Assembly: GCF_020073815.1 (NCBI RefSeq)
Contig: NZ_JAIQZJ010000011.1
Coordinates: 62,001-126,000, forward strand
DNA from: Nocardioides mangrovi
GTDB taxonomy: Bacteria > Actinomycetota > Actinomycetes > Propionibacteriales > Nocardioidaceae
DNA length: 64,000 nt
Reading direction: 5' to 3'
Shown here one piece after another: positions 1 through 64,000 of the stretch. Positions within the stretch are counted from its first letter, which is position 1; each line of letters begins with the position of its first letter. Both the position numbers and the translations under genes were made by a program. The notes under the pieces are model-generated. The model was not told the DNA's origin. It saw only the letters and a program-made list of their open reading frames with translations, and did no database searches.

Positions 1-1
1 G

Positions 2-2814
<2,813 letters not shown>

Positions 2815-2832
2815 CCGCTCGCCGTACGGGCG

Positions 2833-2889
2833 GGATTGGTCACCAACCCCCTCCTGGGAGCGCTCCGAGAGCAGGTTGGTGACCAATCC
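2833..2889. repeat. Repeat family A, copy 1 (inverted repeat, 16-25-16)
   Basis: The arms GGATTGGTCACCAACC (2833-2848) and GGTTGGTGACCAATCC (2874-2889) are perfect reverse complements around a 25-base centre. The centre contains the palindrome GGAGCGCTCC at 2857-2866. The unit lies between the convergent ends of galK and the DUF2252 gene. The same arms and the same centre length recur at 10677-10733 and 59087-59143. It may act as a bidirectional terminator or a protein-binding site. There is no U-tract, so a classical intrinsic terminator is not clear. Confidence 0.9.
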
Positions 2890-2904
2890 ACCCCCTGGGG
2901 GCGC

Positions 2905-4206
2905 TCAGGTCGCGGAGACGCCGATCCGCCCCTCCCGGAACGCATCGACGAAGAGGGCGTGGTCCTCGCGGACCCGGTCGGCATAGCTGATGCCGAAGTC
3001 GGTCACCCAGGCGATGAACTCCTTGCGCCGCCGGTCGAGGCAGTCGGCGATCGCGTCCTCGACCTGGAAGTCGACGAGGTCCTGGTCGCTGTCCTCGTCG
3101 GACGCACAGTGGATCTTGGCCGTGGCCCGACCCAGCTGGTCGACGACCGACGCGATGTCGTCGGGCTCGGTGAGTCCCGACCAGTCGAGATCGATCTCGT
3201 ACGGCGAGAGCTCGGCGACGACGTAGCCGACGCCGTCGATGTCGGTGTGCCCGAGCAGCGGGTCGGTGTGCACCTGCAGCGCGCGCTGGCTGACCACGGT
3301 CCGGTGTCCCTCGTGGTCGAAGTAGCGCTCGACGGCCGCACTGTCCACGAAGCGGCTGACCGCGGGGACGTTGGCCTGCTTCATGGTCAGCACGACGTCG
3401 TTGTCGAGGGCCTGGCTGAAGCCCTCGACGAGCAGGTTGTAGGCCGGCAGCCCGGCGCTGCCGATGCCGAAGCCACTGCGGCCGACCACGTCCCGCAGCT
3501 CGTAGAAGAGGTCCCGGTCGAAGCGCTTCGTGTCCGGGATGGTGTCCAGGTAGGCCGCGAAGGCGCGCTCGACCCTCGCCCGCTCCCGCTTGCCGAGGCG
3601 GCGTGCCCCGCCACCCTCCGTGAAGCGCCGCGCACCGTCCTCCACCACGGTGATGCCATCGAGCTGCTCGGCCCGGCGCTGCCCGCGGGCCTCCACGAGC
3701 GCGTCGTGGATCGGCCCGTCGGTGTTGTCCAGCCGCAGGGCGTAGTCGTCCTCGTCGGAGCGGCGGTAGTCGTCGACCTGCGCGAGGTAGGACCGCAGGT
3801 AGCGGCCGATGAGACGGCGTACGTCGTCCTCGGGCAGCGCCTTCTGCCAGCCCACCAGCGCCAGCGAGGCCGCGAACCGCTGCAGGTCCCAGGTGAAGCG
3901 GCCCAGGTAGGCCTCGTCGAAGTCGTTGACGTCGAAGACCAGACGGCCGTCGGCGTTGAGGTAGGTCCCGAAGTTCTCGACGTGGAGGTCGCCGTGGATC
4001 CAGATCCGGCCGCTCCGCTCGTCGCAGAAAGGGTCCGCGTCGGCGGTGACGTCGGCGTAGTAGAGGCACGCCGTCCCCCGGAAGAAGGCGTGCGGGTCCG
4101 AGGCCATCGTGCGGTACTTGCCCCGGAACGCCGCGGGGTCCGCCGCCACCAGCGGCGCGAACGCCTCGTCCAGCACGTCGATGATCTGGCTCGTCCGATC
4201 CGGCAT
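2905..4206 (-). CDS. DUF2252 family protein (kinase-like fold)
   Basis: This 433-residue protein belongs to the DUF2252 family, distant relatives of aminoglycoside/choline kinases. The signature IHGDLHVENFGTY is at about residues 90-102, followed by DVNDFDEAYLGRFTWDLQR. Together these match the HGDxxxxN and D-containing metal motifs of the phosphotransferase fold. The substrate is unknown. The ATG at 4206 (MPDRTSQ) is taken as start because it leaves a 46-bp divergent gap to the next gene. A weak ribosome-binding site makes the exact start uncertain. The gene is monocistronic. Confidence 0.82.
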   Translation of the reverse strand: MPDRTSQIIDVLDEAFAPLVAADPAAFRGKYRTMASDPHAFFRGTACLYYADVTADADPFCDERSGRIWIHGDLHVENFGTYLNADGRLVFDVNDFDEAYLGRFTWDLQRFAASLALVGWQKALPEDDVRRLIGRYLRSYLAQVDDYRRSDEDDYALRLDNTDGPIHDALVEARGQRRAEQLDGITVVEDGARRFTEGGGARRLGKRERARVERAFAAYLDTIPDTKRFDRDLFYELRDVVGRSGFGIGSAGLPAYNLLVEGFSQALDNDVVLTMKQANVPAVSRFVDSAAVERYFDHEGHRTVVSQRALQVHTDPLLGHTDIDGVGYVVAELSPYEIDLDWSGLTEPDDIASVVDQLGRATAKIHCASDEDSDQDLVDFQVEDAIADCLDRRRKEFIAWVTDFGISYADRVREDHALFVDAFREGRIGVSAT

Positions 4207-4252
4207 GGACGGAGCATGCCCAGGGGCGTCGGCGGCATGCTTGAATCGCCAG

Positions 4253-4651
4253 ATGGCGAGCAAGAGCGCGTTCGACAGGCTGCAGGAGACCGTCGTCGGC
4301 ACCGTCCGCGGTGTCGCCAAGGACCCGGTCGGTACGGCGAAGGGGACGATCGCCATCGGTCGCGCCGTCGTCGGCCAGGTCGTCGAGCAGGTGACCCGCG
4401 TCGTCCACGACCGCGGCGGCAAGGGCACGCCGCCCCCGTCCGCTCCGCCCGCGAAGCCGGCGCCGCCCGCACCCGTGCCCGTGACCGCCGCGGAGCCTCC
4501 GGCGCCCAGTCCCACCGAGGTGGCGAAGGTGGTGGCCAAGAAGGCCCCCGCCACCAAGGCTCCGCCCGCGAAGAAGGCGGCTGCGAAGAAGGCGCCGGCC
4601 AAGAAGTCCACGCCCAGCGCCAAGCTGCCGCCCCGGAAGCAGGAGGACTGA
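4253..4651 (+). CDS. Small protein with lysine/alanine/proline-rich tail
   Basis: This 132-residue protein has two parts. The first 55 residues or so (MASKSAFDRLQETVVGTVRG...) look amphipathic. The long C-terminal tail is rich in P, A and K, with PAKKAAAKKAPAKK-type repeats reminiscent of the basic tails of actinobacterial HU or histone H1-like proteins. No known domain is recognised. Such a tail could bind nucleic acid or polyphosphate, but this is inference. The stop codon lies immediately after an AGGAGG sequence and overlaps the putative CTG start of the following gene, so the two are probably translationally coupled. Confidence 0.7.
   Translation: MASKSAFDRLQETVVGTVRGVAKDPVGTAKGTIAIGRAVVGQVVEQVTRVVHDRGGKGTPPPSAPPAKPAPPAPVPVTAAEPPAPSPTEVAKVVAKKAPATKAPPAKKAAAKKAPAKKSTPSAKLPPRKQED
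4635..4650 (+). promoter_or_regulatory. Ribosome-binding region and putative CTG start of the fusion gene
   Basis: GGAAG at 4635-4639 and AGGAGG at 4641-4646 precede CTG at 4648-4650. The CTG overlaps the upstream TGA in a CTGA arrangement, analogous to the common ATGA. GGAAG is 8 bases from the CTG. No ATG, GTG or TTG occurs in frame before the P-loop. Confidence 0.4.
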
Positions 4652-6069
4652 CGACCGAGCGGCTCCCCGACCCGGCGCTGGTCGTCCTGGTCGGCGCCTC
4701 GGGGTCCGGCAAGTCGACCTGGGCGGAGGCGCGCTACCGGCGCGACGAGATCGTCTCCTCCGACGCCCTGCGCGGCGTGGTCGGCAGCGGACCGCACGAC
4801 CTGGACGCGTCCGCGGACGCCTTCGACCTGCTCGAGCGGATCGTCGCTGCCCGGCTCGGTCGCGGCCTCACCACCGTGGTCGACACGCTCGGGCTCGACC
4901 AGGAGCGGCGTACGGCGTGGCTCGCGGCCGCGCGCGCCGCCGGCCTGCCGGCCCTGGTCGTCCACCTCGACACGCCCTCGGACCTGTGCCGGGAACGCAA
5001 CCGCGGTCGGGACCGCCCGGTGCCGGCGCAGGTGCTCGCCGGACAGCTCCGCAAGGTCGCCGCCGTCGCCACCGCGCTCGACCTCGAAGGCTGGGACGCC
5101 GTCCACCGCCTCTCCGAGCCGGGTCGTGCTGCTGAGGGGGCGCCCCAGCGCCCTGTGGGCAGCACGACCGCGGTGGCGCAGCGGCGCAACAGCCAGGGGC
5201 TCCGGTTCGTCCTGCAGGTCGGGCGCTTCCCGTGGCGCGAGGATCCGGCGGCGTGGCTGAGCGGGATCGCGCTCGCCGCCGACGAGGCCGGCTTCGCGGG
5301 ACTGGCGCTGATGGACCACCTCATCCAGATCCCGCAGGTCGGGCGCGCCTGGGAGCCGATTCCCGAGCCCTGGGTGACGCTCGGGCTGCTCGCCGGCCTG
5401 GACACCGGGCTCGACCTCGGGACACTCGTGACGCCGGTGACCCTCCGTCCGCCGGGGATCACCGCCAAGGCGGCCGCCACGCTCGACGCGCTCAGCGGAG
5501 GCCGCGCGTTCGTGGGCGTCGGCGCCGGCTGGTGGGCGCGGGAGCACGCGGCGTACGGCGTGCCCTTCCCACCACCCCGGGAGCGCCTGGACGACCTCGA
5601 GACGGGCATCGCGACCATGCGGGCGCTCTGGGCTCCCGGCACCAAGGCGTCCGGCGACCTGCCGGAGACCACCTGCTACCCGAGGCCAGCGCACGACATC
5701 CCGATCGTCGTGGGCGGGTCGGGCGCGCGCACCCTGCGGATCGGCGCCCGCCTCGGGGACGCGGTCAACGTCCGCACCGAGCTCGTCGACCGCGCGCTTG
5801 CTGCAACCGAGGGCACCGACGTGCGGGTGACCGTCCTCGACCTGCCGACCATCGGCCTGGACCGCGACGACACCTGGGCCCGGGTCGAGCGCCTGCGCGG
5901 CACGACGAAGGCGGCGACGTACGCCGAGCGGTCGCACGCGGGCACCCCGGCCGAGCAGCGCGACCGCTACGGGACGCTGGCCGACCGGGGCGTCGACACG
6001 GTGTTCCTGGCGCTCGCGGACCTGGACGGTCCGGAGGACCTGGAGCGGCTGATCCCGCTGACTACTTGA
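4648..6069 (+). CDS. P-loop kinase fused to LLM-class flavin/F420 oxidoreductase
   Basis: One uninterrupted frame of about 473 residues joins two domains. Residues 1-170 are an AAA_33/polynucleotide-kinase-like P-loop domain with Walker A GASGSGKST at 16-24, then SSDALR and a VVDTLGL segment. Residues 184-473 are a luciferase-like monooxygenase domain with VTPVTLRPPGITAKAAATLDALSGGR and the flavin/F420-binding GVGAGWW. The start is a problem: upstream of the P-loop no standard start codon exists, and CTG at 4648 is the best candidate. A GTG at 5155 could instead start a separate LLM gene. The join (HRLSEPGRA...) is unbroken, which favours a fusion. The 3' end overlaps the convergent fadE23 gene by 8 bases. 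Confidence 0.65.
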   Translation: MTTERLPDPALVVLVGASGSGKSTWAEARYRRDEIVSSDALRGVVGSGPHDLDASADAFDLLERIVAARLGRGLTTVVDTLGLDQERRTAWLAAARAAGLPALVVHLDTPSDLCRERNRGRDRPVPAQVLAGQLRKVAAVATALDLEGWDAVHRLSEPGRAAEGAPQRPVGSTTAVAQRRNSQGLRFVLQVGRFPWREDPAAWLSGIALAADEAGFAGLALMDHLIQIPQVGRAWEPIPEPWVTLGLLAGLDTGLDLGTLVTPVTLRPPGITAKAAATLDALSGGRAFVGVGAGWWAREHAAYGVPFPPPRERLDDLETGIATMRALWAPGTKASGDLPETTCYPRPAHDIPIVVGGSGARTLRIGARLGDAVNVRTELVDRALAATEGTDVRVTVLDLPTIGLDRDDTWARVERLRGTTKAATYAERSHAGTPAEQRDRYGTLADRGVDTVFLALADLDGPEDLERLIPLTT

Positions 6070-7279
6070 GCTCGGCGCTCGTCAGCCCGAGCACGCGCCG
6101 GGCCACGATGAGCAGCTGGATCTGCTGGGTGCCCTCGAAGATGTCGAGGATCTTGGAGTCGCGCGACCACTTCTCCAGCAGCTCGCCCTCGCTGTAGCCG
6201 ACCGTCCCGGCCAGCTCCACGCACGAGAGCGTGATGTCGGAGCCGACCCGGCCGGCCTTCGCCTTGGCCATCGAGGCCTCCAGCGAGTTGGGCTGCCGGT
6301 TGTCGGCCATCCACGCCGCCTGGAGCATCAGGAGGTACGCCGCCTCCCAGTCCGCCTCCATCTGCAGGAACTTGGCAGCCGCGGCGTGCTGCACCTGCGC
6401 CGGTCGGTCGTAGTCGACCTCGACGCCGGCCTTCTCCAGCAGCTCGCGGGTCAGGTCGAGCGCGGCGCGGGCGCAGCCGACCGCCATCGACGCCACCAGC
6501 GGGCGGGTGTTGTCGAAGGTGGCCATCGCACCGGCGAAGCCCTGCTTCACGTCGATCTCGGGCGAGCCGAGGAGGTTCTCGGCGGGCACCCGGCAGTCCT
6601 CGAAGCGGATCGTCGCGGTGTCGGAGGCCTTGATGCCGAGCTTGTGCTCGAGCCGCTCGACGGTCATGCCGGGTGTGCCCTTGGGCACCACGAACGACTT
6701 GATCGCCGCGCGGCCGAGGTCCTTGTCGAGCGTCGCCCAGACGACCACCGCGTCCGAGCGGTCGCCGGAGGTCACGAAGATCTTCTCGCCGTTGAGCACG
6801 TAGTGGTCGCCGTCCAGCACGGCCGTCGTCCGGATGTTGGCGGAGTCGGAGCCGGTGCCGGGCTCGGTGATCGCCATCGAGGCCCAGACGCCGTCGAAGC
6901 GGTCGTGCTGCTCCTCGTCGGCGACCGAGGCGATGGCGGAGTTGCCGAGCCCCTGGCGCGGCATCGAGAGCAGCAGGCCGACGTCGCCCCAGCACATCTC
7001 GGCGATCGACATGACCGACGCGAGGTTGGTGCCGTTCTTGACGGAGCCGTCGTCGCCGGCCTTGTCGTCGCGCTTCACGCCGGCGGCGCCGGCGCCCTCG
7101 CTCGCGCCGGACTCGGAGAGCCCGTCGATCATGGCGGCGAGCATGTCGAGCTCCTTGGGGTACTCGTGCTCGGCCTTGTCGTACTTGCGGGAGATCGGTC
7201 GCAGCATGTTCATCGCGACCTGGTGGGCCTGGCCGACGAGCGGCTTGAACTTCTTCGGGTCGTCGAGCGAGATGCTCAT
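6062..7279 (-). CDS. fadE23: Acyl-CoA dehydrogenase, FadE23-like
   Basis: This 405-residue acyl-CoA dehydrogenase resembles mycobacterial FadE23. It should be a FAD enzyme making 2,3-enoyl-CoA, probably as a partner of the next gene. Visible motifs are ASMAITEPGTGSDSANIRTTA (central beta domain), KLGIKASDTATIRFEDCRVP and the C-terminal ILDIFEGTQQIQ, where the Glu of FEGT sits at the usual catalytic-base position. The start ATG at 7279 overlaps the stop of the upstream paralogue as ATGA, so the two are co-translated. An Ala/Gly-rich insert near residue 65 (SGASEGAGAAG) is compatible with FadE23. Confidence 0.85.
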   Translation of the reverse strand: MSISLDDPKKFKPLVGQAHQVAMNMLRPISRKYDKAEHEYPKELDMLAAMIDGLSESGASEGAGAAGVKRDDKAGDDGSVKNGTNLASVMSIAEMCWGDVGLLLSMPRQGLGNSAIASVADEEQHDRFDGVWASMAITEPGTGSDSANIRTTAVLDGDHYVLNGEKIFVTSGDRSDAVVVWATLDKDLGRAAIKSFVVPKGTPGMTVERLEHKLGIKASDTATIRFEDCRVPAENLLGSPEIDVKQGFAGAMATFDNTRPLVASMAVGCARAALDLTRELLEKAGVEVDYDRPAQVQHAAAAKFLQMEADWEAAYLLMLQAAWMADNRQPNSLEASMAKAKAGRVGSDITLSCVELAGTVGYSEGELLEKWSRDSKILDIFEGTQQIQLLIVARRVLGLTSAELK

Positions 7280-8646
7280 ACGAGGACACCGCCTTCCATG
7301 ACGCCGATGGCCCGGAGGTCGCGGTACCACCGCTCCACCGGGTGCTCCTTCACGAACCCGTGCCCGCCGAGCAGCTGCACGCCGTCGAGCCCGATCCGCA
7401 TGCCCTTGTCGGCGCACAGCTTGCGCGCCAGCGCCACCTCGCGGGTCGCGTCCTTGCCGGCGGCCACGCGGGACGCGGCCTTCCAGGTCAGCAGGCGCAT
7501 CGCCTGCAGCTCGATCGCGATGTCGGCGACCATGAACGCCACGGACTGGCGGTGGGCGACGGGCTCGCCGAACGCCTGACGCTCCTTGACGTACGGCGTC
7601 ACGTAGTCGAGCACGGCCTGGCCGACGCCCACAGCCAGCGCGCACCAGGCGAGGCGGGAGAGGCGCACGCAGGCGGCGTACGTCGACCCGTCGGTGTCGC
7701 CGAGGACCGCGTCGGCCGGGACCCGGACGTCGGTGAGCTCGAGGCGGGTCAGACCGGCGGCGCGCACACCCATCCCGGGGTCGGCGACGACCTCCAGTCC
7801 CGGCGTGCCGGACTCGACGAGGAAGAGGACCGGGTGGCCGTCGAGCTGGGCGCCGACGACGAACACCTCGGCCTCGGCGCCGCGCGGGACGGCCGACTTC
7901 ACACCCGAGAGGACGTAGCCGTCGTCGGTGCGGGTCGCGGTCGTGGCGGGGGTCATCGCGTCGTATAGGACCGCGGGCTCGGCCAGCGCCAGGGCGGCCA
8001 CGGCCGCGTCCTCACCCTCGCCGGTGAAGGCCGGGAGGTAGGTCTGCTGCTGGGCGTCGGTGCCCCAGAGGCCGATCGCGGTCGCGACCGAGCCGGGCGC
8101 CAGGGCGGCGACGGCGAGGCCGAGGTCGCCCCTTGCGAGCGCCTCGGCCACCAGGACGCCGGCGACGGCGGACCGCTCGTCGGCGATGCCGCCGAGCGAC
8201 TCGGGCAGCCCGAGGATCGGCAGGCCGACCTCCTGGCCGGCGGCGAGCACCTCGGCAGGCGCCGCGCACGCGTCGTCGGCGTCGGCCGCGACCGGACGGA
8301 AGACCTCGGTCGCGAGCTCGGTGACCACGTCGACGAGCATCTGCTCGTCCTCGGTCGGGGTGAGGTCGAAGACGCCGGAGCGGGGCGCGTCGGTCGGACG
8401 GGTGCCGGGGGCGCCCCTCTTGCCCTTCTTGGCGAAGGTGCGACCGGCCGCGGTGATGGTCTTGAAGCCGCTGCGGGTCGTGGTGAAGACCGCCTGCTCG
8501 GTCTGCTTGCGCAGCCCGAGGCGGTCGAGGAGGTCGCTCTGGGCGAGGCGGCCGAGGGCGGCGACGGCGTACCCGATCGGGTCGCGGGACTCCGAGGCCG
8601 GTACCCCGTTGCGGCCGCCCGGCTTGAGGCTCTGCATCACGGACAT
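7276..8646 (-). CDS. fadE24: Acyl-CoA dehydrogenase, FadE24-like
   Basis: This 456-residue protein closely resembles mycobacterial FadE24, including an N-terminal extension of about 80 residues before the acyl-CoA dehydrogenase fold. Key segments are DLTPTEDEQMLVDVV, LPESLGGIADERSAVAGVL, ETVAR-free LSRLAWCALAVG, YVKERQAFGEPVAHRQSVAF and LGGHGFVKEHPVERWYRDLRAIGVMEG. FadE23/FadE24-type pairs probably form a heteromeric enzyme, although the substrate is not visible here. The ATG at 8646 was preferred over an upstream in-frame codon because an operator-like palindrome lies 8 bases before it. That distance leaves little 5' UTR. The gene is first in a two-gene operon. Confidence 0.85.
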   Translation of the reverse strand: MSVMQSLKPGGRNGVPASESRDPIGYAVAALGRLAQSDLLDRLGLRKQTEQAVFTTTRSGFKTITAAGRTFAKKGKRGAPGTRPTDAPRSGVFDLTPTEDEQMLVDVVTELATEVFRPVAADADDACAAPAEVLAAGQEVGLPILGLPESLGGIADERSAVAGVLVAEALARGDLGLAVAALAPGSVATAIGLWGTDAQQQTYLPAFTGEGEDAAVAALALAEPAVLYDAMTPATTATRTDDGYVLSGVKSAVPRGAEAEVFVVGAQLDGHPVLFLVESGTPGLEVVADPGMGVRAAGLTRLELTDVRVPADAVLGDTDGSTYAACVRLSRLAWCALAVGVGQAVLDYVTPYVKERQAFGEPVAHRQSVAFMVADIAIELQAMRLLTWKAASRVAAGKDATREVALARKLCADKGMRIGLDGVQLLGGHGFVKEHPVERWYRDLRAIGVMEGGVLV

Positions 8647-8654
8647 GGGCCAAA

Positions 8655-8671
8655 TGTAACTCGGAGTTACA
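8655..8671. promoter_or_regulatory. Palindromic operator upstream of fadE24
   Basis: TGTAACTC-G-GAGTTACA is a perfect 8-bp inverted repeat with a one-base centre, 8 bases upstream of the fadE24 start codon. It lies in the divergent gap before def. Its length and symmetry are typical of TetR-family repressor sites that control actinobacterial fatty-acid genes. No regulator gene is adjacent, so the cognate protein would act in trans. Confidence 0.7.
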
Positions 8672-8737
8672 CTCAGCGCTACAGCCAACGCTGATCCTGG
8701 GCCGTGGAGCGGGTCACACGGTGGCTACCCTCTCCCC

Positions 8738-9331
8738 ATGCCCAGCGAGACCGAGACCGTCCACGCTCCCCACGGCCCGCTCCCCGAGGGTGGCACCGTG
8801 CGGCCGATGACCCGGTGGGGCACGCCGGTGATGCACCGCCCGCAGGCCGCGGTGACGGCGTACGACGAGGCGCTCCGCACGCTGGTCGCCGACATGGTCG
8901 CCACGATGTACGCCGCGGACGGGGTCGGGCTGGCCGCCTGCCAGATCGGCGTCGACCAGGCGGTCTTCGTCTTCGACTGCCCCGATGCGTCCGGCGAGCG
9001 GACCGTCGGGGTCGTCTGCAATCCCGCCGTCACGCTGCCCGAGGGCAAGGACCGCCAGCTCGACGTCGACGACGAGGGCTGCCTGTCCTTCCCGGGCGCG
9101 TTCGTCGAGTGCGCCCGGCCCGACTTCGCCTCGGTGACCGGCACCGGCCTGGACGGCGAGCCGGTCGCGTTCGAGGGCGACGGGCTGCTCGCGCGCTGTC
9201 TCCAGCACGAGACCGACCACACGCTCGGCACGGTCTTCGGCGACCGGCTGCCGATCAAGCAGCGCAAGAAGCTGCAGAAGGCCCACGACAAGGCGGCGGG
9301 CGACTACCCGGCCGAGTGGCCGGCCACCTGA
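8738..9331 (+). CDS. def: Peptide deformylase
   Basis: This 197-residue peptide deformylase removes the formyl group from nascent N-terminal Met. All three metal/catalytic motifs are intact: GVGLAACQIG (62-71), EGCLS with the Cys ligand at 115, and QHETDH with His157, Glu158 and His161. An N-terminal extension of about 20 residues and a basic C-terminal tail (KQRKKLQKAHDKAAGDYP) are seen in other actinobacterial Def proteins. The ATG at 8738 is the first sensible start. The gene is transcribed away from the fadE operon and is followed by the corA leader. Confidence 0.92.
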   Translation: MPSETETVHAPHGPLPEGGTVRPMTRWGTPVMHRPQAAVTAYDEALRTLVADMVATMYAADGVGLAACQIGVDQAVFVFDCPDASGERTVGVVCNPAVTLPEGKDRQLDVDDEGCLSFPGAFVECARPDFASVTGTGLDGEPVAFEGDGLLARCLQHETDHTLGTVFGDRLPIKQRKKLQKAHDKAAGDYPAEWPAT

Positions 9332-9339
9332 CCTGCGGC

Positions 9340-9446
9340 GTACCCTTCCTTTCGTCGGAAGAGACCCGAGCCAGGGAGGTGAGAGCGGTGCATAGCGACA
9401 GTACGCGCGTCCCCCGTCCTCTCCTCACCGACTGCGAGGTCCCGTC
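9340..9446 (+). promoter_or_regulatory. Leader region of corA, possibly structured
   Basis: These 107 non-coding bases between def and corA include GGTGAGAG (about 9380) and a downstream CTCTCCTCACC (about 9419) that can pair with a small bulge, enclosing a GC-rich interior. The position before a Mg2+ channel gene invites comparison with Mg2+-sensing leaders. By eye I could not match the M-box or any other known riboswitch core. Confidence 0.25.
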
Positions 9447-10586
9447 ATGTCCGACCGCAGCTTCAAGCCGATCCGCTCACTGACCGGCCGGGTCCGCCGA
9501 CCCGGCTCGCGTCGCACTCCTGCCGCACCCGGCGCCTCGCTCGCCGTCGAGCGCATCGGTGACCGGGTCAGCATCGTCGACAGCGCGATCTACGTCGCCG
9601 GGGACCGGGTCGAGTCCCCCACCTCGCTGGCCGACAGCTACCGCTCGCTGCGCGAGCACGAGGGCGCGGTCGCCTGGATCGGGCTCTACCGGCCCGACCA
9701 CCACGAGCTCGGGTCGATCGCCGACGAGTTCGACCTCCACGAGCTGGCCATCGAGGACGCGATCGTCGCGCACCAGCGGCCCAAGCTGGAGCGCTACGAC
9801 GACACGCTCTTCGTGGTGCTCCGCGCCGCGCACTACGACGACGCGCGCGAGGAGGTCGACTTCGGCGAGGTGCACGTCTTCGTCGGCCCCGACTTCGTGA
9901 TCACCGTCCGGCACAGCGAGTCGCCGGACCTCTCCGCCGTACGCCGCCGCCTCGAGAGCAACCCCGACCTGCTCTCGCTCGGTCCGGAGGCGATCCTCTA
10001 CGCGATCCTCGACCGGGTCGTCGACGGCTACCTGCCGGTGGTCGCGGGCCTGGGGCAGGACATCGACGAGATCGAGACCGAGGTCTTCGGCAGCGCGCCC
10101 GAGGTGTCGCGGCGCATCTACGAGCTCTCGCGCGAGGTGATCGAGTTCCAGCGCGCGACGCGCCCGCTCGCGGCCGTGCTCGCCAACCTCAGCGCCGGCT
10201 TCGACAAGTACGGCACCGACGAGGAGCTGCGCCGCTACCTCCGCGACGTCGAGGACCACCTCACGCAGGTCATCGAGCAGGTCGACGGCTTCCGCCAGCT
10301 GCTCCGCGACATCCTCACCGTGAACGCGACGCTCGTCGCCCAGCGCCAGAACGAGGAGATGCGCGCGCTGTCCGAGGCGAGCATCGAGCAGAACGACGAC
10401 GTCAAGCGCATCTCCGCCTGGGCGGCGATTCTCTTCGCCCCGACCCTGGTCGGCACGGTCTACGGCATGAACTTCGACCACATGCCCGAGCTGCACTGGG
10501 CCGCCGGCTACCCCTTCGCGCTCGTCCTGATGCTGCTGGTCAGCGTCACGCTCTGGGGCGTCTTCAAGCTGCGGAAGTGGATCTGA
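9447..10586 (+). CDS. corA: CorA-family magnesium/cobalt transporter
   Basis: This 379-residue CorA channel mediates Mg2+ (and Co2+) uptake. The large N-terminal cytoplasmic domain is followed by a long alpha-helical stalk (residues about 190-310). Two C-terminal membrane helices come next, the first ending in the selectivity motif YGMNFDHMPE at about 335-344. The C-terminus KLRKWI is the usual basic tail. The N-terminus carries an arginine-rich extension. The ATG at 9447 is supported by the alignment of the downstream DLHELAIEDA segment. The 3' end faces an RNA methyltransferase gene, with members of both dispersed repeat families in between. Confidence 0.9.
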   Translation: MSDRSFKPIRSLTGRVRRPGSRRTPAAPGASLAVERIGDRVSIVDSAIYVAGDRVESPTSLADSYRSLREHEGAVAWIGLYRPDHHELGSIADEFDLHELAIEDAIVAHQRPKLERYDDTLFVVLRAAHYDDAREEVDFGEVHVFVGPDFVITVRHSESPDLSAVRRRLESNPDLLSLGPEAILYAILDRVVDGYLPVVAGLGQDIDEIETEVFGSAPEVSRRIYELSREVIEFQRATRPLAAVLANLSAGFDKYGTDEELRRYLRDVEDHLTQVIEQVDGFRQLLRDILTVNATLVAQRQNEEMRALSEASIEQNDDVKRISAWAAILFAPTLVGTVYGMNFDHMPELHWAAGYPFALVLMLLVSVTLWGVFKLRKWI

Positions 10587-10604
10587 GCGGGTTGGGGTCG
10601 ACTG

Positions 10605-10646
10605 CCGTTGCAACGCCTGAGAAGTGACGGGGTTGCCTGAGAAGTG
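10605..10646. repeat. Repeat family B, locus 1 (two direct copies)
   Basis: CCTGAGAAGTG occurs at 10616-10626 and again at 10636-10646, a 20-base period. The first copy is preceded by the perfect palindrome CGTTGCAACG (10606-10615). The combined 22-base unit from 10605 recurs with one substitution at 28531-28552. The site is downstream of corA and upstream of repeat A2, between convergent genes. Confidence 0.8.
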
Positions 10647-10672
10647 GCCGGATCCGACCCACGCCGTCCAGC

Positions 10673-10737
10673 GGGGGGATTGGTCACCAACCCCATGATC
10701 TCGGGCCGGATCGACCAGGTTGGTGACCAATCCCCCC
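10673..10737. repeat. Repeat family A, copy 2 (arms extended to 20 bp)
   Basis: The 16-bp arms at 10677-10692 and 10718-10733 are identical to copy 1. Here they extend by four G/C pairs to 20 bp (10673-10692 with 10718-10737). The centre is again exactly 25 bases and contains two GATC tetramers that can pair. The element lies between the convergent ends of corA and the TrmH-type methyltransferase gene, 4 bases from the latter's stop. Confidence 0.9.
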
Positions 10738-10741
10738 GGGG

Positions 10742-11545
10742 TCAGCGGCGGGCGGTGACGTAGCAGGCGACGGCGGAGGCGGCGGCGACGTTCAGCGAGT
10801 CGACGCCGGGGGCCATCGGGATGATGGCGCGGCGGTCGGCGGACTCCTCCCAGCGGGGCGACAGGCCGTGGCCCTCGGACCCCAGCACGAGGGCGACGCG
10901 GGCGGCGCCGGCGACGGCGTCCTCGACCGGTACGGCGTCGGGCGCGAGGGTCAGGGCGACGGTGGTGAAGCCGGCGGAAGAGAGAGTCGGCAGGGCGTCG
11001 TACCAGTCCGGGAGGCGGGTCCAGGGCATCGAGAACACCGTGCCCATCGCGACCTTGATCGAGCGGCGGTAGAGCGGATCCGCGCACCGGGGAGCCAGCA
11101 GCACGGCGTCGAAGCCCATCGCGGCGCCGGAGCGGAAGATCGCGCCGACGTTGGTGTGGTCGACTATCTCCTCCAGCACCAGCACCGACCGGGCGCCTTC
11201 GAGCACCGAGGCGACCGACGGCAGCGGGCGTCGCTCCAGGGAGGCGAGCGCACCGCGGTGGACGTGGAAGCCGGTCACCGACTCGATCAGCGCCTCGGGC
11301 ATCACGTAGCAGGGCGCGTCGGTGCCGGCCAGCGAGTCGGCCAGCCCGTCGAGCCAGCGGGGCGCCATCAGGAAGGACCGCGGGGCGTAGCCGGCGGCCA
11401 CGGCGCGGCGGACGACCTTCTCCCCCTCGGCGAGGAAGAGGCCGTGCTCGGCCTCGAGGTGCTTGCGCAGCTCGACGTCGCGCAGGTCGCGGTAGTCGGC
11501 GAGCCGCGGGTCGTCGGCGTCGGTGACCTCGACGAGCTCAGCCAC
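10742..11545 (-). CDS. TrmH/SpoU-family RNA 2'-O-methyltransferase
   Basis: This 267-residue SPOUT methyltransferase carries the three SpoU motifs: HTNVGAIFRSGAAMGFD (motif 1), LGSEGHGLS (motif 2) and APGVDSLNVAAASAV (motif 3). They form the trefoil knot that binds S-adenosylmethionine. An N-terminal substrate-binding domain (residues 1-100) is present. The target, rRNA or tRNA, cannot be assigned. The GTG at 11545 gives a normal N-terminus ([19 protein letters not shown]) and overlaps the end of the siroheme synthase gene by 8 bases, so the two genes are likely co-transcribed. Confidence 0.88.
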   Translation of the reverse strand: MAELVEVTDADDPRLADYRDLRDVELRKHLEAEHGLFLAEGEKVVRRAVAAGYAPRSFLMAPRWLDGLADSLAGTDAPCYVMPEALIESVTGFHVHRGALASLERRPLPSVASVLEGARSVLVLEEIVDHTNVGAIFRSGAAMGFDAVLLAPRCADPLYRRSIKVAMGTVFSMPWTRLPDWYDALPTLSSAGFTTVALTLAPDAVPVEDAVAGAARVALVLGSEGHGLSPRWEESADRRAIIPMAPGVDSLNVAAASAVACYVTARR

Positions 11546-12767
11546 CGAACGCCCCGGGATGCGCGACCCGCACCACCTCGCCGACCACGATGATCGCCGG
11601 CGGCCGCACCTCTTCGGCAACGAGCGCCGAGGCGAGGGTGCCGAGGGTCGCGAGCACGGTCCGCTCGCCGGGCATCGTGCCGTCGCAGACCACGGCGACC
11701 GGCGTCGTGGCGGGCCGACCACCGGCGACGAGCGCATCCGCGATCGCGGGCGCGTTCTCGACCGCCATCATCAGCACCACGGTGCCGTGCATCGAGGCGA
11801 CGGCCGACCAGTTGGTGAGCGAGTCGGGGTGGCCGGGCGGGATGTGCCCCGAGATGACCGTGAACTCGTGGGCCACGCCGCGATGGGTGACCGGGATGCC
11901 GGCGACGGCGGGTACGGCGACCGGGCTGGTCAGCCCGGGGATCACGGTGACCGGCACGCCGGCCTCGCGGCAGGCGAGGATCTCCTCGTAGCCGCGGCCG
12001 AAGACGAAGTTGTCGCCGCCCTTGAAGCGGACCACCCGCTTGCCGGCGAGGGCGCGCTCGACGATGACCCGATTGATCTCCTCCTGCTGCGCGGACCGGC
12101 CGCGCGGGAGCTTGGTGACGTCGACGAGCTCGACGTCGGCGGGCAGGTCGCCGAGCAGCTCGCGCGGCGCGAGTCGGTCCGCCACGACGACGTCGGCGTC
12201 CATCAGCGCCTTGCGGCCGGCGATGCTGATCAGCTCGGGATCGCCGGGGCCGCCGCCGACCAGGACCACGCCGGGAGCGTGGTCCCGCTGGCGCCGGGCG
12301 GCGAGCGTGCCCTCGCGCAGCTCCTCGACGATCTCGTCGCGGATCCGGGCCGAGCGCTGCGGCTCGCGGTTGCAGAGCACCGCGACCGTGATCCCGTCGT
12401 GGCGGCCGGTGGCCGGCGTCCACGCCGTGGCGCGGGTGCCGTCGTCGGCGCGCACGCAGAAGACGCGGCGTACCTCCGCGGCCGCGGAGACCGCCTCGTT
12501 CACCGCGGTGTCCGCGGTGGCGGCGATGCAGTACCAGCTGTCGTCGAGGTCGGCGTCCTCGAAACGGCGCTCGTGCCAGGTCAGCTCGCCTGCGCCGACC
12601 ATGCCCTCGATCGCCGGCGTCACCTCCGGCGAGACGACGTGCACGTCGGCGCCGGCCGCGATCAGGTGGGGCACCCGCCGCTGCGCGACGTGCCCACCGC
12701 CCACGACCACGACGCGGCGGTCGGCAAGGCGGAGTCCGGCGGGGTACGTCGGGTAGTCGTCGTCCAC
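11538..12767 (-). CDS. cysG: Siroheme synthase (Met8-like/uroporphyrinogen-III methyltransferase fusion)
   Basis: This 409-residue bifunctional protein makes precorrin-2 and then sirohydrochlorin for siroheme. Residues 1-160 are a Met8/CysG-type NAD-binding domain ([18 protein letters not shown]). Residues 165-409 are a CobA-type SAM-dependent methyltransferase with [15 protein letters not shown] and the [15 protein letters not shown] segment. The full length supports methylation and oxidation. The terminal ferrochelatase activity may reside here or elsewhere. The GTG at 12767 is chosen because it leaves a normal divergent gap to the PEBP gene. No sulfite or nitrite reductase gene is adjacent. 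Confidence 0.88.
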
Positions 12768-12862
12768 GGCCCCATCATCGCGTGTGCGCCAACGGGCCCC
12801 TGGGCACGGGTTCGGGGACCGGACTAGGTTCGGTCCCAGCACGCCACTGCGATAGGAGCGAC

Positions 12863-13390
12863 ATGACCCTCGACCGTCCCGTGAGCCCTGACCCCTACGA
12901 GCTGCTGCCCGCCGTACCGTCGTTCACCGTCACCAGCGCCGACGTCACCGACGGCCAGCCGTTGAAGGACGACCAGGTCGCCGCGGCTGGCAACACCTCG
13001 CCCCAGCTGTCCTGGGAGGGCGCGCCGGAAGGCACGAAGAGCTACACCGTCACCTGCTTCGACCCGGACGCCCCGACGCCGAGCGGCTTCTGGCACTGGA
13101 TCCTGGTCGACCTGCCCGCGGACGTCACCTCGCTGGATGCCGGTGCGGGCGCCGAGGGCGCCGACCTGCCCGGCAACGCCTTCATGTGCCGCAACGACGG
13201 CGGCCCGAAGGCGTTCATGGGCGCCGCTCCGCCCGAGGGCGACCAGGTGCACCGCTACTACTTCGTGGTGCACGCGGTGAAGGAGGAGACCCTCGGCGTC
13301 GACTCGGACGCCTCGGCCGCGGTCGTCTCCTTCAACCTCGCCTTCAAGACGGCCGCTCGGGCGATCGTCCACGGCACCTACCAGCACTAG
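12863..13390 (+). CDS. YbhB/YbcL-family (PEBP/Raf kinase inhibitor-like) protein
   Basis: This 175-residue protein of the phosphatidylethanolamine-binding-protein fold has the bacterial YbhB-type motifs: [36 protein letters not shown] near residues 45-80, and [21 protein letters not shown] near 112-132. The ligand is unknown; family members bind small anions or lipids. AGGAG at 12854-12858, four bases before the ATG at 12863, decides the start. No signal peptide is visible, so it should be cytoplasmic. It precedes the FluG-like pair by only 9 bases and may be co-transcribed with it. Confidence 0.88.
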
Positions 13391-13399
13391 CGACCACCG

Positions 13400-14698
13400 G
13401 TGAGCGACCTGCCGGTCGACCTGGTCCTGGTCGGCGCGTCGATCGTCGACATGTCGGGGGGATCCCGCGCGAAGTACGTGCCCGCCGGGCGCCTCGCGAA
13501 CTTCCGCGCCGCCGGGCTCGGCGCCTCCCCCTCGTGGAGCGTCTTCACCGCGGACGGGGGCATCGCGTTCACTCCCGAGCTCGGCGTCGTCGGCGACCTG
13601 CGGATCCGGATGGATCCCGCGGCGCCGCGGGTGGTCGCGCCCGGCATCGGCTGGCTCCCGGGTGACCTCTGCGACCAGGAGGGCCGGCCGACCACGATGT
13701 GCGCGCGGAGCCTGCTGCGGCGCACCACCGAGCGTGCGCGCGACGCCGGTCTCGCGGCCACCGTCGGCGCCGAGCTGGAGTGCACGCTGCTGGACGCCGA
13801 CGGCGGCCATGCGTCGGGAGGCGGCTGGGCGCCGTACGGCCTCTCCAGCTCGCTGGACCGTGCGGCCTTCCTCGTGGACCTCGCCACCGCCGCGGAGAGG
13901 GCCGGGCTGGCGCTGGAGCAGGTCCACATGGAGTACGGCCACGACCAGCTCGAGGTCTCCCTCTCCCCTGCCGACCCGGTCCGGGCCGCCGACGACGTGA
14001 TCCTCGGTCGGGTCGTGATCGGTCGCGCCGCCGCCCGGCACGGCCTGCGTGTCTCCTTCTCGCCGGTGCCCTTCGCGGGCGAGGCGGGCAACGGCGCCCA
14101 CCTGCACCTCTCGCTGCGGTCCGCCGACGGACCCGTCCTCTCGGGCGGCGCCGGGCACCACGGCCTGACCGACGTCGGCAGCGCCGCGATCGCCGGCGTC
14201 CTCGATGCCCTCCCCGGCCTGCTCGGCGTCTACGCCGGATCCGCGGTGTCGGCCGCCCGGCTCCAGCCGGGCAACTGGGCGGGTGCCGCCCTCTGCTGGG
14301 GGCTGGAGAACCGCGAGGCGGCGGTCCGCCTCGTCGCAGCCGGGCCGGGCAGCGTCCACGGCGCGAACGTCGAGCTCAAGGTCGTCGACCCGAGCGCCAA
14401 CCCCTACCTCGCGGTCGCCGCCTTCCTCGGCAGCGCGCTGCGCGGCATCGAGCTCGGCCTCCCGCTGCCGGAGGAGGTCGGGGTGCACCCCTCGGACTCC
14501 GACCGCGAGCTCGTCGCGCTGCCGGCCGGCCAGGCGGCCGCGCTCGACGCGCTCGAGGACTCCGCGGTGGCGGCCGAGCTGCTCGGCGCACCGGTGGTCG
14601 CGGGCGTCCTCGCCGTACGCCGGCACGAGGTCGCGGCCTACGCCGACCGGCCGCTGGCCGAGACCGCCGAGGCACTGCGGTTCGCATGGAGCTGCTAG
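13400..14698 (+). CDS. Glutamine-synthetase-like ligase (FluG C-terminal type)
   Basis: This 432-residue divergent type I glutamine-synthetase homologue is probably a gamma-glutamyl ligase rather than the housekeeping enzyme. It keeps GAELECT (metal-binding Glu125 and Glu127), HMEYGHDQLEVS, AGNGAHLHLSL (the GNGxHxH ammonia/metal loop), ENREAAVRLV and KVVDPSANPYLAVAA. The N-terminal domain (VDLVLVGASIVDMSGGSRAK) is poorly conserved. It lacks the adenylylation-site region of true GlnA. Its last 13 bases overlap the following amidohydrolase gene. In fungal FluG, an amidohydrolase and a GS-like domain form one protein, so these two are probably functional partners. Confidence 0.82.
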   Translation: MSDLPVDLVLVGASIVDMSGGSRAKYVPAGRLANFRAAGLGASPSWSVFTADGGIAFTPELGVVGDLRIRMDPAAPRVVAPGIGWLPGDLCDQEGRPTTMCARSLLRRTTERARDAGLAATVGAELECTLLDADGGHASGGGWAPYGLSSSLDRAAFLVDLATAAERAGLALEQVHMEYGHDQLEVSLSPADPVRAADDVILGRVVIGRAAARHGLRVSFSPVPFAGEAGNGAHLHLSLRSADGPVLSGGAGHHGLTDVGSAAIAGVLDALPGLLGVYAGSAVSAARLQPGNWAGAALCWGLENREAAVRLVAAGPGSVHGANVELKVVDPSANPYLAVAAFLGSALRGIELGLPLPEEVGVHPSDSDRELVALPAGQAAALDALEDSAVAAELLGAPVVAGVLAVRRHEVAAYADRPLAETAEALRFAWSC

Positions 14699-15738
14699 AG
14701 CACCTCCGCACCGTGCGGCTCGTCGACCACCACGTGCACGGCTGGTTCACCGAGCCCGGCGACCGGGCGGCCTTCGAGGCGGCTCTCAACGAGGGCTCCC
14801 CGGGGCCGGTCAGCACCGGCTTCGACCTACCGATCGGGGTCGCGGTCCGGCGCTGGTGCGCACCCCTCCTCGGACTGCCGCCGCTCGTCTCCGCCGACGC
14901 GTACTGGGAGGCACGCTCCGCGACGCCGTACGACGAGCTGGTGGGGACGTTCCTGGGCGCGGCCGGGGTCGACCAGTGGCTGGTGGACACCGGGCTGACC
15001 CCGGGAGTGGTCACCAACCCGGTCCCGATGAGCGAGGTCGTCCGCCTCGAGACCCTCCTGGAGGAGGCACTGGGCGAGGACGACCCGGTCGGCGCGTTCC
15101 GCGAGCGGCTGGACGCCGCGGCCCGGACCGTCGTCGCGACCAAGACGATCGCGGCGTACCGGTGCGGGCTCGACATCGACTGGGCGCGGCCCTCCGACGC
15201 CGAGGTCGGGGCGGCGGCCCGGCGGTCGGCGCCGCGGGTGACCGACCCGGTGCTGGTGGCGTTCGCGGTCCACGAGGCCGCTGAGCGCGGGCTGCCGCTC
15301 CAGGTCCACACCGGCCTCGGCGACCGCGACCTCGACCTGCACCGGGCCGACCCGATGCTGCTGCTCCCGCTGCTCCGCAGCATCGGCTCACCGGTGCTGC
15401 TGCTCCACTGCTACCCCTTCCACCGGCAGGCGGGCTACCTCGCGCAGGCCTTCGACCACGTCCACTTCGACGTCGGCCTGGCCGTCAGCCACCTCGGCGC
15501 CCGCTCGGTCGAGCTGGTCGCCGAGGCGATGGAGCTCGCGCCCTTCGGCAAGCAGCTCTACTCCTCGGACGCCTACGGGCTGCCCGAGCTCCACGCGCTC
15601 GGGTCGCTTCTGTGGCGGCGGGCGATGGGTGAGGTGCTCGGCGGCTGGGTGGCCCGCGGCGACTGGTCCGAGGCCGACGCCGTCGCGGTCGTCGACCTCG
15701 TCGCCGCCGGCAACGCCCGGCGCGTCTACGGCCTCTGA
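14686..15738 (+). CDS. Amidohydrolase family protein (FluG N-terminal type)
   Basis: This 350-residue metal-dependent amidohydrolase of the amidohydrolase_2/FluG kind shows VDHHVHGWF near the N-terminus (the HxH metal ligands), LQVHTGLGDRDLDL mid-protein, LLLHCYPFHRQAGYLA and KQLYSSDAYGLPELHALGS (the catalytic Asp region). The ATG at 14686 lies inside the end of the ligase gene, a strong sign of coupled translation. By analogy with FluG-like pairs, it could hydrolyse an amide or gamma-glutamyl compound made by, or competing with, the neighbouring ligase. The substrate is not visible in the sequence. Confidence 0.85.
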   Translation: MELLEHLRTVRLVDHHVHGWFTEPGDRAAFEAALNEGSPGPVSTGFDLPIGVAVRRWCAPLLGLPPLVSADAYWEARSATPYDELVGTFLGAAGVDQWLVDTGLTPGVVTNPVPMSEVVRLETLLEEALGEDDPVGAFRERLDAAARTVVATKTIAAYRCGLDIDWARPSDAEVGAAARRSAPRVTDPVLVAFAVHEAAERGLPLQVHTGLGDRDLDLHRADPMLLLPLLRSIGSPVLLLHCYPFHRQAGYLAQAFDHVHFDVGLAVSHLGARSVELVAEAMELAPFGKQLYSSDAYGLPELHALGSLLWRRAMGEVLGGWVARGDWSEADAVAVVDLVAAGNARRVYGL

Positions 15739-15740
15739 GG

Positions 15741-16361
15741 TCAGCGACCCTCGGACGCCTGGCGGAGCAGCTCCTCGAAGGGCGTCACCGCGGCGAGCTC
15801 GTCGTCGACGGTGCGCCGCTTGGTGACGGCGGTGTCCACCCGGCTGACCTTGCCCATCAGCGCGGCGAGCTCGCCGGCGGCCCGGTCGACCCGGGTCTGG
15901 AGGTCGGTGCCGGCGAAGTCGTCGGTGGCCGCGAAGACACCGGTCGGGACGACCACCGCGTGCAGGTAGGCGAAGAGCGGCCGCAGCGCGTGCTCGAGCA
16001 CCAGCGAGTGGCGGGCCGTGCCGGCGGTCGCGGCGACCAGCACCGGGGTCCCGTCGAGCGTCCCGGTCTCCAGGACGTCGAAGAACGTCTTGAAGAGGCC
16101 GGAGTACGACGCGGAGAAGACCGGCGTCACGACGATCAGCCCGTCGGCCTCGCGCACGGCTTCCTGCGCCGCCGCCAGCCCCGGACCGGGGAACCCGGTC
16201 AGGAGCTGGTCGGTCAGCTGGTGGGCCAGGTCGCGCAGCTCGACATGGGTCACCTCGACGTCTTCGAGGGCCTCGACGGTGGCGGCGGTGAGCCGCTCCG
16301 CGAGCAAGGTGGTCGACGACGGGTTCGAGAGCCCGGCCGAGATCACCACGAGCCTGGTCAT
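15741..16361 (-). CDS. LLM-partnered FMN reductase (CE1759-type)
   Basis: This 206-residue NAD(P)H:FMN reductase has a flavodoxin-like fold. It begins MTRLVVISAGLSNPSSTTLLAERL, the phosphate-binding loop, and has TPVFSASYSGLFKTFFD near residue 85. The family is defined by its pairing with a luciferase-like monooxygenase. Here the start ATG overlaps the stop of that partner by four bases (16358-16361). It probably supplies reduced flavin to the monooxygenase. The stop lies 2 bases from the convergent amidohydrolase stop. Confidence 0.88.
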   Translation of the reverse strand: MTRLVVISAGLSNPSSTTLLAERLTAATVEALEDVEVTHVELRDLAHQLTDQLLTGFPGPGLAAAQEAVREADGLIVVTPVFSASYSGLFKTFFDVLETGTLDGTPVLVAATAGTARHSLVLEHALRPLFAYLHAVVVPTGVFAATDDFAGTDLQTRVDRAAGELAALMGKVSRVDTAVTKRRTVDDELAAVTPFEELLRQASEGR

Positions 16362-17527
16362 ACCGTCGCCTCCAGGTAGTCCTCGTCCTGGACGTCGTCC
16401 TCGGCCCGGTGGCCGGTGGCGCTGTCGGCCTCGGCGTACACCGTCGAGTCCTTGGCACCGCCCGCGGCCGCGACCAGCGACGCGTGGGTCGGCGCGTCCG
16501 GCACGTTCGCCGGGCGGCCCTCGGCCATGCCCTTGCGCAGGTCCGGGAGGATCTCGCCGAGCAGGTCGAGCTGCTCGAGGACCGTCTTCAGCGGCAGGCC
16601 GGCGTGGTCGACCAGGAAGAGCTGGCGCTGGTAGTGGCCGACGTAGTCACGGAAGCCGAGCGTCCGCTCGAGCACCTGCTGCGGGGAGCCGACGGTCAGC
16701 GGGGTGGCCTCGGTGAAGTCCTCCAGGGAGGGGCCGTGGCCGTAGACCGGCGCGTTGTCGAAGTAGGGCCGGAACTCGTCCACCGCGTCCTGGCTGTTCT
16801 TGCGCATGAAGAACTGGCCGCCCAGGCCGACGAAGGCCTCGTCGTACGCGCCGTGGCCGTAGTGCTCGAAGCGGCGGCGGTAGAGGTCGACCATCTGCTG
16901 GGTGTGCCCGGCCGGCCAGAAGATGTGGTTGTGGAAGAAGCCGTCGCCGTAGTAGGCCGCCTGCTCGGCGATCTCGGGGCTGCGGATCGAGCCGTGCCAC
17001 ACGAAGGGCGCGACGCCGTCGAGCGGGCGCGGGGTCGAGGTGTAGCCCTGGAGCGGGGTGCGGAAGCGCCCCTCCCAGTTGACGACGTCCTCGGACCACA
17101 GCCGGCGCAGCAGCGCGTAATTCTCGATCGCGAGGTTGATGCCCTGGCGGATGTCCTTGCCGAACCACGGGTAGACCGGGCCGGTGTTGCCGCGGCCCAT
17201 CATCAGGTCGACGCGGCCGTCGGTGAGGTGCTGGATCTTGGCGTAGTCCTCCGCGATCAGCACCGGGTCGGTCGTGGTGATCAGCGTGGTGGCCGTCGAC
17301 AGGATGAGGTTCTCGGTCTTGGCGCCGATGTAGGCGAGGGTCGCGGTCGGGTTCGACGCGATGAAGGGCGGGTTGTGGTGCTCGCCGGTCGCGAAGACGT
17401 CCAGGCCGATGTCCTCGGCCTTCTGGGCGATCGCCACGGTGGCCTTGATCCGCTCGTGCTCGGTCGGCGTCCGGCCCGTGGTGGGGTCCGTCGTCACGTC
17501 GCCGACGGTGAAGATGCCGAACTGCAT
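16358..17527 (-). CDS. LLM-class FMN-dependent monooxygenase (CE1758-type)
   Basis: This 389-residue luciferase-like monooxygenase begins MQFGIFTVGDVTTDPTTGRTP, a family hallmark. It continues with ATGEHHNPPFIASNPTATLAYIG and HLTDGRVDLMMGRGNTGPVYPW. The C-terminal 50 residues are acidic and low in structure. With the overlapping FMN reductase it forms a two-component oxygenase of unknown substrate. The ATG at 17527 is chosen over the GTG at 17533 because an AGGAG lies 9 bases before it on this strand. A LacI-type regulator gene is divergent, but the operators near it fit the sugar operon better. Confidence 0.87.
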   Translation of the reverse strand: MQFGIFTVGDVTTDPTTGRTPTEHERIKATVAIAQKAEDIGLDVFATGEHHNPPFIASNPTATLAYIGAKTENLILSTATTLITTTDPVLIAEDYAKIQHLTDGRVDLMMGRGNTGPVYPWFGKDIRQGINLAIENYALLRRLWSEDVVNWEGRFRTPLQGYTSTPRPLDGVAPFVWHGSIRSPEIAEQAAYYGDGFFHNHIFWPAGHTQQMVDLYRRRFEHYGHGAYDEAFVGLGGQFFMRKNSQDAVDEFRPYFDNAPVYGHGPSLEDFTEATPLTVGSPQQVLERTLGFRDYVGHYQRQLFLVDHAGLPLKTVLEQLDLLGEILPDLRKGMAEGRPANVPDAPTHASLVAAAGGAKDSTVYAEADSATGHRAEDDVQDEDYLEATV

Positions 17528-17695
17528 GGCCACTCACTCCTGAGGTAGTTGGTTGAAATCCGAACTATGCCGTCCAACCACGGACACCACACGAGTATTC
17601 CTGCCACCAGCCCCCCGTGGAGCGCGTCCCCGCCTGGCTCCCCTTCCTCGTGGTGGTCGGCCGGGGTCGCTGATCGCGCTCGTGGTTGCGCAGTT

Positions 17696-17713
17696 CTTGC
17701 AACCATTTGCAGC
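17696..17713. promoter_or_regulatory. Candidate LacI-family operator upstream of lacI
   Basis: CTTGCAA-CCAT-TTGCAGC contains an inverted TGCAA-N4-TTGCA. It lies about 35 bases before the start of the regulator gene. A closely related site (CTTGCAG-CCGT-CTGTAAG) sits between the regulator and the glucosidase gene. CTTGCAG-type sites are what I remember for maltose-operon control in streptomycetes. Autoregulation is likely. Confidence 0.55.
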
Positions 17714-17746
17714 CTCGTTGCCGTGCCGTGCACCTATGCTGCCGCC

Positions 17747-18784
17747 ATGACGCGACGACTGGCCGAGGTGGCCGCCCGTGCCGGCGTGAGCGAGGCGACC
17801 GTCAGCCGGGTGCTCAACAGCAAGCCCGGGGTCTCCGAGGCGACCCGCAACACCGTGCTCACCGCCCTCGACGTCCTCGGCTACGAGCGACCGACCAAGC
17901 TGCGCGGCGAGCGTGCCCGCCTGGTCGGCCTGGTGCTGCCCGAGCTGCAGAACCCGATCTTCCCGGCGTTGGCCGAGGTGGTCGGCGCCCAGCTCGCCCA
18001 GAACGGCCTGACCCCGGTCCTGTGCACCCAGACCAACGACGCCAGCGCCGAGGCCGACTACGTCGACATGCTGCTCGAGCAGCAGCAGGTCGCCGGCATC
18101 ATCTTCGCGGGTGGCCGCTACAGCCAGACCGACGCCGACCACCAGCACTACGAGCGACTCGCCGGCCGCAAGCTCCCCGTCGTCCTCCTCAACGCCGGCA
18201 TCCCCGCACTGCCCTTCCCCCGCGTCGTCTGCGACGACGCGAGCGCCGCCGAGCAGGCCGTCGACCACCTTCGATCCCTGGGCCACGAGCGCATCGCGCT
18301 CGTGCTCGGCCCCCGCGACCACCAGCCGTCGGTGCGCAAGCTCGAGGCGGCACGGGCGGTGCTCGCCGCATCCGGCGCCCCGCTCGACGAGCGGCTCGTG
18401 ACGCACGGGCAGTTCAGCCTCCAGGCTGGCCAGGCGGCCGCGACCACCCTGCTCGACCGGGGCGCCACCGCGCTCATCTGCGCCAGCGACCCGCTCGCCC
18501 TCGGCGCCATCCGGGCGGCGCGGCGCGCCGGCCACCGCGTGCCCGACGACGTGTCCGTGGTCGGCTACGACGACTCGGCGTTCATGTCCTCCGTCGAGCC
18601 GCCGCTGACCACCGTGCGCCAACCGATCGAGGCCATGGGGCGCGCCGCCGTGGGCGCCCTGCTCGCCCAGATCCGGGGCGATGAGCTCGGCGCCGAGGAG
18701 CTGCTCTTCGAGCCGGAGCTGGTCGTCCGGCGCTCCACGCGGCCGGCAAGTGGGCCCGCTCCCACTGCAAGATCTGAAAGTTAA
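17747..18784 (+). CDS. LacI-family transcriptional regulator of the alpha-glucoside locus
   Basis: This 345-residue protein has an N-terminal helix-turn-helix (RRLAEVAARAGVSEATVSRVLN, residues 3-24) and hinge. A periplasmic-binding-protein-like sensor domain follows (LVGLVLPELQNPIFPALAE onward, DDASAAEQAVDHLRSLGHERIA, VPDDVSVVGYDDSAF). It should repress the downstream glucosidase/ABC genes until a sugar ligand binds. The ATG at 17747 begins at the standard MTRRLAEVA. The gene is followed at 18802 by a probable operator and then, co-directionally, by the GH13 gene. Local AT content rises at the 3' end (GAAAGTTAATTACG). Confidence 0.92.
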   Translation: MTRRLAEVAARAGVSEATVSRVLNSKPGVSEATRNTVLTALDVLGYERPTKLRGERARLVGLVLPELQNPIFPALAEVVGAQLAQNGLTPVLCTQTNDASAEADYVDMLLEQQQVAGIIFAGGRYSQTDADHQHYERLAGRKLPVVLLNAGIPALPFPRVVCDDASAAEQAVDHLRSLGHERIALVLGPRDHQPSVRKLEAARAVLAASGAPLDERLVTHGQFSLQAGQAAATTLLDRGATALICASDPLALGAIRAARRAGHRVPDDVSVVGYDDSAFMSSVEPPLTTVRQPIEAMGRAAVGALLAQIRGDELGAEELLFEPELVVRRSTRPASGPAPTARSES

Positions 18785-18801
18785 TTACGTGCTGTCAGGT
18801 T

Positions 18802-18819
18802 CTTGCAGCCGTCTGTAAG
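18802..18819. promoter_or_regulatory. Candidate LacI-family operator upstream of the glucosidase operon
   Basis: CTTGCAG-CCGT-CTGTAAG is a 7-bp inverted repeat with one mismatch and a 4-base spacer, 70 bases before the GH13 start. It shares the CTTGCAR half-site and spacer length with the site at 17696-17713. It is overlapped by a second dyad (GCTGTC at 18791-18796 with GACAGC at 18819-18824) that could form a small hairpin. Confidence 0.6.
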
Positions 18820-18889
18820 ACAGCCCTAGCGTTCCGGCCGGCGCCGTCGGTGTGACGGTCGCCACGACGACCGGAAGCCGAGGCTGCGC

Positions 18890-20548
18890 GTGACCCCACC
18901 CGACCGACCCACCAGCGGGCCCGTCCCCGAGCAGGACTGGTGGCGCGGGGCGTCGATCTACCAGGTCTATCCGCGCAGCTTCGCGGACGCGGACGGTGAC
19001 GGCACCGGCGACCTGGCCGGCGTCCGCACCCGTCTGGCCTACCTCTCCACCCTCGGTGTCGACGCGCTGTGGTTCACCCCGTGGTACCCCTCGCCGATGG
19101 CCGACGGCGGGTACGACGTCGCCGACTACCGCGCGATCGACCCGCAGTTCGGCAACCTCGCGGAGGCCGAGGGTCTGATCCGCGACGCGGCAGCCGTCGG
19201 GATCCGCACCATCATCGACGTCGTCCCGAACCACGTCTCGGACCAGCACGCGTGGTTCCGGGCCGCGCTGGCCGCCGGACCCGGCTCCCCCGAGCGTGAG
19301 CGCTTCTGGTTCCGCGACGGTCGTGGCGAGGACGGCGGGCTGGCGCCCAACGGCTGGGTCTCCGAGTTCGGCGGACCCGCGTGGTCGCGGGTGATCGGGC
19401 CTGACGGCGTACCCGAGCAGTGGTACCTCCACCTCTTCGCGCCCGGGCAACCCGACATCAACTGGGGCCACCCCGATGTCGTGCGCGACCACGAGGAGAT
19501 CCTGCGGTTCTGGTTCGACCGCGGCGTCGCCGGCATCCGGATCGACTCCGCGGCCCTGCTGGCCAAGGACGAGCGTCTCCCCGACGTCGTCGGCCGGCCC
19601 GACCCGGGCGAGCACCCGTACGTCGACCGGGAGGACCTGCAGGACATCTACCGCTCCTGGCGCCGGATCGCGGAGTCCTACGGCCCCGACCGCGTGCTGA
19701 TCGGCGAGGTCTGGCTGCCCGACGCCGAGCGGTTCGCCCGCTACCTGCGCCCGGGCGTGCTGCACGCGGCCTTCAACTTCGACTACATGACCGCGCCGTG
19801 GGACGCGAAGGCGCTGCGCGCCTCGATCGAGCAGACGCTCGACGTCCACGATCGCGTCGGCGCCCCGGCCACCTGGGTGCTGTCGAACCACGACGTCACC
19901 CGGCCCGTGACCCGCTACGGCCGGGAGGACACCGCGTTCGCGTTCGACACGAAGCGGTTCGGCATCCCCACCGATCTGGGGCTCGGCACCCGCCGGGCCC
20001 GGGCGGCGGCGCTGCTGGCGATGGCGCTCCCGGGCGCCTACTACCTCTTCCAGGGCGAGGAGCTCGGGCTCCCCGAGGCCGACATCCCGATCGACCGCAT
20101 CGAGGACCCGATGCACGCGCGGTCGGGTGGGGTCGACCCCGGGCGGGACGGCTGTCGCGTGCCGTTCCCGTGGTCGGGCACGGAGCCGCCGTACGGCTTC
20201 AGCCCGCGCCGGGTCGACACCTGGCTCCCCCAGCCCGTCGGCTGGGGCTCGCTGACCGCCGCCGCCCAGGCCGGGGACCCCGGCTCGATGCTCGAGCTCT
20301 ATCGCTCCGCGCTGCGGATGCGGCGCGAGCTGCCCGAGCTGGGCGACGGCGCGCTCACCTGGCTCGACCTCGGACCCGACGCGGCCGACGTCATCGCCTT
20401 CCGGCGGGGCGACCGCTTCGCGGCCGTCACCAACCTCTCGGGCGCCCCGGTGGACCTTCCCGCCGGGGCCCGGGTCCGTCTCGCCAGCGCACCGGTGGAG
20501 GGAGGCCGCCTGCCTGCCGACGCCAGCGCCTGGCTCGACCTCGGCTGA
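18890..20548 (+). CDS. GH13 intracellular alpha-glucosidase
   Basis: This 552-residue GH13 enzyme hydrolyses alpha-glucosides such as maltose, isomaltose or trehalose. The catalytic triad is visible: nucleophile Asp219 in GIRIDSA, acid/base Glu273 in LIGEVW and Asp335 in SNHDVTR. The conserved region I, DVVPNHVSD, is also present. No signal peptide is seen, so it acts on imported sugar. The GTG at 18890 follows a GAGG. It sits first in an operon with a binding protein and two permeases and behind a LacI-type operator, so intracellular cleavage of an imported alpha-glucoside is the likely role. Confidence 0.9.
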   Translation: MTPPDRPTSGPVPEQDWWRGASIYQVYPRSFADADGDGTGDLAGVRTRLAYLSTLGVDALWFTPWYPSPMADGGYDVADYRAIDPQFGNLAEAEGLIRDAAAVGIRTIIDVVPNHVSDQHAWFRAALAAGPGSPERERFWFRDGRGEDGGLAPNGWVSEFGGPAWSRVIGPDGVPEQWYLHLFAPGQPDINWGHPDVVRDHEEILRFWFDRGVAGIRIDSAALLAKDERLPDVVGRPDPGEHPYVDREDLQDIYRSWRRIAESYGPDRVLIGEVWLPDAERFARYLRPGVLHAAFNFDYMTAPWDAKALRASIEQTLDVHDRVGAPATWVLSNHDVTRPVTRYGREDTAFAFDTKRFGIPTDLGLGTRRARAAALLAMALPGAYYLFQGEELGLPEADIPIDRIEDPMHARSGGVDPGRDGCRVPFPWSGTEPPYGFSPRRVDTWLPQPVGWGSLTAAAQAGDPGSMLELYRSALRMRRELPELGDGALTWLDLGPDAADVIAFRRGDRFAAVTNLSGAPVDLPAGARVRLASAPVEGGRLPADASAWLDLG

Positions 20549-20618
20549 GGCCGACCGGACGCCGTACCCATCACCTACCACCACGCAGATCACCACGCAC
20601 CACCACCAGGGAGAGACC

Positions 20619-21989
20619 ATGAGGATCCACCACCGACGGCTCAGCGCGCTGGCGACCATCGCCTCGCTCGCCGCCGTGTCCGTGCTCGCCGCCGCGTGCG
20701 GAAGCAGCGACGACGACAACGAGAGCAGCGGCAAGGTCACGATCACCGTCGAGGGCTGGCGGCCCGGCGACGAGCAGGGCACGATCGACGCGGTCAACAA
20801 GCAGGCCGAGGCGTTCATGAAGGAGAACCCCGACATCGTCGTGAAGCCGGTGGAGTGGGAGTGGAACGCCGAGACGTTCGCGACCCAGCTCGCCGGCGGC
20901 CAGCTGCCGACGACCTTCCGGGTCCCGTTCACCGACACCAAGGGACTCGCCGAGCGCCAGCAGATCGCCGACGTCACCGACGACGTCAACGCGCTGCCGT
21001 ACGCCGAGGACTTCAACCCGAGCGTGCTCGCGGCCGCCCAGGGCACCGACGGCAAGATCTACGGACTCCCCACCGACGTCTACGGCGTCGGGCTGCACTA
21101 CAACCGCGACCTCTTCGAGCAGGCCGGGCTGGACCCGGACCAGCCGCCGACGACGTGGGACGAGGTGGAGGCGGACGCGAAGGCGATCGCCGACAAGACC
21201 GACGCAGCGGGCTACGTGCAGATGAGCACCAACAACACCGGCGGCTGGATGCTGACCACCCTCACCTACGCCCTCGGCGGGCGCATGGAGAACGAGGACG
21301 GCACCGAGGCGAGCATCGACAACGACGCCACCAAGCAGGGCCTCGAGATGCTCCAGACGATGCGCTGGGTCGACGACTCGATGGGCAGCAACACCAACTT
21401 CGAGTGGGGCACCATCAACGAGGCGTTCGCCGCCGGGAAGATCGGCATGTACATGTCCGGCTCGGACGTCTACAACGCCCTGGTGACGACCAACCAGGTC
21501 GACCCCGACTCCTACGGACTGGCCGCGCTGCCGCTCTCGGACAGCCCGGACGCCGGCATCCTCGGCGGCGGCTCGGTCGCCGCCGTGAGCGCCAAGGCCT
21601 CGCCCGCCGAGCAGGAGGCCGCGGTGAAGTGGAACGACTTCTACCGCGAGCGGAAGAACTACGACCCGGACGCCGCGGTCGCGGACGCCGAGGTGCTCAA
21701 GGCGAGCGACCAGCCGATCGGTACGCCGACGCTGCCGATCTTCGACCAGGACACCTGGCAGCAGGTGCAGGACGCGATCAAGCCCTACGTCAACGTGCCG
21801 CGTGACCAGATGACGTCGTTCACCGACGGCGTCTTCGACCAGCAGCTCGTCCCCGAGCCGGCGGCCCACACCCAGGAGGTCTACGGGATCCTCGACTCGG
21901 TCGTGCAGAAGGTGCTCACCGACGAGAACGCCGACATCGACAGCCTGCTCGCCGACGCCAACGACAAGGCGCAGGCGCTGCTCGGCTGA
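20619..21989 (+). CDS. ABC sugar-binding lipoprotein
   Basis: This 456-residue solute-binding protein of the family 1 (maltose/alpha-glucoside) type has a signal sequence MRIHHRRLSALATIASLAAVS and a lipobox LAAAC (Cys at about residue 27). It is therefore a lipoprotein anchored to the outer face of the membrane. The mature part has typical motifs: EGWRPGDEQGTIDAVNKQAEAF, KIYGLPTDVYGVGLHYNRDLFEQAGL and GKIGMYMSGSDVYNAL. A GGGAGAGACC ribosome-binding region precedes the ATG. It feeds the two permeases that follow. Confidence 0.92.
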   Translation: MRIHHRRLSALATIASLAAVSVLAAACGSSDDDNESSGKVTITVEGWRPGDEQGTIDAVNKQAEAFMKENPDIVVKPVEWEWNAETFATQLAGGQLPTTFRVPFTDTKGLAERQQIADVTDDVNALPYAEDFNPSVLAAAQGTDGKIYGLPTDVYGVGLHYNRDLFEQAGLDPDQPPTTWDEVEADAKAIADKTDAAGYVQMSTNNTGGWMLTTLTYALGGRMENEDGTEASIDNDATKQGLEMLQTMRWVDDSMGSNTNFEWGTINEAFAAGKIGMYMSGSDVYNALVTTNQVDPDSYGLAALPLSDSPDAGILGGGSVAAVSAKASPAEQEAAVKWNDFYRERKNYDPDAAVADAEVLKASDQPIGTPTLPIFDQDTWQQVQDAIKPYVNVPRDQMTSFTDGVFDQQLVPEPAAHTQEVYGILDSVVQKVLTDENADIDSLLADANDKAQALLG

Positions 21990-22072
21990 CCGAGCCCCGG
22001 GCCGGCCGGACTCACTCCTCGACGAGGGCGGCCGGCCCGGATCCATCCGCGAGCCCGTCTCGAAAGGTCCTC

Positions 22073-22963
22073 ATGTCCTCCCTGCTGGCCCGTGCCCGGG
22101 CCGCGGCCCCACCGGTGGTCTTCCTGCTGCCGATGCTGCTCGTCTTCGGCCTCTTCTCGTGGTGGCCGATCGTCCGCTCCTTCGTCATGAGCGTGCAGCA
22201 GACCAACCTCGTCACCGACCCGGTCTTCGTCGGCCTGGACAACTTCCGCGCGGTGCTCGACGACCCGCTGCTGGCGACCGCGGTCCAGAACACGCTGTGG
22301 TTCGCCCTGCTGGCACTGGTCATCGGCTACCCGGTGCCGCTGGTCCTGGCGGTGATCATGAGCGACCTGCGCCGCGCCCGCGGTCTCTACTCGCTGCTCG
22401 CCTACCTGCCCGTCGTCGTACCACCGGCGGTGGCGGTGCTGCTGTGGCGCTTCTTCTACGACGCCGAGCCGACCGGGGTCTTCAACAGCGTGCTCGGGTG
22501 GGTCGGCCTCGGGCCGGTGCCGTGGCTCGAGGATCCGTCGTGGGCGATGCCGTCCCTGGTCATCGAGGCCACCTGGGCCGCGGCCGGCGGCACGGTCATC
22601 ATCTACCTCGCCGCCCTCGTGTCCGTCCCGCCGGAGCTGTACGACGCCGCGGAGGTCGACGGCGCCGGCGTGCTCTCGAAGGTCTGGCACGTCACCCTGC
22701 CGCACCTGCGCGGGATCATGCTGATCACCCTGATCCTGCAGATCATCGGGACCTCGCAGGTCTTCCTGGAGCCCTACCTCTTCACCGACGGCGGCCCGGA
22801 CAACGCGACGCTGACCGTGCTGCTGCTGGTCTACGACTACGCGTTCGCCAACACCACCGGCGGCGACTACGGCAAGGCGACGGCGCTGAGCCTGATGCTC
22901 GCCGGCGCGCTCGCACTGATGTCGGTCGTCTACTTCCGGGTGACCCGGAGGTGGTCGGAGTGA
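22073..22963 (+). CDS. ABC sugar transporter permease (MalF-type)
   Basis: This 296-residue inner-membrane permease has about six hydrophobic helices. The cytoplasmic EAA loop ELYDAAEVDGAGVLSKVWHVTLPHLRG is at about residues 195-220. It begins MSSLLARARAAAPPVVFLLPMLLVFGLFSWWP, a normal MalF-like first helix. Its stop overlaps the GTG start of the next permease (GTGA), so the pair is co-translated. It forms the membrane channel with the next protein. Confidence 0.92.
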   Translation: MSSLLARARAAAPPVVFLLPMLLVFGLFSWWPIVRSFVMSVQQTNLVTDPVFVGLDNFRAVLDDPLLATAVQNTLWFALLALVIGYPVPLVLAVIMSDLRRARGLYSLLAYLPVVVPPAVAVLLWRFFYDAEPTGVFNSVLGWVGLGPVPWLEDPSWAMPSLVIEATWAAAGGTVIIYLAALVSVPPELYDAAEVDGAGVLSKVWHVTLPHLRGIMLITLILQIIGTSQVFLEPYLFTDGGPDNATLTVLLLVYDYAFANTTGGDYGKATALSLMLAGALALMSVVYFRVTRRWSE

Positions 22964-23934
22964 CCGCGCTGGCCCGGCAGACCCCCGACGTGGCACCCGA
23001 GCCGGAGCCCCAGCTCGCAGCGCCGGCGGGCCGCCGACGGCGGCGCCGGCGTACCGAGGGCGAGACCCGCACCATCACCTCGGCCTTCGAACGTCGGCGT
23101 GCCGGCGTCCGGTTCAGCCGCGCGGTGCTCAACGGCGCGCTGCTCGTCTTCCTGCTCGTCGTCTGCCTCGGCCCGATCCTCTGGCTGGCGAAGTCCGCGA
23201 TCACCCCGACCCAGGACACCCTGCGCCAGCCGCTGGCGCTGTGGCCGCACGGCGTCGACTGGGCCAACCTGCGCACCGCGTGGGTCGACATCGACCTCAA
23301 GCTCTACTTCTGGAACACCGTCGTGATCGCGGCGGGCTCGTGGGCGGTGCAGATGGTCGTCGCGGTCACCGGCGGCTACGTCCTGGCGGTGCTCCGCCCC
23401 CGCGGTGGCCGGATCATCTACGGCCTCGTGCTCGCGACGATGTTCGTGCCCGCGGTGGTGCTGCTCGTCCCGCTCTACCTGACGGTGCTCGACCTGCCCT
23501 TCACGCACTGGAACCTGGTGAACACCTACTGGGGCGCCTTCCTCCCGGCGGGCGCCTCGGCGTTCAACGTCGCCCTGGTCAAGCGCTTCTTCGACAACCT
23601 CCCGCGCGAGATCATCGACGCCGCGCGCGTCGACGGCTGCGGCGACTTCCGGCTCTTCCTGTACGTCGTCCTGCCGATGTCCCGGCCGGTCCTCGGCGTG
23701 GTCTCGGTCTTCGCGGTGCTCGCCGCGTGGAAGGACTTCGTGTGGCCCCTGGTGGTGCTGCCCGACCCGGCCAAGCAGCCGCTGTCGGTGCGACTCCCCC
23801 GGTTGGCCGCCGTCACCGAGCTCGACGTCGTCCTGGCGGCGCTGCTTATCTCCTGCGCGCTTCCGATCGCCTTCTTCCTGGTCTTCCAGCGGCTCTTCCT
23901 GCGCGGTGGCCTGGAGGGGGCGGTGAAGGGGTGA
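22960..23934 (+). CDS. ABC sugar transporter permease (MalG-type)
   Basis: This 324-residue permease begins with an unusual arginine-rich cytoplasmic N-terminus of about 55 residues ([13 protein letters not shown]) before the first helix. It has the EAA loop [29 protein letters not shown] near residue 215. The GTG at 22960 overlaps the previous stop and has GGAGG 8 bases upstream. No ABC ATPase follows; in streptomycetes such sugar transporters share one MsiK ATPase encoded elsewhere, and the same is likely here. Confidence 0.92.
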
Positions 23935-23959
23935 CGGCGGAGTAGCGCGGGAGGCGTCC

Positions 23960-23980
23960 CTTGATCCGTTCAGGATCGAG
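23960..23980. promoter_or_regulatory. Inverted repeat between the sugar operon and catalase
   Basis: CTTGATCC-GTTCA-GGATCGAG forms 8-bp arms with one mismatch (a G-U pair in RNA) and a 5-base loop. It lies 26 bases after the permease stop and about 67 bases before the catalase start. It could be a terminator of the sugar operon or an operator for catalase; the sequence alone does not decide. Confidence 0.45.
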
Positions 23981-24046
23981 TGCTTGTGTCGGAGGACGGG
24001 CGGGTACGGCGCCGGAGTACCCGCCAGCCGACTCTCGGAGGACCCC

Positions 24047-25639
24047 ATGACCGACCTGCCCCAGCCCACCGACGGCACCTCGATCGCGACCGGACCCTCG
24101 TCGGAGGCCGAGCTGGGCTCGACCACGGACACCGGCGCGCCGGCCCCGAGCGACCGCAACTCCCTGACGGTCGGGCCGGACGGGCCGATCCTGCTGCACG
24201 ACGTGCACTTCCTGAACCAGATGGCCCACTTCAACCGCGAGCGCGTCCCGGAGCGCAACGTGCACGCCAAGGGGTCGGGCGCCTTCGGTGAGCTCGTCGT
24301 GACCGAGGACGTCTCGGCGTACACCAAGGCCGCGCTCTTCCAGCCGGGCGTGACCACCGAGATGCTGGCCCGCTTCTCGACGGTCGCGGGCGAGCAGGGG
24401 TCCCCGGACACCTGGCGCGACCCGCGCGGCTTCGCGCTGAAGTTCTACACGACCGAGGGCAACTACGACCTCGTCGGCAACAACACCCCGGTCTTCTTCA
24501 TCCGCGACACCATGAAGTTCCCCCACTTCATCCGCTCCCAGAAGCGGCGGGGCGGCAACGGCCTGCGCGACAACAACATGCAGTGGGACTTCTGGTCGCT
24601 CAACCCGGAGTCCGCCCACCAGGTCACCTACCTGATGGGCGACCGCGGCATCCCGAAGACCTACCGCCACATGAACGGCTACGGGTCGCACACCTACCTG
24701 TGGATCAACGAGGCCGGTGAGAAGCACTGGGTGAAGTACCACTTCCACAGCGACCAGGGCGTCGAGGGACTCACCGACCAGGACGCCACGAGGATCGCCG
24801 GCGAGGACGCCGACTTCCACCGTCGCGACCTCTACGACGCGATCGCGCGGCAGGACTTCCCGTCGTGGACGCTGTCGGTGCAGCTGATGCCGTACGACGA
24901 CGCGAAGACCTACCGGATCAACCCGTTCGACCTCACCAAGATCTGGCCGCACGCCGACTACCCGCTCGTGAAGGTCGGCACCATGACCCTCAACCGCAAC
25001 CCGGAGAACTTCTTCGCCCAGATCGAGCAGGCGGCGTTCGAGCCGTCCGCCCTGGTCCCGGGCATCGGCTTCTCGCCGGACAAGATGCTGCTCGGCCGGG
25101 CCTTCGCGTACGCCGACACCCACCGCCACCGGATCGGCGCCAACTACCTGCAGCTGCCGGTCAACCGCCCGCACGTCGAGATCAACACCTACACGCAGGA
25201 CGGGCCGATGGCCTACGAGCACCGCGGTGACGACCCGGTCTACGCGCCCAACTCCTTCGGGCGCGGCTACGCCGACCACGTCGGCGAGGTCGACCCGGGG
25301 TGGGAGACCGACGGGGCAATGGTGCGGCAGGCCTACACGCTGCGCGCGGACGACGACGACTTCAGCCAGGCCGGCACGCTGGTGCGCGAGGTGTGGTCCG
25401 ACGAGCAGCGCGAGACGTTCGTGAAGACGGTGGCCGGACACCTGCTGGGAGGGGTCGAGGGTGACGTCCTCGAGCGCGCCTTCGCCTACTGGAACGCCGT
25501 GGACAAGGAGACCGGCCAGCGGATCGAGGAGCTGGTCCGCGCCGACGCCGACCTCGGCGGTCCGGGCGGCCAGGACGGCAAGGCACGCGAGCACGCCCAG
25601 GACCCGGTCGTCGAGTCCGACACCCACGCGGGCTCGTGA
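24047..25639 (+). CDS. katA: Monofunctional haem catalase
   Basis: This 530-residue catalase decomposes hydrogen peroxide. The catalytic His73 ([16 protein letters not shown]), Asn146 ([11 protein letters not shown]) and proximal haem ligand Tyr355 ([14 protein letters not shown]) are intact. Length and spacing match small-subunit clade 3 catalases. There is no export signal. GGAGG at 24037-24041 five bases before the ATG supports the start at 24047. It stands alone between the sugar operon and the sortase genes. The C-terminal tail ([17 protein letters not shown]) is acidic and probably disordered. Confidence 0.95.
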
Positions 25640-25654
25640 CGGTGGCGTGACGGC

Positions 25655-26278
25655 TCAGGAGCGCGGCGTGGCGACCACGACGACGTTGCTCAGGTAGCGC
25701 TCACCGTCCCAGTCCTCGCAGGTCACGAGAACGAGGCGGCCGGCGACGTCCTGGCTGAAGAGCCGCTCGGCGTCGTCGGCCACCCGACCCTTGGTGTAGA
25801 CCCGCTCGGTCCGCACCACGTAGGTCAGGCGGCCGTGGGTGGTGCGCACGACCACGGTGTCGCCGCGGCGGAGCTGCTCGAGGTCATCGAGGGCGCCGCC
25901 GCCGGTGTGCACGGTGTGCCCGGCGATCAGCACGCTCCCCCGGGCGTCGCCGGGCCGGGCCCCGTCGGCCCACCAGCCCAGCTCGGTCGGGTCGGACGGC
26001 GGCACCAGCGTCCGGTCCGGCGCACGGACCGGCAGCACGGGTGCCGACACGTGGAGCGCCGGGATCGTCACTCGCTCCGGGGCGCCGGGCGTGACCGGGG
26101 CGACCTCGGGCGTGGCCGTCGTCCCCGTGGTGTCGGCGCGGCCGGTGGTGCGGGCGTCCTCGGACGCGGCGGACGGGACGGCGGTGCCCGACGTACCGTC
26201 CTCCGCCCACCAGACGCCACCAGCGGCCGCCAGCACGACGCCGGCGGCCGCGAGGGCGCTACGACGGAGGTCAGGCAC
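25655..26278 (-). CDS. Class F sortase
   Basis: This 207-residue membrane-anchored sortase has one N-terminal helix (ALAAAGVVLAAAGGVWW), then a Ser/Thr/Pro-rich linker to about residue 68, then the catalytic domain. The transpeptidase residues are His121 (IAGHTVH), Cys187 (LVTCEDWDG) and Arg194 (GERYLSN). Short length and the simple fold are typical of actinobacterial class F sortases. The GTG at 26278 overlaps the stop of the upstream surface protein by 8 bases, so enzyme and probable substrate are made together. Confidence 0.9.
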   Translation of the reverse strand: MPDLRRSALAAAGVVLAAAGGVWWAEDGTSGTAVPSAASEDARTTGRADTTGTTATPEVAPVTPGAPERVTIPALHVSAPVLPVRAPDRTLVPPSDPTELGWWADGARPGDARGSVLIAGHTVHTGGGALDDLEQLRRGDTVVVRTTHGRLTYVVRTERVYTKGRVADDAERLFSQDVAGRLVLVTCEDWDGERYLSNVVVVATPRS

Positions 26279-27299
26279 GGGACCGCCGACGGGACAGCAC
26301 GGCCGCACCGGCCAGGGCGACGCCGCCTCCGAGCAGGGCCAGCGGCAGCGGCGACCGCGCCCACTCCGGAAGGGCCCCGTCCTCACCGGCGTCGACCGAC
26401 GTCGGCACGGCCGAGCTCGATCCCGCGCTGGTCCCGGCCGTGGTGCCGGTGGTGGTGTCGCTGTCCGGGCTGGCCGAGGCCGAGATCCCCGCGACGTCGC
26501 GGTCCGGGCCGGCGGAGGCGTCGGTACCGGTGCCGATGGCCTGGGCCGGGGACGGGGAGGCGGACGGCGCCGGGGTGTCGCTCGCGGTGCCGGTCGCGGT
26601 GTCGCACGGCGCGACCCAGAACACCTTGGTCTTGGTGTCGTTGCCGAGCGAGTGGGGCGTCGCGACGGTCACCTTCACGTGGTAGCCCTGCTGCGGGTGC
26701 GGGGCGCCGGTGAAGGTGAGGTCGTAGGCCTGACGTCCATCCAGGTCGGTGCCACCGCCGGCGTCATCACCGCCGACGATCACCTGGGACGGCGCCGTGC
26801 CGCCGATCGTCACGTCGCCGGTCGGCGCCTGCGGGGTGAAGGTGACGGTCGAGACGACGTCCGAGCCGGCGTCGTAGCCGAACCACTCGATGTCGAACGT
26901 GCAGCTCGGGTGCGGGTCGTTGCTCGGCGTACCGACCGCGTCGCCGGGGCCGGCGATCTTCACGGTGCCGTTGTTGCCGGGCGGGTTGTGTCCCGCGCTG
27001 CCGCCGTGCGGCGCCTTGCCGTGGCCCGGGTTGGTCGCCCCGTGCCCCTGGCCCTGGCCCTTGCCCTGGCCCTTGGCCCGGTCCGCGTCCTGCCCCTTGC
27101 CGTGGCTCTCACCGCTCTTGCCATGGTTCTCGCCGCTCTTGCCGTGGTCCTTGCCCTGGCCGTGCGCGGCACCCTGCTGCCCGGCGTGGCCGGGCGGGTC
27201 GACCGCCAGGGCCGTGCCTGCGAGCGGACCGCAGGACAGCGTCACGAGAGTGGCCACGCCCGCCAGGGCGAGGCCGGTGGCCGGCCGAGAGATCGTCAT
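26271..27299 (-). CDS. Secreted surface protein with low-complexity region and sortase-like tail
   Basis: This 342-residue protein has a signal peptide (cleavage probably after TALA, residue 32). A Gly/His/Lys/Gln-rich low-complexity region with HGKSGE-type repeats follows (about 38-105). Next come a beta-rich domain with two cysteines (about 115-240), a Ser/Thr-rich spacer, and a C-terminal helix (317-335) ending RRRSRA. Before that helix stands LPEWA (310-314) rather than LPxTG. Together with the overlapping sortase gene this suggests cell-wall attachment with a variant sorting motif. The ATG at 27299 fits a normal signal peptide. The fold of the central domain is not recognised. Confidence 0.75.
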   Translation of the reverse strand: MTISRPATGLALAGVATLVTLSCGPLAGTALAVDPPGHAGQQGAAHGQGKDHGKSGENHGKSGESHGKGQDADRAKGQGKGQGQGHGATNPGHGKAPHGGSAGHNPPGNNGTVKIAGPGDAVGTPSNDPHPSCTFDIEWFGYDAGSDVVSTVTFTPQAPTGDVTIGGTAPSQVIVGGDDAGGGTDLDGRQAYDLTFTGAPHPQQGYHVKVTVATPHSLGNDTKTKVFWVAPCDTATGTASDTPAPSASPSPAQAIGTGTDASAGPDRDVAGISASASPDSDTTTGTTAGTSAGSSSAVPTSVDAGEDGALPEWARSPLPLALLGGGVALAGAAVLSRRRSRA

Positions 27300-27546
27300 T
27301 GCACACTCCGTCGTCGAGGGCCGCACGGGCCCAGTTCCCCCACATCGCGGGGCCGGAAGACCCGGCCTCTGCAGCCCGGTGTGCCCATCGGCCCCGAGCG
27401 GCACTCAGGCGGTCTGGACCAGTCGAACGCCACTCGTAACCAGGCGTGGGTCCGGCCGTTGACCCTGCCTCGGTGCACGTTCGTCGCTGGTGGGTACGGA
27501 GAGGTCGGAGTAACCCGACGGACCCGAGGAGCAGCGGTTGAGGATC
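27300..27546. other. 247-bp divergent intergenic region
   Basis: This gap separates the leftward surface-protein operon from a small rightward gene. It contains a perfect hairpin GGCCGG-AAGAC-CCGGCC at 27351-27367 in what would be the 5' leader of the surface protein. I recognise no riboswitch core or dyad operator. A 60-codon open frame on the minus strand has no protein-like composition. Confidence 0.35.
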
Positions 27547-27669
27547 ATGCGGACGGCGGCCCTGATCGGCATCGCCAAGAAGGTCTACGACGAGGCGCGC
27601 AAGCCCGAGAACCAGGCTCGCATCAAGGCCGCGGTGGCCAAGGTCCAGGAGCGTCGTCGGCGTCGCTGA
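27547..27669 (+). CDS. Tiny basic conserved-looking protein (40 residues)
   Basis: A 41-codon gene encodes MRTAALIGIAKKVYDEARKP followed by ENQARIKAAVAKVQ and a run of five arginines. Helical propensity and the KKVYDEARKPENQ segment look protein-like, and codon use matches the neighbours (GC-rich third positions). The ATG at 27547 has only GAGG three bases upstream. A TTG at 27538 has GAGGAG six bases upstream and would add three residues. It ends 25 bases before the chitosanase gene. The function is unknown; a nucleic-acid-binding or membrane-associated role is only a guess. Confidence 0.55.
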   Translation: MRTAALIGIAKKVYDEARKPENQARIKAAVAKVQERRRRR

Positions 27670-27694
27670 GGTCCGTCCGACGTACGGTCGGGTC

Positions 27695-28489
27695 GTGAGG
27701 ACCTGGCTCGTCGTTGCCGTCACCGCGCTCACGGTCGCCCTGGCACCGGCCGTGGCGGCACCTCCAGCCTCCGCACGCCCCGGGCTGGACCGGCCGGATC
27801 GCAAGGAGATCGCGATGGAGCTGGTCTCCAGCGCGGAGAACTCATCGCTGCACTGGCGCCGGCAGTACCGCTACCTCGAGGACATCGGAGACGGCCGCGG
27901 CTACACCGGCGGCATCATCGGCTTCTGCTCCGGCACCGGCGACATGCTGCGCCTCGTGCGCGGCTACACCGACCGGCACCCGCACAACCCGCTCGCCCGG
28001 TTCCTGCCGGCTCTACGGAACGTCAACGGCACCGACTCCCACGCCGGCCTCGGCCGGCCCTTCCACCACGCCTGGGTGAAGGCCGCCCGCACCGACGGGT
28101 TCCGGGCCGCCCAGGACCGGGTCCGTGACCGGATGTACTTCGACCCGGCGGTCAGCCGCGCGAAGCGCGACGGGCTCCGACCGCTCGGGCAGTTCGTCTA
28201 CTACGACGCGATCGTCATGCACGGGCCGGGCAGGTCCTGGGACAGCTTCGGCGGCATCCGGCGTACGGCGATGAAGCACGCGCGCACCCCGGCCGAGGGC
28301 GGATCGGAGGTCCGCTACCTGAAGGCGTTCCTCCAGGCCCGCAAGGAGGTCATGTACTCCGAGGACGCCCACCGCGACACCTCCCGCATCGACGACGAGC
28401 AGGCCCGCTTCCTCCGCGAGCGGAACTTCAGCCTGAGCCCGCCGCTGACATGGCACACGTACGGCGACCGCTACCACATCGGCCGCTGA
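27695..28489 (+). CDS. csn: Secreted chitosanase, GH46
   Basis: This 264-residue protein is very close to the Streptomyces GH46 chitosanase. It has a signal peptide (MRTWLVVAVTALTVALAPAVAAPPASA). The catalytic Glu48 lies in MELVSSAENSS and Asp66 in EDIGDGRGYTGG, 18 residues apart as in the well-studied enzyme. The GIIGFCSGTGDML and GQFVYYDAIVMHGPG segments are also conserved. It should hydrolyse beta-1,4 bonds in chitosan outside the cell. The GTG at 27695 starts a normal signal peptide. Its 3' end enters a region of repeats and palindromes. Confidence 0.94.
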   Translation: MRTWLVVAVTALTVALAPAVAAPPASARPGLDRPDRKEIAMELVSSAENSSLHWRRQYRYLEDIGDGRGYTGGIIGFCSGTGDMLRLVRGYTDRHPHNPLARFLPALRNVNGTDSHAGLGRPFHHAWVKAARTDGFRAAQDRVRDRMYFDPAVSRAKRDGLRPLGQFVYYDAIVMHGPGRSWDSFGGIRRTAMKHARTPAEGGSEVRYLKAFLQARKEVMYSEDAHRDTSRIDDEQARFLRERNFSLSPPLTWHTYGDRYHIGR

Positions 28490-28501
28490 GGGGAACACCC
28501 G

Positions 28502-28552
28502 ACTTCTCAGGCTTCCCTGTCACTTCTCGGCCGTTGCGACGCCTGAGAAGTG
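28502..28552. repeat. Repeat family B, locus 2 (inverted and direct copies)
   Basis: ACTTCTCAGG (28502-28511) and CACTTCTCGG (28521-28530) are inverted relative to CCTGAGAAGTG (28542-28552). The last is preceded by CGTTGCGACG, giving the same 22-base unit as at 10605-10626 with one change. CACTTCTC...GAGAAGTG can form a stem with one bulge. The site lies between convergent genes. Confidence 0.8.
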
Positions 28553-28592
28553 CAGGATTCACCGGTGCACCGGTGAATCCTGCACCTCTCAG
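28543..28592. terminator. 50-bp near-perfect palindrome at a convergent junction
   Basis: From 28543 to 28592 the sequence is a palindrome with a single mismatched pair (28549 with 28586). The inner 36 bp (28550-28585) are perfect; its half is GTGCAGGATTCACCGGTG. It starts inside a family B repeat and ends over the stop codon of the leftward oxidoreductase gene. It can fold into a long hairpin in either transcript, so a bidirectional terminator is the simplest role. No T-run follows on either side. Confidence 0.7.
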
Positions 28593-30994
28593 CCGAGCGG
28601 CGCCCGCAGCGAGCAGCGGACGGCGTACCGCTCCCCCGCGACGTCGACCTGGAAGCCGCCACCCGCCAGCCAATCGGAGGTCACCGGGCCGTCGTGGCGC
28701 AGGTAGCCGAGACCCACGCACGAACCGACGGTCTCGCCCCAGGCGGCGCTGGTCACCTGACCGCACGGCACCCCGTCGCGCAGCAGCAGCTCGCCGCCCC
28801 AGAGCATCGGCTCCGGCGACTCGACCACCAGCGACACCAGACGCCGCCGCGGGCCGCCCGCGGCGAGCGCCGCGCGGTGCGCCTCGAGCGCGGACCGGCC
28901 GAGGAAGTCCTTCGTACCCGACAGGGCCGTGGCGAAGACCAGGCCGGCCTCGACCGGACCGTAGTCGGGGGTCAGCTCGCGGCCGAAGGCACGGAAGCCC
29001 TTCTCCAGCCGCAGCGACTCGATGGCGGAGTAGCCCGCGTCGGTCGCGCCCGCCGCGCTGATCGCGTCGTACGCCGCAGGCGCGTCCGCGACCGGGACCA
29101 TCAGCTCCCAGCCGAGCTCGCCGACGTAGGTCATCCGGGTGGCGCGCACCTCGACGCCCGCGACGGTCACGAGCCGGCTGGTGGCAAAGGGGAAGCCCTC
29201 CTCGGACCAGTCGTCCTCCGACAGCGACGCGAGCAGGTCGCGAGAGCGCGGCCCCATCACGCCGAGCACGGCATGGTCCTCGGTGACGTCCCGCGCCGGG
29301 ACGCCGTGCCGGGCGAGCCAGTCGAGGTCGCGGATGGTCGTCGCGGAGCTCGAGACGAGCAGGAACGAGTCCGCGGCCGTGCGCGTGACGGTCAGGTCGG
29401 CCTCGTAGGTGCCGCGACCGTTGAGGAAGGGCGTGTAGACGCAGTGGCCGACCGGCACGTCGACGTCCGCGGCGCACGCCCACTGGAGCCCGGCGACGGC
29501 GTCCGGGCCGGAGACGACGTACTTCGAGAAGGACGTCTGGTCGAAGACAGCGACGTCGGAGCGGGTGGCCCGCTGCTCGGCCGCCGACGCCGCCAGCCAC
29601 GCCGGCTTGCCCCAGGAGTAGTCGACGCTAGGGGCGAAGACGTTCGGGCGCTCCCAGCCCATCCGGGTGCCGAAGGCCGCGCCCCTGGCGGCCAGCCGGT
29701 CGTGCAGCGGCGAGGTGCGCTGCGGCCGCCCGGACTCCATCTCGCGGTTCGGCCACGGGACGGCGTAGTGGAGCCCGAGCACCTCGGACACGCGGGACCG
29801 CAACCACGCGTGGTCGCCGTGGAAGGGCGCGAAGCGGCGTACGTCGACCGCGACCAGGTCGTCCTGCGGTTCCCCCGCGACGATCCACTCCGCGAGCGCG
29901 CGCCCGGCGCCGCCGGCGGAGGCGATGCCGACCGAGTTGAAGCCCGCGCCGACGAAGTAGCCCGCGAGACCGGGGGCCTCGCCGAGCAGGAACTGGTTGT
30001 CGGGCGTGAAGGACTCGGGCCCGTTGTAGAACTTCCGGATGCCGGTCTCCTCCAGGGCGGGGATCCGGACCAGCGCCTGGTCCATCAGCACCGAGAAGTG
30101 CTCCCAGTCCTCGTCGAGGAGCTGGAACTCGAAGGGGTAGGGCAGGTCGTCGGGCGAGCGCCACGGCTTGGCCTCGGGCTCGAAGCCGCCGACGACCAGG
30201 CCGCCGGTCTCCTCCTTGAAGTAGGTCCAGCCGTCCGGGTCGCGCATGATCGGCAGGTCGGGGTGCGTGCCCGCGACCGTCTCGGTCACGACGTAGAAGT
30301 GCTCGGCCGAGTGCAGCGGCAGCGTGACGCCGACCAGGTCCCCGAGTGCTTTGGCCCACTGTCCGGCGCAGTTGACGACGACCTCGGCCTCGACGTCGCC
30401 GCGGTCGGTGCGTACGCCGGTGACCCGGCGACCGGCCGGCCCGTCGATGCCGTCGAAGCCGGTCACCCGCACCCGCTCGACGATCCGGGCGCCGCGCTGC
30501 CGGGCGCCCTTGGCCAGCGACTGGGTCACGTCGGAGGGGTTGACCTTGCCGTCGCCCGGCAGCCAGATCGCGCCGAGGAGGTCGTCGACCTGCATCGGCG
30601 GCCACAGCTCCTGGGCGCGCTCCGGGCCGATCAGCTCGCACGGCATGTCGTAGGCGACGGCGTTGGCAGCGGTCCGCCGCAGCTGCACCATGCGGTCCTC
30701 GGTCCGCGCGACGATCACCCCGCCCACGTTGCGGTAGCCGGTCGCGAGGCCGGTCTCGGCCTCGAGGGCGGCGTAGAGCTCCGCGGAGTACTGCACGAGA
30801 CGGGTGCCGCTCTCCGAGGCACGGAGCGGGCCCACCAGGCCGGCCGCGTGCCAGGTGGTGCCGCACGACAGCGTCCCCTGCTCGAGGAGCAGCACGTCGC
30901 TCCAGCCGAGCTTCGTCAGGTGGTAGGCCACCGACGCCCCGATGACACCTCCGCCGACGATCACGACCCGGGCGCGGGATGGGAGGTCAACCAC
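28589..30994 (-). CDS. FAD-dependent oxidoreductase with GcvT domain (dimethylglycine/sarcosine dehydrogenase-like)
   Basis: This protein of about 801 residues resembles dimethylglycine/sarcosine dehydrogenases. The FAD-binding motif VVIVGGGVIGASVAYHL is at the N-terminus, and CGTTWHAAGLVGPLR is typical of covalently flavinylated members. The C-terminal half is a GcvT/aminomethyltransferase fold (VAVFDQTSFSKYVVSGPDA, VGELGWELMVP, SLRLEKGFRAFGRELTPDYGP). It should oxidatively demethylate an N-methylated glycine-type substrate and pass the one-carbon unit to tetrahydrofolate. The GTG at 30994 is preferred because GGAGG lies 9 bases upstream; the ATG at 31003 directly abuts that GGAGG. It is last in a three-gene operon. 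Confidence 0.87.
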   Translation of the reverse strand: MVDLPSRARVVIVGGGVIGASVAYHLTKLGWSDVLLLEQGTLSCGTTWHAAGLVGPLRASESGTRLVQYSAELYAALEAETGLATGYRNVGGVIVARTEDRMVQLRRTAANAVAYDMPCELIGPERAQELWPPMQVDDLLGAIWLPGDGKVNPSDVTQSLAKGARQRGARIVERVRVTGFDGIDGPAGRRVTGVRTDRGDVEAEVVVNCAGQWAKALGDLVGVTLPLHSAEHFYVVTETVAGTHPDLPIMRDPDGWTYFKEETGGLVVGGFEPEAKPWRSPDDLPYPFEFQLLDEDWEHFSVLMDQALVRIPALEETGIRKFYNGPESFTPDNQFLLGEAPGLAGYFVGAGFNSVGIASAGGAGRALAEWIVAGEPQDDLVAVDVRRFAPFHGDHAWLRSRVSEVLGLHYAVPWPNREMESGRPQRTSPLHDRLAARGAAFGTRMGWERPNVFAPSVDYSWGKPAWLAASAAEQRATRSDVAVFDQTSFSKYVVSGPDAVAGLQWACAADVDVPVGHCVYTPFLNGRGTYEADLTVTRTAADSFLLVSSSATTIRDLDWLARHGVPARDVTEDHAVLGVMGPRSRDLLASLSEDDWSEEGFPFATSRLVTVAGVEVRATRMTYVGELGWELMVPVADAPAAYDAISAAGATDAGYSAIESLRLEKGFRAFGRELTPDYGPVEAGLVFATALSGTKDFLGRSALEAHRAALAAGGPRRRLVSLVVESPEPMLWGGELLLRDGVPCGQVTSAAWGETVGSCVGLGYLRHDGPVTSDWLAGGGFQVDVAGERYAVRCSLRAPLG

Positions 30995-31901
30995 GAGCCA
31001 CATCCTCCAGGAGCGAGGTGAACACCGGGCCACGGAAGGTCGCCACGGCCTTCTCGAACCGCTCCATGCCCCAGCCGTGGAAGTCGTAGTCGATCGGGCT
31101 GGCGGCGGCCTGGATGAAGCCCCAGAGCGACCATCCGTACTCGCTGACCGCCATCTGCAACCGTACGCGTGCGAGGTCGGCCGCGCTCGGCGAGCCGTAG
31201 TAGGCCTCGACGTACGCCTCGACCTGCTCCGGTGTCAGGTCGCACTCGGTCGCGGTGTTGCCGAGCTCGAAGGTGGCCTCGTTGTTGCCGGAGTACTCGT
31301 AGTCGATCAGGTGGCAGGCCTCGCCGTCGTCGATGAAGTTGGCGGCCAGGAGGTCGTTGTTGCAGGGCACGGTCGGGCGCGCAGCCACCGCGAGGGCGCG
31401 CCGCGCGGCTGCCCACGAGTCGGCGTGGTCGTCGTACGTGGAAGGCAGGGCGTAGCCCTCCCGCCTGACGGTCGCGAGGTACGCCGCCTGTCGCGCGAAC
31501 ATGTCGAAGTCGCCGGTGAACCGCGGGCCGGCGTGCAGCCGTCGGGTCGCATCGGCCGCGCGGGCCAGGATCCCGGGGTCCGCGAAGTCGCCGTTGGCCA
31601 GCGCCGTGCCCGGCAGGAAGCCGATGACCAGCATCGCCAGCTCAGGGCGGTACTCGACGACCTCGGCCCCCACCCCCGCGTCGTACGCCGCGGCGGTGTT
31701 GGCCGCCTCGGCGTCACGGTCGATGCCGAGCAGGCTCGCGTCACCCTTCGACCAGCGCACGACCAGCTCGAGGCCGTCGTCGCACACCACGTGGAAGTTG
31801 CGGTTGGTCAGTCCGCCGGGCAGGTCGCCGACCCGCCAGGACCGCCCCGCCAGGCAGGCGAGGCGGTCCAGGGGCGGATCTGCCGCGGAGGCGTCGGTCA
31901 A
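30987..31901 (-). CDS. Choline/ethanolamine kinase-like phosphotransferase
   Basis: This 304-residue protein kinase-like fold is of the choline kinase type. It has GGLTNRNFHVV (nucleotide loop), CNNDLLAANFI (Brenner motif, with Asn where His is usual) and LIDYEYSGNNEATFELGN (metal-binding Asp, a choline-kinase hallmark). It is likely to phosphorylate ethanolamine, choline or a related amino alcohol. The TTG at 31901 starts MTDASAADPPL. The gene follows the permease by 6 bases and overlaps the oxidoreductase start, so it is mid-operon. Confidence 0.82.
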   Translation of the reverse strand: MTDASAADPPLDRLACLAGRSWRVGDLPGGLTNRNFHVVCDDGLELVVRWSKGDASLLGIDRDAEAANTAAAYDAGVGAEVVEYRPELAMLVIGFLPGTALANGDFADPGILARAADATRRLHAGPRFTGDFDMFARQAAYLATVRREGYALPSTYDDHADSWAAARRALAVAARPTVPCNNDLLAANFIDDGEACHLIDYEYSGNNEATFELGNTATECDLTPEQVEAYVEAYYGSPSAADLARVRLQMAVSEYGWSLWGFIQAAASPIDYDFHGWGMERFEKAVATFRGPVFTSLLEDVARG

Positions 31902-31907
31902 ACCGGG

Positions 31908-33479
31908 TCAGTCGTCGAACGCGTCGACGACGGCCTGGTCGATCGTCTGGACGGGACCGGTGAACCAGTTCCGCGCCGACACCGCCCACCAGATCGCGAG
32001 CAGCACGAGCACGCCGACGGTCATGACCGGTGCGTAGTTGACGCTCGCCCAGTCGAACTCGTCGCGCCAGGGCGCTCCGAACGGGGTGGTCGGCATCATC
32101 AGCATGACGCCGACGATGATGATCTCCACGACCGCGATCGGGTTCATCCACTTGTACTTGCTGCCGTTGTTCCAGCTGCCGACCTCGAAGCTGTCGCCGG
32201 CGCGCCAGCGCAGGAAGATCGGGATCGCGAAGGAGAAGTAGAGACCGATCACGGACACCGAGGTCACCGCGTAGAACGCGGTCGGGATGCCGTTGACGGA
32301 CTTCAGGGCCGGCAGGGTGATGATGCCGCCGACCACGGCCGCGCAGATCACCGCGTTGGCGGGCGTCCGGCTGGCGTTGACCTTGGACCACAGCTGCGAG
32401 CCCGGCACCGCCTTGTCGCGGCTGAAGGCGAACATCATCCGCGAGGTCGAGGTCAGGCACGCGGTCGCGCAGAAGAGCTGGGCGCAGGCGGAGATGAAGA
32501 GCAGCGTGCCCGCCCAGTTGGCGCCGAGCGAGGCGTCGAACACGTAGGCCACACCGCCGGCTGGGATGCTGGCGTAGTCGGGCTGTCCGTCGACCTGCGG
32601 GATCGCGAAGGTCACCGCGAGCAGCAGGACGTAGCCGCCGACGGCCGAGTAGAAGATGGACTGCCAGATGCCCCGCGCGGCCGTCCTGGCCGCACCCTGG
32701 GTCTCCTCCGAGAGGTGCACGGACGCGTCGAACCCGGTGATCGTGTACTGGGTCAGGATGAAGCCGAACGGGATGATCACGAACCAGAAGGCCGCGCCAC
32801 TGGTCGACCCGCCGTCCCACCCGGATCCGTTGAACTTGTCGGTGAAGACCTGGGAGAGACTCAGGTGCTGGTCCGGCACGAAGATCAGCACCAGGATCAG
32901 CACCGACGCGCCGACGACGTGCCACCACACCGAGACGTTGTTGATGATGGCCAGCAGGTGGCTGGAGAAGATGTTGATCAGGGTGATGAGCGCCAGGATC
33001 ATGATGAAGAAGACGAAGATCCGGTTGAGCGAGAAGGTGTCGTACCAACCCCACTCGAGGAACGTCAGCTCGAAGAAGGTCGCGCACCCGTAGGCCACCG
33101 ACGCGGTGACCGCCACGAGGCCGATCAGGTTCAGCCAGCCGGTGAAGAAGCCGGCGCGGGCGCCACCCAGCTTGGACGCCCAGTAGTAGATGCCGCCCGA
33201 GGTGGGCATCGCGGAGACCAGCTCCGACATGCAGAAGCCGATGATCAGGATGAAGACCGAGATGATCGGCCACGACCACGAGATCGAGATCGGGCCGCCG
33301 TTGCCGATGCCGGCGCCGTACGTCGTGAGACAGCCGGCCAGGATCGAGATGATCGAGAACGAGATCGCGAAGTTCGAGAAGCCGGACCAGGATCGGGAGA
33401 GCTCCTGCTTGTAGCCGAGCTTGGCGAGATGGGCTTCGTCCTCGCTGAGCGTCGCCACGGGCTCGTGTGCTTCGGGCAT
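31908..33479 (-). CDS. APC-family amino acid/amine permease
   Basis: This 523-residue permease has about 12 hydrophobic segments. It opens with ATLSEDEAHLAKLGYKQELSRSWSGFSNFAISFSIISI, a signature of the GABA/amino-acid/choline (ACT) branch of the APC superfamily. Further motifs are MPTSGGIYYWASKLGG and GFDASVHLSEETQGAARTAARGIW. The ATG at 33479 follows GGAAGG on this strand. It is first in the leftward operon and divergent from a GntR regulator. An amine or ethanolamine-type substrate fits the gene set. Confidence 0.88.
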   Translation of the reverse strand: MPEAHEPVATLSEDEAHLAKLGYKQELSRSWSGFSNFAISFSIISILAGCLTTYGAGIGNGGPISISWSWPIISVFILIIGFCMSELVSAMPTSGGIYYWASKLGGARAGFFTGWLNLIGLVAVTASVAYGCATFFELTFLEWGWYDTFSLNRIFVFFIMILALITLINIFSSHLLAIINNVSVWWHVVGASVLILVLIFVPDQHLSLSQVFTDKFNGSGWDGGSTSGAAFWFVIIPFGFILTQYTITGFDASVHLSEETQGAARTAARGIWQSIFYSAVGGYVLLLAVTFAIPQVDGQPDYASIPAGGVAYVFDASLGANWAGTLLFISACAQLFCATACLTSTSRMMFAFSRDKAVPGSQLWSKVNASRTPANAVICAAVVGGIITLPALKSVNGIPTAFYAVTSVSVIGLYFSFAIPIFLRWRAGDSFEVGSWNNGSKYKWMNPIAVVEIIIVGVMLMMPTTPFGAPWRDEFDWASVNYAPVMTVGVLVLLAIWWAVSARNWFTGPVQTIDQAVVDAFDD

Positions 33480-33564
33480 GACACACCTTCCGGGGGTGGG
33501 TTCGTGCGAATGTGAACCGGACGCTAGACCCGGCCCGATTGGGGTGTAAATACATCTAAGTAAA

Positions 33565-33586
33565 AATGGTATGAACTCAGACCATT
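33565..33586. promoter_or_regulatory. Candidate GntR/FadR operator in the divergent promoter
   Basis: AATGGT-N10-ACCATT forms 6-bp arms inside an AT-rich island (33548-33590) that stands out from the high-GC surroundings. The 160-bp gap 33480-33639 drives the APC-permease operon leftward and the GntR/GS operon rightward. TGGT/ACCA half-sites are typical for the FadR subfamily of GntR regulators, to which the adjacent gene belongs, though their usual spacing is shorter. Confidence 0.5.
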
Positions 33587-33639
33587 GACCTTGCGCCACG
33601 CATTGACTCCGTAGCCGCCGACGACGAAGGATTGATCCC

Positions 33640-34374
33640 GTGACCGCTTCCCCGCAGGACCACCTGCCGGAGGCGGTGCTGCGCCCGGTGCGCAGCCACC
33701 ACGCCTTCGAGGCCTGCGTCGAGCAGCTCGCCACGGCCATCCGGCTCGGCGTCTACCCGCTCGGCAGCACGCTGCCTCCCGAGCGCGATCTCGCGGCGAT
33801 CCTGCGCGTCTCCCGGGCCACCCTGCGCGAGGCCATGGCGGCGCTCCGGGAGGCCGGACTGGTCGAGACCAGGCGCGGCCGCGGGGGCGGCACCGTCGTC
33901 ACGCTCAAGCCGCGTACGCCGTCCGCGCGGGCCGCCGCCCGGATCTCGCCGGAGCGGCGTGAGGCCTGGCTCGACGCGCTGGAGTTCCGGCGGATCGTCG
34001 AACCCGGCGCGGCGTACCTCGCCGCTGGTGCGACGCTCGACGACGAGCAGCGACAGCGGCTCGAGAGGGCGCACGCCGAGGTGCGCGCGGCACGGAAGCC
34101 AGCCGAGCACCGGCAGGCCGACTCGCGCTTCCACCTCACCGTGGGCGCTCTCACGGGCTCCCCGCGGACGCTCGAGGCGGTGACGTCGGTCCAGGCCACG
34201 CTCCACGAGATGCTGCTGGCGATCCCGGTGCTCGAGACCAACATCAGCCACTCCGACCGCCAGCACGCCGCGCTGGTCAAGGCGATCCTCGCCGGCCACC
34301 CGGCACGAGCCCGGGTCGTGATGGAAGAACACTGCGACGACACAGCCGCGCTCCTGCGTGGCCTGGTCGGTTAG
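33640..34374 (+). CDS. GntR-family (FadR subfamily) regulator
   Basis: This 244-residue regulator has a winged helix-turn-helix domain at residues 30-90 (LGSTLPPERDLAAILRVSRATLREAMAALREAGLVETRRGRGGG). An all-helical FCD ligand-binding domain follows (LDALEFRRIVEPGAAYLA, ADSRFHLTVGALTGSPRT, HAALVKAILAGHPARARVVMEEH), with His residues suited to metal or acid binding. The GTG at 33640 has GAAGG nine bases upstream. The stop overlaps the ribosome-binding site of the ligase gene. It probably controls both divergent operons in response to a pathway amine or product. Confidence 0.9.
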   Translation: MTASPQDHLPEAVLRPVRSHHAFEACVEQLATAIRLGVYPLGSTLPPERDLAAILRVSRATLREAMAALREAGLVETRRGRGGGTVVTLKPRTPSARAAARISPERREAWLDALEFRRIVEPGAAYLAAGATLDDEQRQRLERAHAEVRAARKPAEHRQADSRFHLTVGALTGSPRTLEAVTSVQATLHEMLLAIPVLETNISHSDRQHAALVKAILAGHPARARVVMEEHCDDTAALLRGLVG

Positions 34375-34381
34375 GAGACCC

Positions 34382-35746
34382 ATGACCGAGCTGCGCAACG
34401 ACCGGCACCACACGATGCAGGGCCTGCTGGACCTGATCCAGTCGGGCGACATCGACACCGTGGTGGTGGCGTTCACGGACATGCAGGGACGGCTGCAGGG
34501 CAAGCGCCTGCACGCCCGGTACTTCGCCGACGTGGTCGTCGGGCACGGCACCGAGGGCTGCAACTACCTGCTCGCGGTCGACGTCGACATGAACACCGTC
34601 GACGGCTACGCCATCTCCTCGTGGGAGAAGGGCTACGGCGACATGGAGTTCGTCCTCGACGAGCGCACCATCCGCCGGCTGAGCCACCTCCCGGCGACCG
34701 CGATGGTGCAGTGCGACCTGGTCTGGCCGGACGGCTCGCCCGTCGTCCAGTCGCCGCGGGCGATCCTCCAGCGCCAGCTCGACCGGGTCGCCGAGCGAGG
34801 CTGCGTCGCGCTGTCGGGCACCGAGCTGGAGTTCATCGCGTTCGACACGACGTACGAGGCGGCGCACGACGCGGCCTACCGGGGGCTGACGCCGGTGAAC
34901 CAGTACAACGTCGACTACTCGATCCTCGGCACCACCCGGGTCGAGCCGCTGCTCCGCGCGATCCGCAACACCATGTACGACGCCGGTCTGGACGTCGAGG
35001 GCGCCAAGGGCGAGTGCAACTTCGGGCAGCACGAGATCGGCTTCCTCTACGCCGACGCGCTGACCACCGCCGACAACCACGTCGTCTACAAGACCGTGGC
35101 CAAGGAGATCGCGGCCGAGCAGGGCAAGGCGATCACCTTCATGGCGAAGTACAACCAGCGCGAGGGCAGCTCGTGCCACATCCATCTCTCGCTGCGCGGC
35201 GACGACGGCGACCTCGTCTTCTGGAAGGACGGCGCCCGCACCCCGCTCTACGACCACTTCGTCGCCGGGATCCTCGCGACGGCCGTCGACTTCACGCTGC
35301 TCTACGCGCCGAACATCAACTCCTACAAGCGGTTCGCCGACGGCTCGTTCGCGCCGACCACGATCGCGTGGGGCGAGGACAACCGCACCTGCGCCGTCCG
35401 GCTGGTCGGCCACGGCGCGGGTGCGCGGCTGGAGAACCGCATCCCGGGCGCGGACGTCAACCCCTACCTCGCGACCGCCGCGATGCTCGCCGGTGGCCTC
35501 TACGGCATCGAGCACGAGCTGCCGCTCGAGGACGCGCTCGTCGGCAACGCCTACCACTCCGGCAAGCCCAAGGTGCCCGCCACCATGGCCGCCGCGAGGG
35601 AGGCGTTCGCCGGCTCGGCGATCGCCCGGGCCGCCTTCGGCGACGAGGTCGTCGACCACTACGCCAACATGGCCGACGTCGAGCTCGCGGCGTACAACGC
35701 CGCGGTCACCGACTGGGAGCTCTTCCGCGGATTCGAGAGGCTGTAA
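34382..35746 (+). CDS. GlnA3/GlnA4-type gamma-glutamyl ligase (glutamine synthetase family)
   Basis: This 454-residue GS-family ligase has all catalytic landmarks: GTELEFIAFD, EGAKGECNFGQHEIGF, EGSSCHIHLSL, NINSYKRFADGSFAPTTIAWGEDNRTCAVRL and NPYLATAAML. The N-terminus (DTVVVAFTDMQGRLQGKRL) differs from that of the housekeeping enzyme. Streptomyces GlnA4 glutamylates ethanolamine and GlnA3 glutamylates polyamines. Here an aldehyde dehydrogenase, a reductase and a gamma-glutamyl hydrolase follow directly, which matches that logic. AGGAG at 34373-34377 decides the ATG at 34382. The exact amine is an inference. Confidence 0.88.
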   Translation: MTELRNDRHHTMQGLLDLIQSGDIDTVVVAFTDMQGRLQGKRLHARYFADVVVGHGTEGCNYLLAVDVDMNTVDGYAISSWEKGYGDMEFVLDERTIRRLSHLPATAMVQCDLVWPDGSPVVQSPRAILQRQLDRVAERGCVALSGTELEFIAFDTTYEAAHDAAYRGLTPVNQYNVDYSILGTTRVEPLLRAIRNTMYDAGLDVEGAKGECNFGQHEIGFLYADALTTADNHVVYKTVAKEIAAEQGKAITFMAKYNQREGSSCHIHLSLRGDDGDLVFWKDGARTPLYDHFVAGILATAVDFTLLYAPNINSYKRFADGSFAPTTIAWGEDNRTCAVRLVGHGAGARLENRIPGADVNPYLATAAMLAGGLYGIEHELPLEDALVGNAYHSGKPKVPATMAAAREAFAGSAIARAAFGDEVVDHYANMADVELAAYNAAVTDWELFRGFERL

Positions 35747-37108
35747 GTGACCGACACGTACACCGTCGTCAACCCGGCGACCGCCACTCCCCTGACCGAG
35801 GTACACCTCGCGTCGGTCGCCGAGGCGGACGCCGCGATCGAGGCCGCGCACGCGGCGTTCCCCGCCTGGCGGACGATGCCGCCCGGCGAGCGGGCCACGC
35901 TGCTGCGCCGCTTCGCCGCGGTCGTCGACGCGCACGTCGACGAGCTCGCCGAGATCGAGGTCCGCAACGCCGGGCACACGTGGGGCAACGCACGCTGGGA
36001 GGCCGGCAACGTCCGCGACTGCCTCAACTACTACGCCGGGGCGCCCGAGCGGCTCTTCGGCCGTCAGATCCCGGTGCCCGGCGGCGTGGACGTCACCTTC
36101 CACGAGCCGCTGGGCGTGGCCGGCATCATCGTGCCCTGGAACTTCCCGATGCCGATCGCCGGTTGGGGCTTCGCGCCCGCGCTGGCGGCGGGCAACACGG
36201 TCGTGCTCAAGCCCGCCGAGCTGACCCCGCTCACGGCGGTCCGGCTCGGCGAGCTCGCGCTCGAGGCGGGCCTGGCCGAGCACGTCCTCACCGTGATCCC
36301 CGGCGCCGGCCCGGTGGTCGGCGAGCGCTTCGTCACCCACCCGCTGGTGCGCAAGGTCTGCTTCACCGGCTCGACCGCGGTCGGCAAGCGGATCATGGCG
36401 GGCTGCGCCGAGCAGGTGAAGCGGGTGACCCTCGAGCTCGGCGGGAAGTCGGCCAACATCGTCTTCGCCGACACCGACCTGGCGGCGGCCGCCGCGGCCG
36501 CGCCGGGAGCAGTCTTCGACAACGCCGGCCAGGACTGCTGCGCCCGCTCGCGGATCCTGGTCGAGAGGTCGGCGTACGACGAGTTCATGACGCTGCTCCA
36601 GCCCGCGGTCGAGGCGTTCCGGGTCGCCGCGCCGGAGGGCGACGAGGCCGCCGAGATGGGGCCGCTGATCTCGGCCGCGCAGCAGGCGCGGGTCCAGGGC
36701 TACCTCGGTGAGAGCGAGGTCGCGTTCCGTGGCTCGACGCCTGGCGGCGACGGCTTCTGGGTGCCGCCGACCGTGGTGACCGTGGACGACCCGGGTGCGC
36801 GGATCTGGCGCGAGGAGGTCTTCGGCCCGGTCACCGCCGTGATGCCCTTCGACGACGAGGCCGATGCGATCGCGAAGGCCAACGACACCGAGTACGGCCT
36901 GTCCGGCTCGATCTTCACCAGCGACCTGGGCCGCGGCCTCCGCGTCGCCCGCGCCGTCGAGGCCGGCAACCTGTCGGTCAACTCGCACTCGTCGGTCCGC
37001 TACTGGACCCCGTTCGGCGGCTACAAGCAGTCCGGCCTCGGCCGGGAGCTCGGTCCGGACGCCCCGATGGCGTTCACCGAGGAGAAGAACGTCTTCATCG
37101 CCCACTAG
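35747..37108 (+). CDS. Aldehyde dehydrogenase
   Basis: This 453-residue NAD(P)+-dependent aldehyde dehydrogenase has the cofactor segment VPWNFPMPIAGWGFAPALAAGNTVVLKPAE, the general-base Glu in LELGGKSANIV and the catalytic Cys in GQDCCARSR. The C-terminus GGYKQSGLGRELG is normal. The GTG start directly follows the TAA of the ligase gene. In the proposed pathway it would oxidise a gamma-glutamylated aldehyde to the acid. N-terminal residues before TYTVVNPATA are few, so the protein is slightly short. Confidence 0.92.
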   Translation: MTDTYTVVNPATATPLTEVHLASVAEADAAIEAAHAAFPAWRTMPPGERATLLRRFAAVVDAHVDELAEIEVRNAGHTWGNARWEAGNVRDCLNYYAGAPERLFGRQIPVPGGVDVTFHEPLGVAGIIVPWNFPMPIAGWGFAPALAAGNTVVLKPAELTPLTAVRLGELALEAGLAEHVLTVIPGAGPVVGERFVTHPLVRKVCFTGSTAVGKRIMAGCAEQVKRVTLELGGKSANIVFADTDLAAAAAAAPGAVFDNAGQDCCARSRILVERSAYDEFMTLLQPAVEAFRVAAPEGDEAAEMGPLISAAQQARVQGYLGESEVAFRGSTPGGDGFWVPPTVVTVDDPGARIWREEVFGPVTAVMPFDDEADAIAKANDTEYGLSGSIFTSDLGRGLRVARAVEAGNLSVNSHSSVRYWTPFGGYKQSGLGRELGPDAPMAFTEEKNVFIAH

Positions 37109-37110
37109 AC

Positions 37111-37155
37111 GGTGGTTGAGGTCGAGGAGCGCAAGCGACGAGCCTCGAAACCACC
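37111..37155. repeat. REP-like hairpin element within the amine operon
   Basis: GGTGGTT (37111-37117) and TCGAGG (37122-37127) pair with CCTCGA (37143-37148) and AACCACC (37149-37155). The left side has a 4-base GAGG insertion and the loop is AGCGCAAGCGACGAG. I associate this sequence with a very abundant repeat in Nocardioidaceae genomes, from memory. It sits between two co-directional genes and may attenuate or process the operon transcript. Confidence 0.75.
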
Positions 37156-37173
37156 CCACGAAAGGAACATCAC

Positions 37174-37953
37174 GTGGCAGGACGCATCCAGGACCGGGTC
37201 GCGGTCGTCACCGGCGGCTGCTCGGGCATCGGTCTGGCAACGGTGCAGCGGTTCGTCGAGGAGGGCGCGAAGGTCGTCATCGGCGACATCGACGACCGGC
37301 GCGGGCACGAGGTCGTCGGCCAGCTCGGCGGCGAGAGCGTCGCGACGTACGTCCATGTCGACGTGACGTCGAAGGAGGAGGTCGACGCGCTCTTCAAGAC
37401 CGCGAAGGACACCTACGGCTCCGTCGACATCGCCTTCAACAACGCCGGCATCAGCCCGCCGGAGGACGACTCGATCCTCCACACCGACCTCGACGCGTGG
37501 CGGAAGGTGCAGGAGGTCAACCTGACCTCGGTCTACCTGTGCTGCAAGGCGGCGCTCCCCTACATGCTCGAGCAGGGCAAGGGCTCGATCATCAACACGG
37601 CGTCGTTCGTGGCGGTCATGGGCGCGGCGACGAGCCAGATCTCCTACTCCGCCTCCAAGGGCGGCGTGCTGTCGATGACCCGCGAGCTCGGCGTGCAGTT
37701 CGCCCGCCAGGGCGTGCGCGTCAACGCGCTGTGCCCCGGGCCGGTGAACACGCCGCTGCTGCAGGAGCTCTTCGCCAAGGACGCCGAGCGCGCCGCCCGC
37801 CGGCTCGTGCACGTGCCGATGGGCCGCTTCGGAGAGCCCGAGGAAATGGCGTCGGCGGTCCTCTTCCTCGCCTCCGACGACTCGTCGTTCATGACCGCCA
37901 ACACGTTCCTGGTCGACGGCGGCATCTCCGGGGCCTACGTCACGCCCCTCTGA
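37174..37953 (+). CDS. SDR-family oxidoreductase
   Basis: This 259-residue classical short-chain dehydrogenase has the cofactor motif TGGCSGIG (TGxxxGxG), NNAG, and a YSASK catalytic pair in ISYSASKGGVLSMTRELG. The C-terminus VDGGISGAYVTPL is typical of glucose-dehydrogenase/3-oxoacyl-reductase-like SDRs. The GTG at 37174 follows AAAGGAAC. In the operon it could oxidise the hydroxyl of a gamma-glutamyl-ethanolamide to the aldehyde used by the upstream aldehyde dehydrogenase. This step assignment is inference. It is preceded by the hairpin repeat and followed by an overlapping TGATG. Confidence 0.9.
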   Translation: MAGRIQDRVAVVTGGCSGIGLATVQRFVEEGAKVVIGDIDDRRGHEVVGQLGGESVATYVHVDVTSKEEVDALFKTAKDTYGSVDIAFNNAGISPPEDDSILHTDLDAWRKVQEVNLTSVYLCCKAALPYMLEQGKGSIINTASFVAVMGAATSQISYSASKGGVLSMTRELGVQFARQGVRVNALCPGPVNTPLLQELFAKDAERAARRLVHVPMGRFGEPEEMASAVLFLASDDSSFMTANTFLVDGGISGAYVTPL

Positions 37954-38666
37954 TGGCCGTTCCGCTCATCGGCCTGACCACCTACCGCGAGCAGGCGGCG
38001 TGGGGGGTGTGGGACCAGCGCGCCGACCTCCTGCCGACGCAGTACGCCGCCGCCGTCGAGGCGACCGGCGGCGTACCCGTGTTGCTCCCGCCCGCCACGC
38101 AGACCGGCGCGGCGGAGGCGGTGGTGGCCCGGCTCGACGGTCTCGTGATCAGCGGCGGGGCCGACGTCGACCCGGAGCGGTACGACGAGGCCCCGCACGC
38201 GCGCACGGCCGGCTGGCGGCCGGATCGCGACGCCTGGGAGGTCGCGCTGCTCGACGCGGCCGACGCGACCGGGCTCCCCGTCCTCGGCGTGTGCCGGGGC
38301 ATGCAGGTGATGGCGGTGCGGGCGGGCGGCGCGCTCGACCAGCACGTGCCGGACCTGGTCGGGCACGAGCAGCACTCCCCCGGCGGCGACGCCTTCGGCT
38401 CGGTCGACGTGGTCACCACCCCCGGGACCCGCGTGGCCGCCCTGGTCGGCGACAGGCTCGCCGTCAACTGCCACCACCACCAGTCGGTGCGGACCCATCC
38501 CGGCTTCGCGGCCGTGGCGCACGCCGCCGACGGGACGCTGGAGGCCATGGAGGCCGCGGGCGACCGGTTCTGCGTCGGGGTGCAGTGGCACCCGGAGACG
38601 GCGGCCGACGTCGGGCTGCTCGCGGGCCTGGTGCGCGCCGCCGCGGTCTACGCTGACACCCGATGA
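37953..38666 (+). CDS. Peptidase C26 / gamma-glutamyl hydrolase (PuuD-like)
   Basis: This 237-residue class I glutamine-amidotransferase-like hydrolase has the nucleophile elbow GVCRGMQ and the catalytic HPE in VQWHPE, with VISGGADVDPERY near residue 65. PuuD-type enzymes cleave gamma-glutamyl-GABA to glutamate and GABA. Here it would release glutamate and the carboxylate (for example glycine) at the end of the gamma-glutamyl route. The ATG overlaps the previous stop (TGATG), and its own stop overlaps the next start (ATGA), so it lies inside a tightly coupled operon. Confidence 0.9.
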   Translation: MAVPLIGLTTYREQAAWGVWDQRADLLPTQYAAAVEATGGVPVLLPPATQTGAAEAVVARLDGLVISGGADVDPERYDEAPHARTAGWRPDRDAWEVALLDAADATGLPVLGVCRGMQVMAVRAGGALDQHVPDLVGHEQHSPGGDAFGSVDVVTTPGTRVAALVGDRLAVNCHHHQSVRTHPGFAAVAHAADGTLEAMEAAGDRFCVGVQWHPETAADVGLLAGLVRAAAVYADTR

Positions 38667-39328
38667 CCCTCGTCAGTGCCCACCGGTGCCTCACCGTCCC
38701 CGACATCGAGGCGGCCATCGCGCTGGGCGCCGACTACGTCGAGTTCGACGTCCAGCGCTGCGCCGACGGCTCGCTCGTCCTGCACCACGACCCCGTCGAG
38801 GTGGCCCCACCGGGAGCCGTGCCGTACGCCGAGGCGCTCGACCTGCTCGCCGGCCGGATCCGGCTCCACCTCGACCTCAAGGTGGTCGGCGGCGAGGTGC
38901 CGATCGTCGCGGCGGCCGTCGCGCGGCTCGGGGCCGACCAGCTGCTGGTGACCACGCTCGAGGACGAGGGCGTCCGCACCGTCCGGGAGTGGGCCGACGC
39001 GCAGGGCCTCGAGCTCCTCGTCGGGCTGTCGCTCGGCCGCGGCCTGCGGGACATCCCGGTGCTGCACGGACTCCGGATCCGCCTGACCGAGCTCTTCCCG
39101 CGCCGGCGCTACCGCGACGCGGGTGCGACCGTCGTGGTCGCGCACCACTGGCTGGCGCGGCTGCAGGTGCGCCGCTTCGCGCGCCGCCGCGGCCTGCCGC
39201 TCCTCGTCTGGACCGTCGACACCCCACGCTCCCTGGCCTACTGGATGCGGCCCGGTCGCGCCTGGCTGGTGACCACCAACGAGCCGGCGCTCGCGATGCG
39301 GCTGCGGGCTGACAGACTTCCGACATGA
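38663..39328 (+). CDS. Glycerophosphodiester phosphodiesterase family protein
   Basis: This 221-residue GDPD-fold protein has the catalytic His in SAHRCLTVPDIEAAIALGADYVEFDVQ, where the common HRG is HRC. The VEFDVQ and HHDP segments supply metal ligands, and the C-terminal LLVWTVD, usual for the family, is kept. It is shorter than most GDPDs and lacks the PENT motif. Expected activity is hydrolysis of glycerophosphodiesters (such as glycerophosphoethanolamine) to glycerol 3-phosphate and an alcohol. Both ends overlap neighbours by four bases. Confidence 0.8.
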   Translation: MTLVSAHRCLTVPDIEAAIALGADYVEFDVQRCADGSLVLHHDPVEVAPPGAVPYAEALDLLAGRIRLHLDLKVVGGEVPIVAAAVARLGADQLLVTTLEDEGVRTVREWADAQGLELLVGLSLGRGLRDIPVLHGLRIRLTELFPRRRYRDAGATVVVAHHWLARLQVRRFARRRGLPLLVWTVDTPRSLAYWMRPGRAWLVTTNEPALAMRLRADRLPT

Positions 39329-40287
39329 GCAGCGGAGTCTTCGACGGCCTCGTCCCCGACGTCCTCGGCGAGCCCTACCTCGCCGAGACCATCACGCTGC
39401 CGCCCGACGACGAGGGCCCGGTCGTCGCCACGCTCGTCGTACGGCGGGCCGAGAAGCCCACCAACCGGGCGGTCCTGCACGTCCACGGCTTCTGCGACTA
39501 CTTCTTCCAGACCGACTACGCCGAGTGGTGGAACGCCCGGGGCTACGACTTCTACGCCGTCGACCTGCGCAAGTACGGCCGGTCGCTGCTCCCGCACCAG
39601 ACGCCGAACTTCGTCACCGACCTGCGTGAGCACTTCCCCGAGATCGACGCGGCCTTCCACCGCGTGGTCCACCGGGACCACCACGACCACGTCGTCATGA
39701 GCGCCCACTCGACAGGCGGCCTGATCACCTCCCTGTGGGCCAACGAGCGCAGGCCCGCGATCGCCGGCATGGCGCTCAACTCCCCCTGGCTCGACATGCA
39801 GGGCGGCGCCCTCATCCACGGCATCGGCACCACGGTCATCAAGCAGATCGGCGCCCGGCAGCCCAAGCGCGTCATCCCACGGACGGTCGGCGGCCACTAC
39901 GGCCGCAGCCTGCACATCGAGCACGACGGCGAGTGGACCTTCAACACCGACTGGAAGCCGCTCGACTCCTTCCCGGTCACCTTCGGCTGGATGCGGGCGA
40001 TCCGGCGCGGGCACGACGAGCTCCAGTCCGGCCTCGACGTCGGCTGCCCGGTGCTGGTCATGTCCTCTGCCGGCACCCGCTGGCCCAAGGAGATGGGTGA
40101 GGACGCGCACGGCTACGACATCGTGCTCGAGGTCCCGCAGATCCGGCAGTGGGCCACCGCCATCGGCGCCCACGTCACCTACGTCGCCATCCCCGGCGCC
40201 CGCCACGACGTCGTGCTCTCCCGCGCCGAGCCTCGCGAGCAGGCGTACGCCGAGATGGGTCGCTGGCTCGCGACGTACGTCGGCTGA
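39325..40287 (+). CDS. Alpha/beta hydrolase (S33/lysophospholipase-like)
   Basis: This 320-residue alpha/beta hydrolase has the oxyanion segment VLHVHGFCDYFFQTDYAEWW, the nucleophile Ser in MSAHSTGGL and the catalytic His in IPGARHDVVLSRAEP. It resembles monoacylglycerol-lipase/lysophospholipase-type proteins annotated as serine aminopeptidase S33. It has no signal peptide. Its ATG overlaps the GDPD stop (ATGA). A lipase upstream of a GDPD and an amine pathway would fit stepwise phospholipid head-group use, although this link is inference. Confidence 0.82.
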   Translation: MSSGVFDGLVPDVLGEPYLAETITLPPDDEGPVVATLVVRRAEKPTNRAVLHVHGFCDYFFQTDYAEWWNARGYDFYAVDLRKYGRSLLPHQTPNFVTDLREHFPEIDAAFHRVVHRDHHDHVVMSAHSTGGLITSLWANERRPAIAGMALNSPWLDMQGGALIHGIGTTVIKQIGARQPKRVIPRTVGGHYGRSLHIEHDGEWTFNTDWKPLDSFPVTFGWMRAIRRGHDELQSGLDVGCPVLVMSSAGTRWPKEMGEDAHGYDIVLEVPQIRQWATAIGAHVTYVAIPGARHDVVLSRAEPREQAYAEMGRWLATYVG

Positions 40288-40331
40288 GCGAAACCGCTCC
40301 GCGGCCCCCGGCTTTGCAGCAGGATCGCGGC

Positions 40332-41003
40332 ATGCCTCGGACCCTCGCTGTCGCCATCGCCGCCCTCGCGCTCGTCTGGGTGCCCTCGGCTGCGGCCGCG
40401 CGGCCGTGGACCGGCGCCGATGCCAAGGACGACGTCCAGGTGACCCCGGCCGGCCCGAACGATGCGTGCCCGACCGACGAGACTGCCTCCTCCGAGCACA
40501 CCGCCACCGGCGACCTCAGGGCGCTCGGCGTCCGGCGGGAGCGCGACCGGGTCGTGGCCACCCTGCGGTTCGCTGACGACAGCACGTGGGTCCGGCGCAC
40601 CGTCGACGTGCACCTGCGCACCGCCTCGGGCACACGAGACCTCTACGCCTACCAGCCCGCGCCGGCCACCGGCTTCGACCTCACCGTCCGTCACCTTCTC
40701 TGGTGGGACCAGGAGGACGTCGACGAGGACGGCGACGGCGAGACGGACTGCCAGCAGTGGGTCGGCTACACCGAGCTCGTGTGGTGCGAGGGTCTCGTGG
40801 TCGATCCCGTCGGCCGGACGCTCACCCTCTCCGTCCCGCGCTCCTGCCTGGGCAAGGGGCACTGGGTGAAGGCCGGCGCCGACACGTTCGGCACCGACGA
40901 CGAGGCCGACGGGGTGCGGCTCGCCGACCAGTGGGGCACCCAGTCGGTCGACGACGACCCGCGCGACGTGGTCTACGGACCTCGCGTCCGCATCCGCGGC
41001 TGA
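40332..41003 (+). CDS. Secreted protein of unknown function
   Basis: This 223-residue protein begins with a signal peptide (MPRTLAVAIAALALVWVPSAAAA, cleavage probably after AAA). A mature domain with four or more cysteines follows (ACPTDET, ETDCQQW, VWCEGL, SCLGKG) and contains a DEDGDGETD acidic, calcium-loop-like segment. The beta-strand-rich pattern (DDVQVTPAG..., GFDLTVRHLLWWDQ) suggests an extracellular fold, but I recognise no family. The ATG at 40332 gives the best signal peptide. The gene is convergent with a nitroreductase gene, 10 bases away. Confidence 0.72.
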   Translation: MPRTLAVAIAALALVWVPSAAAARPWTGADAKDDVQVTPAGPNDACPTDETASSEHTATGDLRALGVRRERDRVVATLRFADDSTWVRRTVDVHLRTASGTRDLYAYQPAPATGFDLTVRHLLWWDQEDVDEDGDGETDCQQWVGYTELVWCEGLVVDPVGRTLTLSVPRSCLGKGHWVKAGADTFGTDDEADGVRLADQWGTQSVDDDPRDVVYGPRVRIRG

Positions 41004-41013
41004 CCCACCGGCC

Positions 41014-41673
41014 TCAGAAGGCTGCGCCGTCGAACCGCTCCCGGGTGGCCAGCTCCGCCACCGGCCGCCGGGTGAGCCGGGTCAGCTGCTTGACCGGCTT
41101 GCCGAGGGGCACGACCGCGGCCACGGCGTACTGACGCGGGATGCCGAGCAGGTCCTGGACCGCCGGCTCCTCGGCGGCCGCCATCGTGGTGATGGTGCCG
41201 CCGAAGCCCTCGTTGCGGGCGGCCAGCAGGATGTTCCAGACGAGCGGGTAGACCGAGGCGCCGCCGATGATCCCGATCCGGTCGAGGTCCTGGTCCATGG
41301 CGGCGACGACGCCGAGGTCGACGCAGACCACGAGCACCGCGCCGGCCGTCAGCACCGGCTTCGTGAACCGGTCCCCGACATCGGTCGCGGCGATCTCCTC
41401 CGGGCTCGGCGCGGGCGGCTCGATCGGGTTCCACGGGCTCTGCCCGGCCTTGATCTGGGCGACGTAGCGCCGGGCCGCGGTCAGGTTGAGCTCGGCGAGC
41501 CGGGCCCGCGTGTCGGGGTCCTGGACGACCACGATCCGGGTGCCCTGCCGGTTGCCGCCACTGGGTGCGAAGCGGGCGTTGTCGAGGATGCGGTGCAGCA
41601 CCTCGTCGGGCAGCGGGTCGTCGGTGAAGTCGCGCACCGCGGCGGTCGTCCGCATCACGTCGTACAGGTTCAT
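41014..41673 (-). CDS. Nitroreductase family protein
   Basis: This 219-residue FMN-dependent nitroreductase-fold protein has TTAAVRDFTDDPLPDEVLHRILDNARFAPSGGNRQ at the N-terminus (FMN phosphate contacts), a mid-region GGASVYPLVWNILLAARNEGFGGTI, and a C-terminal PLGKP. It probably reduces nitro- or quinone-type compounds with NAD(P)H as a dimer. The ATG at 41673 is the first codon of the conserved N-terminus (MNLYDVMRTT). It is divergent from a small membrane-protein gene with 37 bases between starts. Confidence 0.9.
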   Translation of the reverse strand: MNLYDVMRTTAAVRDFTDDPLPDEVLHRILDNARFAPSGGNRQGTRIVVVQDPDTRARLAELNLTAARRYVAQIKAGQSPWNPIEPPAPSPEEIAATDVGDRFTKPVLTAGAVLVVCVDLGVVAAMDQDLDRIGIIGGASVYPLVWNILLAARNEGFGGTITTMAAAEEPAVQDLLGIPRQYAVAAVVPLGKPVKQLTRLTRRPVAELATRERFDGAAF

Positions 41674-41710
41674 GTCCCGAGCCTGTCACGGGACCGATAG
41701 CGTCGCCCGC

Positions 41711-42070
41711 ATGAATCCTGTGATCGGACTCTCCCTCGGCCGGATCGCGGTCGGCGCCGCCGCGGTGGCCGTGCCCGAGATGGTGACGAAGAACCTCGGC
41801 GTCGACCCGGTCGCCAACCCGCAGGCGTCCTACGTCACCCGACTCTTCGGCGTGCGTGAGATCGCGATCGGCCTGGCCACGCTCACCACCGGCGGCAAGA
41901 GTCGCAAGGGTGTCATCGGCATCGGCGTGCTCGTCGACGCCGGCGACGCGGCGGCCAGCTACCTCGCCATGCAGGAGGGCCAGATCAGCAAGAAGGCCGC
42001 CCTCACGCTGCTCGGTCCCGCCGTGGGTGCGGTCGGCTCGGGTCTGCTCGCGCTGGTACGCCGGGGCTGA
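41711..42070 (+). CDS. Small membrane protein (DUF4267-like)
   Basis: This 119-residue hydrophobic protein has three or four predicted helices (IGLSLGRIAVGAAAVAVP, TRLFGVREIAIGLATL, GVLVDAGDAAASYLAM, LTLLGPAVGAVGSGLLAL). The pattern GRIAVG...TRLFGVREIAIG is shared by many small actinobacterial membrane proteins of unknown role. No enzymatic residues stand out. The ATG at 41711 begins MNPVIGLSLGR. It is convergent with the TauE-type gene. Confidence 0.72.
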   Translation: MNPVIGLSLGRIAVGAAAVAVPEMVTKNLGVDPVANPQASYVTRLFGVREIAIGLATLTTGGKSRKGVIGIGVLVDAGDAAASYLAMQEGQISKKAALTLLGPAVGAVGSGLLALVRRG

Positions 42071-42089
42071 CCCGGGCAGCGGGGCCTCC

Positions 42090-42854
42090 TCAGGTCGCCA
42101 GGAAGACGACGAGCGCGACCAGGCCGACCACGACGATCACCACGCGCAGCACCGCGCTGGGGAGCCGGCGGCCCACGGTCGCGCCGAGCTGGCCCCCGAC
42201 GACCGAGCCGACGCCGATCAGCAGCACGATCCACCAGTCGACGTCGGCCACCACGGCGAAGATCAGCCCGGCCACGGCGTTGACCAGGCCGGCGAGGACG
42301 TTCTTGGTCGCGTTGAGCCGCTGCAGCGTCTCGTCGATGCCGATGCCCATCACGGCCATCAGCAGCACGCCCTGCGCGGCGCCGAAGTAGCCGCCGTAGA
42401 CGCCCGTGACGAAGACGGCCGGCCACACCCACCAGGCTCCGTGGGCGGGCAGGCCGCCGTGGGAGCCGTGCCGCGCAGCCACCCAGACGGAGATCCGCGG
42501 CTGCAGCACCACCAGCACCAGCCCGAGCACGATCAGCACGGGCACGATCGCGGCGAACGCACCGGACGGCAGCAGGAGCAGCAGCACCGCACCCGTCGTA
42601 CCGCCGAGCAGCGAGGCCACGCTCAGCCGCAGCACCCGCGACCGCTGCCCGGCGAGCTCCCGGCGGTAGCCGATCGCCCCGGACGCCGACCCGGGCACCA
42701 ACCCGATCGTGTTGGACACGTTGGCCGTGACCGGGGGTACGCCGAACGCCAGCAGGGTCGGGAACGTGATCAACGTCCCCGACCCCACCACGGTGTTGAT
42801 GGTGCCGGCCGCGACCCCCGCGAGCAGGATCGCGACGACCTCGACGACGCTCAC
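42090..42854 (-). CDS. TauE/SafE-family sulfite exporter-like protein
   Basis: This 254-residue membrane protein has eight or so helices in two homologous halves and the family signatures GTINTVVGSGTLITFPTLLAFGVPPVTANVSNTIGLVPGS and ATKNVLAGLVNAVAGLIF. Members export sulfite or organosulfonates or import anions; the substrate here is unknown. The GTG at 42854 overlaps the TGA of the upstream SPFH gene (GTGA), so it is the last gene of the NfeD-SPFH-TauE operon. Confidence 0.88.
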   Translation of the reverse strand: MSVVEVVAILLAGVAAGTINTVVGSGTLITFPTLLAFGVPPVTANVSNTIGLVPGSASGAIGYRRELAGQRSRVLRLSVASLLGGTTGAVLLLLLPSGAFAAIVPVLIVLGLVLVVLQPRISVWVAARHGSHGGLPAHGAWWVWPAVFVTGVYGGYFGAAQGVLLMAVMGIGIDETLQRLNATKNVLAGLVNAVAGLIFAVVADVDWWIVLLIGVGSVVGGQLGATVGRRLPSAVLRVVIVVVGLVALVVFLAT

Positions 42855-43975
42855 CGAGCCGGGGGCACCTCACCCGGGTCGATGGCGGGGTCGGTGCTGT
42901 CCACCGGCGCGGCGTGGGTCGGGCTCGCGGCGTTCGAGGCCTCCGCGATCGCGGCTCGGACGGCCTCGTCGGTCTTGCTGAGCTCGGCGTCGTGGGCCGG
43001 CTCGACCGGCTCGCTCGGACCCATGTCGACGCGCTTGCGCGGGCCGTCGACCTGCTGCGGGATGCCCTGGAGGCTGTTCATCGTCGAGCCGAGACCCTCG
43101 AGCGCCTTGCCGATCTCGCTGGGCACGATCCAGACCTTGTTGGCGTCGCCCTCGGCGATCTTCGGCATCATCTGGAGGTACTGGTAGGCCAGCAGCGACT
43201 GGTCGGGCTGTCCGTCGTGGATCGCCTGGAAGACCGTCTGGATCGCCTGGCCCTCACCCTGGGCGCGCAGGATCGCGGCCTCGCGGTCGGCCTGTGCCCG
43301 CAGGATCTGCGACTCGCGCTCGCCCTCCGCGTTGAGGATCGCGGACTGCTTGTTGCCCTCCGCGGTGAGGATCGCGGACTGGCGCTCGCCCTCGGCGGTC
43401 AGGATCAGGGCGCGCTTGTCGCGGTCGGCCCGCATCTGCTTCTCCATCGCGTCCCGGATGGACACCGGCGGCTCGATGCTCTTGATCTCGACCCGCTTGG
43501 CCTTGATCCCCCACCGACCGGTCGCCTCGTCGAGCACCGCGGACAGACCGGCGTTGATCCGGTCGCGACCGGTCAGCGTCTCCTCGAGGTCCATGCCGCC
43601 GACGATGTTGCGGACGGCCGTCGAGGTCAGCTGGTGCACCGCGTCGATGTAGTTGCCGATCTCGTACGTCGCCGCCACGGGGTCGGTGACCTGGAAGTAG
43701 ATGACGGTGTCGATCGCGACACCGAGGTTGTCCTCGGTGATGACGTTCTGTGGCGGGAACGACACGACCTGCTCGCGCATGTCGATGACGTAGCGGACCT
43801 TGTCGATGAAGGGCACGACCAGGTGAGGGCCGGCGCCGAGGCTGCCCTTGTAGCGGCCGAGTCGCTCGACAAGTCCGGTGTGCGCCTGCGGGATGATCCG
43901 GATCGACTTCGCCAGCGTCGTCACCACGAAGAGCAGGACGACGACGGCGATGATGAGCAAGATCAGCTGTCCCAT
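42851..43975 (-). CDS. SPFH/stomatin-like protein (QmcA/HflK-type)
   Basis: This 374-residue protein has an N-terminal membrane anchor (LILLIIAVVVLLFVV), an SPFH domain (IPQAHTGLVERLGRYKGSL...GRWGIKAKRVEIKSIEPP) and a coiled-coil rich in ten-residue repeats. In the repeats AEG(E/N)(R/K)QSAIL occurs about three times and ILRAQADREAAILRAQ follows (about residues 185-245). A proline-rich acidic tail ends the protein. Stomatin-like proteins organise membrane microdomains, usually beside an NfeD protein, as here (22 bases upstream). Confidence 0.9.
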   Translation of the reverse strand: MGQLILLIIAVVVLLFVVTTLAKSIRIIPQAHTGLVERLGRYKGSLGAGPHLVVPFIDKVRYVIDMREQVVSFPPQNVITEDNLGVAIDTVIYFQVTDPVAATYEIGNYIDAVHQLTSTAVRNIVGGMDLEETLTGRDRINAGLSAVLDEATGRWGIKAKRVEIKSIEPPVSIRDAMEKQMRADRDKRALILTAEGERQSAILTAEGNKQSAILNAEGERESQILRAQADREAAILRAQGEGQAIQTVFQAIHDGQPDQSLLAYQYLQMMPKIAEGDANKVWIVPSEIGKALEGLGSTMNSLQGIPQQVDGPRKRVDMGPSEPVEPAHDAELSKTDEAVRAAIAEASNAASPTHAAPVDSTDPAIDPGEVPPAR

Positions 43976-43997
43976 GAGGGATCCTCTCGGTGGTGTC

Positions 43998-44459
43998 TCA
44001 GGGCTCGAGTGTCGCGATCGGGTGGACGTAGGCCGTCGCGCCCCGGATCTCGAGGACCTCGACGGTGCTGCCGGCCGGGATGATGAGGTGCTCGTCGTAC
44101 GGCTTGGCGAGCCAGTCCTCGCCGCCCACCTTGATCCGACCGGGCGCCAGCGCGGAGATGTCCCCCGGCGTGACGGCCTGCAGTCCGATCAGCGTCTGCG
44201 GGCCGACCCGGAGCTCGGGGCCGCTGTGCAGCCGGCGGACGACGTTGGGGCGGACCATCGCGAGCATGCCCACGGAGACGACCGCGGCCACGATGACCTG
44301 GAGCACCACTGCGCCGCCGGCCGCCGCGGTGACCGCGCCGCCCACGGCACCGACCGCGAGCATGATGAGCACCAGGTCGAGGCTCACCAGCTCGGCGAGA
44401 CCGAGCACCGCGGCGAGACCCAGCCAGGCCGCCCACGCGTTGTCGCTCAGCCAGTCCAT
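43998..44459 (-). CDS. NfeD-family membrane protein
   Basis: This 153-residue short NfeD protein has two or three helices in the first 75 residues (AWLGLAAVLGLAELVSLDLVLIMLAVGA). A C-terminal OB-fold domain follows (LIGLQAVTPGDISALAPGRIKVGGEDWLAKPYDEHLIIPAGSTVEVLEIRGATAYVHP). NfeD partners with SPFH proteins, and the next gene is one. It starts at 44459, divided by 35 bases from the end of the ABC ATPase gene upstream. Confidence 0.9.
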   Translation of the reverse strand: MDWLSDNAWAAWLGLAAVLGLAELVSLDLVLIMLAVGAVGGAVTAAAGGAVVLQVIVAAVVSVGMLAMVRPNVVRRLHSGPELRVGPQTLIGLQAVTPGDISALAPGRIKVGGEDWLAKPYDEHLIIPAGSTVEVLEIRGATAYVHPIATLEP

Positions 44460-44494
44460 GACGTGACCCTAGCCTCCCGACCCCCACCGATGGG

Positions 44495-45289
<795 letters not shown>

Positions 45290-45342
45290 GCGGCCACCCT
45301 ATCGACCGCCCCTCACGCCCCGGACGCGTATCCTCGCCCGCC

Positions 45343-46077
45343 GTGACCTCTCCCCTCCCGGCCTCCGCCAGGCTCGCCTGGTGGGGCACGTCGTGGCTGC
45401 GCGGCCAGGTCGTGACCGACCTGCTCGTCGACGCCGTGCTCGGCGACGACGCGACCCACGCCGTCGCCGGGCTGCCCGGCAGCGACGTCACCGAGACGCT
45501 GGTCGGCGCGCTGGCGCGGCTGCGCTCGCTCGGCGCGACCGCCCTGGGGGCGGCGTTCCCTGCGGAGGGGGACCCGCTCGGGCTCGGCGGTCCGCGGAGG
45601 TTCAACGCCGATGCGCTGGAGGCCGGCGAGGCCGTCGTCGTGAGCGGTACGCCGCTCGGGCTGGTGCCCCTGCGCACGGGTGCCGCGACGGTGTGGACCT
45701 GCCAGCCGGCCGACCGCCGCCAGCTCCCGGACGTCGGCGAGGCGGACCGCGACCTGCGCGCCGGCCTGATCGCCGCGGCCGAGGCGCTGGCCGATCTCGA
45801 CGTGGCCCGGTGGCGGCCCGAGGTGGCCGACGAGCTGATGGACCTGCGGCACCGCGACCCGCTCGTGGCGCCCGACGGCGTACCCGCCCGGTGCGTCGAG
45901 CTCGCCGCACGGGGCCTGCGCGCGATGACCATCGTCGGGCTGGCGCTGGCCGACGACGGCGGGGCCGTCAGCGCCGGAGAGGCGTCCGCGCGCCGCGCCG
46001 CCCTCGTCCCGCTGGACCGCGTCGGCCGTCGGGCGCTGACCGCCGCGTGCTCGCCCGAGGTGTGGCCGCCGGCGTGA
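45343..46077 (+). CDS. Conserved actinobacterial protein of unknown function
   Basis: This 244-residue Ala/Leu/Arg-rich protein has no motif I can name. It begins MTSPLPASARLAWWGTSWLRGQVVTDLLVDAVLGDD and contains GLPGSDVTETLVGALARLRSLGATALGAAFPAEGDPLGLGGPRRFNADAL in its first half. No signal peptide or membrane segment is evident. It lies 35 bases upstream of serB in the same direction, an arrangement I recall as conserved across actinobacteria, so it may be co-expressed with serB. Codon use matches neighbours. Confidence 0.75.
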   Translation: MTSPLPASARLAWWGTSWLRGQVVTDLLVDAVLGDDATHAVAGLPGSDVTETLVGALARLRSLGATALGAAFPAEGDPLGLGGPRRFNADALEAGEAVVVSGTPLGLVPLRTGAATVWTCQPADRRQLPDVGEADRDLRAGLIAAAEALADLDVARWRPEVADELMDLRHRDPLVAPDGVPARCVELAARGLRAMTIVGLALADDGGAVSAGEASARRAALVPLDRVGRRALTAACSPEVWPPA

Positions 46078-46112
46078 GCGCGCCCGCTCCGGGCGATAGC
46101 CTCCCGGGTGTC

Positions 46113-47327
46113 ATGACTGCGCCGAAGCCCGAGACCCTGCTCATCACGCTGACCGGCAAGGACCGCCCCGGCGTGACCTCCTCGGTCTTCACCGCGCTCT
46201 CCGGGGTCGGCGTCCAGGTGCTCGACATCGAGCAGATCGTGCTGCGCGGCCGCCTCATCCTCGGCGTGCTCGTCACCGCGCCGCGCAACGCCGCGAAGCT
46301 GCGCTCCGCCGTCGAGGACACCGCCGGCGCTCTCGGCATGAGCGTCGACGTCGACGCGGGCGTCGGCGACAACCGCTCACGGGGCACCGGTCGCTCCCAC
46401 GTCACCGTCATCGGCAGCCCGCTCCGGGCCGCGGCCATGGCCGCCGTCGCCGGCCGGATCGCCGACGCCGGCGCCAACATCGACCGGATCGAGCGGATGG
46501 CGCGCTACCCGGTCACCGCCATCGACCTGCACGTCTCCGGCGTCGAGACCGCCGCCCTGCGGACCGTCCTGGCCGCGGAGGCCGCCGAGCACGGCGTGGA
46601 CATCGCGGTGCAGCCGGCGAGCCTGATGCGCCGCGGCACCCGCCTGATCGTCATGGACGTCGACTCCACGCTGATCCAGGGCGAGGTGATCGAGATGCTC
46701 GCCGCCCACGCCGGCTGCGAGGCCGAGGTCGCCGCCGTGACCGAGGCCGCCATGCGCGGCGAGCTCGACTTCGAGGAGTCGCTGCGCTCCCGGGTGGCGC
46801 TGCTCGCCGGGGTGCCCGTGACCGCGCTGGACGAGGTGTACGACGCGATCGTGCTCGCGCCGGGCGCTCGCACCATGGTGCGCACCCTGCGCCGCCTGGG
46901 CTACCGCTTCGCGATCGTCTCGGGCGGCTTCAGCCAGATCACCGACCGGCTGGCCGAGGACCTCGGCATCCACTTCGCCCGCGCCAACGAGCTCGAGATC
47001 GCCGACGGCCGGCTCACCGGCGGCATCGTCGGCCCGGTGGTCGACCGGGCGGGCAAGGCCGCCGCGCTGCGGGAGTTCGCCGACTCCATCGGCGTGCCGC
47101 TGGCCGCCACGATCGCCATCGGCGACGGCGCCAACGACCTCGACATGCTCAACGCCGCGGGCCTCGGCATCGCCTACAACGCCAAGCCGCTGGTCCGCGA
47201 CGCCGCCGACACCTCGGTCAACGTGCCCTACCTCGACACGATCATGTACCTCCTCGGCATCTCCCGCGAGGAGGTCGAGGCCGCCGACGCCGAGGCCGGC
47301 ATCGTCACCCCCGCGCCGCCGGTCTGA
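46113..47327 (+). CDS. serB: Phosphoserine phosphatase with ACT domains
   Basis: This 404-residue protein has two N-terminal ACT-like domains (LLITLTGKDRPGVTSSVF... and HVTVIGSPLRAAAMAAV...) that may sense serine. A HAD phosphatase domain follows: catalytic DVDSTLIQGE near residue 185, IVSGGF, and IGDGANDLDML near 350. It catalyses the last step of serine synthesis. The ATG at 46113 begins directly at the first ACT domain. The gene ends 30 bases before the convergent sixA gene, with one family B repeat in between. Confidence 0.93.
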   Translation: MTAPKPETLLITLTGKDRPGVTSSVFTALSGVGVQVLDIEQIVLRGRLILGVLVTAPRNAAKLRSAVEDTAGALGMSVDVDAGVGDNRSRGTGRSHVTVIGSPLRAAAMAAVAGRIADAGANIDRIERMARYPVTAIDLHVSGVETAALRTVLAAEAAEHGVDIAVQPASLMRRGTRLIVMDVDSTLIQGEVIEMLAAHAGCEAEVAAVTEAAMRGELDFEESLRSRVALLAGVPVTALDEVYDAIVLAPGARTMVRTLRRLGYRFAIVSGGFSQITDRLAEDLGIHFARANELEIADGRLTGGIVGPVVDRAGKAAALREFADSIGVPLAATIAIGDGANDLDMLNAAGLGIAYNAKPLVRDAADTSVNVPYLDTIMYLLGISREEVEAADAEAGIVTPAPPV

Positions 47328-47341
47328 GCCGGTGCGGGATT

Positions 47342-47351
47342 CCTGAGAAGT
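47342..47351. repeat. Repeat family B, locus 3 (single copy)
   Basis: CCTGAGAAGT lies in the 29-base gap between the convergent ends of serB and sixA. It matches the core of the repeats at 10616, 10636, 28502 (inverted) and 28542. It lacks the CGTTGCRACG extension. One decamer alone could occur by chance, and the shared location type is what makes it notable. Confidence 0.55.
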
Positions 47352-47356
47352 CCGCC

Positions 47357-47860
47357 TCAGCCGCGACCGACGTACGACGCGACCAGGTCGGCCGAGCCGG
47401 TGGTCAGGTCGGCCCAGGCGCCGTCGTACCCGAAGACCGCGAGGGCACTGGTCGGGAAGTCGCCCTCGAGGGCGTCGCCGGCCCCCGAGGGGCCGTCGCC
47501 GGAGTCGAGCAGCTGCGCGAGGTAGGCCATGGTCGGGTTGTGGCCGATGACGAGCAGCGAGTCGACCTCGTCGGGCACGAGCCGGATCAGGTCGATGGCG
47601 GTCTCCGGCCCCGCGGCGTAGAGCCCCCGGTCGAAGTCGGGCTCCAGGGTCCACGAGGCCCCGCCGGCCAGTGAGGCCCAGGTCTCGCGGGTGCGGAGCG
47701 CGGCGGAGACCAGCGCGTGGTCGGGCACGAAGCCGGTGTTGGCCAGCCAGGCCCCGGCGTCGGCGGCGTCGCGGAGGCCGCGGTCGGCGAGCGGCCGCTC
47801 GAAGTCGGTCGGGCCGTCCTGCTCCGCCTTGGAGTGCCGCATCACGACCAGTCGGCCCAC
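47357..47860 (-). CDS. sixA: SixA-type phosphohistidine phosphatase
   Basis: This 167-residue histidine phosphatase (phosphoglycerate-mutase fold) has the catalytic RHSKAE near the N-terminus (VGRLVVMRHSKAEQDGP), SAALRTRETW and the second His in LLVIGHNPTM. SixA dephosphorylates phosphohistidine on His-containing phosphotransfer proteins; the bacterial target here is unknown. The GTG at 47860 has GGGAG nine bases upstream and lies 4 bases after the fabI stop, so it is the last gene of the fabG-fabI-sixA operon. Confidence 0.88.
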   Translation of the reverse strand: MGRLVVMRHSKAEQDGPTDFERPLADRGLRDAADAGAWLANTGFVPDHALVSAALRTRETWASLAGGASWTLEPDFDRGLYAAGPETAIDLIRLVPDEVDSLLVIGHNPTMAYLAQLLDSGDGPSGAGDALEGDFPTSALAVFGYDGAWADLTTGSADLVASYVGRG

Positions 47861-47864
47861 CGCG

Positions 47865-48635
47865 TCACGCTCCCATCGCGTGGAAGCCGCCGTCCACGTG
47901 CACGATCTCGCCGCTGGTCGCCGGGAAGAAGTCCGAGAGCAACGCACAGACCGCCTTCGCGGTCGGCTCCTGGTCGGTGTTGTCCCAGCCGAGCGGCGCG
48001 CGGGTGCTCCACATCGCCTCGAGGTCCTCGAAGCCCGGGATCGCCTTCGCCGCGAGCGTCTTCAGCGGACCGGCGGAGACCAGGTTGACCCGGATGCCGT
48101 CCGGGCCGAGGTCGCGGGCCAGGTAGCGCGAGGTCGACTCCAGACCCGCCTTGGCGACGCCCATCCAGTCGTACGCCGGCCAGGCGACGGTCGCGTCGAA
48201 GGTCAGCCCGACCACGGAACCGCCGTCCGCCATCAGCGGCTTGCAGGCGAGCGCCAGCGACTTCAGCGAGTAGGCCGAGACGTGCACCGCCTGCGCCACG
48301 TCGTCCCACGGTCCGGTGAGGAACTTGCCGCCGAGCAGCGTCTCCGGGTTGCCGTAGGCGATCGAGTGCACCACGCCGTCGAGGCCGTCGACGTGCTCGC
48401 GCACCTGCGCCTCCAGCCCCGCCAGGTGGTCGGGGTCGGTCACGTCGAGCTCGAGCACCGGCGGCTCGACGGGGAGCCGCTTGGCGATCCGCCGGGTGAT
48501 CCCGAGCGCCCGCCCGAAGTTGGAGATGAGCACCGTCGCGCCCTGCTCCTGCGCGACCTTCGCGGTCGCGAACCCGATGGAGCTGTCCATCGTCACGCCC
48601 GCGACCAGGATCCGCTTGCCGTCCAAGATGCCCAT
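47865..48635 (-). CDS. fabI: Enoyl-[acyl-carrier-protein] reductase
   Basis: This 256-residue FabI/InhA-type enoyl reductase performs the last reduction in each fatty-acid elongation cycle. It has GVTMDSSIGFATA (NAD-binding), LVSAGPLKTLAAKAI and the Y-x6-K catalytic pair in AYDWMGVAKAG. The ATG at 48635 (MGILDGKRILVAG) is one base from the fabG stop, a tight operon like the mycobacterial fabG1-inhA arrangement. It is a likely target-type enzyme for InhA/FabI inhibitors. Confidence 0.94.
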   Translation of the reverse strand: MGILDGKRILVAGVTMDSSIGFATAKVAQEQGATVLISNFGRALGITRRIAKRLPVEPPVLELDVTDPDHLAGLEAQVREHVDGLDGVVHSIAYGNPETLLGGKFLTGPWDDVAQAVHVSAYSLKSLALACKPLMADGGSVVGLTFDATVAWPAYDWMGVAKAGLESTSRYLARDLGPDGIRVNLVSAGPLKTLAAKAIPGFEDLEAMWSTRAPLGWDNTDQEPTAKAVCALLSDFFPATSGEIVHVDGGFHAMGA

Positions 48636-48636
48636 G

Positions 48637-49356
48637 TCAGTGCCCCATTCCGAGTCCACCGTCGACCGGGATGACCGCCCCGGTGACGTACGCCGCGCCG
48701 GGGCCGGTCAGCCACAGCACCGTCTCCGCGATCTCCTCGACCGCGCCGTAGCGGCCGAGCGGCACCTGCGCCTTGATCGCGGCCTTCTGCTCGTCGGTGA
48801 GCACGCCCGTCATGTCGGTCTCGATGAAGCCGGGAGCGACGACGTTCGCCGTGATCGAGCGCGAGCCGAGCTCCCGCGCGATCGAGCGCGCCATGCCGAC
48901 CAGCCCGGACTTCGAGGCCGCGTAGTTGACCTGGCCGGCCGAGCCCAGCAGGCCCACCACCGAGGAGATGAAGACGATCCGCCCGCGCTTGAGCCGCAGC
49001 ATCCCCTTGGACGCCCGCTTGGCCAGCCGGAACGAGCCGGTGAGGTTGGTGTCGATGACCGACGACCAGTCGTCGTCCGACATCCGCAGGAGCAGCGTGT
49101 CGGCGGTGATGCCCGCGTTGGCGATCAGCACCTCGACCGGGCCGTGGGCCTCCTCGATCGTCGCGAAGGCGGCCTCGACCTGCTCCGGGTCGGTCACGTC
49201 GCACCGCACGTCGAGGGCCCCGTCGGGGGCGCCGCCGCTGCGCGTGGTCACCGCGACCTTGTCGCCCCGGGCGACGAACGCCTCGGCGATCGCGCGGCCG
49301 ATGCCGCGGTTGCCGCCGGTCACGAGGACCGACCTGGGCTCCTGTGGTTCGCTCAC
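48637..49356 (-). CDS. fabG: 3-oxoacyl-[acyl-carrier-protein] reductase
   Basis: This 239-residue SDR has TGGNRGIG, NAGIT, the catalytic Ser in FISSVVG and YAASK. The C-terminus PVDGGLGMGH is canonical for FabG. It reduces 3-oxoacyl-ACP in type II fatty-acid synthesis. It begins with GTG at 49356 and is the first gene of the operon with fabI and sixA. The promoter should lie in the 60 bases before the convergent or adjacent dodecin stop. Confidence 0.93.
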   Translation of the reverse strand: MSEPQEPRSVLVTGGNRGIGRAIAEAFVARGDKVAVTTRSGGAPDGALDVRCDVTDPEQVEAAFATIEEAHGPVEVLIANAGITADTLLLRMSDDDWSSVIDTNLTGSFRLAKRASKGMLRLKRGRIVFISSVVGLLGSAGQVNYAASKSGLVGMARSIARELGSRSITANVVAPGFIETDMTGVLTDEQKAAIKAQVPLGRYGAVEEIAETVLWLTGPGAAYVTGAVIPVDGGLGMGH

Positions 49357-49416
49357 GCCGCGACGCTATCGACTACCGGCGGGTACGCCGAAAGCGGTCC
49401 GGATCCCTACCGAGAA

Positions 49417-49629
49417 TCAGTCGTCCTCGAGCCGGAAGCCCACCTTCATGCCCACCTGGAAGTGCTCGACCTGGCCGTCCTTGATCTGGCCGCGGACCTG
49501 GGTCACCTCGAACCAGTCGAGGTGTCGCAGGGTCTTGCCGGCGCGCTCGATGGCGTTGCGGACGGCCTCGTCGATGCCCTCCGGGGAGGTGCCGACGATC
49601 TCGGTGACTCGGTAGGTGCGGTTCGTCAT
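49417..49629 (-). CDS. Dodecin (flavin-storage protein)
   Basis: This 70-residue dodecin has the family pattern MTNRTYRVTEIVGTSPEGIDEAVRNAIERAGKTLRHLDWFEVTQVRGQI, with the flavin-stacking Trp at 39 and the Gln/Arg residues typical of flavin-binding sites. It assembles into a dodecamer and buffers FMN/FAD or coenzyme A in the cytoplasm. It is separated from fabG by 60 bases and divergent from the DUF3099 gene. Confidence 0.94.
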   Translation of the reverse strand: MTNRTYRVTEIVGTSPEGIDEAVRNAIERAGKTLRHLDWFEVTQVRGQIKDGQVEHFQVGMKVGFRLEDD

Positions 49630-49694
49630 GGCCCGAGACTAGTCCCGCCCCGGCCTCGCCTTGGGGGACCGGCGTCCCGACGTAAGATGGACCA

Positions 49695-50045
49695 ATGGCC
49701 AAGCAGCGGCACCAGGAGCCGGTCCGCATCACCACGGCCGCCTCCAACCGTGCCGACGACATCCGCACGCGGCAGCGTCGCTACCTCTTCTCGATGAGCC
49801 TGCGCACCGTCTGCTTCGTGGGCGCGATCGTGGCCGCGCTCAACGGCATCGCCTGGCTGTGGCCGATCCTGATCGCCGCGGCGCTGATCCTCCCGTACAT
49901 CGCCGTGGTGATGGCCAACGCCGTCGCCAAGAGCGACGCGGTCGACCTCCCACCCGGCGCTTTCAACGCTCGCGAGCTCGGCGGGCAGCCGAATCCGTGG
50001 TCGACCGGTGCGGACCGGCACGAGTCCGGTGGCGCGCGTCCTTGA
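49695..50045 (+). CDS. DUF3099 membrane protein
   Basis: This 116-residue actinobacterial DUF3099 protein has a short basic cytoplasmic N-terminus (MAKQRHQEPVRITTAASNRADDIRTRQRRY) and two helices (LFSMSLRTVCFVGAIVAALNGIAWLWP and LIAAALILPYIAVVMANAVA). A proline-rich C-terminus completes it. Its function is unknown. It lies beside moaA and SURF1 genes, an order I recall in other actinobacteria. The ATG at 49695 is the first codon. Confidence 0.9.
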   Translation: MAKQRHQEPVRITTAASNRADDIRTRQRRYLFSMSLRTVCFVGAIVAALNGIAWLWPILIAAALILPYIAVVMANAVAKSDAVDLPPGAFNARELGGQPNPWSTGADRHESGGARP

Positions 50046-50169
50046 CTTCGGGACGCGTGATGACAGAATCGCCGCGCGAGCCGGGTCTCCCCCGTCTCGG
50101 TTCGCAGCGGTGCCGGACGGCTTCCCCCGTGGTCGTCTGGCACCGTTCCCATTTCCGGAAGGTGCAGCC

Positions 50170-50355
50170 GTGACCGACGTGTGCTCCGCGAAGGGCTGCC
50201 AGGCGCCCGCCGCCTGGGAGCTCCAGTGGAACAACCCGAAGCTGCACACCCCCGACCGTCGCAAGATCTGGCTGGCGTGCGACGACCACCGGCAGTCGCT
50301 GTCGGACTTCCTCGGAGCGCGGGGCTTCCTGAAGGACGTCGTCAGCCACCGATAG
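50170..50355 (+). CDS. Small putative zinc-binding protein (61 residues)
   Basis: This 61-residue protein has Cys5, Cys10, Cys37 and His40 in the pattern VCSAKGC...LACDDH, which could bind one zinc. It begins VTDVCSAKGCQAPAAWELQW. The GTG at 50170 follows GGAAGG seven bases upstream, which decides the start. It is probably co-transcribed with the DUF3099 gene. Its last 14 bases overlap the convergent moaA gene. I recognise no named family. Confidence 0.7.
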   Translation: MTDVCSAKGCQAPAAWELQWNNPKLHTPDRRKIWLACDDHRQSLSDFLGARGFLKDVVSHR

Positions 50356-51334
50356 CCGACATCGGCCGGTCCGGCTGCAGGAAGGTCGGGTCGTCGATCC
50401 CGTGGCCGGCGCGCTTGCCGGCCATCGCGGTCACCCACCGGTCGGCGATCTCCTCGTCGGAGGCCCCGCCGCGCAGCGCGGCCCGCAGGTCGGACTCCTC
50501 GCGCGCGAAGAGGCAGTTGCGGATCTGGCCGTCGGCGGTCAGCCGCACGCGGTCGCAGTCGCCGCAGAAGGGACGCGTCACGGACGCGATCACGCCCACG
50601 GTCGCCGGGCCGCCGTCGACCAGGAAGAGCTCGGCCGGGGCGCTCCCCCGCGGCTCGTCGGCGGGCTTGAGCACGAACTCCGACTCCAGCGCGGTGAAGA
50701 TCTCGTCCGCGGTCACCATGCCGTCGCGGGACCAGCCGTGCTGGGCGTCGAGCGGCATCTGCTCGATGAACCGCAGCTCGTAGCCCTCACCGATCGCCCA
50801 GCGCAGGAGCTCGGGCGCCTGGTCGTCGTTGATGCCCCGCATCAGGACGGCGTTGACCTTGACCGGGCCCAGCCCGGCGTCGCGGGCGGCCGCGAGTCCG
50901 GCGAGGACGTCCGGCAGCCGGTCACGTCGGGTGATCGCGGCGAAGGACTCGGGCCGGATGCTGTCCAGGCTCACGTTGACCCGGTCGAGCCCGGCCTCCG
51001 CGAGGGCGGTCGCCGTGCGCGCCAGGCCGAGCGCGTTGGTGGTCAGCGAGGTCTCGACGCCGAGGGCGTGCGTACGCCGGACGATGTCGACGAGGCCGCG
51101 CCGGACGAGCGGCTCACCACCGGTGAAGCGGACCTCCTCGACACCGAGCAGCTCGACACCGACCCGGACCAGGCGGACCACCTCGTCGTCGGTGAGCACC
51201 GAGTCGTCCGGCAGCCAGTCGAGGCCCTCGGCGGGCATGCAGTAGCTGCACCGCAGGTTGCACCGGTCCGTCAGCGAGACGCGCAGATCGGTCGCGACGC
51301 GGCCGTAACGGTCCTCGAGCCTTCTCCGGTGCAC
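50342..51334 (-). CDS. moaA: GTP 3',8-cyclase, molybdenum cofactor synthesis
   Basis: This 330-residue radical-SAM protein has the first iron-sulfur cluster Cys25, Cys29 and Cys32 (CNLRCSYC) and the second cluster motif FCGDCDRVRLTADGQIRNCLF near the C-terminus. It ends with the required GG (SAIGG*). It converts GTP to the cyclised precursor of molybdopterin. The GTG at 51334 begins MHRRRLEDRYGRVATDLRVSLT. No other moa or moe genes are nearby. The 3' end overlaps the small zinc-protein gene by 14 bases. Confidence 0.94.
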   Translation of the reverse strand: MHRRRLEDRYGRVATDLRVSLTDRCNLRCSYCMPAEGLDWLPDDSVLTDDEVVRLVRVGVELLGVEEVRFTGGEPLVRRGLVDIVRRTHALGVETSLTTNALGLARTATALAEAGLDRVNVSLDSIRPESFAAITRRDRLPDVLAGLAAARDAGLGPVKVNAVLMRGINDDQAPELLRWAIGEGYELRFIEQMPLDAQHGWSRDGMVTADEIFTALESEFVLKPADEPRGSAPAELFLVDGGPATVGVIASVTRPFCGDCDRVRLTADGQIRNCLFAREESDLRAALRGGASDEEIADRWVTAMAGKRAGHGIDDPTFLQPDRPMSAIGG

Positions 51335-51541
51335 CCCGCCAGTCTAGGCACGTCCTCCCGACGATTACCGTGGACAAGTGGCCACCACCGAGCGTCCGCC
51401 GTGCGTCCCGCACCCCGGGCACGCACCTCGCTTCGTTGGCGTCGCTCGTCAGACAGCCCGGTATGCCGTCGCGCCGCCGCCTTGCGATGCACGCACCCGG
51501 AGCACGGGCCGCCTCCGGCCGACACCCGGCGGTGACCACTG

Positions 51542-52501
51542 ATGCAGTCGTGGCGCTTCCTCCTCAGCCGGCGCTGGCTGCTCTTCGCGGTCGTCGTCGC
51601 GGTGCTCTGCTACGCCGCGTGGTGGCTGGGCGAGTGGCAGTTCGGCCGCCTGGCCGACCGCAAGGAGAGCAACGCGATCGTCCGTGCCAACGAGACGAAG
51701 GACCCCACGCCCGTCGCCGACGTGCTCGCGCCCGGGCGTCCGGTCTCCGAGGACGACGAGTGGCGCCGGGTCACGGCGACCGGGACGTACGACGCCGACA
51801 ACACCGTGATCGTGCGCTACCGCACCCGCGACGGGTCGTCGGGCGTCGATGCGGTCGTCCCGCTCGTCACCGACAGCGGCACCAGCCTGCTGGTCGACCG
51901 CGGCTGGATGGCCACCGACAACCAGGGCACCTCCCCCGACGACGTCCCGGAGCCGCCCACGGGCGAGGTGACGGTCGAGGGCTGGGTGCGTGCCGACGCG
52001 ACCGACAGCAGCAGCGTCGAGGACCACTCGACCCGGGCGATCTCCAGCAGCGACATCGGCCCGGCGATCGACCAGCAGGTCTACGGCGGCTTCGTCGAGC
52101 TCGACACCGAGGACGGCGCGCCCGCCGACGGACTCCTCCCGGTCGAGCTGCCCGAGCTCGACAACGGCCCGCACTTCTTCTACGGCCTGCAGTGGTGGTT
52201 CTTCGGCGTCCTCGCGTTCTTCGGCTTCTTCTACCTCGCCTACGACGAGCGACGCGGCCAGCGCCGGGGCGACGAGCCCCAGCGCGAGAAGGTGGTCGCC
52301 GAGCGCAAGCGGCGCCGCGCCGAGAAGGACGCGAAGAAGCGCGCGGTCAAGGAGGCCTACCAGCGGGCGTACGCCGCGGAGCGGGCTCAGAGGGCGCGCA
52401 GCATGCCGCCGTCGACCGGGACCATCGCGCCCGAGACGAAGGACGACGCCGGCGAGAGCAGGAACGCCGCCACCCGGCCGAACTCCTCCGGCACGCCGTA
52501 G
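51542..52501 (+). CDS. SURF1-family cytochrome oxidase assembly protein
   Basis: This 319-residue SURF1 protein has an N-terminal helix (RWLLFAVVVAVLCYAAWWLGEWQFGRL, with the WLGxWQ signature), the extracellular domain with GTYDADNTVIVRYR and LLVDRGWM, and a second helix near residue 215 (FFYGLQWWFFGVLAFFGFFYLAY). It helps assemble haem-copper oxidases. After the second helix comes a basic coiled tail. Its last 38 codons lie antisense to the end of the neighbouring SDR gene (115-bp overlap). The 207 bases before it (51335-51541) hold no gene I can support. Confidence 0.85.
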   Translation: MQSWRFLLSRRWLLFAVVVAVLCYAAWWLGEWQFGRLADRKESNAIVRANETKDPTPVADVLAPGRPVSEDDEWRRVTATGTYDADNTVIVRYRTRDGSSGVDAVVPLVTDSGTSLLVDRGWMATDNQGTSPDDVPEPPTGEVTVEGWVRADATDSSSVEDHSTRAISSSDIGPAIDQQVYGGFVELDTEDGAPADGLLPVELPELDNGPHFFYGLQWWFFGVLAFFGFFYLAYDERRGQRRGDEPQREKVVAERKRRRAEKDAKKRAVKEAYQRAYAAERAQRARSMPPSTGTIAPETKDDAGESRNAATRPNSSGTP

Positions 52502-53142
52502 CGGCGCAGCGGGATCGTCCGGATCGCGGCCGCCCGCGCCGCGTCGGCGTCCCCGCTCGCGGCGTCGAGCTCGGCCACGCGCTCGGTGCCGACCCGGCCC
52601 GGCAGCAGGCCGTTGACCCGGACGCCGGCCGGACCGAGCTCGTCGGCGAGCTGCTTGGCCACCATGCCGAGCCCGGGACGCAGGCCGTTGGAGACCGCCA
52701 TGTCCGACAGCGGCGCCCGGACGCTGCTGGAGAGCACGAAGGCGAGCGCCCCGCCGGGCGGCAGCGCCGGTCCGATGGTCCGGCCGAGCCGGACGGCGCC
52801 CAGGAAGACCGACTCGAACGCGGCGGACCACTGGTCGTCGGTGATCCCCGTGACCGGCCCCTTCGGCGGACCACCGACGCTGACGAGCGCCCCGTCGAGC
52901 CGCCCCCAGCGCTCCTGGGCGGCCGCGACCAGCCGCTCCGGCGTGCCGGGGTCGGCGTTGTCGGCGACCACGAGCTCGACGGCGTCGCCCAGCGCGTCCC
53001 GGGCCTGGGCGAGCGACTCCTCGCTGCGGCCGGACAGCACCACCCGCGCGCCCTCCGCGACGAGGACGTCCACGGTGGCCCGGCCGAGACCCCGCGCCCC
53101 TCCCGTGACGACGAAGACGCGGTCGGTCAGGCCGAGGTCCAT
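52387..53142 (-). CDS. SDR-family protein with atypical active site
   Basis: This 251-residue SDR-fold protein has a normal cofactor motif (TGGARGLGRA) and conserved C-terminus VPVDGGMLRAL. Where YxxxK is expected, the sequence reads DMAVSNGLRPG: Met replaces Tyr and Asn replaces Lys. From memory, a described subgroup of ketoreductase-like SDRs lacks the standard tetrad, so this is not necessarily a pseudogene. Activity is uncertain. The start ATG at 53142 overlaps the end of the upstream ABC exporter by 16 bases. Confidence 0.85.
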   Translation of the reverse strand: MDLGLTDRVFVVTGGARGLGRATVDVLVAEGARVVLSGRSEESLAQARDALGDAVELVVADNADPGTPERLVAAAQERWGRLDGALVSVGGPPKGPVTGITDDQWSAAFESVFLGAVRLGRTIGPALPPGGALAFVLSSSVRAPLSDMAVSNGLRPGLGMVAKQLADELGPAGVRVNGLLPGRVGTERVAELDAASGDADAARAAAIRTIPLRRYGVPEEFGRVAAFLLSPASSFVSGAMVPVDGGMLRAL

Positions 53143-55019
53143 GAGTCCTCCGTCGGCTGGGTGTTGAACTGGGTGCGGTAGAGGTCGAGGTAGAGACCGC
53201 CCGTGGCGATCAGCTCGGCGTGGGTCCCGCGCTGCACGATCCGGCCGTCCTCGACCACGAGGATGAGGTCGGCGTTGCGCACCGTCGACAGCCGGTGCGC
53301 GATCACCAGGGACGTGCGCCCGCGCAGGGCGGCGTCGAGCGCCCGTTGCACGGCGGCCTCGGACTCGCTGTCGAGGTGGGCGGTGGCCTCGTCGAGGACC
53401 ACGATCGACGGCGCCTTGAGCAGCAGCCGGGCGATCGCGAGCCGCTGGCGCTCGCCGCCGGAGAGCCGGTAGCCGCGGTCGCCGACGACGGTGTCGAGCC
53501 CGTCCGGGAGGTGCCGGACCAGCTCGGCGACCTGGGCCGCCTCGAGCGCCGCCCAGACCTGCTCGTCGCTCGCTCCCGGGCGCGCGTAGCGCAGGTTGGC
53601 CCCGATCGTGTCGTGGAACATGTGGGCGTCCTGGGTGACGTAGCCGACGGCGTCCTCGAGCGACTGGAGCGTCACCGCGCGGACGTCGTGGCCGTCGACG
53701 CTCACCTGACCCTCGGAGACGTCGTAGAGCCGGGCCACCAGGTGGGTGATGGTCGACTTGCCGGCGCCGGACGGACCGACCAGGGCGACCATCTGTCCGG
53801 GCTCGGCCACGAAGCTGACATCGGTGAGCACCTGGCCGCTGTCGGCCGACTCGGGCCGGGCGACCGTCTCCAGCGAGGCCAGCGAGACCTCGTCGGCGCG
53901 CGGGTAGTGGAACGAGACGTGGTCGAAGGTCAGCCGGCTGGCCGACCGCGGCAGCGCGACGGCGTCCGGACGCTCCTGCACCAGCGACGGCAGGTCCAGC
54001 ACCTCGAAGACGCGCTCGAAGCTCACCAGCGCCGTCATCACGTCGATCCGGACGTTCGAGAGGCCCTGGAGCGGCCCGAGCAACCTCACCAGCAGCGTGG
54101 CGAGGGCCAGCAGCGTGCCGACGGTGAGGGCACCGCTGATCGCGAGGTGGCCGCCCACGCCGTAGACGAGCGCGGTGGCGAGCGCGGGCACCGCCATCAT
54201 CGCGGCGAGGAAGACCCGCTGGATCAGCGAGATCTGCACGCCGAGGTCGCGGACCACCGCGGCCTTGTCGGCGAAGGTGCGGTCCTCCTCCGTACGGCGC
54301 CCGAAGAGCTTGAGCAGCATCGCACCGCCGACGTTGAAGCGCTCGGTCATCGCGTTGCCGAGATCGGCGTTGCCCTCCATCTGGCGGCGGGTGAGGCCGG
54401 CCAGCCGGTTGCCCACCCAGCGCGAGCACAGGTAGAGGAGGGGGAACATCACCAGGCAGAGCAGGGTGATCTCCCAGCTGAGGGCGACCATCGCGATCCC
54501 GACGACGACCACGGAGATCGTGTTGGAGACGGTCCCCGAGAGCGTCGAGGTGAAGGCCCGCTGGGCGCCGATGACGTCGTTGTTGAGCCGCGAGACCAGG
54601 GCGCCGGTCTGGGTGCGGGTGAAGAACGCGAGCGACTGGCGCTGGACGTGCCCGAAGACCTCCGTACGGAGGTCGTAGATGAGGCCTTCCCCGATCCGCG
54701 CCGACAGGTAGCCCATCAGCACGGTCAGCGCGGCGTCGAGGAGCGCCACCGCGGCCATCAGCAGGGCCAGCTCGGTGACCAGCCCGCCGTCGCCGGTGAG
54801 GATGCCGTCGTCGACGATCCGCTTGACCAGCAGCGGGGACACGACGACCAGTCCCGCATCGATGACGGTCAGGACCAGGAAGACGGCGATCAGCGGCCGG
54901 TGCGGGCGCGCGTAGCCCAGCACCCGTCGGAGGGCCCCTCGGGCCAAGCGTTGCTGGGTGGCGCTCCGGTCGCTGCGCAGCGCGCGGAACGCCGGGCCCA
55001 TCTGCATGCCCGTCGCCAT
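53127..55019 (-). CDS. ABC exporter, fused membrane and ATPase domains
   Basis: This 630-residue half-size ABC exporter has six membrane helices in residues 30-340 and an ATPase domain from about 360. The ATPase motifs are Walker A GPSGAGKST, signature LSGGERQRL, Walker B IVVLDEATAHLD and the His switch IAHRLST. It is of the MsbA/BmrA/LmrA-like type and works as a dimer or with a partner. The exported substrate is unknown; lipids or drugs are usual. The start at 55019 is MATGMQMGPAFRALRSDRSATQQRLARG. It is followed by an atypical SDR gene. Confidence 0.92.
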   Translation of the reverse strand: MATGMQMGPAFRALRSDRSATQQRLARGALRRVLGYARPHRPLIAVFLVLTVIDAGLVVVSPLLVKRIVDDGILTGDGGLVTELALLMAAVALLDAALTVLMGYLSARIGEGLIYDLRTEVFGHVQRQSLAFFTRTQTGALVSRLNNDVIGAQRAFTSTLSGTVSNTISVVVVGIAMVALSWEITLLCLVMFPLLYLCSRWVGNRLAGLTRRQMEGNADLGNAMTERFNVGGAMLLKLFGRRTEEDRTFADKAAVVRDLGVQISLIQRVFLAAMMAVPALATALVYGVGGHLAISGALTVGTLLALATLLVRLLGPLQGLSNVRIDVMTALVSFERVFEVLDLPSLVQERPDAVALPRSASRLTFDHVSFHYPRADEVSLASLETVARPESADSGQVLTDVSFVAEPGQMVALVGPSGAGKSTITHLVARLYDVSEGQVSVDGHDVRAVTLQSLEDAVGYVTQDAHMFHDTIGANLRYARPGASDEQVWAALEAAQVAELVRHLPDGLDTVVGDRGYRLSGGERQRLAIARLLLKAPSIVVLDEATAHLDSESEAAVQRALDAALRGRTSLVIAHRLSTVRNADLILVVEDGRIVQRGTHAELIATGGLYLDLYRTQFNTQPTEDSWTSA

Positions 55020-55044
55020 CGAGGCTCCCCTCCTGGTCTCCTGG

Positions 55045-55845
55045 TCAGCCGCGCATCAGCGCCGCCAGCTCCCGGAACCGGCGGACCTGCGCCTCGCGCT
55101 CCGCGCGACGCTGGTCCTCGAGGCTCCGGTCGGCCGCGCCCTGCAGCAGGGCCTTGGTCTCCCGCACCGCTCCGGCCATCGGGGCGGTCAGGGCGGTGAC
55201 GAGCTCCGCGACGGTCGACTCCAGCTCCGCAGCGGGTACGGCGGCCAGCGCCAGCCCGATGTCCACGGCCTCGGCGGCCCCGACCATCCGGGCGGTCGCG
55301 CAGATCTCCAGCGCCCTGGCATAGCCAACGCACTCGACGAGCGGCTTTGTTCCGGTCAGGTCGGGCACCAGGCCGAGGGCGGACTCCTTCATGCAGAACT
55401 GCGCGTCCTCGGCGACCACCCGCAGGTCGCAGGAGAGCGCGAGCTGGAAGCCGGCGCCGATCGCGTAGCCCTGCACGGCCGCGATCGAGACGAAGCGCGG
55501 GTCGCGGAGGAAGGTGAAGCCCTGCTGGTAGGCGTCGATGGTGTCCGAGACCTCGTCGTCGGCGAGCGCCAGCAGCCCGGCGACGGACTCCTCGCCCGAG
55601 CTGGCGGACGGGTCGAGCATCGCCCGGTCGAGGCCGGCGGAGAACGAGTGGCCCTCGCCCTTCACCACGACGACCCGCACGTCGTCGGGAAGGGAGGCGC
55701 CGACCTCGGCGAGCGCCCGCCACATGGTCGGCGTCTGTGCGTTGCGCACCTCGGGCCGGTGGAGGGTGATCGTCGCGACCACGCCGTCGACGGAGTGCGT
55801 CAGGCCGGCCTTGAGCAGGGAGTCAGCGTCCATGGTGCGCACCAT
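55045..55845 (-). CDS. Enoyl-CoA hydratase/isomerase family protein
   Basis: This 266-residue crotonase-fold protein has the oxyanion-hole segments GHSFSAGLDRAML and GYAIGAGFQLALSCDLRVV, and the catalytic-Glu region DAQFCMKESALGLVPDLTGTKPL. It should hydrate enoyl-CoA or catalyse a related step; the substrate is not evident. The start is uncertain: ATG 55845 (MVRTMDADS) or ATG 55833 (MDADS), neither with a strong ribosome-binding site. The gene follows a mycothiol-dependent isomerase gene by 9 bases. Confidence 0.88.
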   Translation of the reverse strand: MVRTMDADSLLKAGLTHSVDGVVATITLHRPEVRNAQTPTMWRALAEVGASLPDDVRVVVVKGEGHSFSAGLDRAMLDPSASSGEESVAGLLALADDEVSDTIDAYQQGFTFLRDPRFVSIAAVQGYAIGAGFQLALSCDLRVVAEDAQFCMKESALGLVPDLTGTKPLVECVGYARALEICATARMVGAAEAVDIGLALAAVPAAELESTVAELVTALTAPMAGAVRETKALLQGAADRSLEDQRRAEREAQVRRFRELAALMRG

Positions 55846-55854
55846 AACCGTGGG

Positions 55855-56436
55855 TCACCCGCCCTCCGGCAGCCGCCCGGCGAGGGATGCCCCGCCCAGC
55901 TCGGCCACCGTCGCACGAGCGAGGTCGAGGGCGGTGGCGGGGACCGGGTGGTCACTGATCAGGTCGACCTGGTGGATGACGTCCTCGACGGCCCAGATCG
56001 TCAGGTAGTCGCCGGCCGTGAAGACCTGGTGCTGCCACAGGTAGTGGCCCTCGGCCAGCGCGGCGGCGCCCCGGAGCACCGCCTCCGCGACGTACCGCAG
56101 CTCCGTGCAGGCCGAGGACGGTCGTGCGAAGGCGGCCGTGCGGCGCCGCTGCGCCATCAGGGTGTCGACCGGCTCGCCGGCCTCCGTCTCGTCGAACGTG
56201 GGCCAGTAGGACGCCGCGTCGACCGTGGGCTCGTCGGCGACGGGCGAGACCATGCCACCGAGCATCTCCTGCCAGCCCGCGATCACGTGCACGACGACGT
56301 CGAGCCGGGTCCACCCGTGGCAGCGGGAGGCGTCGAGCAGCCCCCACTCGTCGAAGCCGTCGACCGCGGCGAGGAAGCCGCGGACCGAGTCGGCGAACGC
56401 CGTCCGCCCCGTCTCGAGGTCCACCGTGAGTGCCAT
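55855..56436 (-). CDS. Maleylpyruvate-isomerase/DinB-like mycothiol-dependent family protein
   Basis: This 193-residue four-helix DinB-like protein has the family core SRCHGWTRLDVVVHVIAGWQEMLGG. The Ser-Cys-His-Gly-Trp followed by His is characteristic of mycothiol-dependent enzymes, and a second His-rich segment VEDVIHQVDL near residue 150 helps bind metal. The reaction is unknown. The family fits an actinobacterium that makes mycothiol. It is upstream of the enoyl-CoA hydratase gene. Confidence 0.82.
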   Translation of the reverse strand: MALTVDLETGRTAFADSVRGFLAAVDGFDEWGLLDASRCHGWTRLDVVVHVIAGWQEMLGGMVSPVADEPTVDAASYWPTFDETEAGEPVDTLMAQRRRTAAFARPSSACTELRYVAEAVLRGAAALAEGHYLWQHQVFTAGDYLTIWAVEDVIHQVDLISDHPVPATALDLARATVAELGGASLAGRLPEGG

Positions 56437-56468
56437 ACGGCGACCCTAGAGGCGCCCGGGGACACCGC

Positions 56469-58067
56469 TCAGGCGAGGGACACGAGGTCGGCGTACTCGG
56501 CGTTCCAGAGGTCCTCGACGCCGTCGGGGAGGATCAGCACCCGGTCTGGCTCCAGGGCGAAGACGGCGCCCTCGTCGTGGGTGACGAGCACGATCGCGCC
56601 CTCGTAGCTGCGGATCGCGGCCAGGACCTCCTCGCGGGACGCCGGGTCGAGGTTGTTGGTGGGCTCGTCGAGGAGCAGCACGTTGGCGCTGGAGACGACC
56701 AGGCTGGCGAGCGCGAGCCGGGTCTTCTCACCGCCGGAGAGGACCTTGGCGGGCTTGTGGGCGTCCTCGCCGGAGAAGAGGAACGAGCCGAGGACCGAGC
56801 GGGCCTCGGTGTCGGTGAGCTGCGGCGCGGCGGACTGCATGTTCTCCAGGACGGTGCGCTCGACGTCGAGCGTCTCGTGCTCCTGGGCGTAGTAGCCGAT
56901 CTTGAGCCCGTGACCGGGGACGACCTCTCCGGTGTCGGGCCGGTCGATGCCGCCGAGGATGCGCAGCAGCGTGGTCTTGCCGGCACCGTTGAGGCCGAGG
57001 ATCACCACGCGCGAGCCCTTGTCGATGGCGAGGTCGACGTCGGTGAAGACCTCGAGCGAGCCGTAGGACTTCGACAGCTCGCTCGCCGTGAGCGGGGTCT
57101 TGCCGCAGGCCGCGGGCTTGGGGAAGGCGATCCGCGCGACCTTGTCGGCCTGCCGCTCCCCCTCGACGCCCGCCATCAGCTTCTCGGCACGCTTGAGCAT
57201 GTTCTGCGCGGCGGTCGCCTTGGTCGCCTTCGCGCGCATCTTGTTGGCCTGGTCGGTGAGCGTCTTGGCCTTGTTCTCGGCGTTCATCCGCTCGCGCTTG
57301 CGGCGCTTCTCGTCGGTCTCGCGCTGCTGGAGGTAGGCCTTCCAGCCCACGTTGTAGACGTCGATCTCGCCGCGGTTGGCGTCGAGGTGGAAGACCTTGT
57401 TGACGGTCTCCTCGAGCAGGCCGGTGTCGTGGCTGATCACGATCAGCCCGCCCTTGTGCGCCTTCAGGAAGTCGCGCAGCCACAGGATCGAGTCGGCGTC
57501 GAGGTGGTTGGTCGGCTCGTCGAGGAGCAGCGTCTCGGCGCCCGAGAAGAGGATCCGGGCCAGCTCGACGCGGCGACGCTGACCGCCGGAGAGCGTCTTG
57601 AGCGGCTGGCCGAGCAGGCGGTCCGCGATGCCGAGGCTGTGGGCGATCTGCGCGGCCTCGGACTCCGCGGCGTAGCCGCCGCCGGCGTGCAGCTCGGCGT
57701 CGGCGCGCTCGTAGCGGCGCATCGCCTTGTCGCGGACCTTCGGGTCGTCGCTGGCCATGTCGGCCTCGGCCTGCCGGAGGCGGCGTACGGCGTCGTCGAG
57801 GCCGCGCGCGGAGAGGATCCGGTCGCGCGCGAGGACCTCGGGGTCGCCGATGCGCGGGTCCTGCGGGAGGTACCCGATCTCGCCGGTCTTCTGCACGCTG
57901 CCGGAGGCGGGCAGCGCCTCGCCCGCGAGGATCTTGGTGAGCGTCGTCTTGCCGGCACCGTTGCGGCCGACCAGGCCGACCTTGTCGCCGGCGGCGACCC
58001 GGAAGCTGACGTTCTCCATGAGCAGGCGCGCCCCCGCTCGGACCTCGAGCTGGTGGGTGGTGATCAT
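56469..58067 (-). CDS. ABC-F family ATPase
   Basis: This 532-residue ABC-F protein has tandem ATPase domains. Domain 1 contains LVGRNGAGKTTLTKIL, LSGGQRRRVELARILF and LLLDEPTNHLD. Domain 2 contains ILGLNGAGKTTLLRIL, LSGGEKTRLALASL and LLLDEPTNNLD. A linker of about 80 residues rich in K/R/A lies between them (VGWKAYLQQRETDEKRRKRERMNAENKAK). ABC-F proteins act on ribosomes, as translation factors or for antibiotic protection; which one cannot be read here. The start ATG at 58067 is MITTHQLEVRAG. There is no membrane domain. Confidence 0.9.
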   Translation of the reverse strand: MITTHQLEVRAGARLLMENVSFRVAAGDKVGLVGRNGAGKTTLTKILAGEALPASGSVQKTGEIGYLPQDPRIGDPEVLARDRILSARGLDDAVRRLRQAEADMASDDPKVRDKAMRRYERADAELHAGGGYAAESEAAQIAHSLGIADRLLGQPLKTLSGGQRRRVELARILFSGAETLLLDEPTNHLDADSILWLRDFLKAHKGGLIVISHDTGLLEETVNKVFHLDANRGEIDVYNVGWKAYLQQRETDEKRRKRERMNAENKAKTLTDQANKMRAKATKATAAQNMLKRAEKLMAGVEGERQADKVARIAFPKPAACGKTPLTASELSKSYGSLEVFTDVDLAIDKGSRVVILGLNGAGKTTLLRILGGIDRPDTGEVVPGHGLKIGYYAQEHETLDVERTVLENMQSAAPQLTDTEARSVLGSFLFSGEDAHKPAKVLSGGEKTRLALASLVVSSANVLLLDEPTNNLDPASREEVLAAIRSYEGAIVLVTHDEGAVFALEPDRVLILPDGVEDLWNAEYADLVSLA

Positions 58068-58135
58068 GACTGGCCAATCCTAGGTGCGGGTACGGTCCTG
58101 CCTGACATCGGCGAGCTCGACTGGGATGGTGGCTC

Positions 58136-59071
58136 ATGCGGTTCAACCCGAAGGCGCGGCTCGACACGCGGCGGATGCGTGACGTCCGGGGCGCCCGGGC
58201 GACCGGCGGGGGCGGCACCCGCACCGGCGGCGCGGGCATCCCGATCCCCGGCGGGCTGGCCGGCGGCGGCATCGGCGGCATCGTCGTGGTGATCATCATC
58301 GTCGCGGTCAGCATGTGGCTCGGCGGCGGCAGCGGCGGTTCGGCGTACGACACCTCGCGGATGAGCGACACCGACCGCTACTCCTCCTGCGAGACCGGCG
58401 AGGACGCCAACTCCAGCAGCGACTGCGCCCGGGTGGCGGTCGAGAACTCCCTCTACGACTTCTGGTCGGACACCCTCGAGGCGCAGACCGGCACCGCCTT
58501 CACGGGCGAGAAGGCCGTCGAGACCTTCAGCGGCGCGGTCGACACCGGCTGCGGCCAGGCGAGCGCGGACGTCGGGCCGTTCTACTGCCCGAGCGACCAG
58601 ACGATCTACCTCGACACGACCTTCTTCTCCGACATCCTCGAGGGCCGGCTCGGCGGGCCGTCCGGTGCGTTCGTCGAGCCGTACGTGCTCGCCCACGAGT
58701 ACGGCCACCACATCCAGAACCTCCTCGGCACCATGGGGAAGGTGCGGACCCAGCAGGGCCCGAAGAGCGACAGCGTCCGGCTGGAGCTCCAGGCCGACTG
58801 CTACGCCGGCATGTGGGCGCGCTCGGCCACCACGACCGAGGACTCCTCGGGTCAGGTGCTGATCTCCGACCTGACCGACCAGGACGTCCAGGAGGCGATC
58901 GCCGCCGCCACCGCGGTCGGCGACGACCGGATCCAGCAGCAGTCCGGCGGATCCGTCGACCCCGACTCCTGGACCCACGGCTCCTCCGCCGAGCGGGTGC
59001 AGTGGTTCAAGACCGGCTACCAGTCCGGCCAGGTCGACGCGTGTGACACCTTCGCGCCAGGCGCGCTCTGA
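58136..59071 (+). CDS. Neutral zinc metallopeptidase (YpfJ family)
   Basis: This 311-residue membrane-anchored metalloprotease has a Gly-rich N-terminus, a helix (GIGGIVVVIIIVAVSMWLGGG, residues 44-64) and an extracellular catalytic domain. The zinc-binding motif is HEYGHHIQ near residue 190, with the further ligand region RLELQADCYAGMW. Four or more cysteines in the domain may form disulfides. The substrate is unknown. The ATG at 58136 is MRFNPKARLDTRRMRDVRG. It is divergent from the ABC-F gene. Downstream it is convergent with a phosphotransferase gene across a family A repeat. Confidence 0.9.
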   Translation: MRFNPKARLDTRRMRDVRGARATGGGGTRTGGAGIPIPGGLAGGGIGGIVVVIIIVAVSMWLGGGSGGSAYDTSRMSDTDRYSSCETGEDANSSSDCARVAVENSLYDFWSDTLEAQTGTAFTGEKAVETFSGAVDTGCGQASADVGPFYCPSDQTIYLDTTFFSDILEGRLGGPSGAFVEPYVLAHEYGHHIQNLLGTMGKVRTQQGPKSDSVRLELQADCYAGMWARSATTTEDSSGQVLISDLTDQDVQEAIAAATAVGDDRIQQQSGGSVDPDSWTHGSSAERVQWFKTGYQSGQVDACDTFAPGAL

Positions 59072-59086
59072 CCGGCGTCGCCGGGA

Positions 59087-59143
59087 GGATTGGTCACCAA
59101 CCCCGACTTCCGGGCCTGTTCGGAGCAGGTTGGTGACCAATCC
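59087..59143. repeat. Repeat family A, copy 3 (plus a decayed arm at 59161-59174)
   Basis: The arms at 59087-59102 and 59128-59143 are identical in sequence to copies 1 and 2, with a 25-base centre whose TCCG and CGGA can pair. A further half-copy, GATTGG-CACCAACC at 59161-59174, is missing one T. The element lies between the convergent zinc-peptidase and phosphotransferase genes, as the other copies do between their gene pairs. Confidence 0.9.
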
Positions 59144-59188
59144 GCTCGCTCACCGGCGGCGATTGGCACCAACCGGCCAGGGCGGAGA

Positions 59189-60097
59189 TCACGGCTGGAC
59201 GAGCGCCTCGATGTGCGGGAACTGCCGCTGGAGGGCGAGCAGGTGCGGCGCGACGGCGGGGTGCCGGAACTTCCCGGCGAGGGCGCCCTCGCCGCGAGCG
59301 GCGCGGGCGAGTGCCCACTCCGCCCGGTTGAGGACGGTGAAGACCGCGGTCACCCGGGCGCCGAGGGTGACCTCCTCCCGCGTGGCCAGGCCGGCGGGCA
59401 GGCCGAGCAGGTAGGCGTCGATCAGCGGCTCGAGCTCCTCGCGAGCGGCGAGGGCGAAGTAGCCGAGGTCGGCGCCGACCGGGCCGGTGCCGAGGGTCGC
59501 CCAGTCGATCGCGATCGCGTCGTCGCCCGACCGACCGAGGAGGTTGTCGGGGACGGCGTCGCCGTGCTGCGGCACCTGCACCAGGGCGTCGGCCGCGGCC
59601 AGCAGCTCGCCGCGCCGGGTCCAGAGGTGATCGGCGACGTCGGCGACCGTCGTCCGGGCCAGGGTCGGCCAGCCGCCGTTGCGCTCGACGCGGGCGAGCC
59701 GGTCGCGGAGCTGGTTGCGGGCCAGCCACGGCGCCGCCGCGAGGTGTGCGCCGGCGAACCGGCCGAGTGCGTGCGCGGCGAAGAGCCCGCTGCTGGCGGC
59801 GTCCTCGACCCACTCGCTGACGATCGTGATGCCGTCGGCGTCCTCCTCGACCGAGCCCGGCCCCGAGCAGCGCAGGCCGGGTGTCTCGAGGACCGTGCCG
59901 GCCGTGACGACGTCGGCGGCACGTCGCCAGTAGGCGAAGTGCCGCGGGTCGAGCAGCTCCGGCGGGTCGCCGTCGACGGGCGCGGCGAGACGCTTGACGA
60001 CCACGGGCTGACCGCCGAGCACCGTCCGCCAGACGCCAACCGTGGAGACACCTCCGCCGCCGGGCAGCGGGTGCCACCCGGGTTCGGGCTGCCACAT
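59189..60097 (-). CDS. Aminoglycoside-phosphotransferase-fold protein
   Basis: This 302-residue protein has the phosphotransferase fold. VPQHGDAVPDNLLG corresponds to the HGDxxxxN loop and AIAIDWATLGTGPVGADLGYF to the metal-binding Asp and following segment. The substrate, an antibiotic, sugar or amino alcohol, is unknown; many such genes are not resistance genes. The ATG at 60097 begins MWQPEPGWHPLPGGGG. The gene is 10 bases from the ABC-2 permease stop on the same strand. Confidence 0.82.
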   Translation of the reverse strand: MWQPEPGWHPLPGGGGVSTVGVWRTVLGGQPVVVKRLAAPVDGDPPELLDPRHFAYWRRAADVVTAGTVLETPGLRCSGPGSVEEDADGITIVSEWVEDAASSGLFAAHALGRFAGAHLAAAPWLARNQLRDRLARVERNGGWPTLARTTVADVADHLWTRRGELLAAADALVQVPQHGDAVPDNLLGRSGDDAIAIDWATLGTGPVGADLGYFALAAREELEPLIDAYLLGLPAGLATREEVTLGARVTAVFTVLNRAEWALARAARGEGALAGKFRHPAVAPHLLALQRQFPHIEALVQP

Positions 60098-60107
60098 GGC
60101 TCGGAGG

Positions 60108-61679
60108 CTAGTGCACGTCGCGCCGCCGGAAGGCGACCTGGCCCGCGACACTCAGGGCCGCGGCCACCAGGGACACACCGAGCACGGCCGTCCAGTCGAC
60201 GCTCTCGACCGGGACGAGGGCCAGGTGCTCGAACGGCGACAGGTCCTGCACCCACTGCGGGATCGACAGGAGCTCGCCGAAGAGCATGACCACGGACACG
60301 AGGACCAGCGGCAGCCAGGCCGCGACCATCGCGCGGGGCGCGACGCCGTACAGGAGCCGGGCGACGGCGCTGAGCACGAGCACCGCGGGTGCGTACTGCA
60401 GCAGCGGTACCGACAGGTTCCACAGCTCGTCGGTCGTGCCGGTCACGAGCGAGTAGCCGAGGCCGAGTCCGAGTCCCGCGGCCAGGAGCGCCGTACCGGT
60501 GCCCACCACCGTCATCGTGAGGTGACCCGCCAGCCATCGCGACCGCGGCTCCGCCGTCGCCAGGACGACCTCGAGCCGGCCGTCGTCCTCCTCGGCGCGC
60601 GGCCGCAGCGCCGAGGAGATCGCGAAGCCGCAGACGATCACGGCGAGCATGATCATCGCGGTCGCGTAGAACCCCTGGACGATGTCACCGGTGCCCTGCA
60701 GGAACATCTCCTGCGACGTCTCGGAGTCACCGATCAGGTCGCGTACGTCGTTGCCCATCGAGCCGTAGACGGCCCCGAGCGCGAACATCCCCGCCGTCCA
60801 GCTGACCAGCGGCGCTCGGTGGAGCCGCCAGGCCAGCCCGAGCGGGCGGGTGAGCGACGCCGGGGCACGGGCCGGGCCCGGCCGAGCGGCGAAGACGCCC
60901 GAGCCGTAGTCCCGTCGCTCGAAGAGGACCCGCGCGAGCGCGACGACCGCGATCGAGCCCGCGAGCAGCAGCAGGACCGGCCACCAGCGCAGTCCGGAGA
61001 AGGGGTGCATCGCCTGGTACCAGCCGATCGGCGAGAGCCAGCTCGCCACCCCGTTCCCGACGTCGCCGACCGCCCGGAGGGCGTAGGCGACCGCGAGGAC
61101 CACGCCGGTGATCCCGTACGCCGCGCGGGTGCTGGTCACGAGCTGCATGGCCATCAGCGCCACGGCGGTGAAGAACCAGCCGCAGCAGGTCAGCCCGACC
61201 CCCGTCGCGACCGAGTCGGGGACCGCCAGGCCGTAGAGCACGAGGCTGCCGGCGACCAGCACCCCGAGCACGACGTTGGCGAGCGCCGCGGCGGCGAGGG
61301 CGGCCGTCGTCGGGGCGAGCCGGCCGACGGCCGTGGCCCGGAGCAGCTCGTCGCGGCCGCTCTCCTCCTCCGCCCGCGTGTGCCGCCCGACGAGGAACAT
61401 GCTCATCAGTCCGGCGACGATCGCGCCGAACGCCGAGGCCTGCCAGAACACCTGACCGCCCGTCGTGTTGAGGGCGCGGGCCGGCCCGGCCATCGCGATG
61501 AACGCGGTGTTGCCCGCCATGCTGGCCGCGGCCCGGTCGAACTCCGCCTGCGTCGTGTAGAGGTCGTCGACGCTGACCGCCTGGCTCACGTAGAGCAGCA
61601 TCGTGCCGAGCCCCCACCACAGGACCATCCACCGGTCCCGGCGCAGGAAGAGCCGGAGGAAGGCCGCCCAGCCGGTCAC
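60108..61679 (-). CDS. ABC-2 type exporter permease
   Basis: This 523-residue integral membrane protein has about twelve helices in two halves. It begins [25 protein letters not shown] and has a mid-protein [28 protein letters not shown]. It resembles actinobacterial permeases of the ABC-2/tetronasin-resistance (TnrB) kind. The GTG at 61679 overlaps the ATPase stop (GTGA), so it forms an exporter with the upstream ATPase. The exported substrate is unknown. Confidence 0.88.
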
Positions 61680-62587
61680 GACTCCGCCGGCCCCTGGACC
61701 TGGTCGCCGTAGTGCCGGAGGAAGAGCTCCTCGAGCGTCGGCGGCTGGCTGGTCAGCGTGCGGACCCCGCCGCGGACCAGCACGGACAGGGCCGGATCGA
61801 GGTCGGCGGTGTCCACCTGGAAGCGGACCCGGTGGCCCTCGACCTCCAGGTCGTGGACGCCCCGCAGCTGCGCGAGCCCGTCGACCGGTCGCTCCAGCTC
61901 CGCGCTCACCGAGGTCCGGGTGAGGTGGCGCAGGTCGGCGAGCGTGCCGGCCTCGACGACCCGCCCCGCGCGGATGATGCTGACCGCGTCGCACAGCTGC
62001 TCGACCTCGGCCAGGATGTGGCTGCTCAGCAGCACCGCGTGCCCCCGGTCGCGGAACTCGTCGACGTACCGGCGGAAGACCGACTCCATCAGCGGGTCGA
62101 GCCCGGACGTGGGCTCGTCGAGGATGAGCAGCTCCACGTCCGACGCGAGCGCGGCGACGAGCGCCACCTTCTGCCGGTTGCCCTTGGAGTAGGCGCGGCC
62201 CTTCTTGGTCGGGTCGAGCTCGAAGGCGTCCAACAGCTCGGCACGGCGGGCCTCGTCGATCCCGCCGCGGAGCCGGCCGAGCAGGTCGATCACCTCGCCG
62301 CCGGTCAGGGTGGGCCACAGGTTGACGTCGCCGGGCACGTACGCGAGCCGGCGGTGCAGTTCGGCGGCCCGGGCCCAGGGGTCGCCGCCGAAGAGCCGGA
62401 CCTCTCCCCCGTCCTTGCGCAGCAGCCCGAGCAGGACGCGGATGGTGGTCGACTTGCCGGCGCCGTTGGGGCCGAGGAAGCCGTGCACCTCGCCCCGGCC
62501 GACGCTCAGGTCCAGCCCGTCGAGGGCACGCACGGTGCCGAAGCTCTTCACCAGTCCGCGGATGTCGATGACCTGCTCGTCGTCCAC
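61676..62587 (-). CDS. ABC exporter ATP-binding protein
   Basis: This 303-residue CcmA/DrrA-type ATPase has Walker [13 protein letters not shown], a signature-like YSKGNRQKV and Walker [14 protein letters not shown], then [14 protein letters not shown]. The signature motif is altered from LSGGQ to YSKGNRQ, which occurs in this exporter branch. The GTG at 62587 gives [19 protein letters not shown]-terminal domain of about 80 residues is typical of DrrA-like proteins. It is operonic with the ABC-2 permease. Confidence 0.9.
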
Positions 62588-62603
62588 GGGGAGACGGTAG
62601 CGC

Positions 62604-63131
62604 TCAGGCGTGCTGGTAGTCGCGCCTCTTGTTCGCCGCGGAGTCCCAGCAGTCCGAGCCGGCCACGTCGCTGGGCACGGCGTACTCCTCCAACGTCGAG
62701 CAGTCCCACATCTCCTGGGTGCCGTCGATCTCGGCCCAGGCGCTGTCGGTCCTCGCCCAGAGCGCGGCGTAGCCGCCGCAGTCGTTGACGCCACCGCGGG
62801 CGAACCCGTCGGACCGGACGACCGCGACCGTGACACCGACGTACCCGTCGCTGCAGGTCGACTGCTCGGCGAGGACCTGCGCGGTCTGCCCGATGAAGTC
62901 GGCGAAGTCGTCGGGCGCGCCCTTCAGGCGGGCCTTCTCCCCCAGCGTCTCGACCTGGACCCCGGGGTCGCCACCGTGCTGGTAGGTGATCAGCTCCGGC
63001 GTGGCGCTCGCGGTCGGCGTGGCCGGCGCCGGTGAGGCGGTCCCGGAGTCGTCGGAGTCGTCGGACCCGCAGGCCGCGACGGAGAGGAGCAGGACGGCGG
63101 CCGCGGTGCCCGCCACGAGTCGGATCGTCAT
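62604..63131 (-). CDS. Small lipoprotein of unknown function
   Basis: This 175-residue protein has a signal peptide and lipobox SVAAC ([24 protein letters not shown], Cys at about 21). An acidic Ser/Thr/Pro linker and a small domain with five or so cysteines follow ([43 protein letters not shown]). It should be tethered to the outer membrane face of the cell. No family is recognised. The ATG at 63131 gives the right length for a signal. It lies 16 bases upstream of the ABC exporter ATPase on the same strand. Confidence 0.78.
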
Positions 63132-63168
63132 GCCAGGGAGACGCCGCCCGGCGCGGGCTGGTTGCCGG

Positions 63169-63687
63169 TCAGTGGCGGTAGAGCACCGTGAAGTGCTCGA
63201 GCACGACCGGCATGTCGCGGCGGAAGCCGCGACCGAGCGGGTCGACGGCGGTGAAGAACTCCTCGTGGTCGACACGCCACTGGCGGAGCGTCCGGTCGCC
63301 CTCGCCCTCGGCGTACGCGTGCTCCTCGTCGACCTCGTCGAAGGGCACGACGCTGACCTCGGTCGTCGCGATCAGCGCCCGCGGGTGCCCGGCGCCGTCC
63401 AGCAGGATGCCGAGGCTCCCCCGCTCGGGCACCGGGTCGTCGTCGGTGTAGTCCTCGAACGCGCTCGCGGTTGCGGTCTTGGTGCCCTCGAGCACGAGTG
63501 CGAGCAGCCGATCCGCCTGGTCGGCGTCGGCGCCGAACGACCACGCCGGTGGCACCACGACCGTGATCGGGGCGGCCCCGAAGTAGCCCGGCAGCAGCGA
63601 CTCGAGCTTGCCCCGCCGCCGTGCCTCGCTCCAGAAGCGCTCGATCTCCCGGTCCCGATCGGCGTGTGGGTCGCTCACGTCAGGCAT
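63169..63687 (-). CDS. ASCH-domain protein
   Basis: This 172-residue protein has the ASCH (ASC-1 homology, PUA-like) fold. ALVLEGTKTATASAFEDYTDDD...VPERGSLGILLDGAGHPRALIATTEVSVVPFDEVDEEHAYAEGEGDRTLRQWRVDH carries the family's ligand-binding loop (GTKT..A) and the conserved W-R-x-x-H. It may bind or process modified nucleosides or RNA. The ATG at 63687 overlaps the end of the release-factor-like gene by 8 bases, so the two are coupled. Confidence 0.88.
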   Translation of the reverse strand: MPDVSDPHADRDREIERFWSEARRRGKLESLLPGYFGAAPITVVVPPAWSFGADADQADRLLALVLEGTKTATASAFEDYTDDDPVPERGSLGILLDGAGHPRALIATTEVSVVPFDEVDEEHAYAEGEGDRTLRQWRVDHEEFFTAVDPLGRGFRRDMPVVLEHFTVLYRH

Positions 63688-64000
63688 TGTGCACGTCGAA
63701 CCGCACGGACTGCGCGTCGCGTACCGCCTGCTCGAGCACCCCGCGCTTCGGGTCGGGTACGGCGAGCCAGGGCTCGACGACGGTCAGGTTCCGGAGCCGC
63801 GCGTCGACCAGGACCTCCTCGACCGCGGTGCGGTCACCGCCGGTCACCAGCGGGCCGACGAGCCCGTCGAGGATCCGCGCGGCGTGGTCGGCCGCGGCCT
63901 CGTAGGCCTGCCGAGCCTGGTTGTCCCGCCGCCGGGCGAACCGCTGCTGGCTCTGCCCTCCGGCCTTGGTCCGCCCCTGGACGTGCCGCTGCCCGACCTT
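63680..64000 (-). CDS. VLRF1-type peptidyl-tRNA hydrolase/release factor, C-terminal part
   Basis: The last 106 codons of a gene that begins right of the window. The visible segment starts KVGQRHVQGRTKAGGQSQQR and continues FARRRDNQARQAYEAAADHAARIL. The AGGQSQQRFARRR stretch is the GGQ-type catalytic loop of the VLRF1/Vms1 family, whose actinobacterial members (acVLRF1) cleave peptidyl-tRNA on ribosomal large subunits. The remainder is helical and ends FDVHNA. Only this part can be judged. It lies just upstream of the ASCH gene, and both deal with RNA-linked processes. Confidence 0.75.
   Translation of the reverse strand, partial: KVGQRHVQGRTKAGGQSQQRFARRRDNQARQAYEAAADHAARILDGLVGPLVTGGDRTAVEEVLVDARLRNLTVVEPWLAVPDPKRGVLEQAVRDAQSVRFDVHNA

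Follow-up and report, generated by a model that had tools for sequence, protein, structure and literature searches.

In the sections of the Streptomyces coelicolor report used here (PMC6529630), glnA4 proved necessary for ethanolamine, and the GlnA4 enzyme was specific for that amine; the assay in this actinobacterial work, as those sections give it, covered the first step of the route alone. The excerpts of PMC10132767 on Phaeobacter describe a dimethylglycine dehydrogenase (DMGDH), MED193_19144, which carries a distant locus tag and was up on phosphocholine and without phosphate, and not on phosphoethanolamine. With MthK/MthB, choline is demethylated only once phosphorylated (PMC12155760), and the DAO-family enzymes PbfC/PbfD take N-methyl-aminoethylphosphonate (PMC10590968), both as stated in the excerpted text of those papers. 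Set beside the published clusters, as their excerpted text and legends describe them, the ethanolamine-to-glycine route of the Nocardioides mangrovi locus reported here is of a known type, and its paired kinase and demethylase are an addition. Among the matches listed in the open-licence literature, neither such a pair nor breakdown of N-methylethanolamine by such enzymes was described in titles or abstract openings, and no paper there joined Nanopelagicales (a guess at the taxon to which the small family f27 genomes belong) with ethanolamine.

The window, a stretch of 64,000 nucleotides from N. mangrovi contig NZ_JAIQZJ010000011.1, contains a divergent operon pair, with the permease, kinase and FAD/GcvT enzyme on the minus strand and the GntR regulator, ligase, aldehyde dehydrogenase (ALDH), SDR and C26 hydrolase on the plus strand. 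Start codons were chosen among in-frame starts, giving the following features:

28589-30985, minus strand, FAD/GcvT demethylase P0001, a DMGDH relative of type A, 798 aa (Pfam DAO, FAO_M, GCV_T, GCV_T_C)
30987-31901, minus strand, choline/ethanolamine-kinase-like kinase P0002, 304 aa (PF01633, PF01636)
31908-33482, minus strand, APC-family permease P0003 (PF13520, 174.6 bits)
33567-33584, between the operons, 18-bp inverted repeat, candidate GntR operator (TGGTATGA-AC-TCAGACCA)
33640-34374, plus strand, GntR-family regulator with FCD domain P0004 (PF07729, PF00392)
34382-35746, plus strand, GlnA4-type gamma-glutamyl-amine ligase P0005, glutamine synthetase (GS)-like (PF00120, 309.6 bits)
35747-37108, plus strand, aldehyde dehydrogenase P0006 (PF00171, 510 bits)
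37174-37953, plus strand, SDR dehydrogenase P0007 (NCBIfam NF004713, 484.7 bits, cut-off 404)
37953-38666, plus strand, Peptidase_C26/PuuD-like hydrolase P0008 (PF07722, 200 bits)
38663-39328, plus strand, short GDPD-like protein P0009 (PF03009, 52.7 bits, the best stretch being residues 11-44 only)
39325-40287, plus strand, alpha/beta hydrolase P0010, serine-aminopeptidase/lysophospholipase-like (PF12146, 62.9 bits)

The eight named genes that a preliminary description had placed in two divergent operons are all present as long open reading frames, overlapping or closely spaced, with clear family matches. That description included neither the inverted repeat between the operons nor the two genes downstream in the plus-strand operon, GDPD-like and then alpha/beta hydrolase, each of which overlaps the gene just upstream by 4 bases and which carry the locus to its end at 40287. 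Relatives of these two were found in 6 and 7 of 100 GS neighbourhoods, respectively, own locus counted, and permease relatives of at least 54% identity in 29 of 100, among them 16 of the 17 with a kinase. The gene arrangement at the locus is beyond chance, since among 100 fetched GS neighbourhoods 92 have ALDH and SDR relatives alongside GS (82 have the C26 hydrolase too) and a DMGDH-like gene accompanies the kinase in all 80 kinase loci examined.

P0005 keeps, at a constant offset of -8, all 13 of the catalytic positions compared, as listed for S. coelicolor GlnA4 in the excerpted text of PMC6529630, namely E156, E158, E219, E226, E269, G270, H274, H276, R325, R348, E359 and R361 (metal, glutamate and nucleotide) and flap residue F331, and the same 13 are kept in 101/101 aligned rows. 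Its best solved relatives are PDB 11zs (399.5 bits) and 5dm3 (387.9 bits). With SDR, ALDH, regulator and glutamine-amidotransferase-type hydrolase beside the ligase, the plus-strand cluster has the gene set of the Fig. 2 legend of PMC6529630. The GlnA4-type gamma-glutamylation pathway claimed in the preliminary description is thus borne out by residues, solved relatives and a gene set like that of SCO1610-1615, and the comparison with glnA4 loci that it proposed gave the gene set of SCO1610-1615 and its streptomycete relatives, as far as the excerpted source describes them. No exact match to the S. coelicolor glnA4 RT primer, used as an orthology tag, was seen in 237 loci, so the case for glnA4 orthology is made by residues and gene order.

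An amine other than ethanolamine, such as isopropanolamine, putrescine or another monoamine, is an unlikely substrate for the ligase. The 13 residues by themselves do not fix the amine, since four GS relatives with no ALDH/SDR neighbours (L134-L137, 51-53% identity) have them too, and the amine-pocket positions partly differ, GlnA4 D81, D69, V189 and D186 corresponding at the same offset to V73, N61, I181 and D178 in P0005. These pocket positions (D81/D69 and V189/D186) are model-dependent and are left open between models in the excerpted part of PMC6529630. Against another amine stand the gene set, which is that of experimentally studied ethanolamine clusters as their excerpted reports describe it, and the glycine-disposal genes that adjoin the cluster in some relatives. 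The putrescine/polyamine reading was rejected, as the PuuA model for gamma-glutamylputrescine synthetase (NF045547) scored 170.7 bits, far under its cut-off of 650. Judged by its sequence, the plus-strand operon is a GlnA4-type ethanolamine cluster of the ordinary kind, and this first module very probably works on ethanolamine. P0005, a probable gamma-glutamylethanolamide synthetase, would convert ethanolamine, glutamate and ATP to gamma-glutamylethanolamide; the presumed gamma-glutamylethanolamide alcohol dehydrogenase P0007 and the presumed gamma-glutamylacetaldehyde dehydrogenase P0006 would take the gamma-glutamylethanolamide alcohol to gamma-glutamylglycine, from which P0008, presumably a gamma-glutamylglycine amidohydrolase, would release glycine and glutamate.

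Genes near relatives independently point to glycine as the end of the GlnA4 route. Of the 63 genomes with both genes, 10 have sdaA no more than 10 kb from the best GS match, where 0.31 were expected, eight of the ten belonging to family f18. A gcvT-gcvH-sdaA set adjoins the ligase cluster in L080, L084 and L095 (in L080 and L084 Pfam identifies gcvT and gcvH), and L052 has GntR-GS-ALDH-SDR-C26-sdaA on a single strand (sdaA by Pfam). Near the kinase, L198 and L208 have the order DMGDH type B, kinase, APC, DMGDH type A, sdaA, purU, and L245 has APC-kinase-DMGDH type A-sdaA. The preliminary description had N-methylated relatives of the amine feeding one-carbon units and glycine; sdaA, purU and gcvT-gcvH in some relatives give that part some support, while the sarcosine and dimethylglycine it named are only one possible substrate. 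Because sdaA and purU would serve sarcosine or dimethylglycine equally, they do not discriminate between substrates.

Allowing up to 2 mismatches, the 18-bp repeat occurs once in the 5.04-Mb genome. Of 45 homologous intergenic regions, 22 have its TGGT..ACCA form and 37 have GGTATGAA; there was no hit in 2.1 Mb of base-shuffled loci scanned on one strand. A search of the separate kinase locus L219 found no operator. The repeat is a candidate GntR operator common to both operons, to which the regulator may bind, and the ethanolamine route and the kinase/demethylase pair are apparently under one switch.

Kinase and FAD/GcvT enzyme form a separate, tight and recurrent pair with its own distribution, nested almost wholly among ligase genomes; the preliminary description had called their inclusion less usual. 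In 79 of the 80 kinase loci the DMGDH relative has at least 54% identity, and the median gap is 26 bp. A DMGDH relative at E 1e-90 or better is present in 46/46 genomes with a strong kinase match, and in family f1 the kinase genomes coincide exactly with the type A enzyme genomes (6 of 25). No DMGDH was seen beside the kinase in five strong-kinase genomes (G203, G238, G280, G247 and G157), some of them on short contigs; the DMGDH scoring took only three candidates per genome. The ligase occurs in 44 of the 46 sampled kinase genomes, compared with 98 of the 250 that have no strong kinase match (Fisher 6e-14). Within family f1, the one level at which kinship was allowed for in these counts, it occurs in 6/6 with the kinase versus 5/19 without (0.0026). 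In 26 of the 46 the ligase is present but away from the kinase, and in 2 none is listed.

P0001 has the architecture of DMGDH and sarcosine dehydrogenase (DAO 241 bits, FAO_M 67, GCV_T 227, GCV_T_C 59). H46, H229 and D530 are conserved in 78/78 type A and 40/40 type B rows, and Y255 in 78/78 and 39/40, a few proteins being entered twice; we take H46 to be the FAD-linking His, H229 and Y255 the active-site His and Tyr, and D530 the folate-site Asp. D530 aligns with an Asp, taken as D552, in whose place the 3gsi chain has Ala. The loop after the FAD His reads GLVGPLR in P0001 versus GLTTYFH in DMGDH and GLVFQTN in DMGO. Arg55 in this loop was dropped as a mark of phosphate binding, being present in 111/118 fetched-locus rows but also in 5 of 20 relatives from elsewhere.

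Because the catalytic residues of true dimethylglycine enzymes are present in P0001, its substrate may be an amino acid. The main alternative, which we regard as less likely than not, is that P0001 is an ordinary dimethylglycine/sarcosine dehydrogenase that has just its end point, glycine, in common with the ethanolamine route; the kinase would then do something on the side, for example salvage ethanolamine or choline as the phosphate ester. In the PDB, human and rat DMGDH match the P0001 sequence best (human 5l46 first, 422 bits by phmmer), which together with the conserved residues and the glycine and one-carbon genes near some relatives is in keeping with such an enzyme. That alternative leaves unexplained the constancy of the kinase and the presence of the ligase in 44/46 genomes with the kinase versus 37/57 that lack a strong kinase match and have a DMGDH relative (9e-5); moreover, the genome has a separate relative (L259) that groups with DMGO-like rows by its FAD-loop motif.

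P0002 belongs to the choline/ethanolamine kinase family (PF01633, 61.3 bits, cut-off 29; also PF01636), and the best curated model, GntI, fell under its cut-off (171 versus 357 bits). Its AlphaFold2 model has a mean pLDDT of 94.1, and Foldseek gave 3dxq as the best match (query TM 0.85), then ethanolamine kinase 2qg7 (0.75), with LicA at 0.76. In a 16-row alignment D183, N188, D200 and E202 are invariant, and the His of the Brenner motif (HxDxxxxN, with downstream IDxEY) is Asn in 15/16. The pocket profile of the family is seldfDfweWgmek, compared with SIDFDFINYGMTR in 2qg7 and STIEFGYLDYAQSR in human choline kinase beta; its core, ldfDfweWgm, resembles IDFDFINYGM of the P. vivax ethanolamine kinase, while human choline kinase beta has IEFGYLDYAQ. 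An (I/L)DFDF segment is thus present, and it may separate ethanolamine from choline kinases.

It is improbable that the kinase acts on choline, with P0001 in a choline/betaine route and ethanolamine a parallel substrate under the same regulator. The fold and the Pfam family take in choline kinases and LicA, and no variation is seen at the W..W positions aligned with choline kinase, yet the pocket segment is nearer to ethanolamine kinase. None of the 10 locus genes was recognised as choline- or betaine-specific, betaine-aldehyde dehydrogenase models falling under cut-off for P0006, and FAD/GcvT enzymes act on tertiary and secondary amines and are not known to oxidise quaternary ones, which also counts against choline. 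A SAM methyltransferase gene adjoins weaker kinase relatives in L247-L249 (by Pfam in L247 only) and was given no weight. In Mycolicibacterium the kinase has CinA, CbiM-type genes and a GH2 glucosaminidase nearby, which were judged lineage neighbours outside the pathway. Genes taken by eye for a metallophosphoesterase (L240; Pfam and NCBIfam) and a polyamine-uptake binding protein after DMGDH (L222; Pfam) gave no match and were left aside.

Our preferred reading, to which we give a probability of about 0.5 as a whole, is of two catabolic modules with one candidate operator in common; it builds on sequence families, residues, co-occurrence, gene order and the conserved inverted repeat, and from these we infer all substrates, fluxes and regulator binding. 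In the second module, the APC permease would import N-methylated ethanolamine(s), and the ethanolamine-kinase-like enzyme would phosphorylate the hydroxyl to give an acidic N-methylated amine that a DMGDH relative could bind. The FAD of P0001 would then oxidise the N-methyl group, which the GcvT part would hand to tetrahydrofolate (THF) as 5,10-methylene-THF, and the demethylated (phospho)ethanolamine would lose its phosphate, through a phosphatase or phosphate transfer within the kinase, and enter the first module. The locus in the window has no phosphatase gene, and a HAD-family gene adjoins the kinase or its demethylase in only 5 fetched kinase loci (L196, L215, L216, L218 and L244; by Pfam in L218 and L244). 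We are highly confident that kinase and demethylase act in one pathway, and removal of N-methyl groups to THF by this module is likely; the chances are even that its substrate is an N-methylated ethanolamine and not an amino acid, and somewhat below even that the demethylase acts on the phosphorylated form. Tentatively, and with slightly less assurance again, we propose kinase-primed oxidative demethylation in several actinobacterial families, in which phosphate esters of N-methyl- and N,N-dimethylethanolamine would give their methyls to tetrahydrofolate and ethanolamine would pass through GlnA4 to glycine. The conserved kinase and FAD/GcvT pair is a directly testable enzyme couple that may extend the GlnA4 route to N-methylated ethanolamines, products of phospholipid head groups, and link it to one-carbon supply.

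As described in the excerpted text of PMC6529630, S. coelicolor SCO1610-1615 and its streptomycete relatives share with this locus the same 13 ligase residues, SDR, ALDH, regulator, permease (in relatives) and glutamine-amidotransferase-type hydrolase; the figure legend gives neither a kinase nor an FAD/GcvT enzyme, whereas the Nocardioides locus has both across the candidate operator and adds the GDPD-like and alpha/beta hydrolase genes. The Phaeobacter MED193 ethanolamine operon is alike in its ligase, alcohol and aldehyde dehydrogenases and gamma-glutamylglycine amidohydrolase, but has a TRAP transporter and an RpiR regulator, and its operon legend gives no kinase (PMC10132767, excerpted text). 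P0001 shares with DMGDH/DMGO the DAO, FAO_M and GcvT domains, the FAD-linking His, the aligned His and Tyr and the folate-domain Asp (DMGO), and differs in its distance from the solved enzymes (422 and 342 bits, phmmer), its tie to a kinase and its GLVGPLR loop. In the anaerobic MthK/MthB system of Eubacterium limosum, a choline-kinase-family gene likewise adjoins a THF-linked demethylase and the amino alcohol is first made acidic, but there THF is methylated by MthB, a cobalamin-linked methyltransferase of the MttB family, whereas Nocardioides has a GcvT-domain flavoprotein and a downstream ligase pathway (PMC12155760, excerpted text). P0001, a DAO/GcvT protein, falls outside the corrinoid MttB superfamily, so it may work like MthK/MthB without being a member. 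If our reading is true, the pair would be a flavin-based counterpart of the anaerobic MthK/MthB system, and phosphorylation would be used in two separate ways to make an amino alcohol resemble an acidic amine before demethylation.

The two divergent operons claimed in the preliminary description were found in the window (genome size 5.04 Mb) as open reading frames with matching family assignments, and an inverted repeat lies between them:

Minus-strand operon: APC permease, choline/ethanolamine-kinase-like protein (P0002), FAD/GcvT enzyme (P0001, a type A DMGDH relative)
33567-33584, between the two operons: 18-bp inverted repeat TGGTATGAACTCAGACCA, arms differing at one position
Plus-strand operon: GntR/FCD regulator, GS-like ligase (P0005), ALDH, SDR, C26 hydrolase, short GDPD-like protein, alpha/beta hydrolase

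The GDPD-like and alpha/beta hydrolase genes that end the plus-strand operon each overlap the preceding gene by 4 bases. Just beyond the FAD/GcvT gene, positions 27695-28489 (plus strand) encode a protein of family GH46 (PF01374, 311 bits), the chitosanase family, and a 377-aa open reading frame at 26271-27404 (minus strand), rich in Gly/His/Lys repeats and with a hydrophobic stretch at its C-terminus, had no Pfam match. There are five GS-like matches in the genome, including a second, distant one in the window at about 13541-14641 (plus strand; G000:C37:75541-76641) with 32% identity to P0005.

Kinase and demethylase form a pair that recurs as a variant. When named genomes were scanned with an alignment of the kinase, 504 relatives were obtained, of which the best 80 were retained; the closest of these were from Nocardioides. 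A DMGDH relative was present in all 80 loci, with at least 54% identity in 79 (the exception being L199), and was within 300 bp of the kinase in 78, with a median gap of 26 bp, while the ligase was also found in 49 of the 80. Within the class sample, 54 of 296 genomes had a kinase match at E 1e-60, 46 of these being strong (E of at most 1e-81). Each of the 46 carried a DMGDH relative somewhere in the genome; when three DMGDH candidates were scored per genome, it was no more than 8 kb from the kinase in 38, and fetched loci revealed an adjoining DMGDH gene in three more (L119, L232, L237). With the same three candidates and the fetched loci, no DMGDH gene was seen beside the kinase in the remaining five (G203, G238, G280, G247 and G157). 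The ligase was near the kinase in 18 of the 46 strong-kinase genomes and anywhere in 44, as opposed to 98 of the 250 other class genomes; it was present in 37 of 57 genomes with a DMGDH relative but without a strong kinase match. In family f1 the kinase and the type A enzyme occur in the same six genomes, each of which carries the ligase, compared with 5 of 19 without the kinase. Going by these counts, the pair seems to depend more on the ligase than the ligase does on the pair. Among the matches listed in a search of the open-licence literature, no description of a coupled kinase-demethylase pair was found.

Two further arrangements were observed. At loci of family f53, outside the class (L239-L243), there are two DMGDH relatives, usually with two relatives of the kinase, arranged as facing pairs alongside a permease gene (identified by Pfam in L240), which suggests a dedicated kinase for each demethylase. 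In small genomes of family f27 (1.2-2.2 Mb; L220-L225) the kinase and DMGDH genes are divergent and apart from the ligase; L222 has what by eye is an ABC transporter set downstream of DMGDH, its supposed binding protein having no Pfam match.

The predicted model of P0002 (mean pLDDT 94.1) was closest to 3dxq, followed by P. vivax ethanolamine kinase, LicA and choline kinases, and the substrate-end segment of the kinase resembles ethanolamine kinase in sequence comparison. Across a 16-row alignment the catalytic Asp, the Asn and the second Asp do not vary, and the Brenner His is replaced by Asn in 15 rows. Sequence comparison also showed that the DMGDH relatives conserve the residues that attach FAD and those for catalysis and folate chemistry. 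A serious rival reading is that the FAD/GcvT enzyme carries out ordinary dimethylglycine/sarcosine demethylation. Known DMGDH-family substrates carry an acidic group. In the anaerobic choline system MthK/MthB, according to the accessible part of PMC12155760, a choline kinase encoded beside a demethylase produces phosphocholine, the demethylase takes phosphocholine and not choline, and the authors argue that phosphorylation provides the acidic group expected by related demethylases; the DAO-family enzymes PbfC and PbfD accept a phosphonate (PMC10590968, in the part available). Because of this precedent, the acidic substrates of the DMGDH family and the phosphonate use, we propose by analogy that the kinase would phosphorylate an N-methylated ethanolamine and so supply the acidic group for the DMGDH-relative demethylase. 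The kinase described in the accessible part of PMC12155760 also passed phosphate from its product back to new substrate, and a similar return could make a phosphatase dispensable here. One kind of HAD-family gene adjoins the kinase or its demethylase at L196, L215, L216, L218 and L244 (the last two by Pfam) and lies about 7 kb off at L208; that of L103 is more distantly related.

Weaker kinase relatives at L247, L248 and L249 adjoin genes for a SAM methyltransferase and a TIM-barrel protein (L247 by Pfam), and the methyltransferase might methylate the same kind of substrate. On plasmids of Rhizobium rhizogenes and Agrobacterium (L036, L037), kinase relatives are beside a gene annotated as histidinol-phosphatase; in L037 it belongs by Pfam to the inositol-monophosphatase family, and eutB and eutC come next.

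A minority of kinase loci have one-carbon or sdaA genes or related arrangements. Both L198 and L208 have the order DMGDH type B, kinase, APC permease, DMGDH type A, L-serine ammonia-lyase, formyl-THF deformylase; the last two scored 680 and 339 bits in L208 (NCBIfam cut-offs 345 and 286) and were identified by Pfam in L198 (SDH_alpha/beta; Formyl_trans_N with ACT). Outside the class, L245 reads APC-kinase-DMGDH type A-sdaA, and at L254 a DMGDH type B gene truncated at the end of the contig and a less closely related kinase are followed by APC, GS, C26 hydrolase and ALDH. The gene orders at these four loci fit N-methyl groups that would leave as methylene-THF.

The GntR protein probably binds the repeat at 33567-33584, a candidate operator. 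This was the only site in the genome within two mismatches of the repeat sequence, and at up to three mismatches the window gave two matches (one site, both strands) versus 0.11 expected. Among 45 intergenic regions of Nocardioides-type loci, the TGGT..ACCA form occurred in 22 and GGTATGAA in 37. The repeat is also present at loci lacking the kinase pair (L039, L042), and a scan did not find it at L219, a relative's separate kinase locus with a GntR/UTRA gene upstream; shared control therefore belongs to the present arrangement and does not accompany the pair wherever it occurs.

For this route, the accessible part of PMC6529630 gives an assay of the ligase step and predictions for those after it. 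Neighbouring genes lend independent support to glycine as the likely end of the route: the cluster is followed by gcvT, gcvH and sdaA in L080, L084 and L095 (the first two by Pfam), and in L052 sdaA is the gene immediately after that for the C26 hydrolase (Pfam). Genome-wide, sdaA was present in 92 of 296 class genomes and, in 10 of the 63 having both genes, lay no more than 10 kb from the best GS match (0.31 expected); since eight cases are from family f18, with the rest from f32 and f42, they represent about three independent events.

The solved structures closest to P0005 were 11zs and 5dm3. The comparison with glnA4 loci proposed in the preliminary description produced a match in both residues and gene set. 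All 13 catalytic residues checked from the S. coelicolor GlnA4 list, as given in the accessible part of PMC6529630, are present in P0005 at a constant offset of -8, including F331, which stands in place of the ammonia-GS flap glutamate; at the model-dependent positions D186 is kept, and V189, D81 and D69 are Ile, Val and Asn. The 13 were kept in 101 of 101 aligned rows (P0005 counted twice), and because these include four relatives without ALDH/SDR neighbours (L134-L137), the residues mark the ligase type and not alone the amine. ALDH and SDR genes were alongside GS in 92 of 100 fetched neighbourhoods (99 genomes, taken mostly best first from the 142 of 296 class genomes with matches), and the C26 hydrolase gene as well in 82. 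Judged by sequence, the plus-strand ligase operon is a GlnA4 cluster, and the ethanolamine route is already known. As far as the accessible parts of the two papers describe them, the S. coelicolor glnA4 cluster (PMC6529630) has the same gene set as the plus-strand operon, and the Phaeobacter ethanolamine operon (PMC10132767) the same enzymes.
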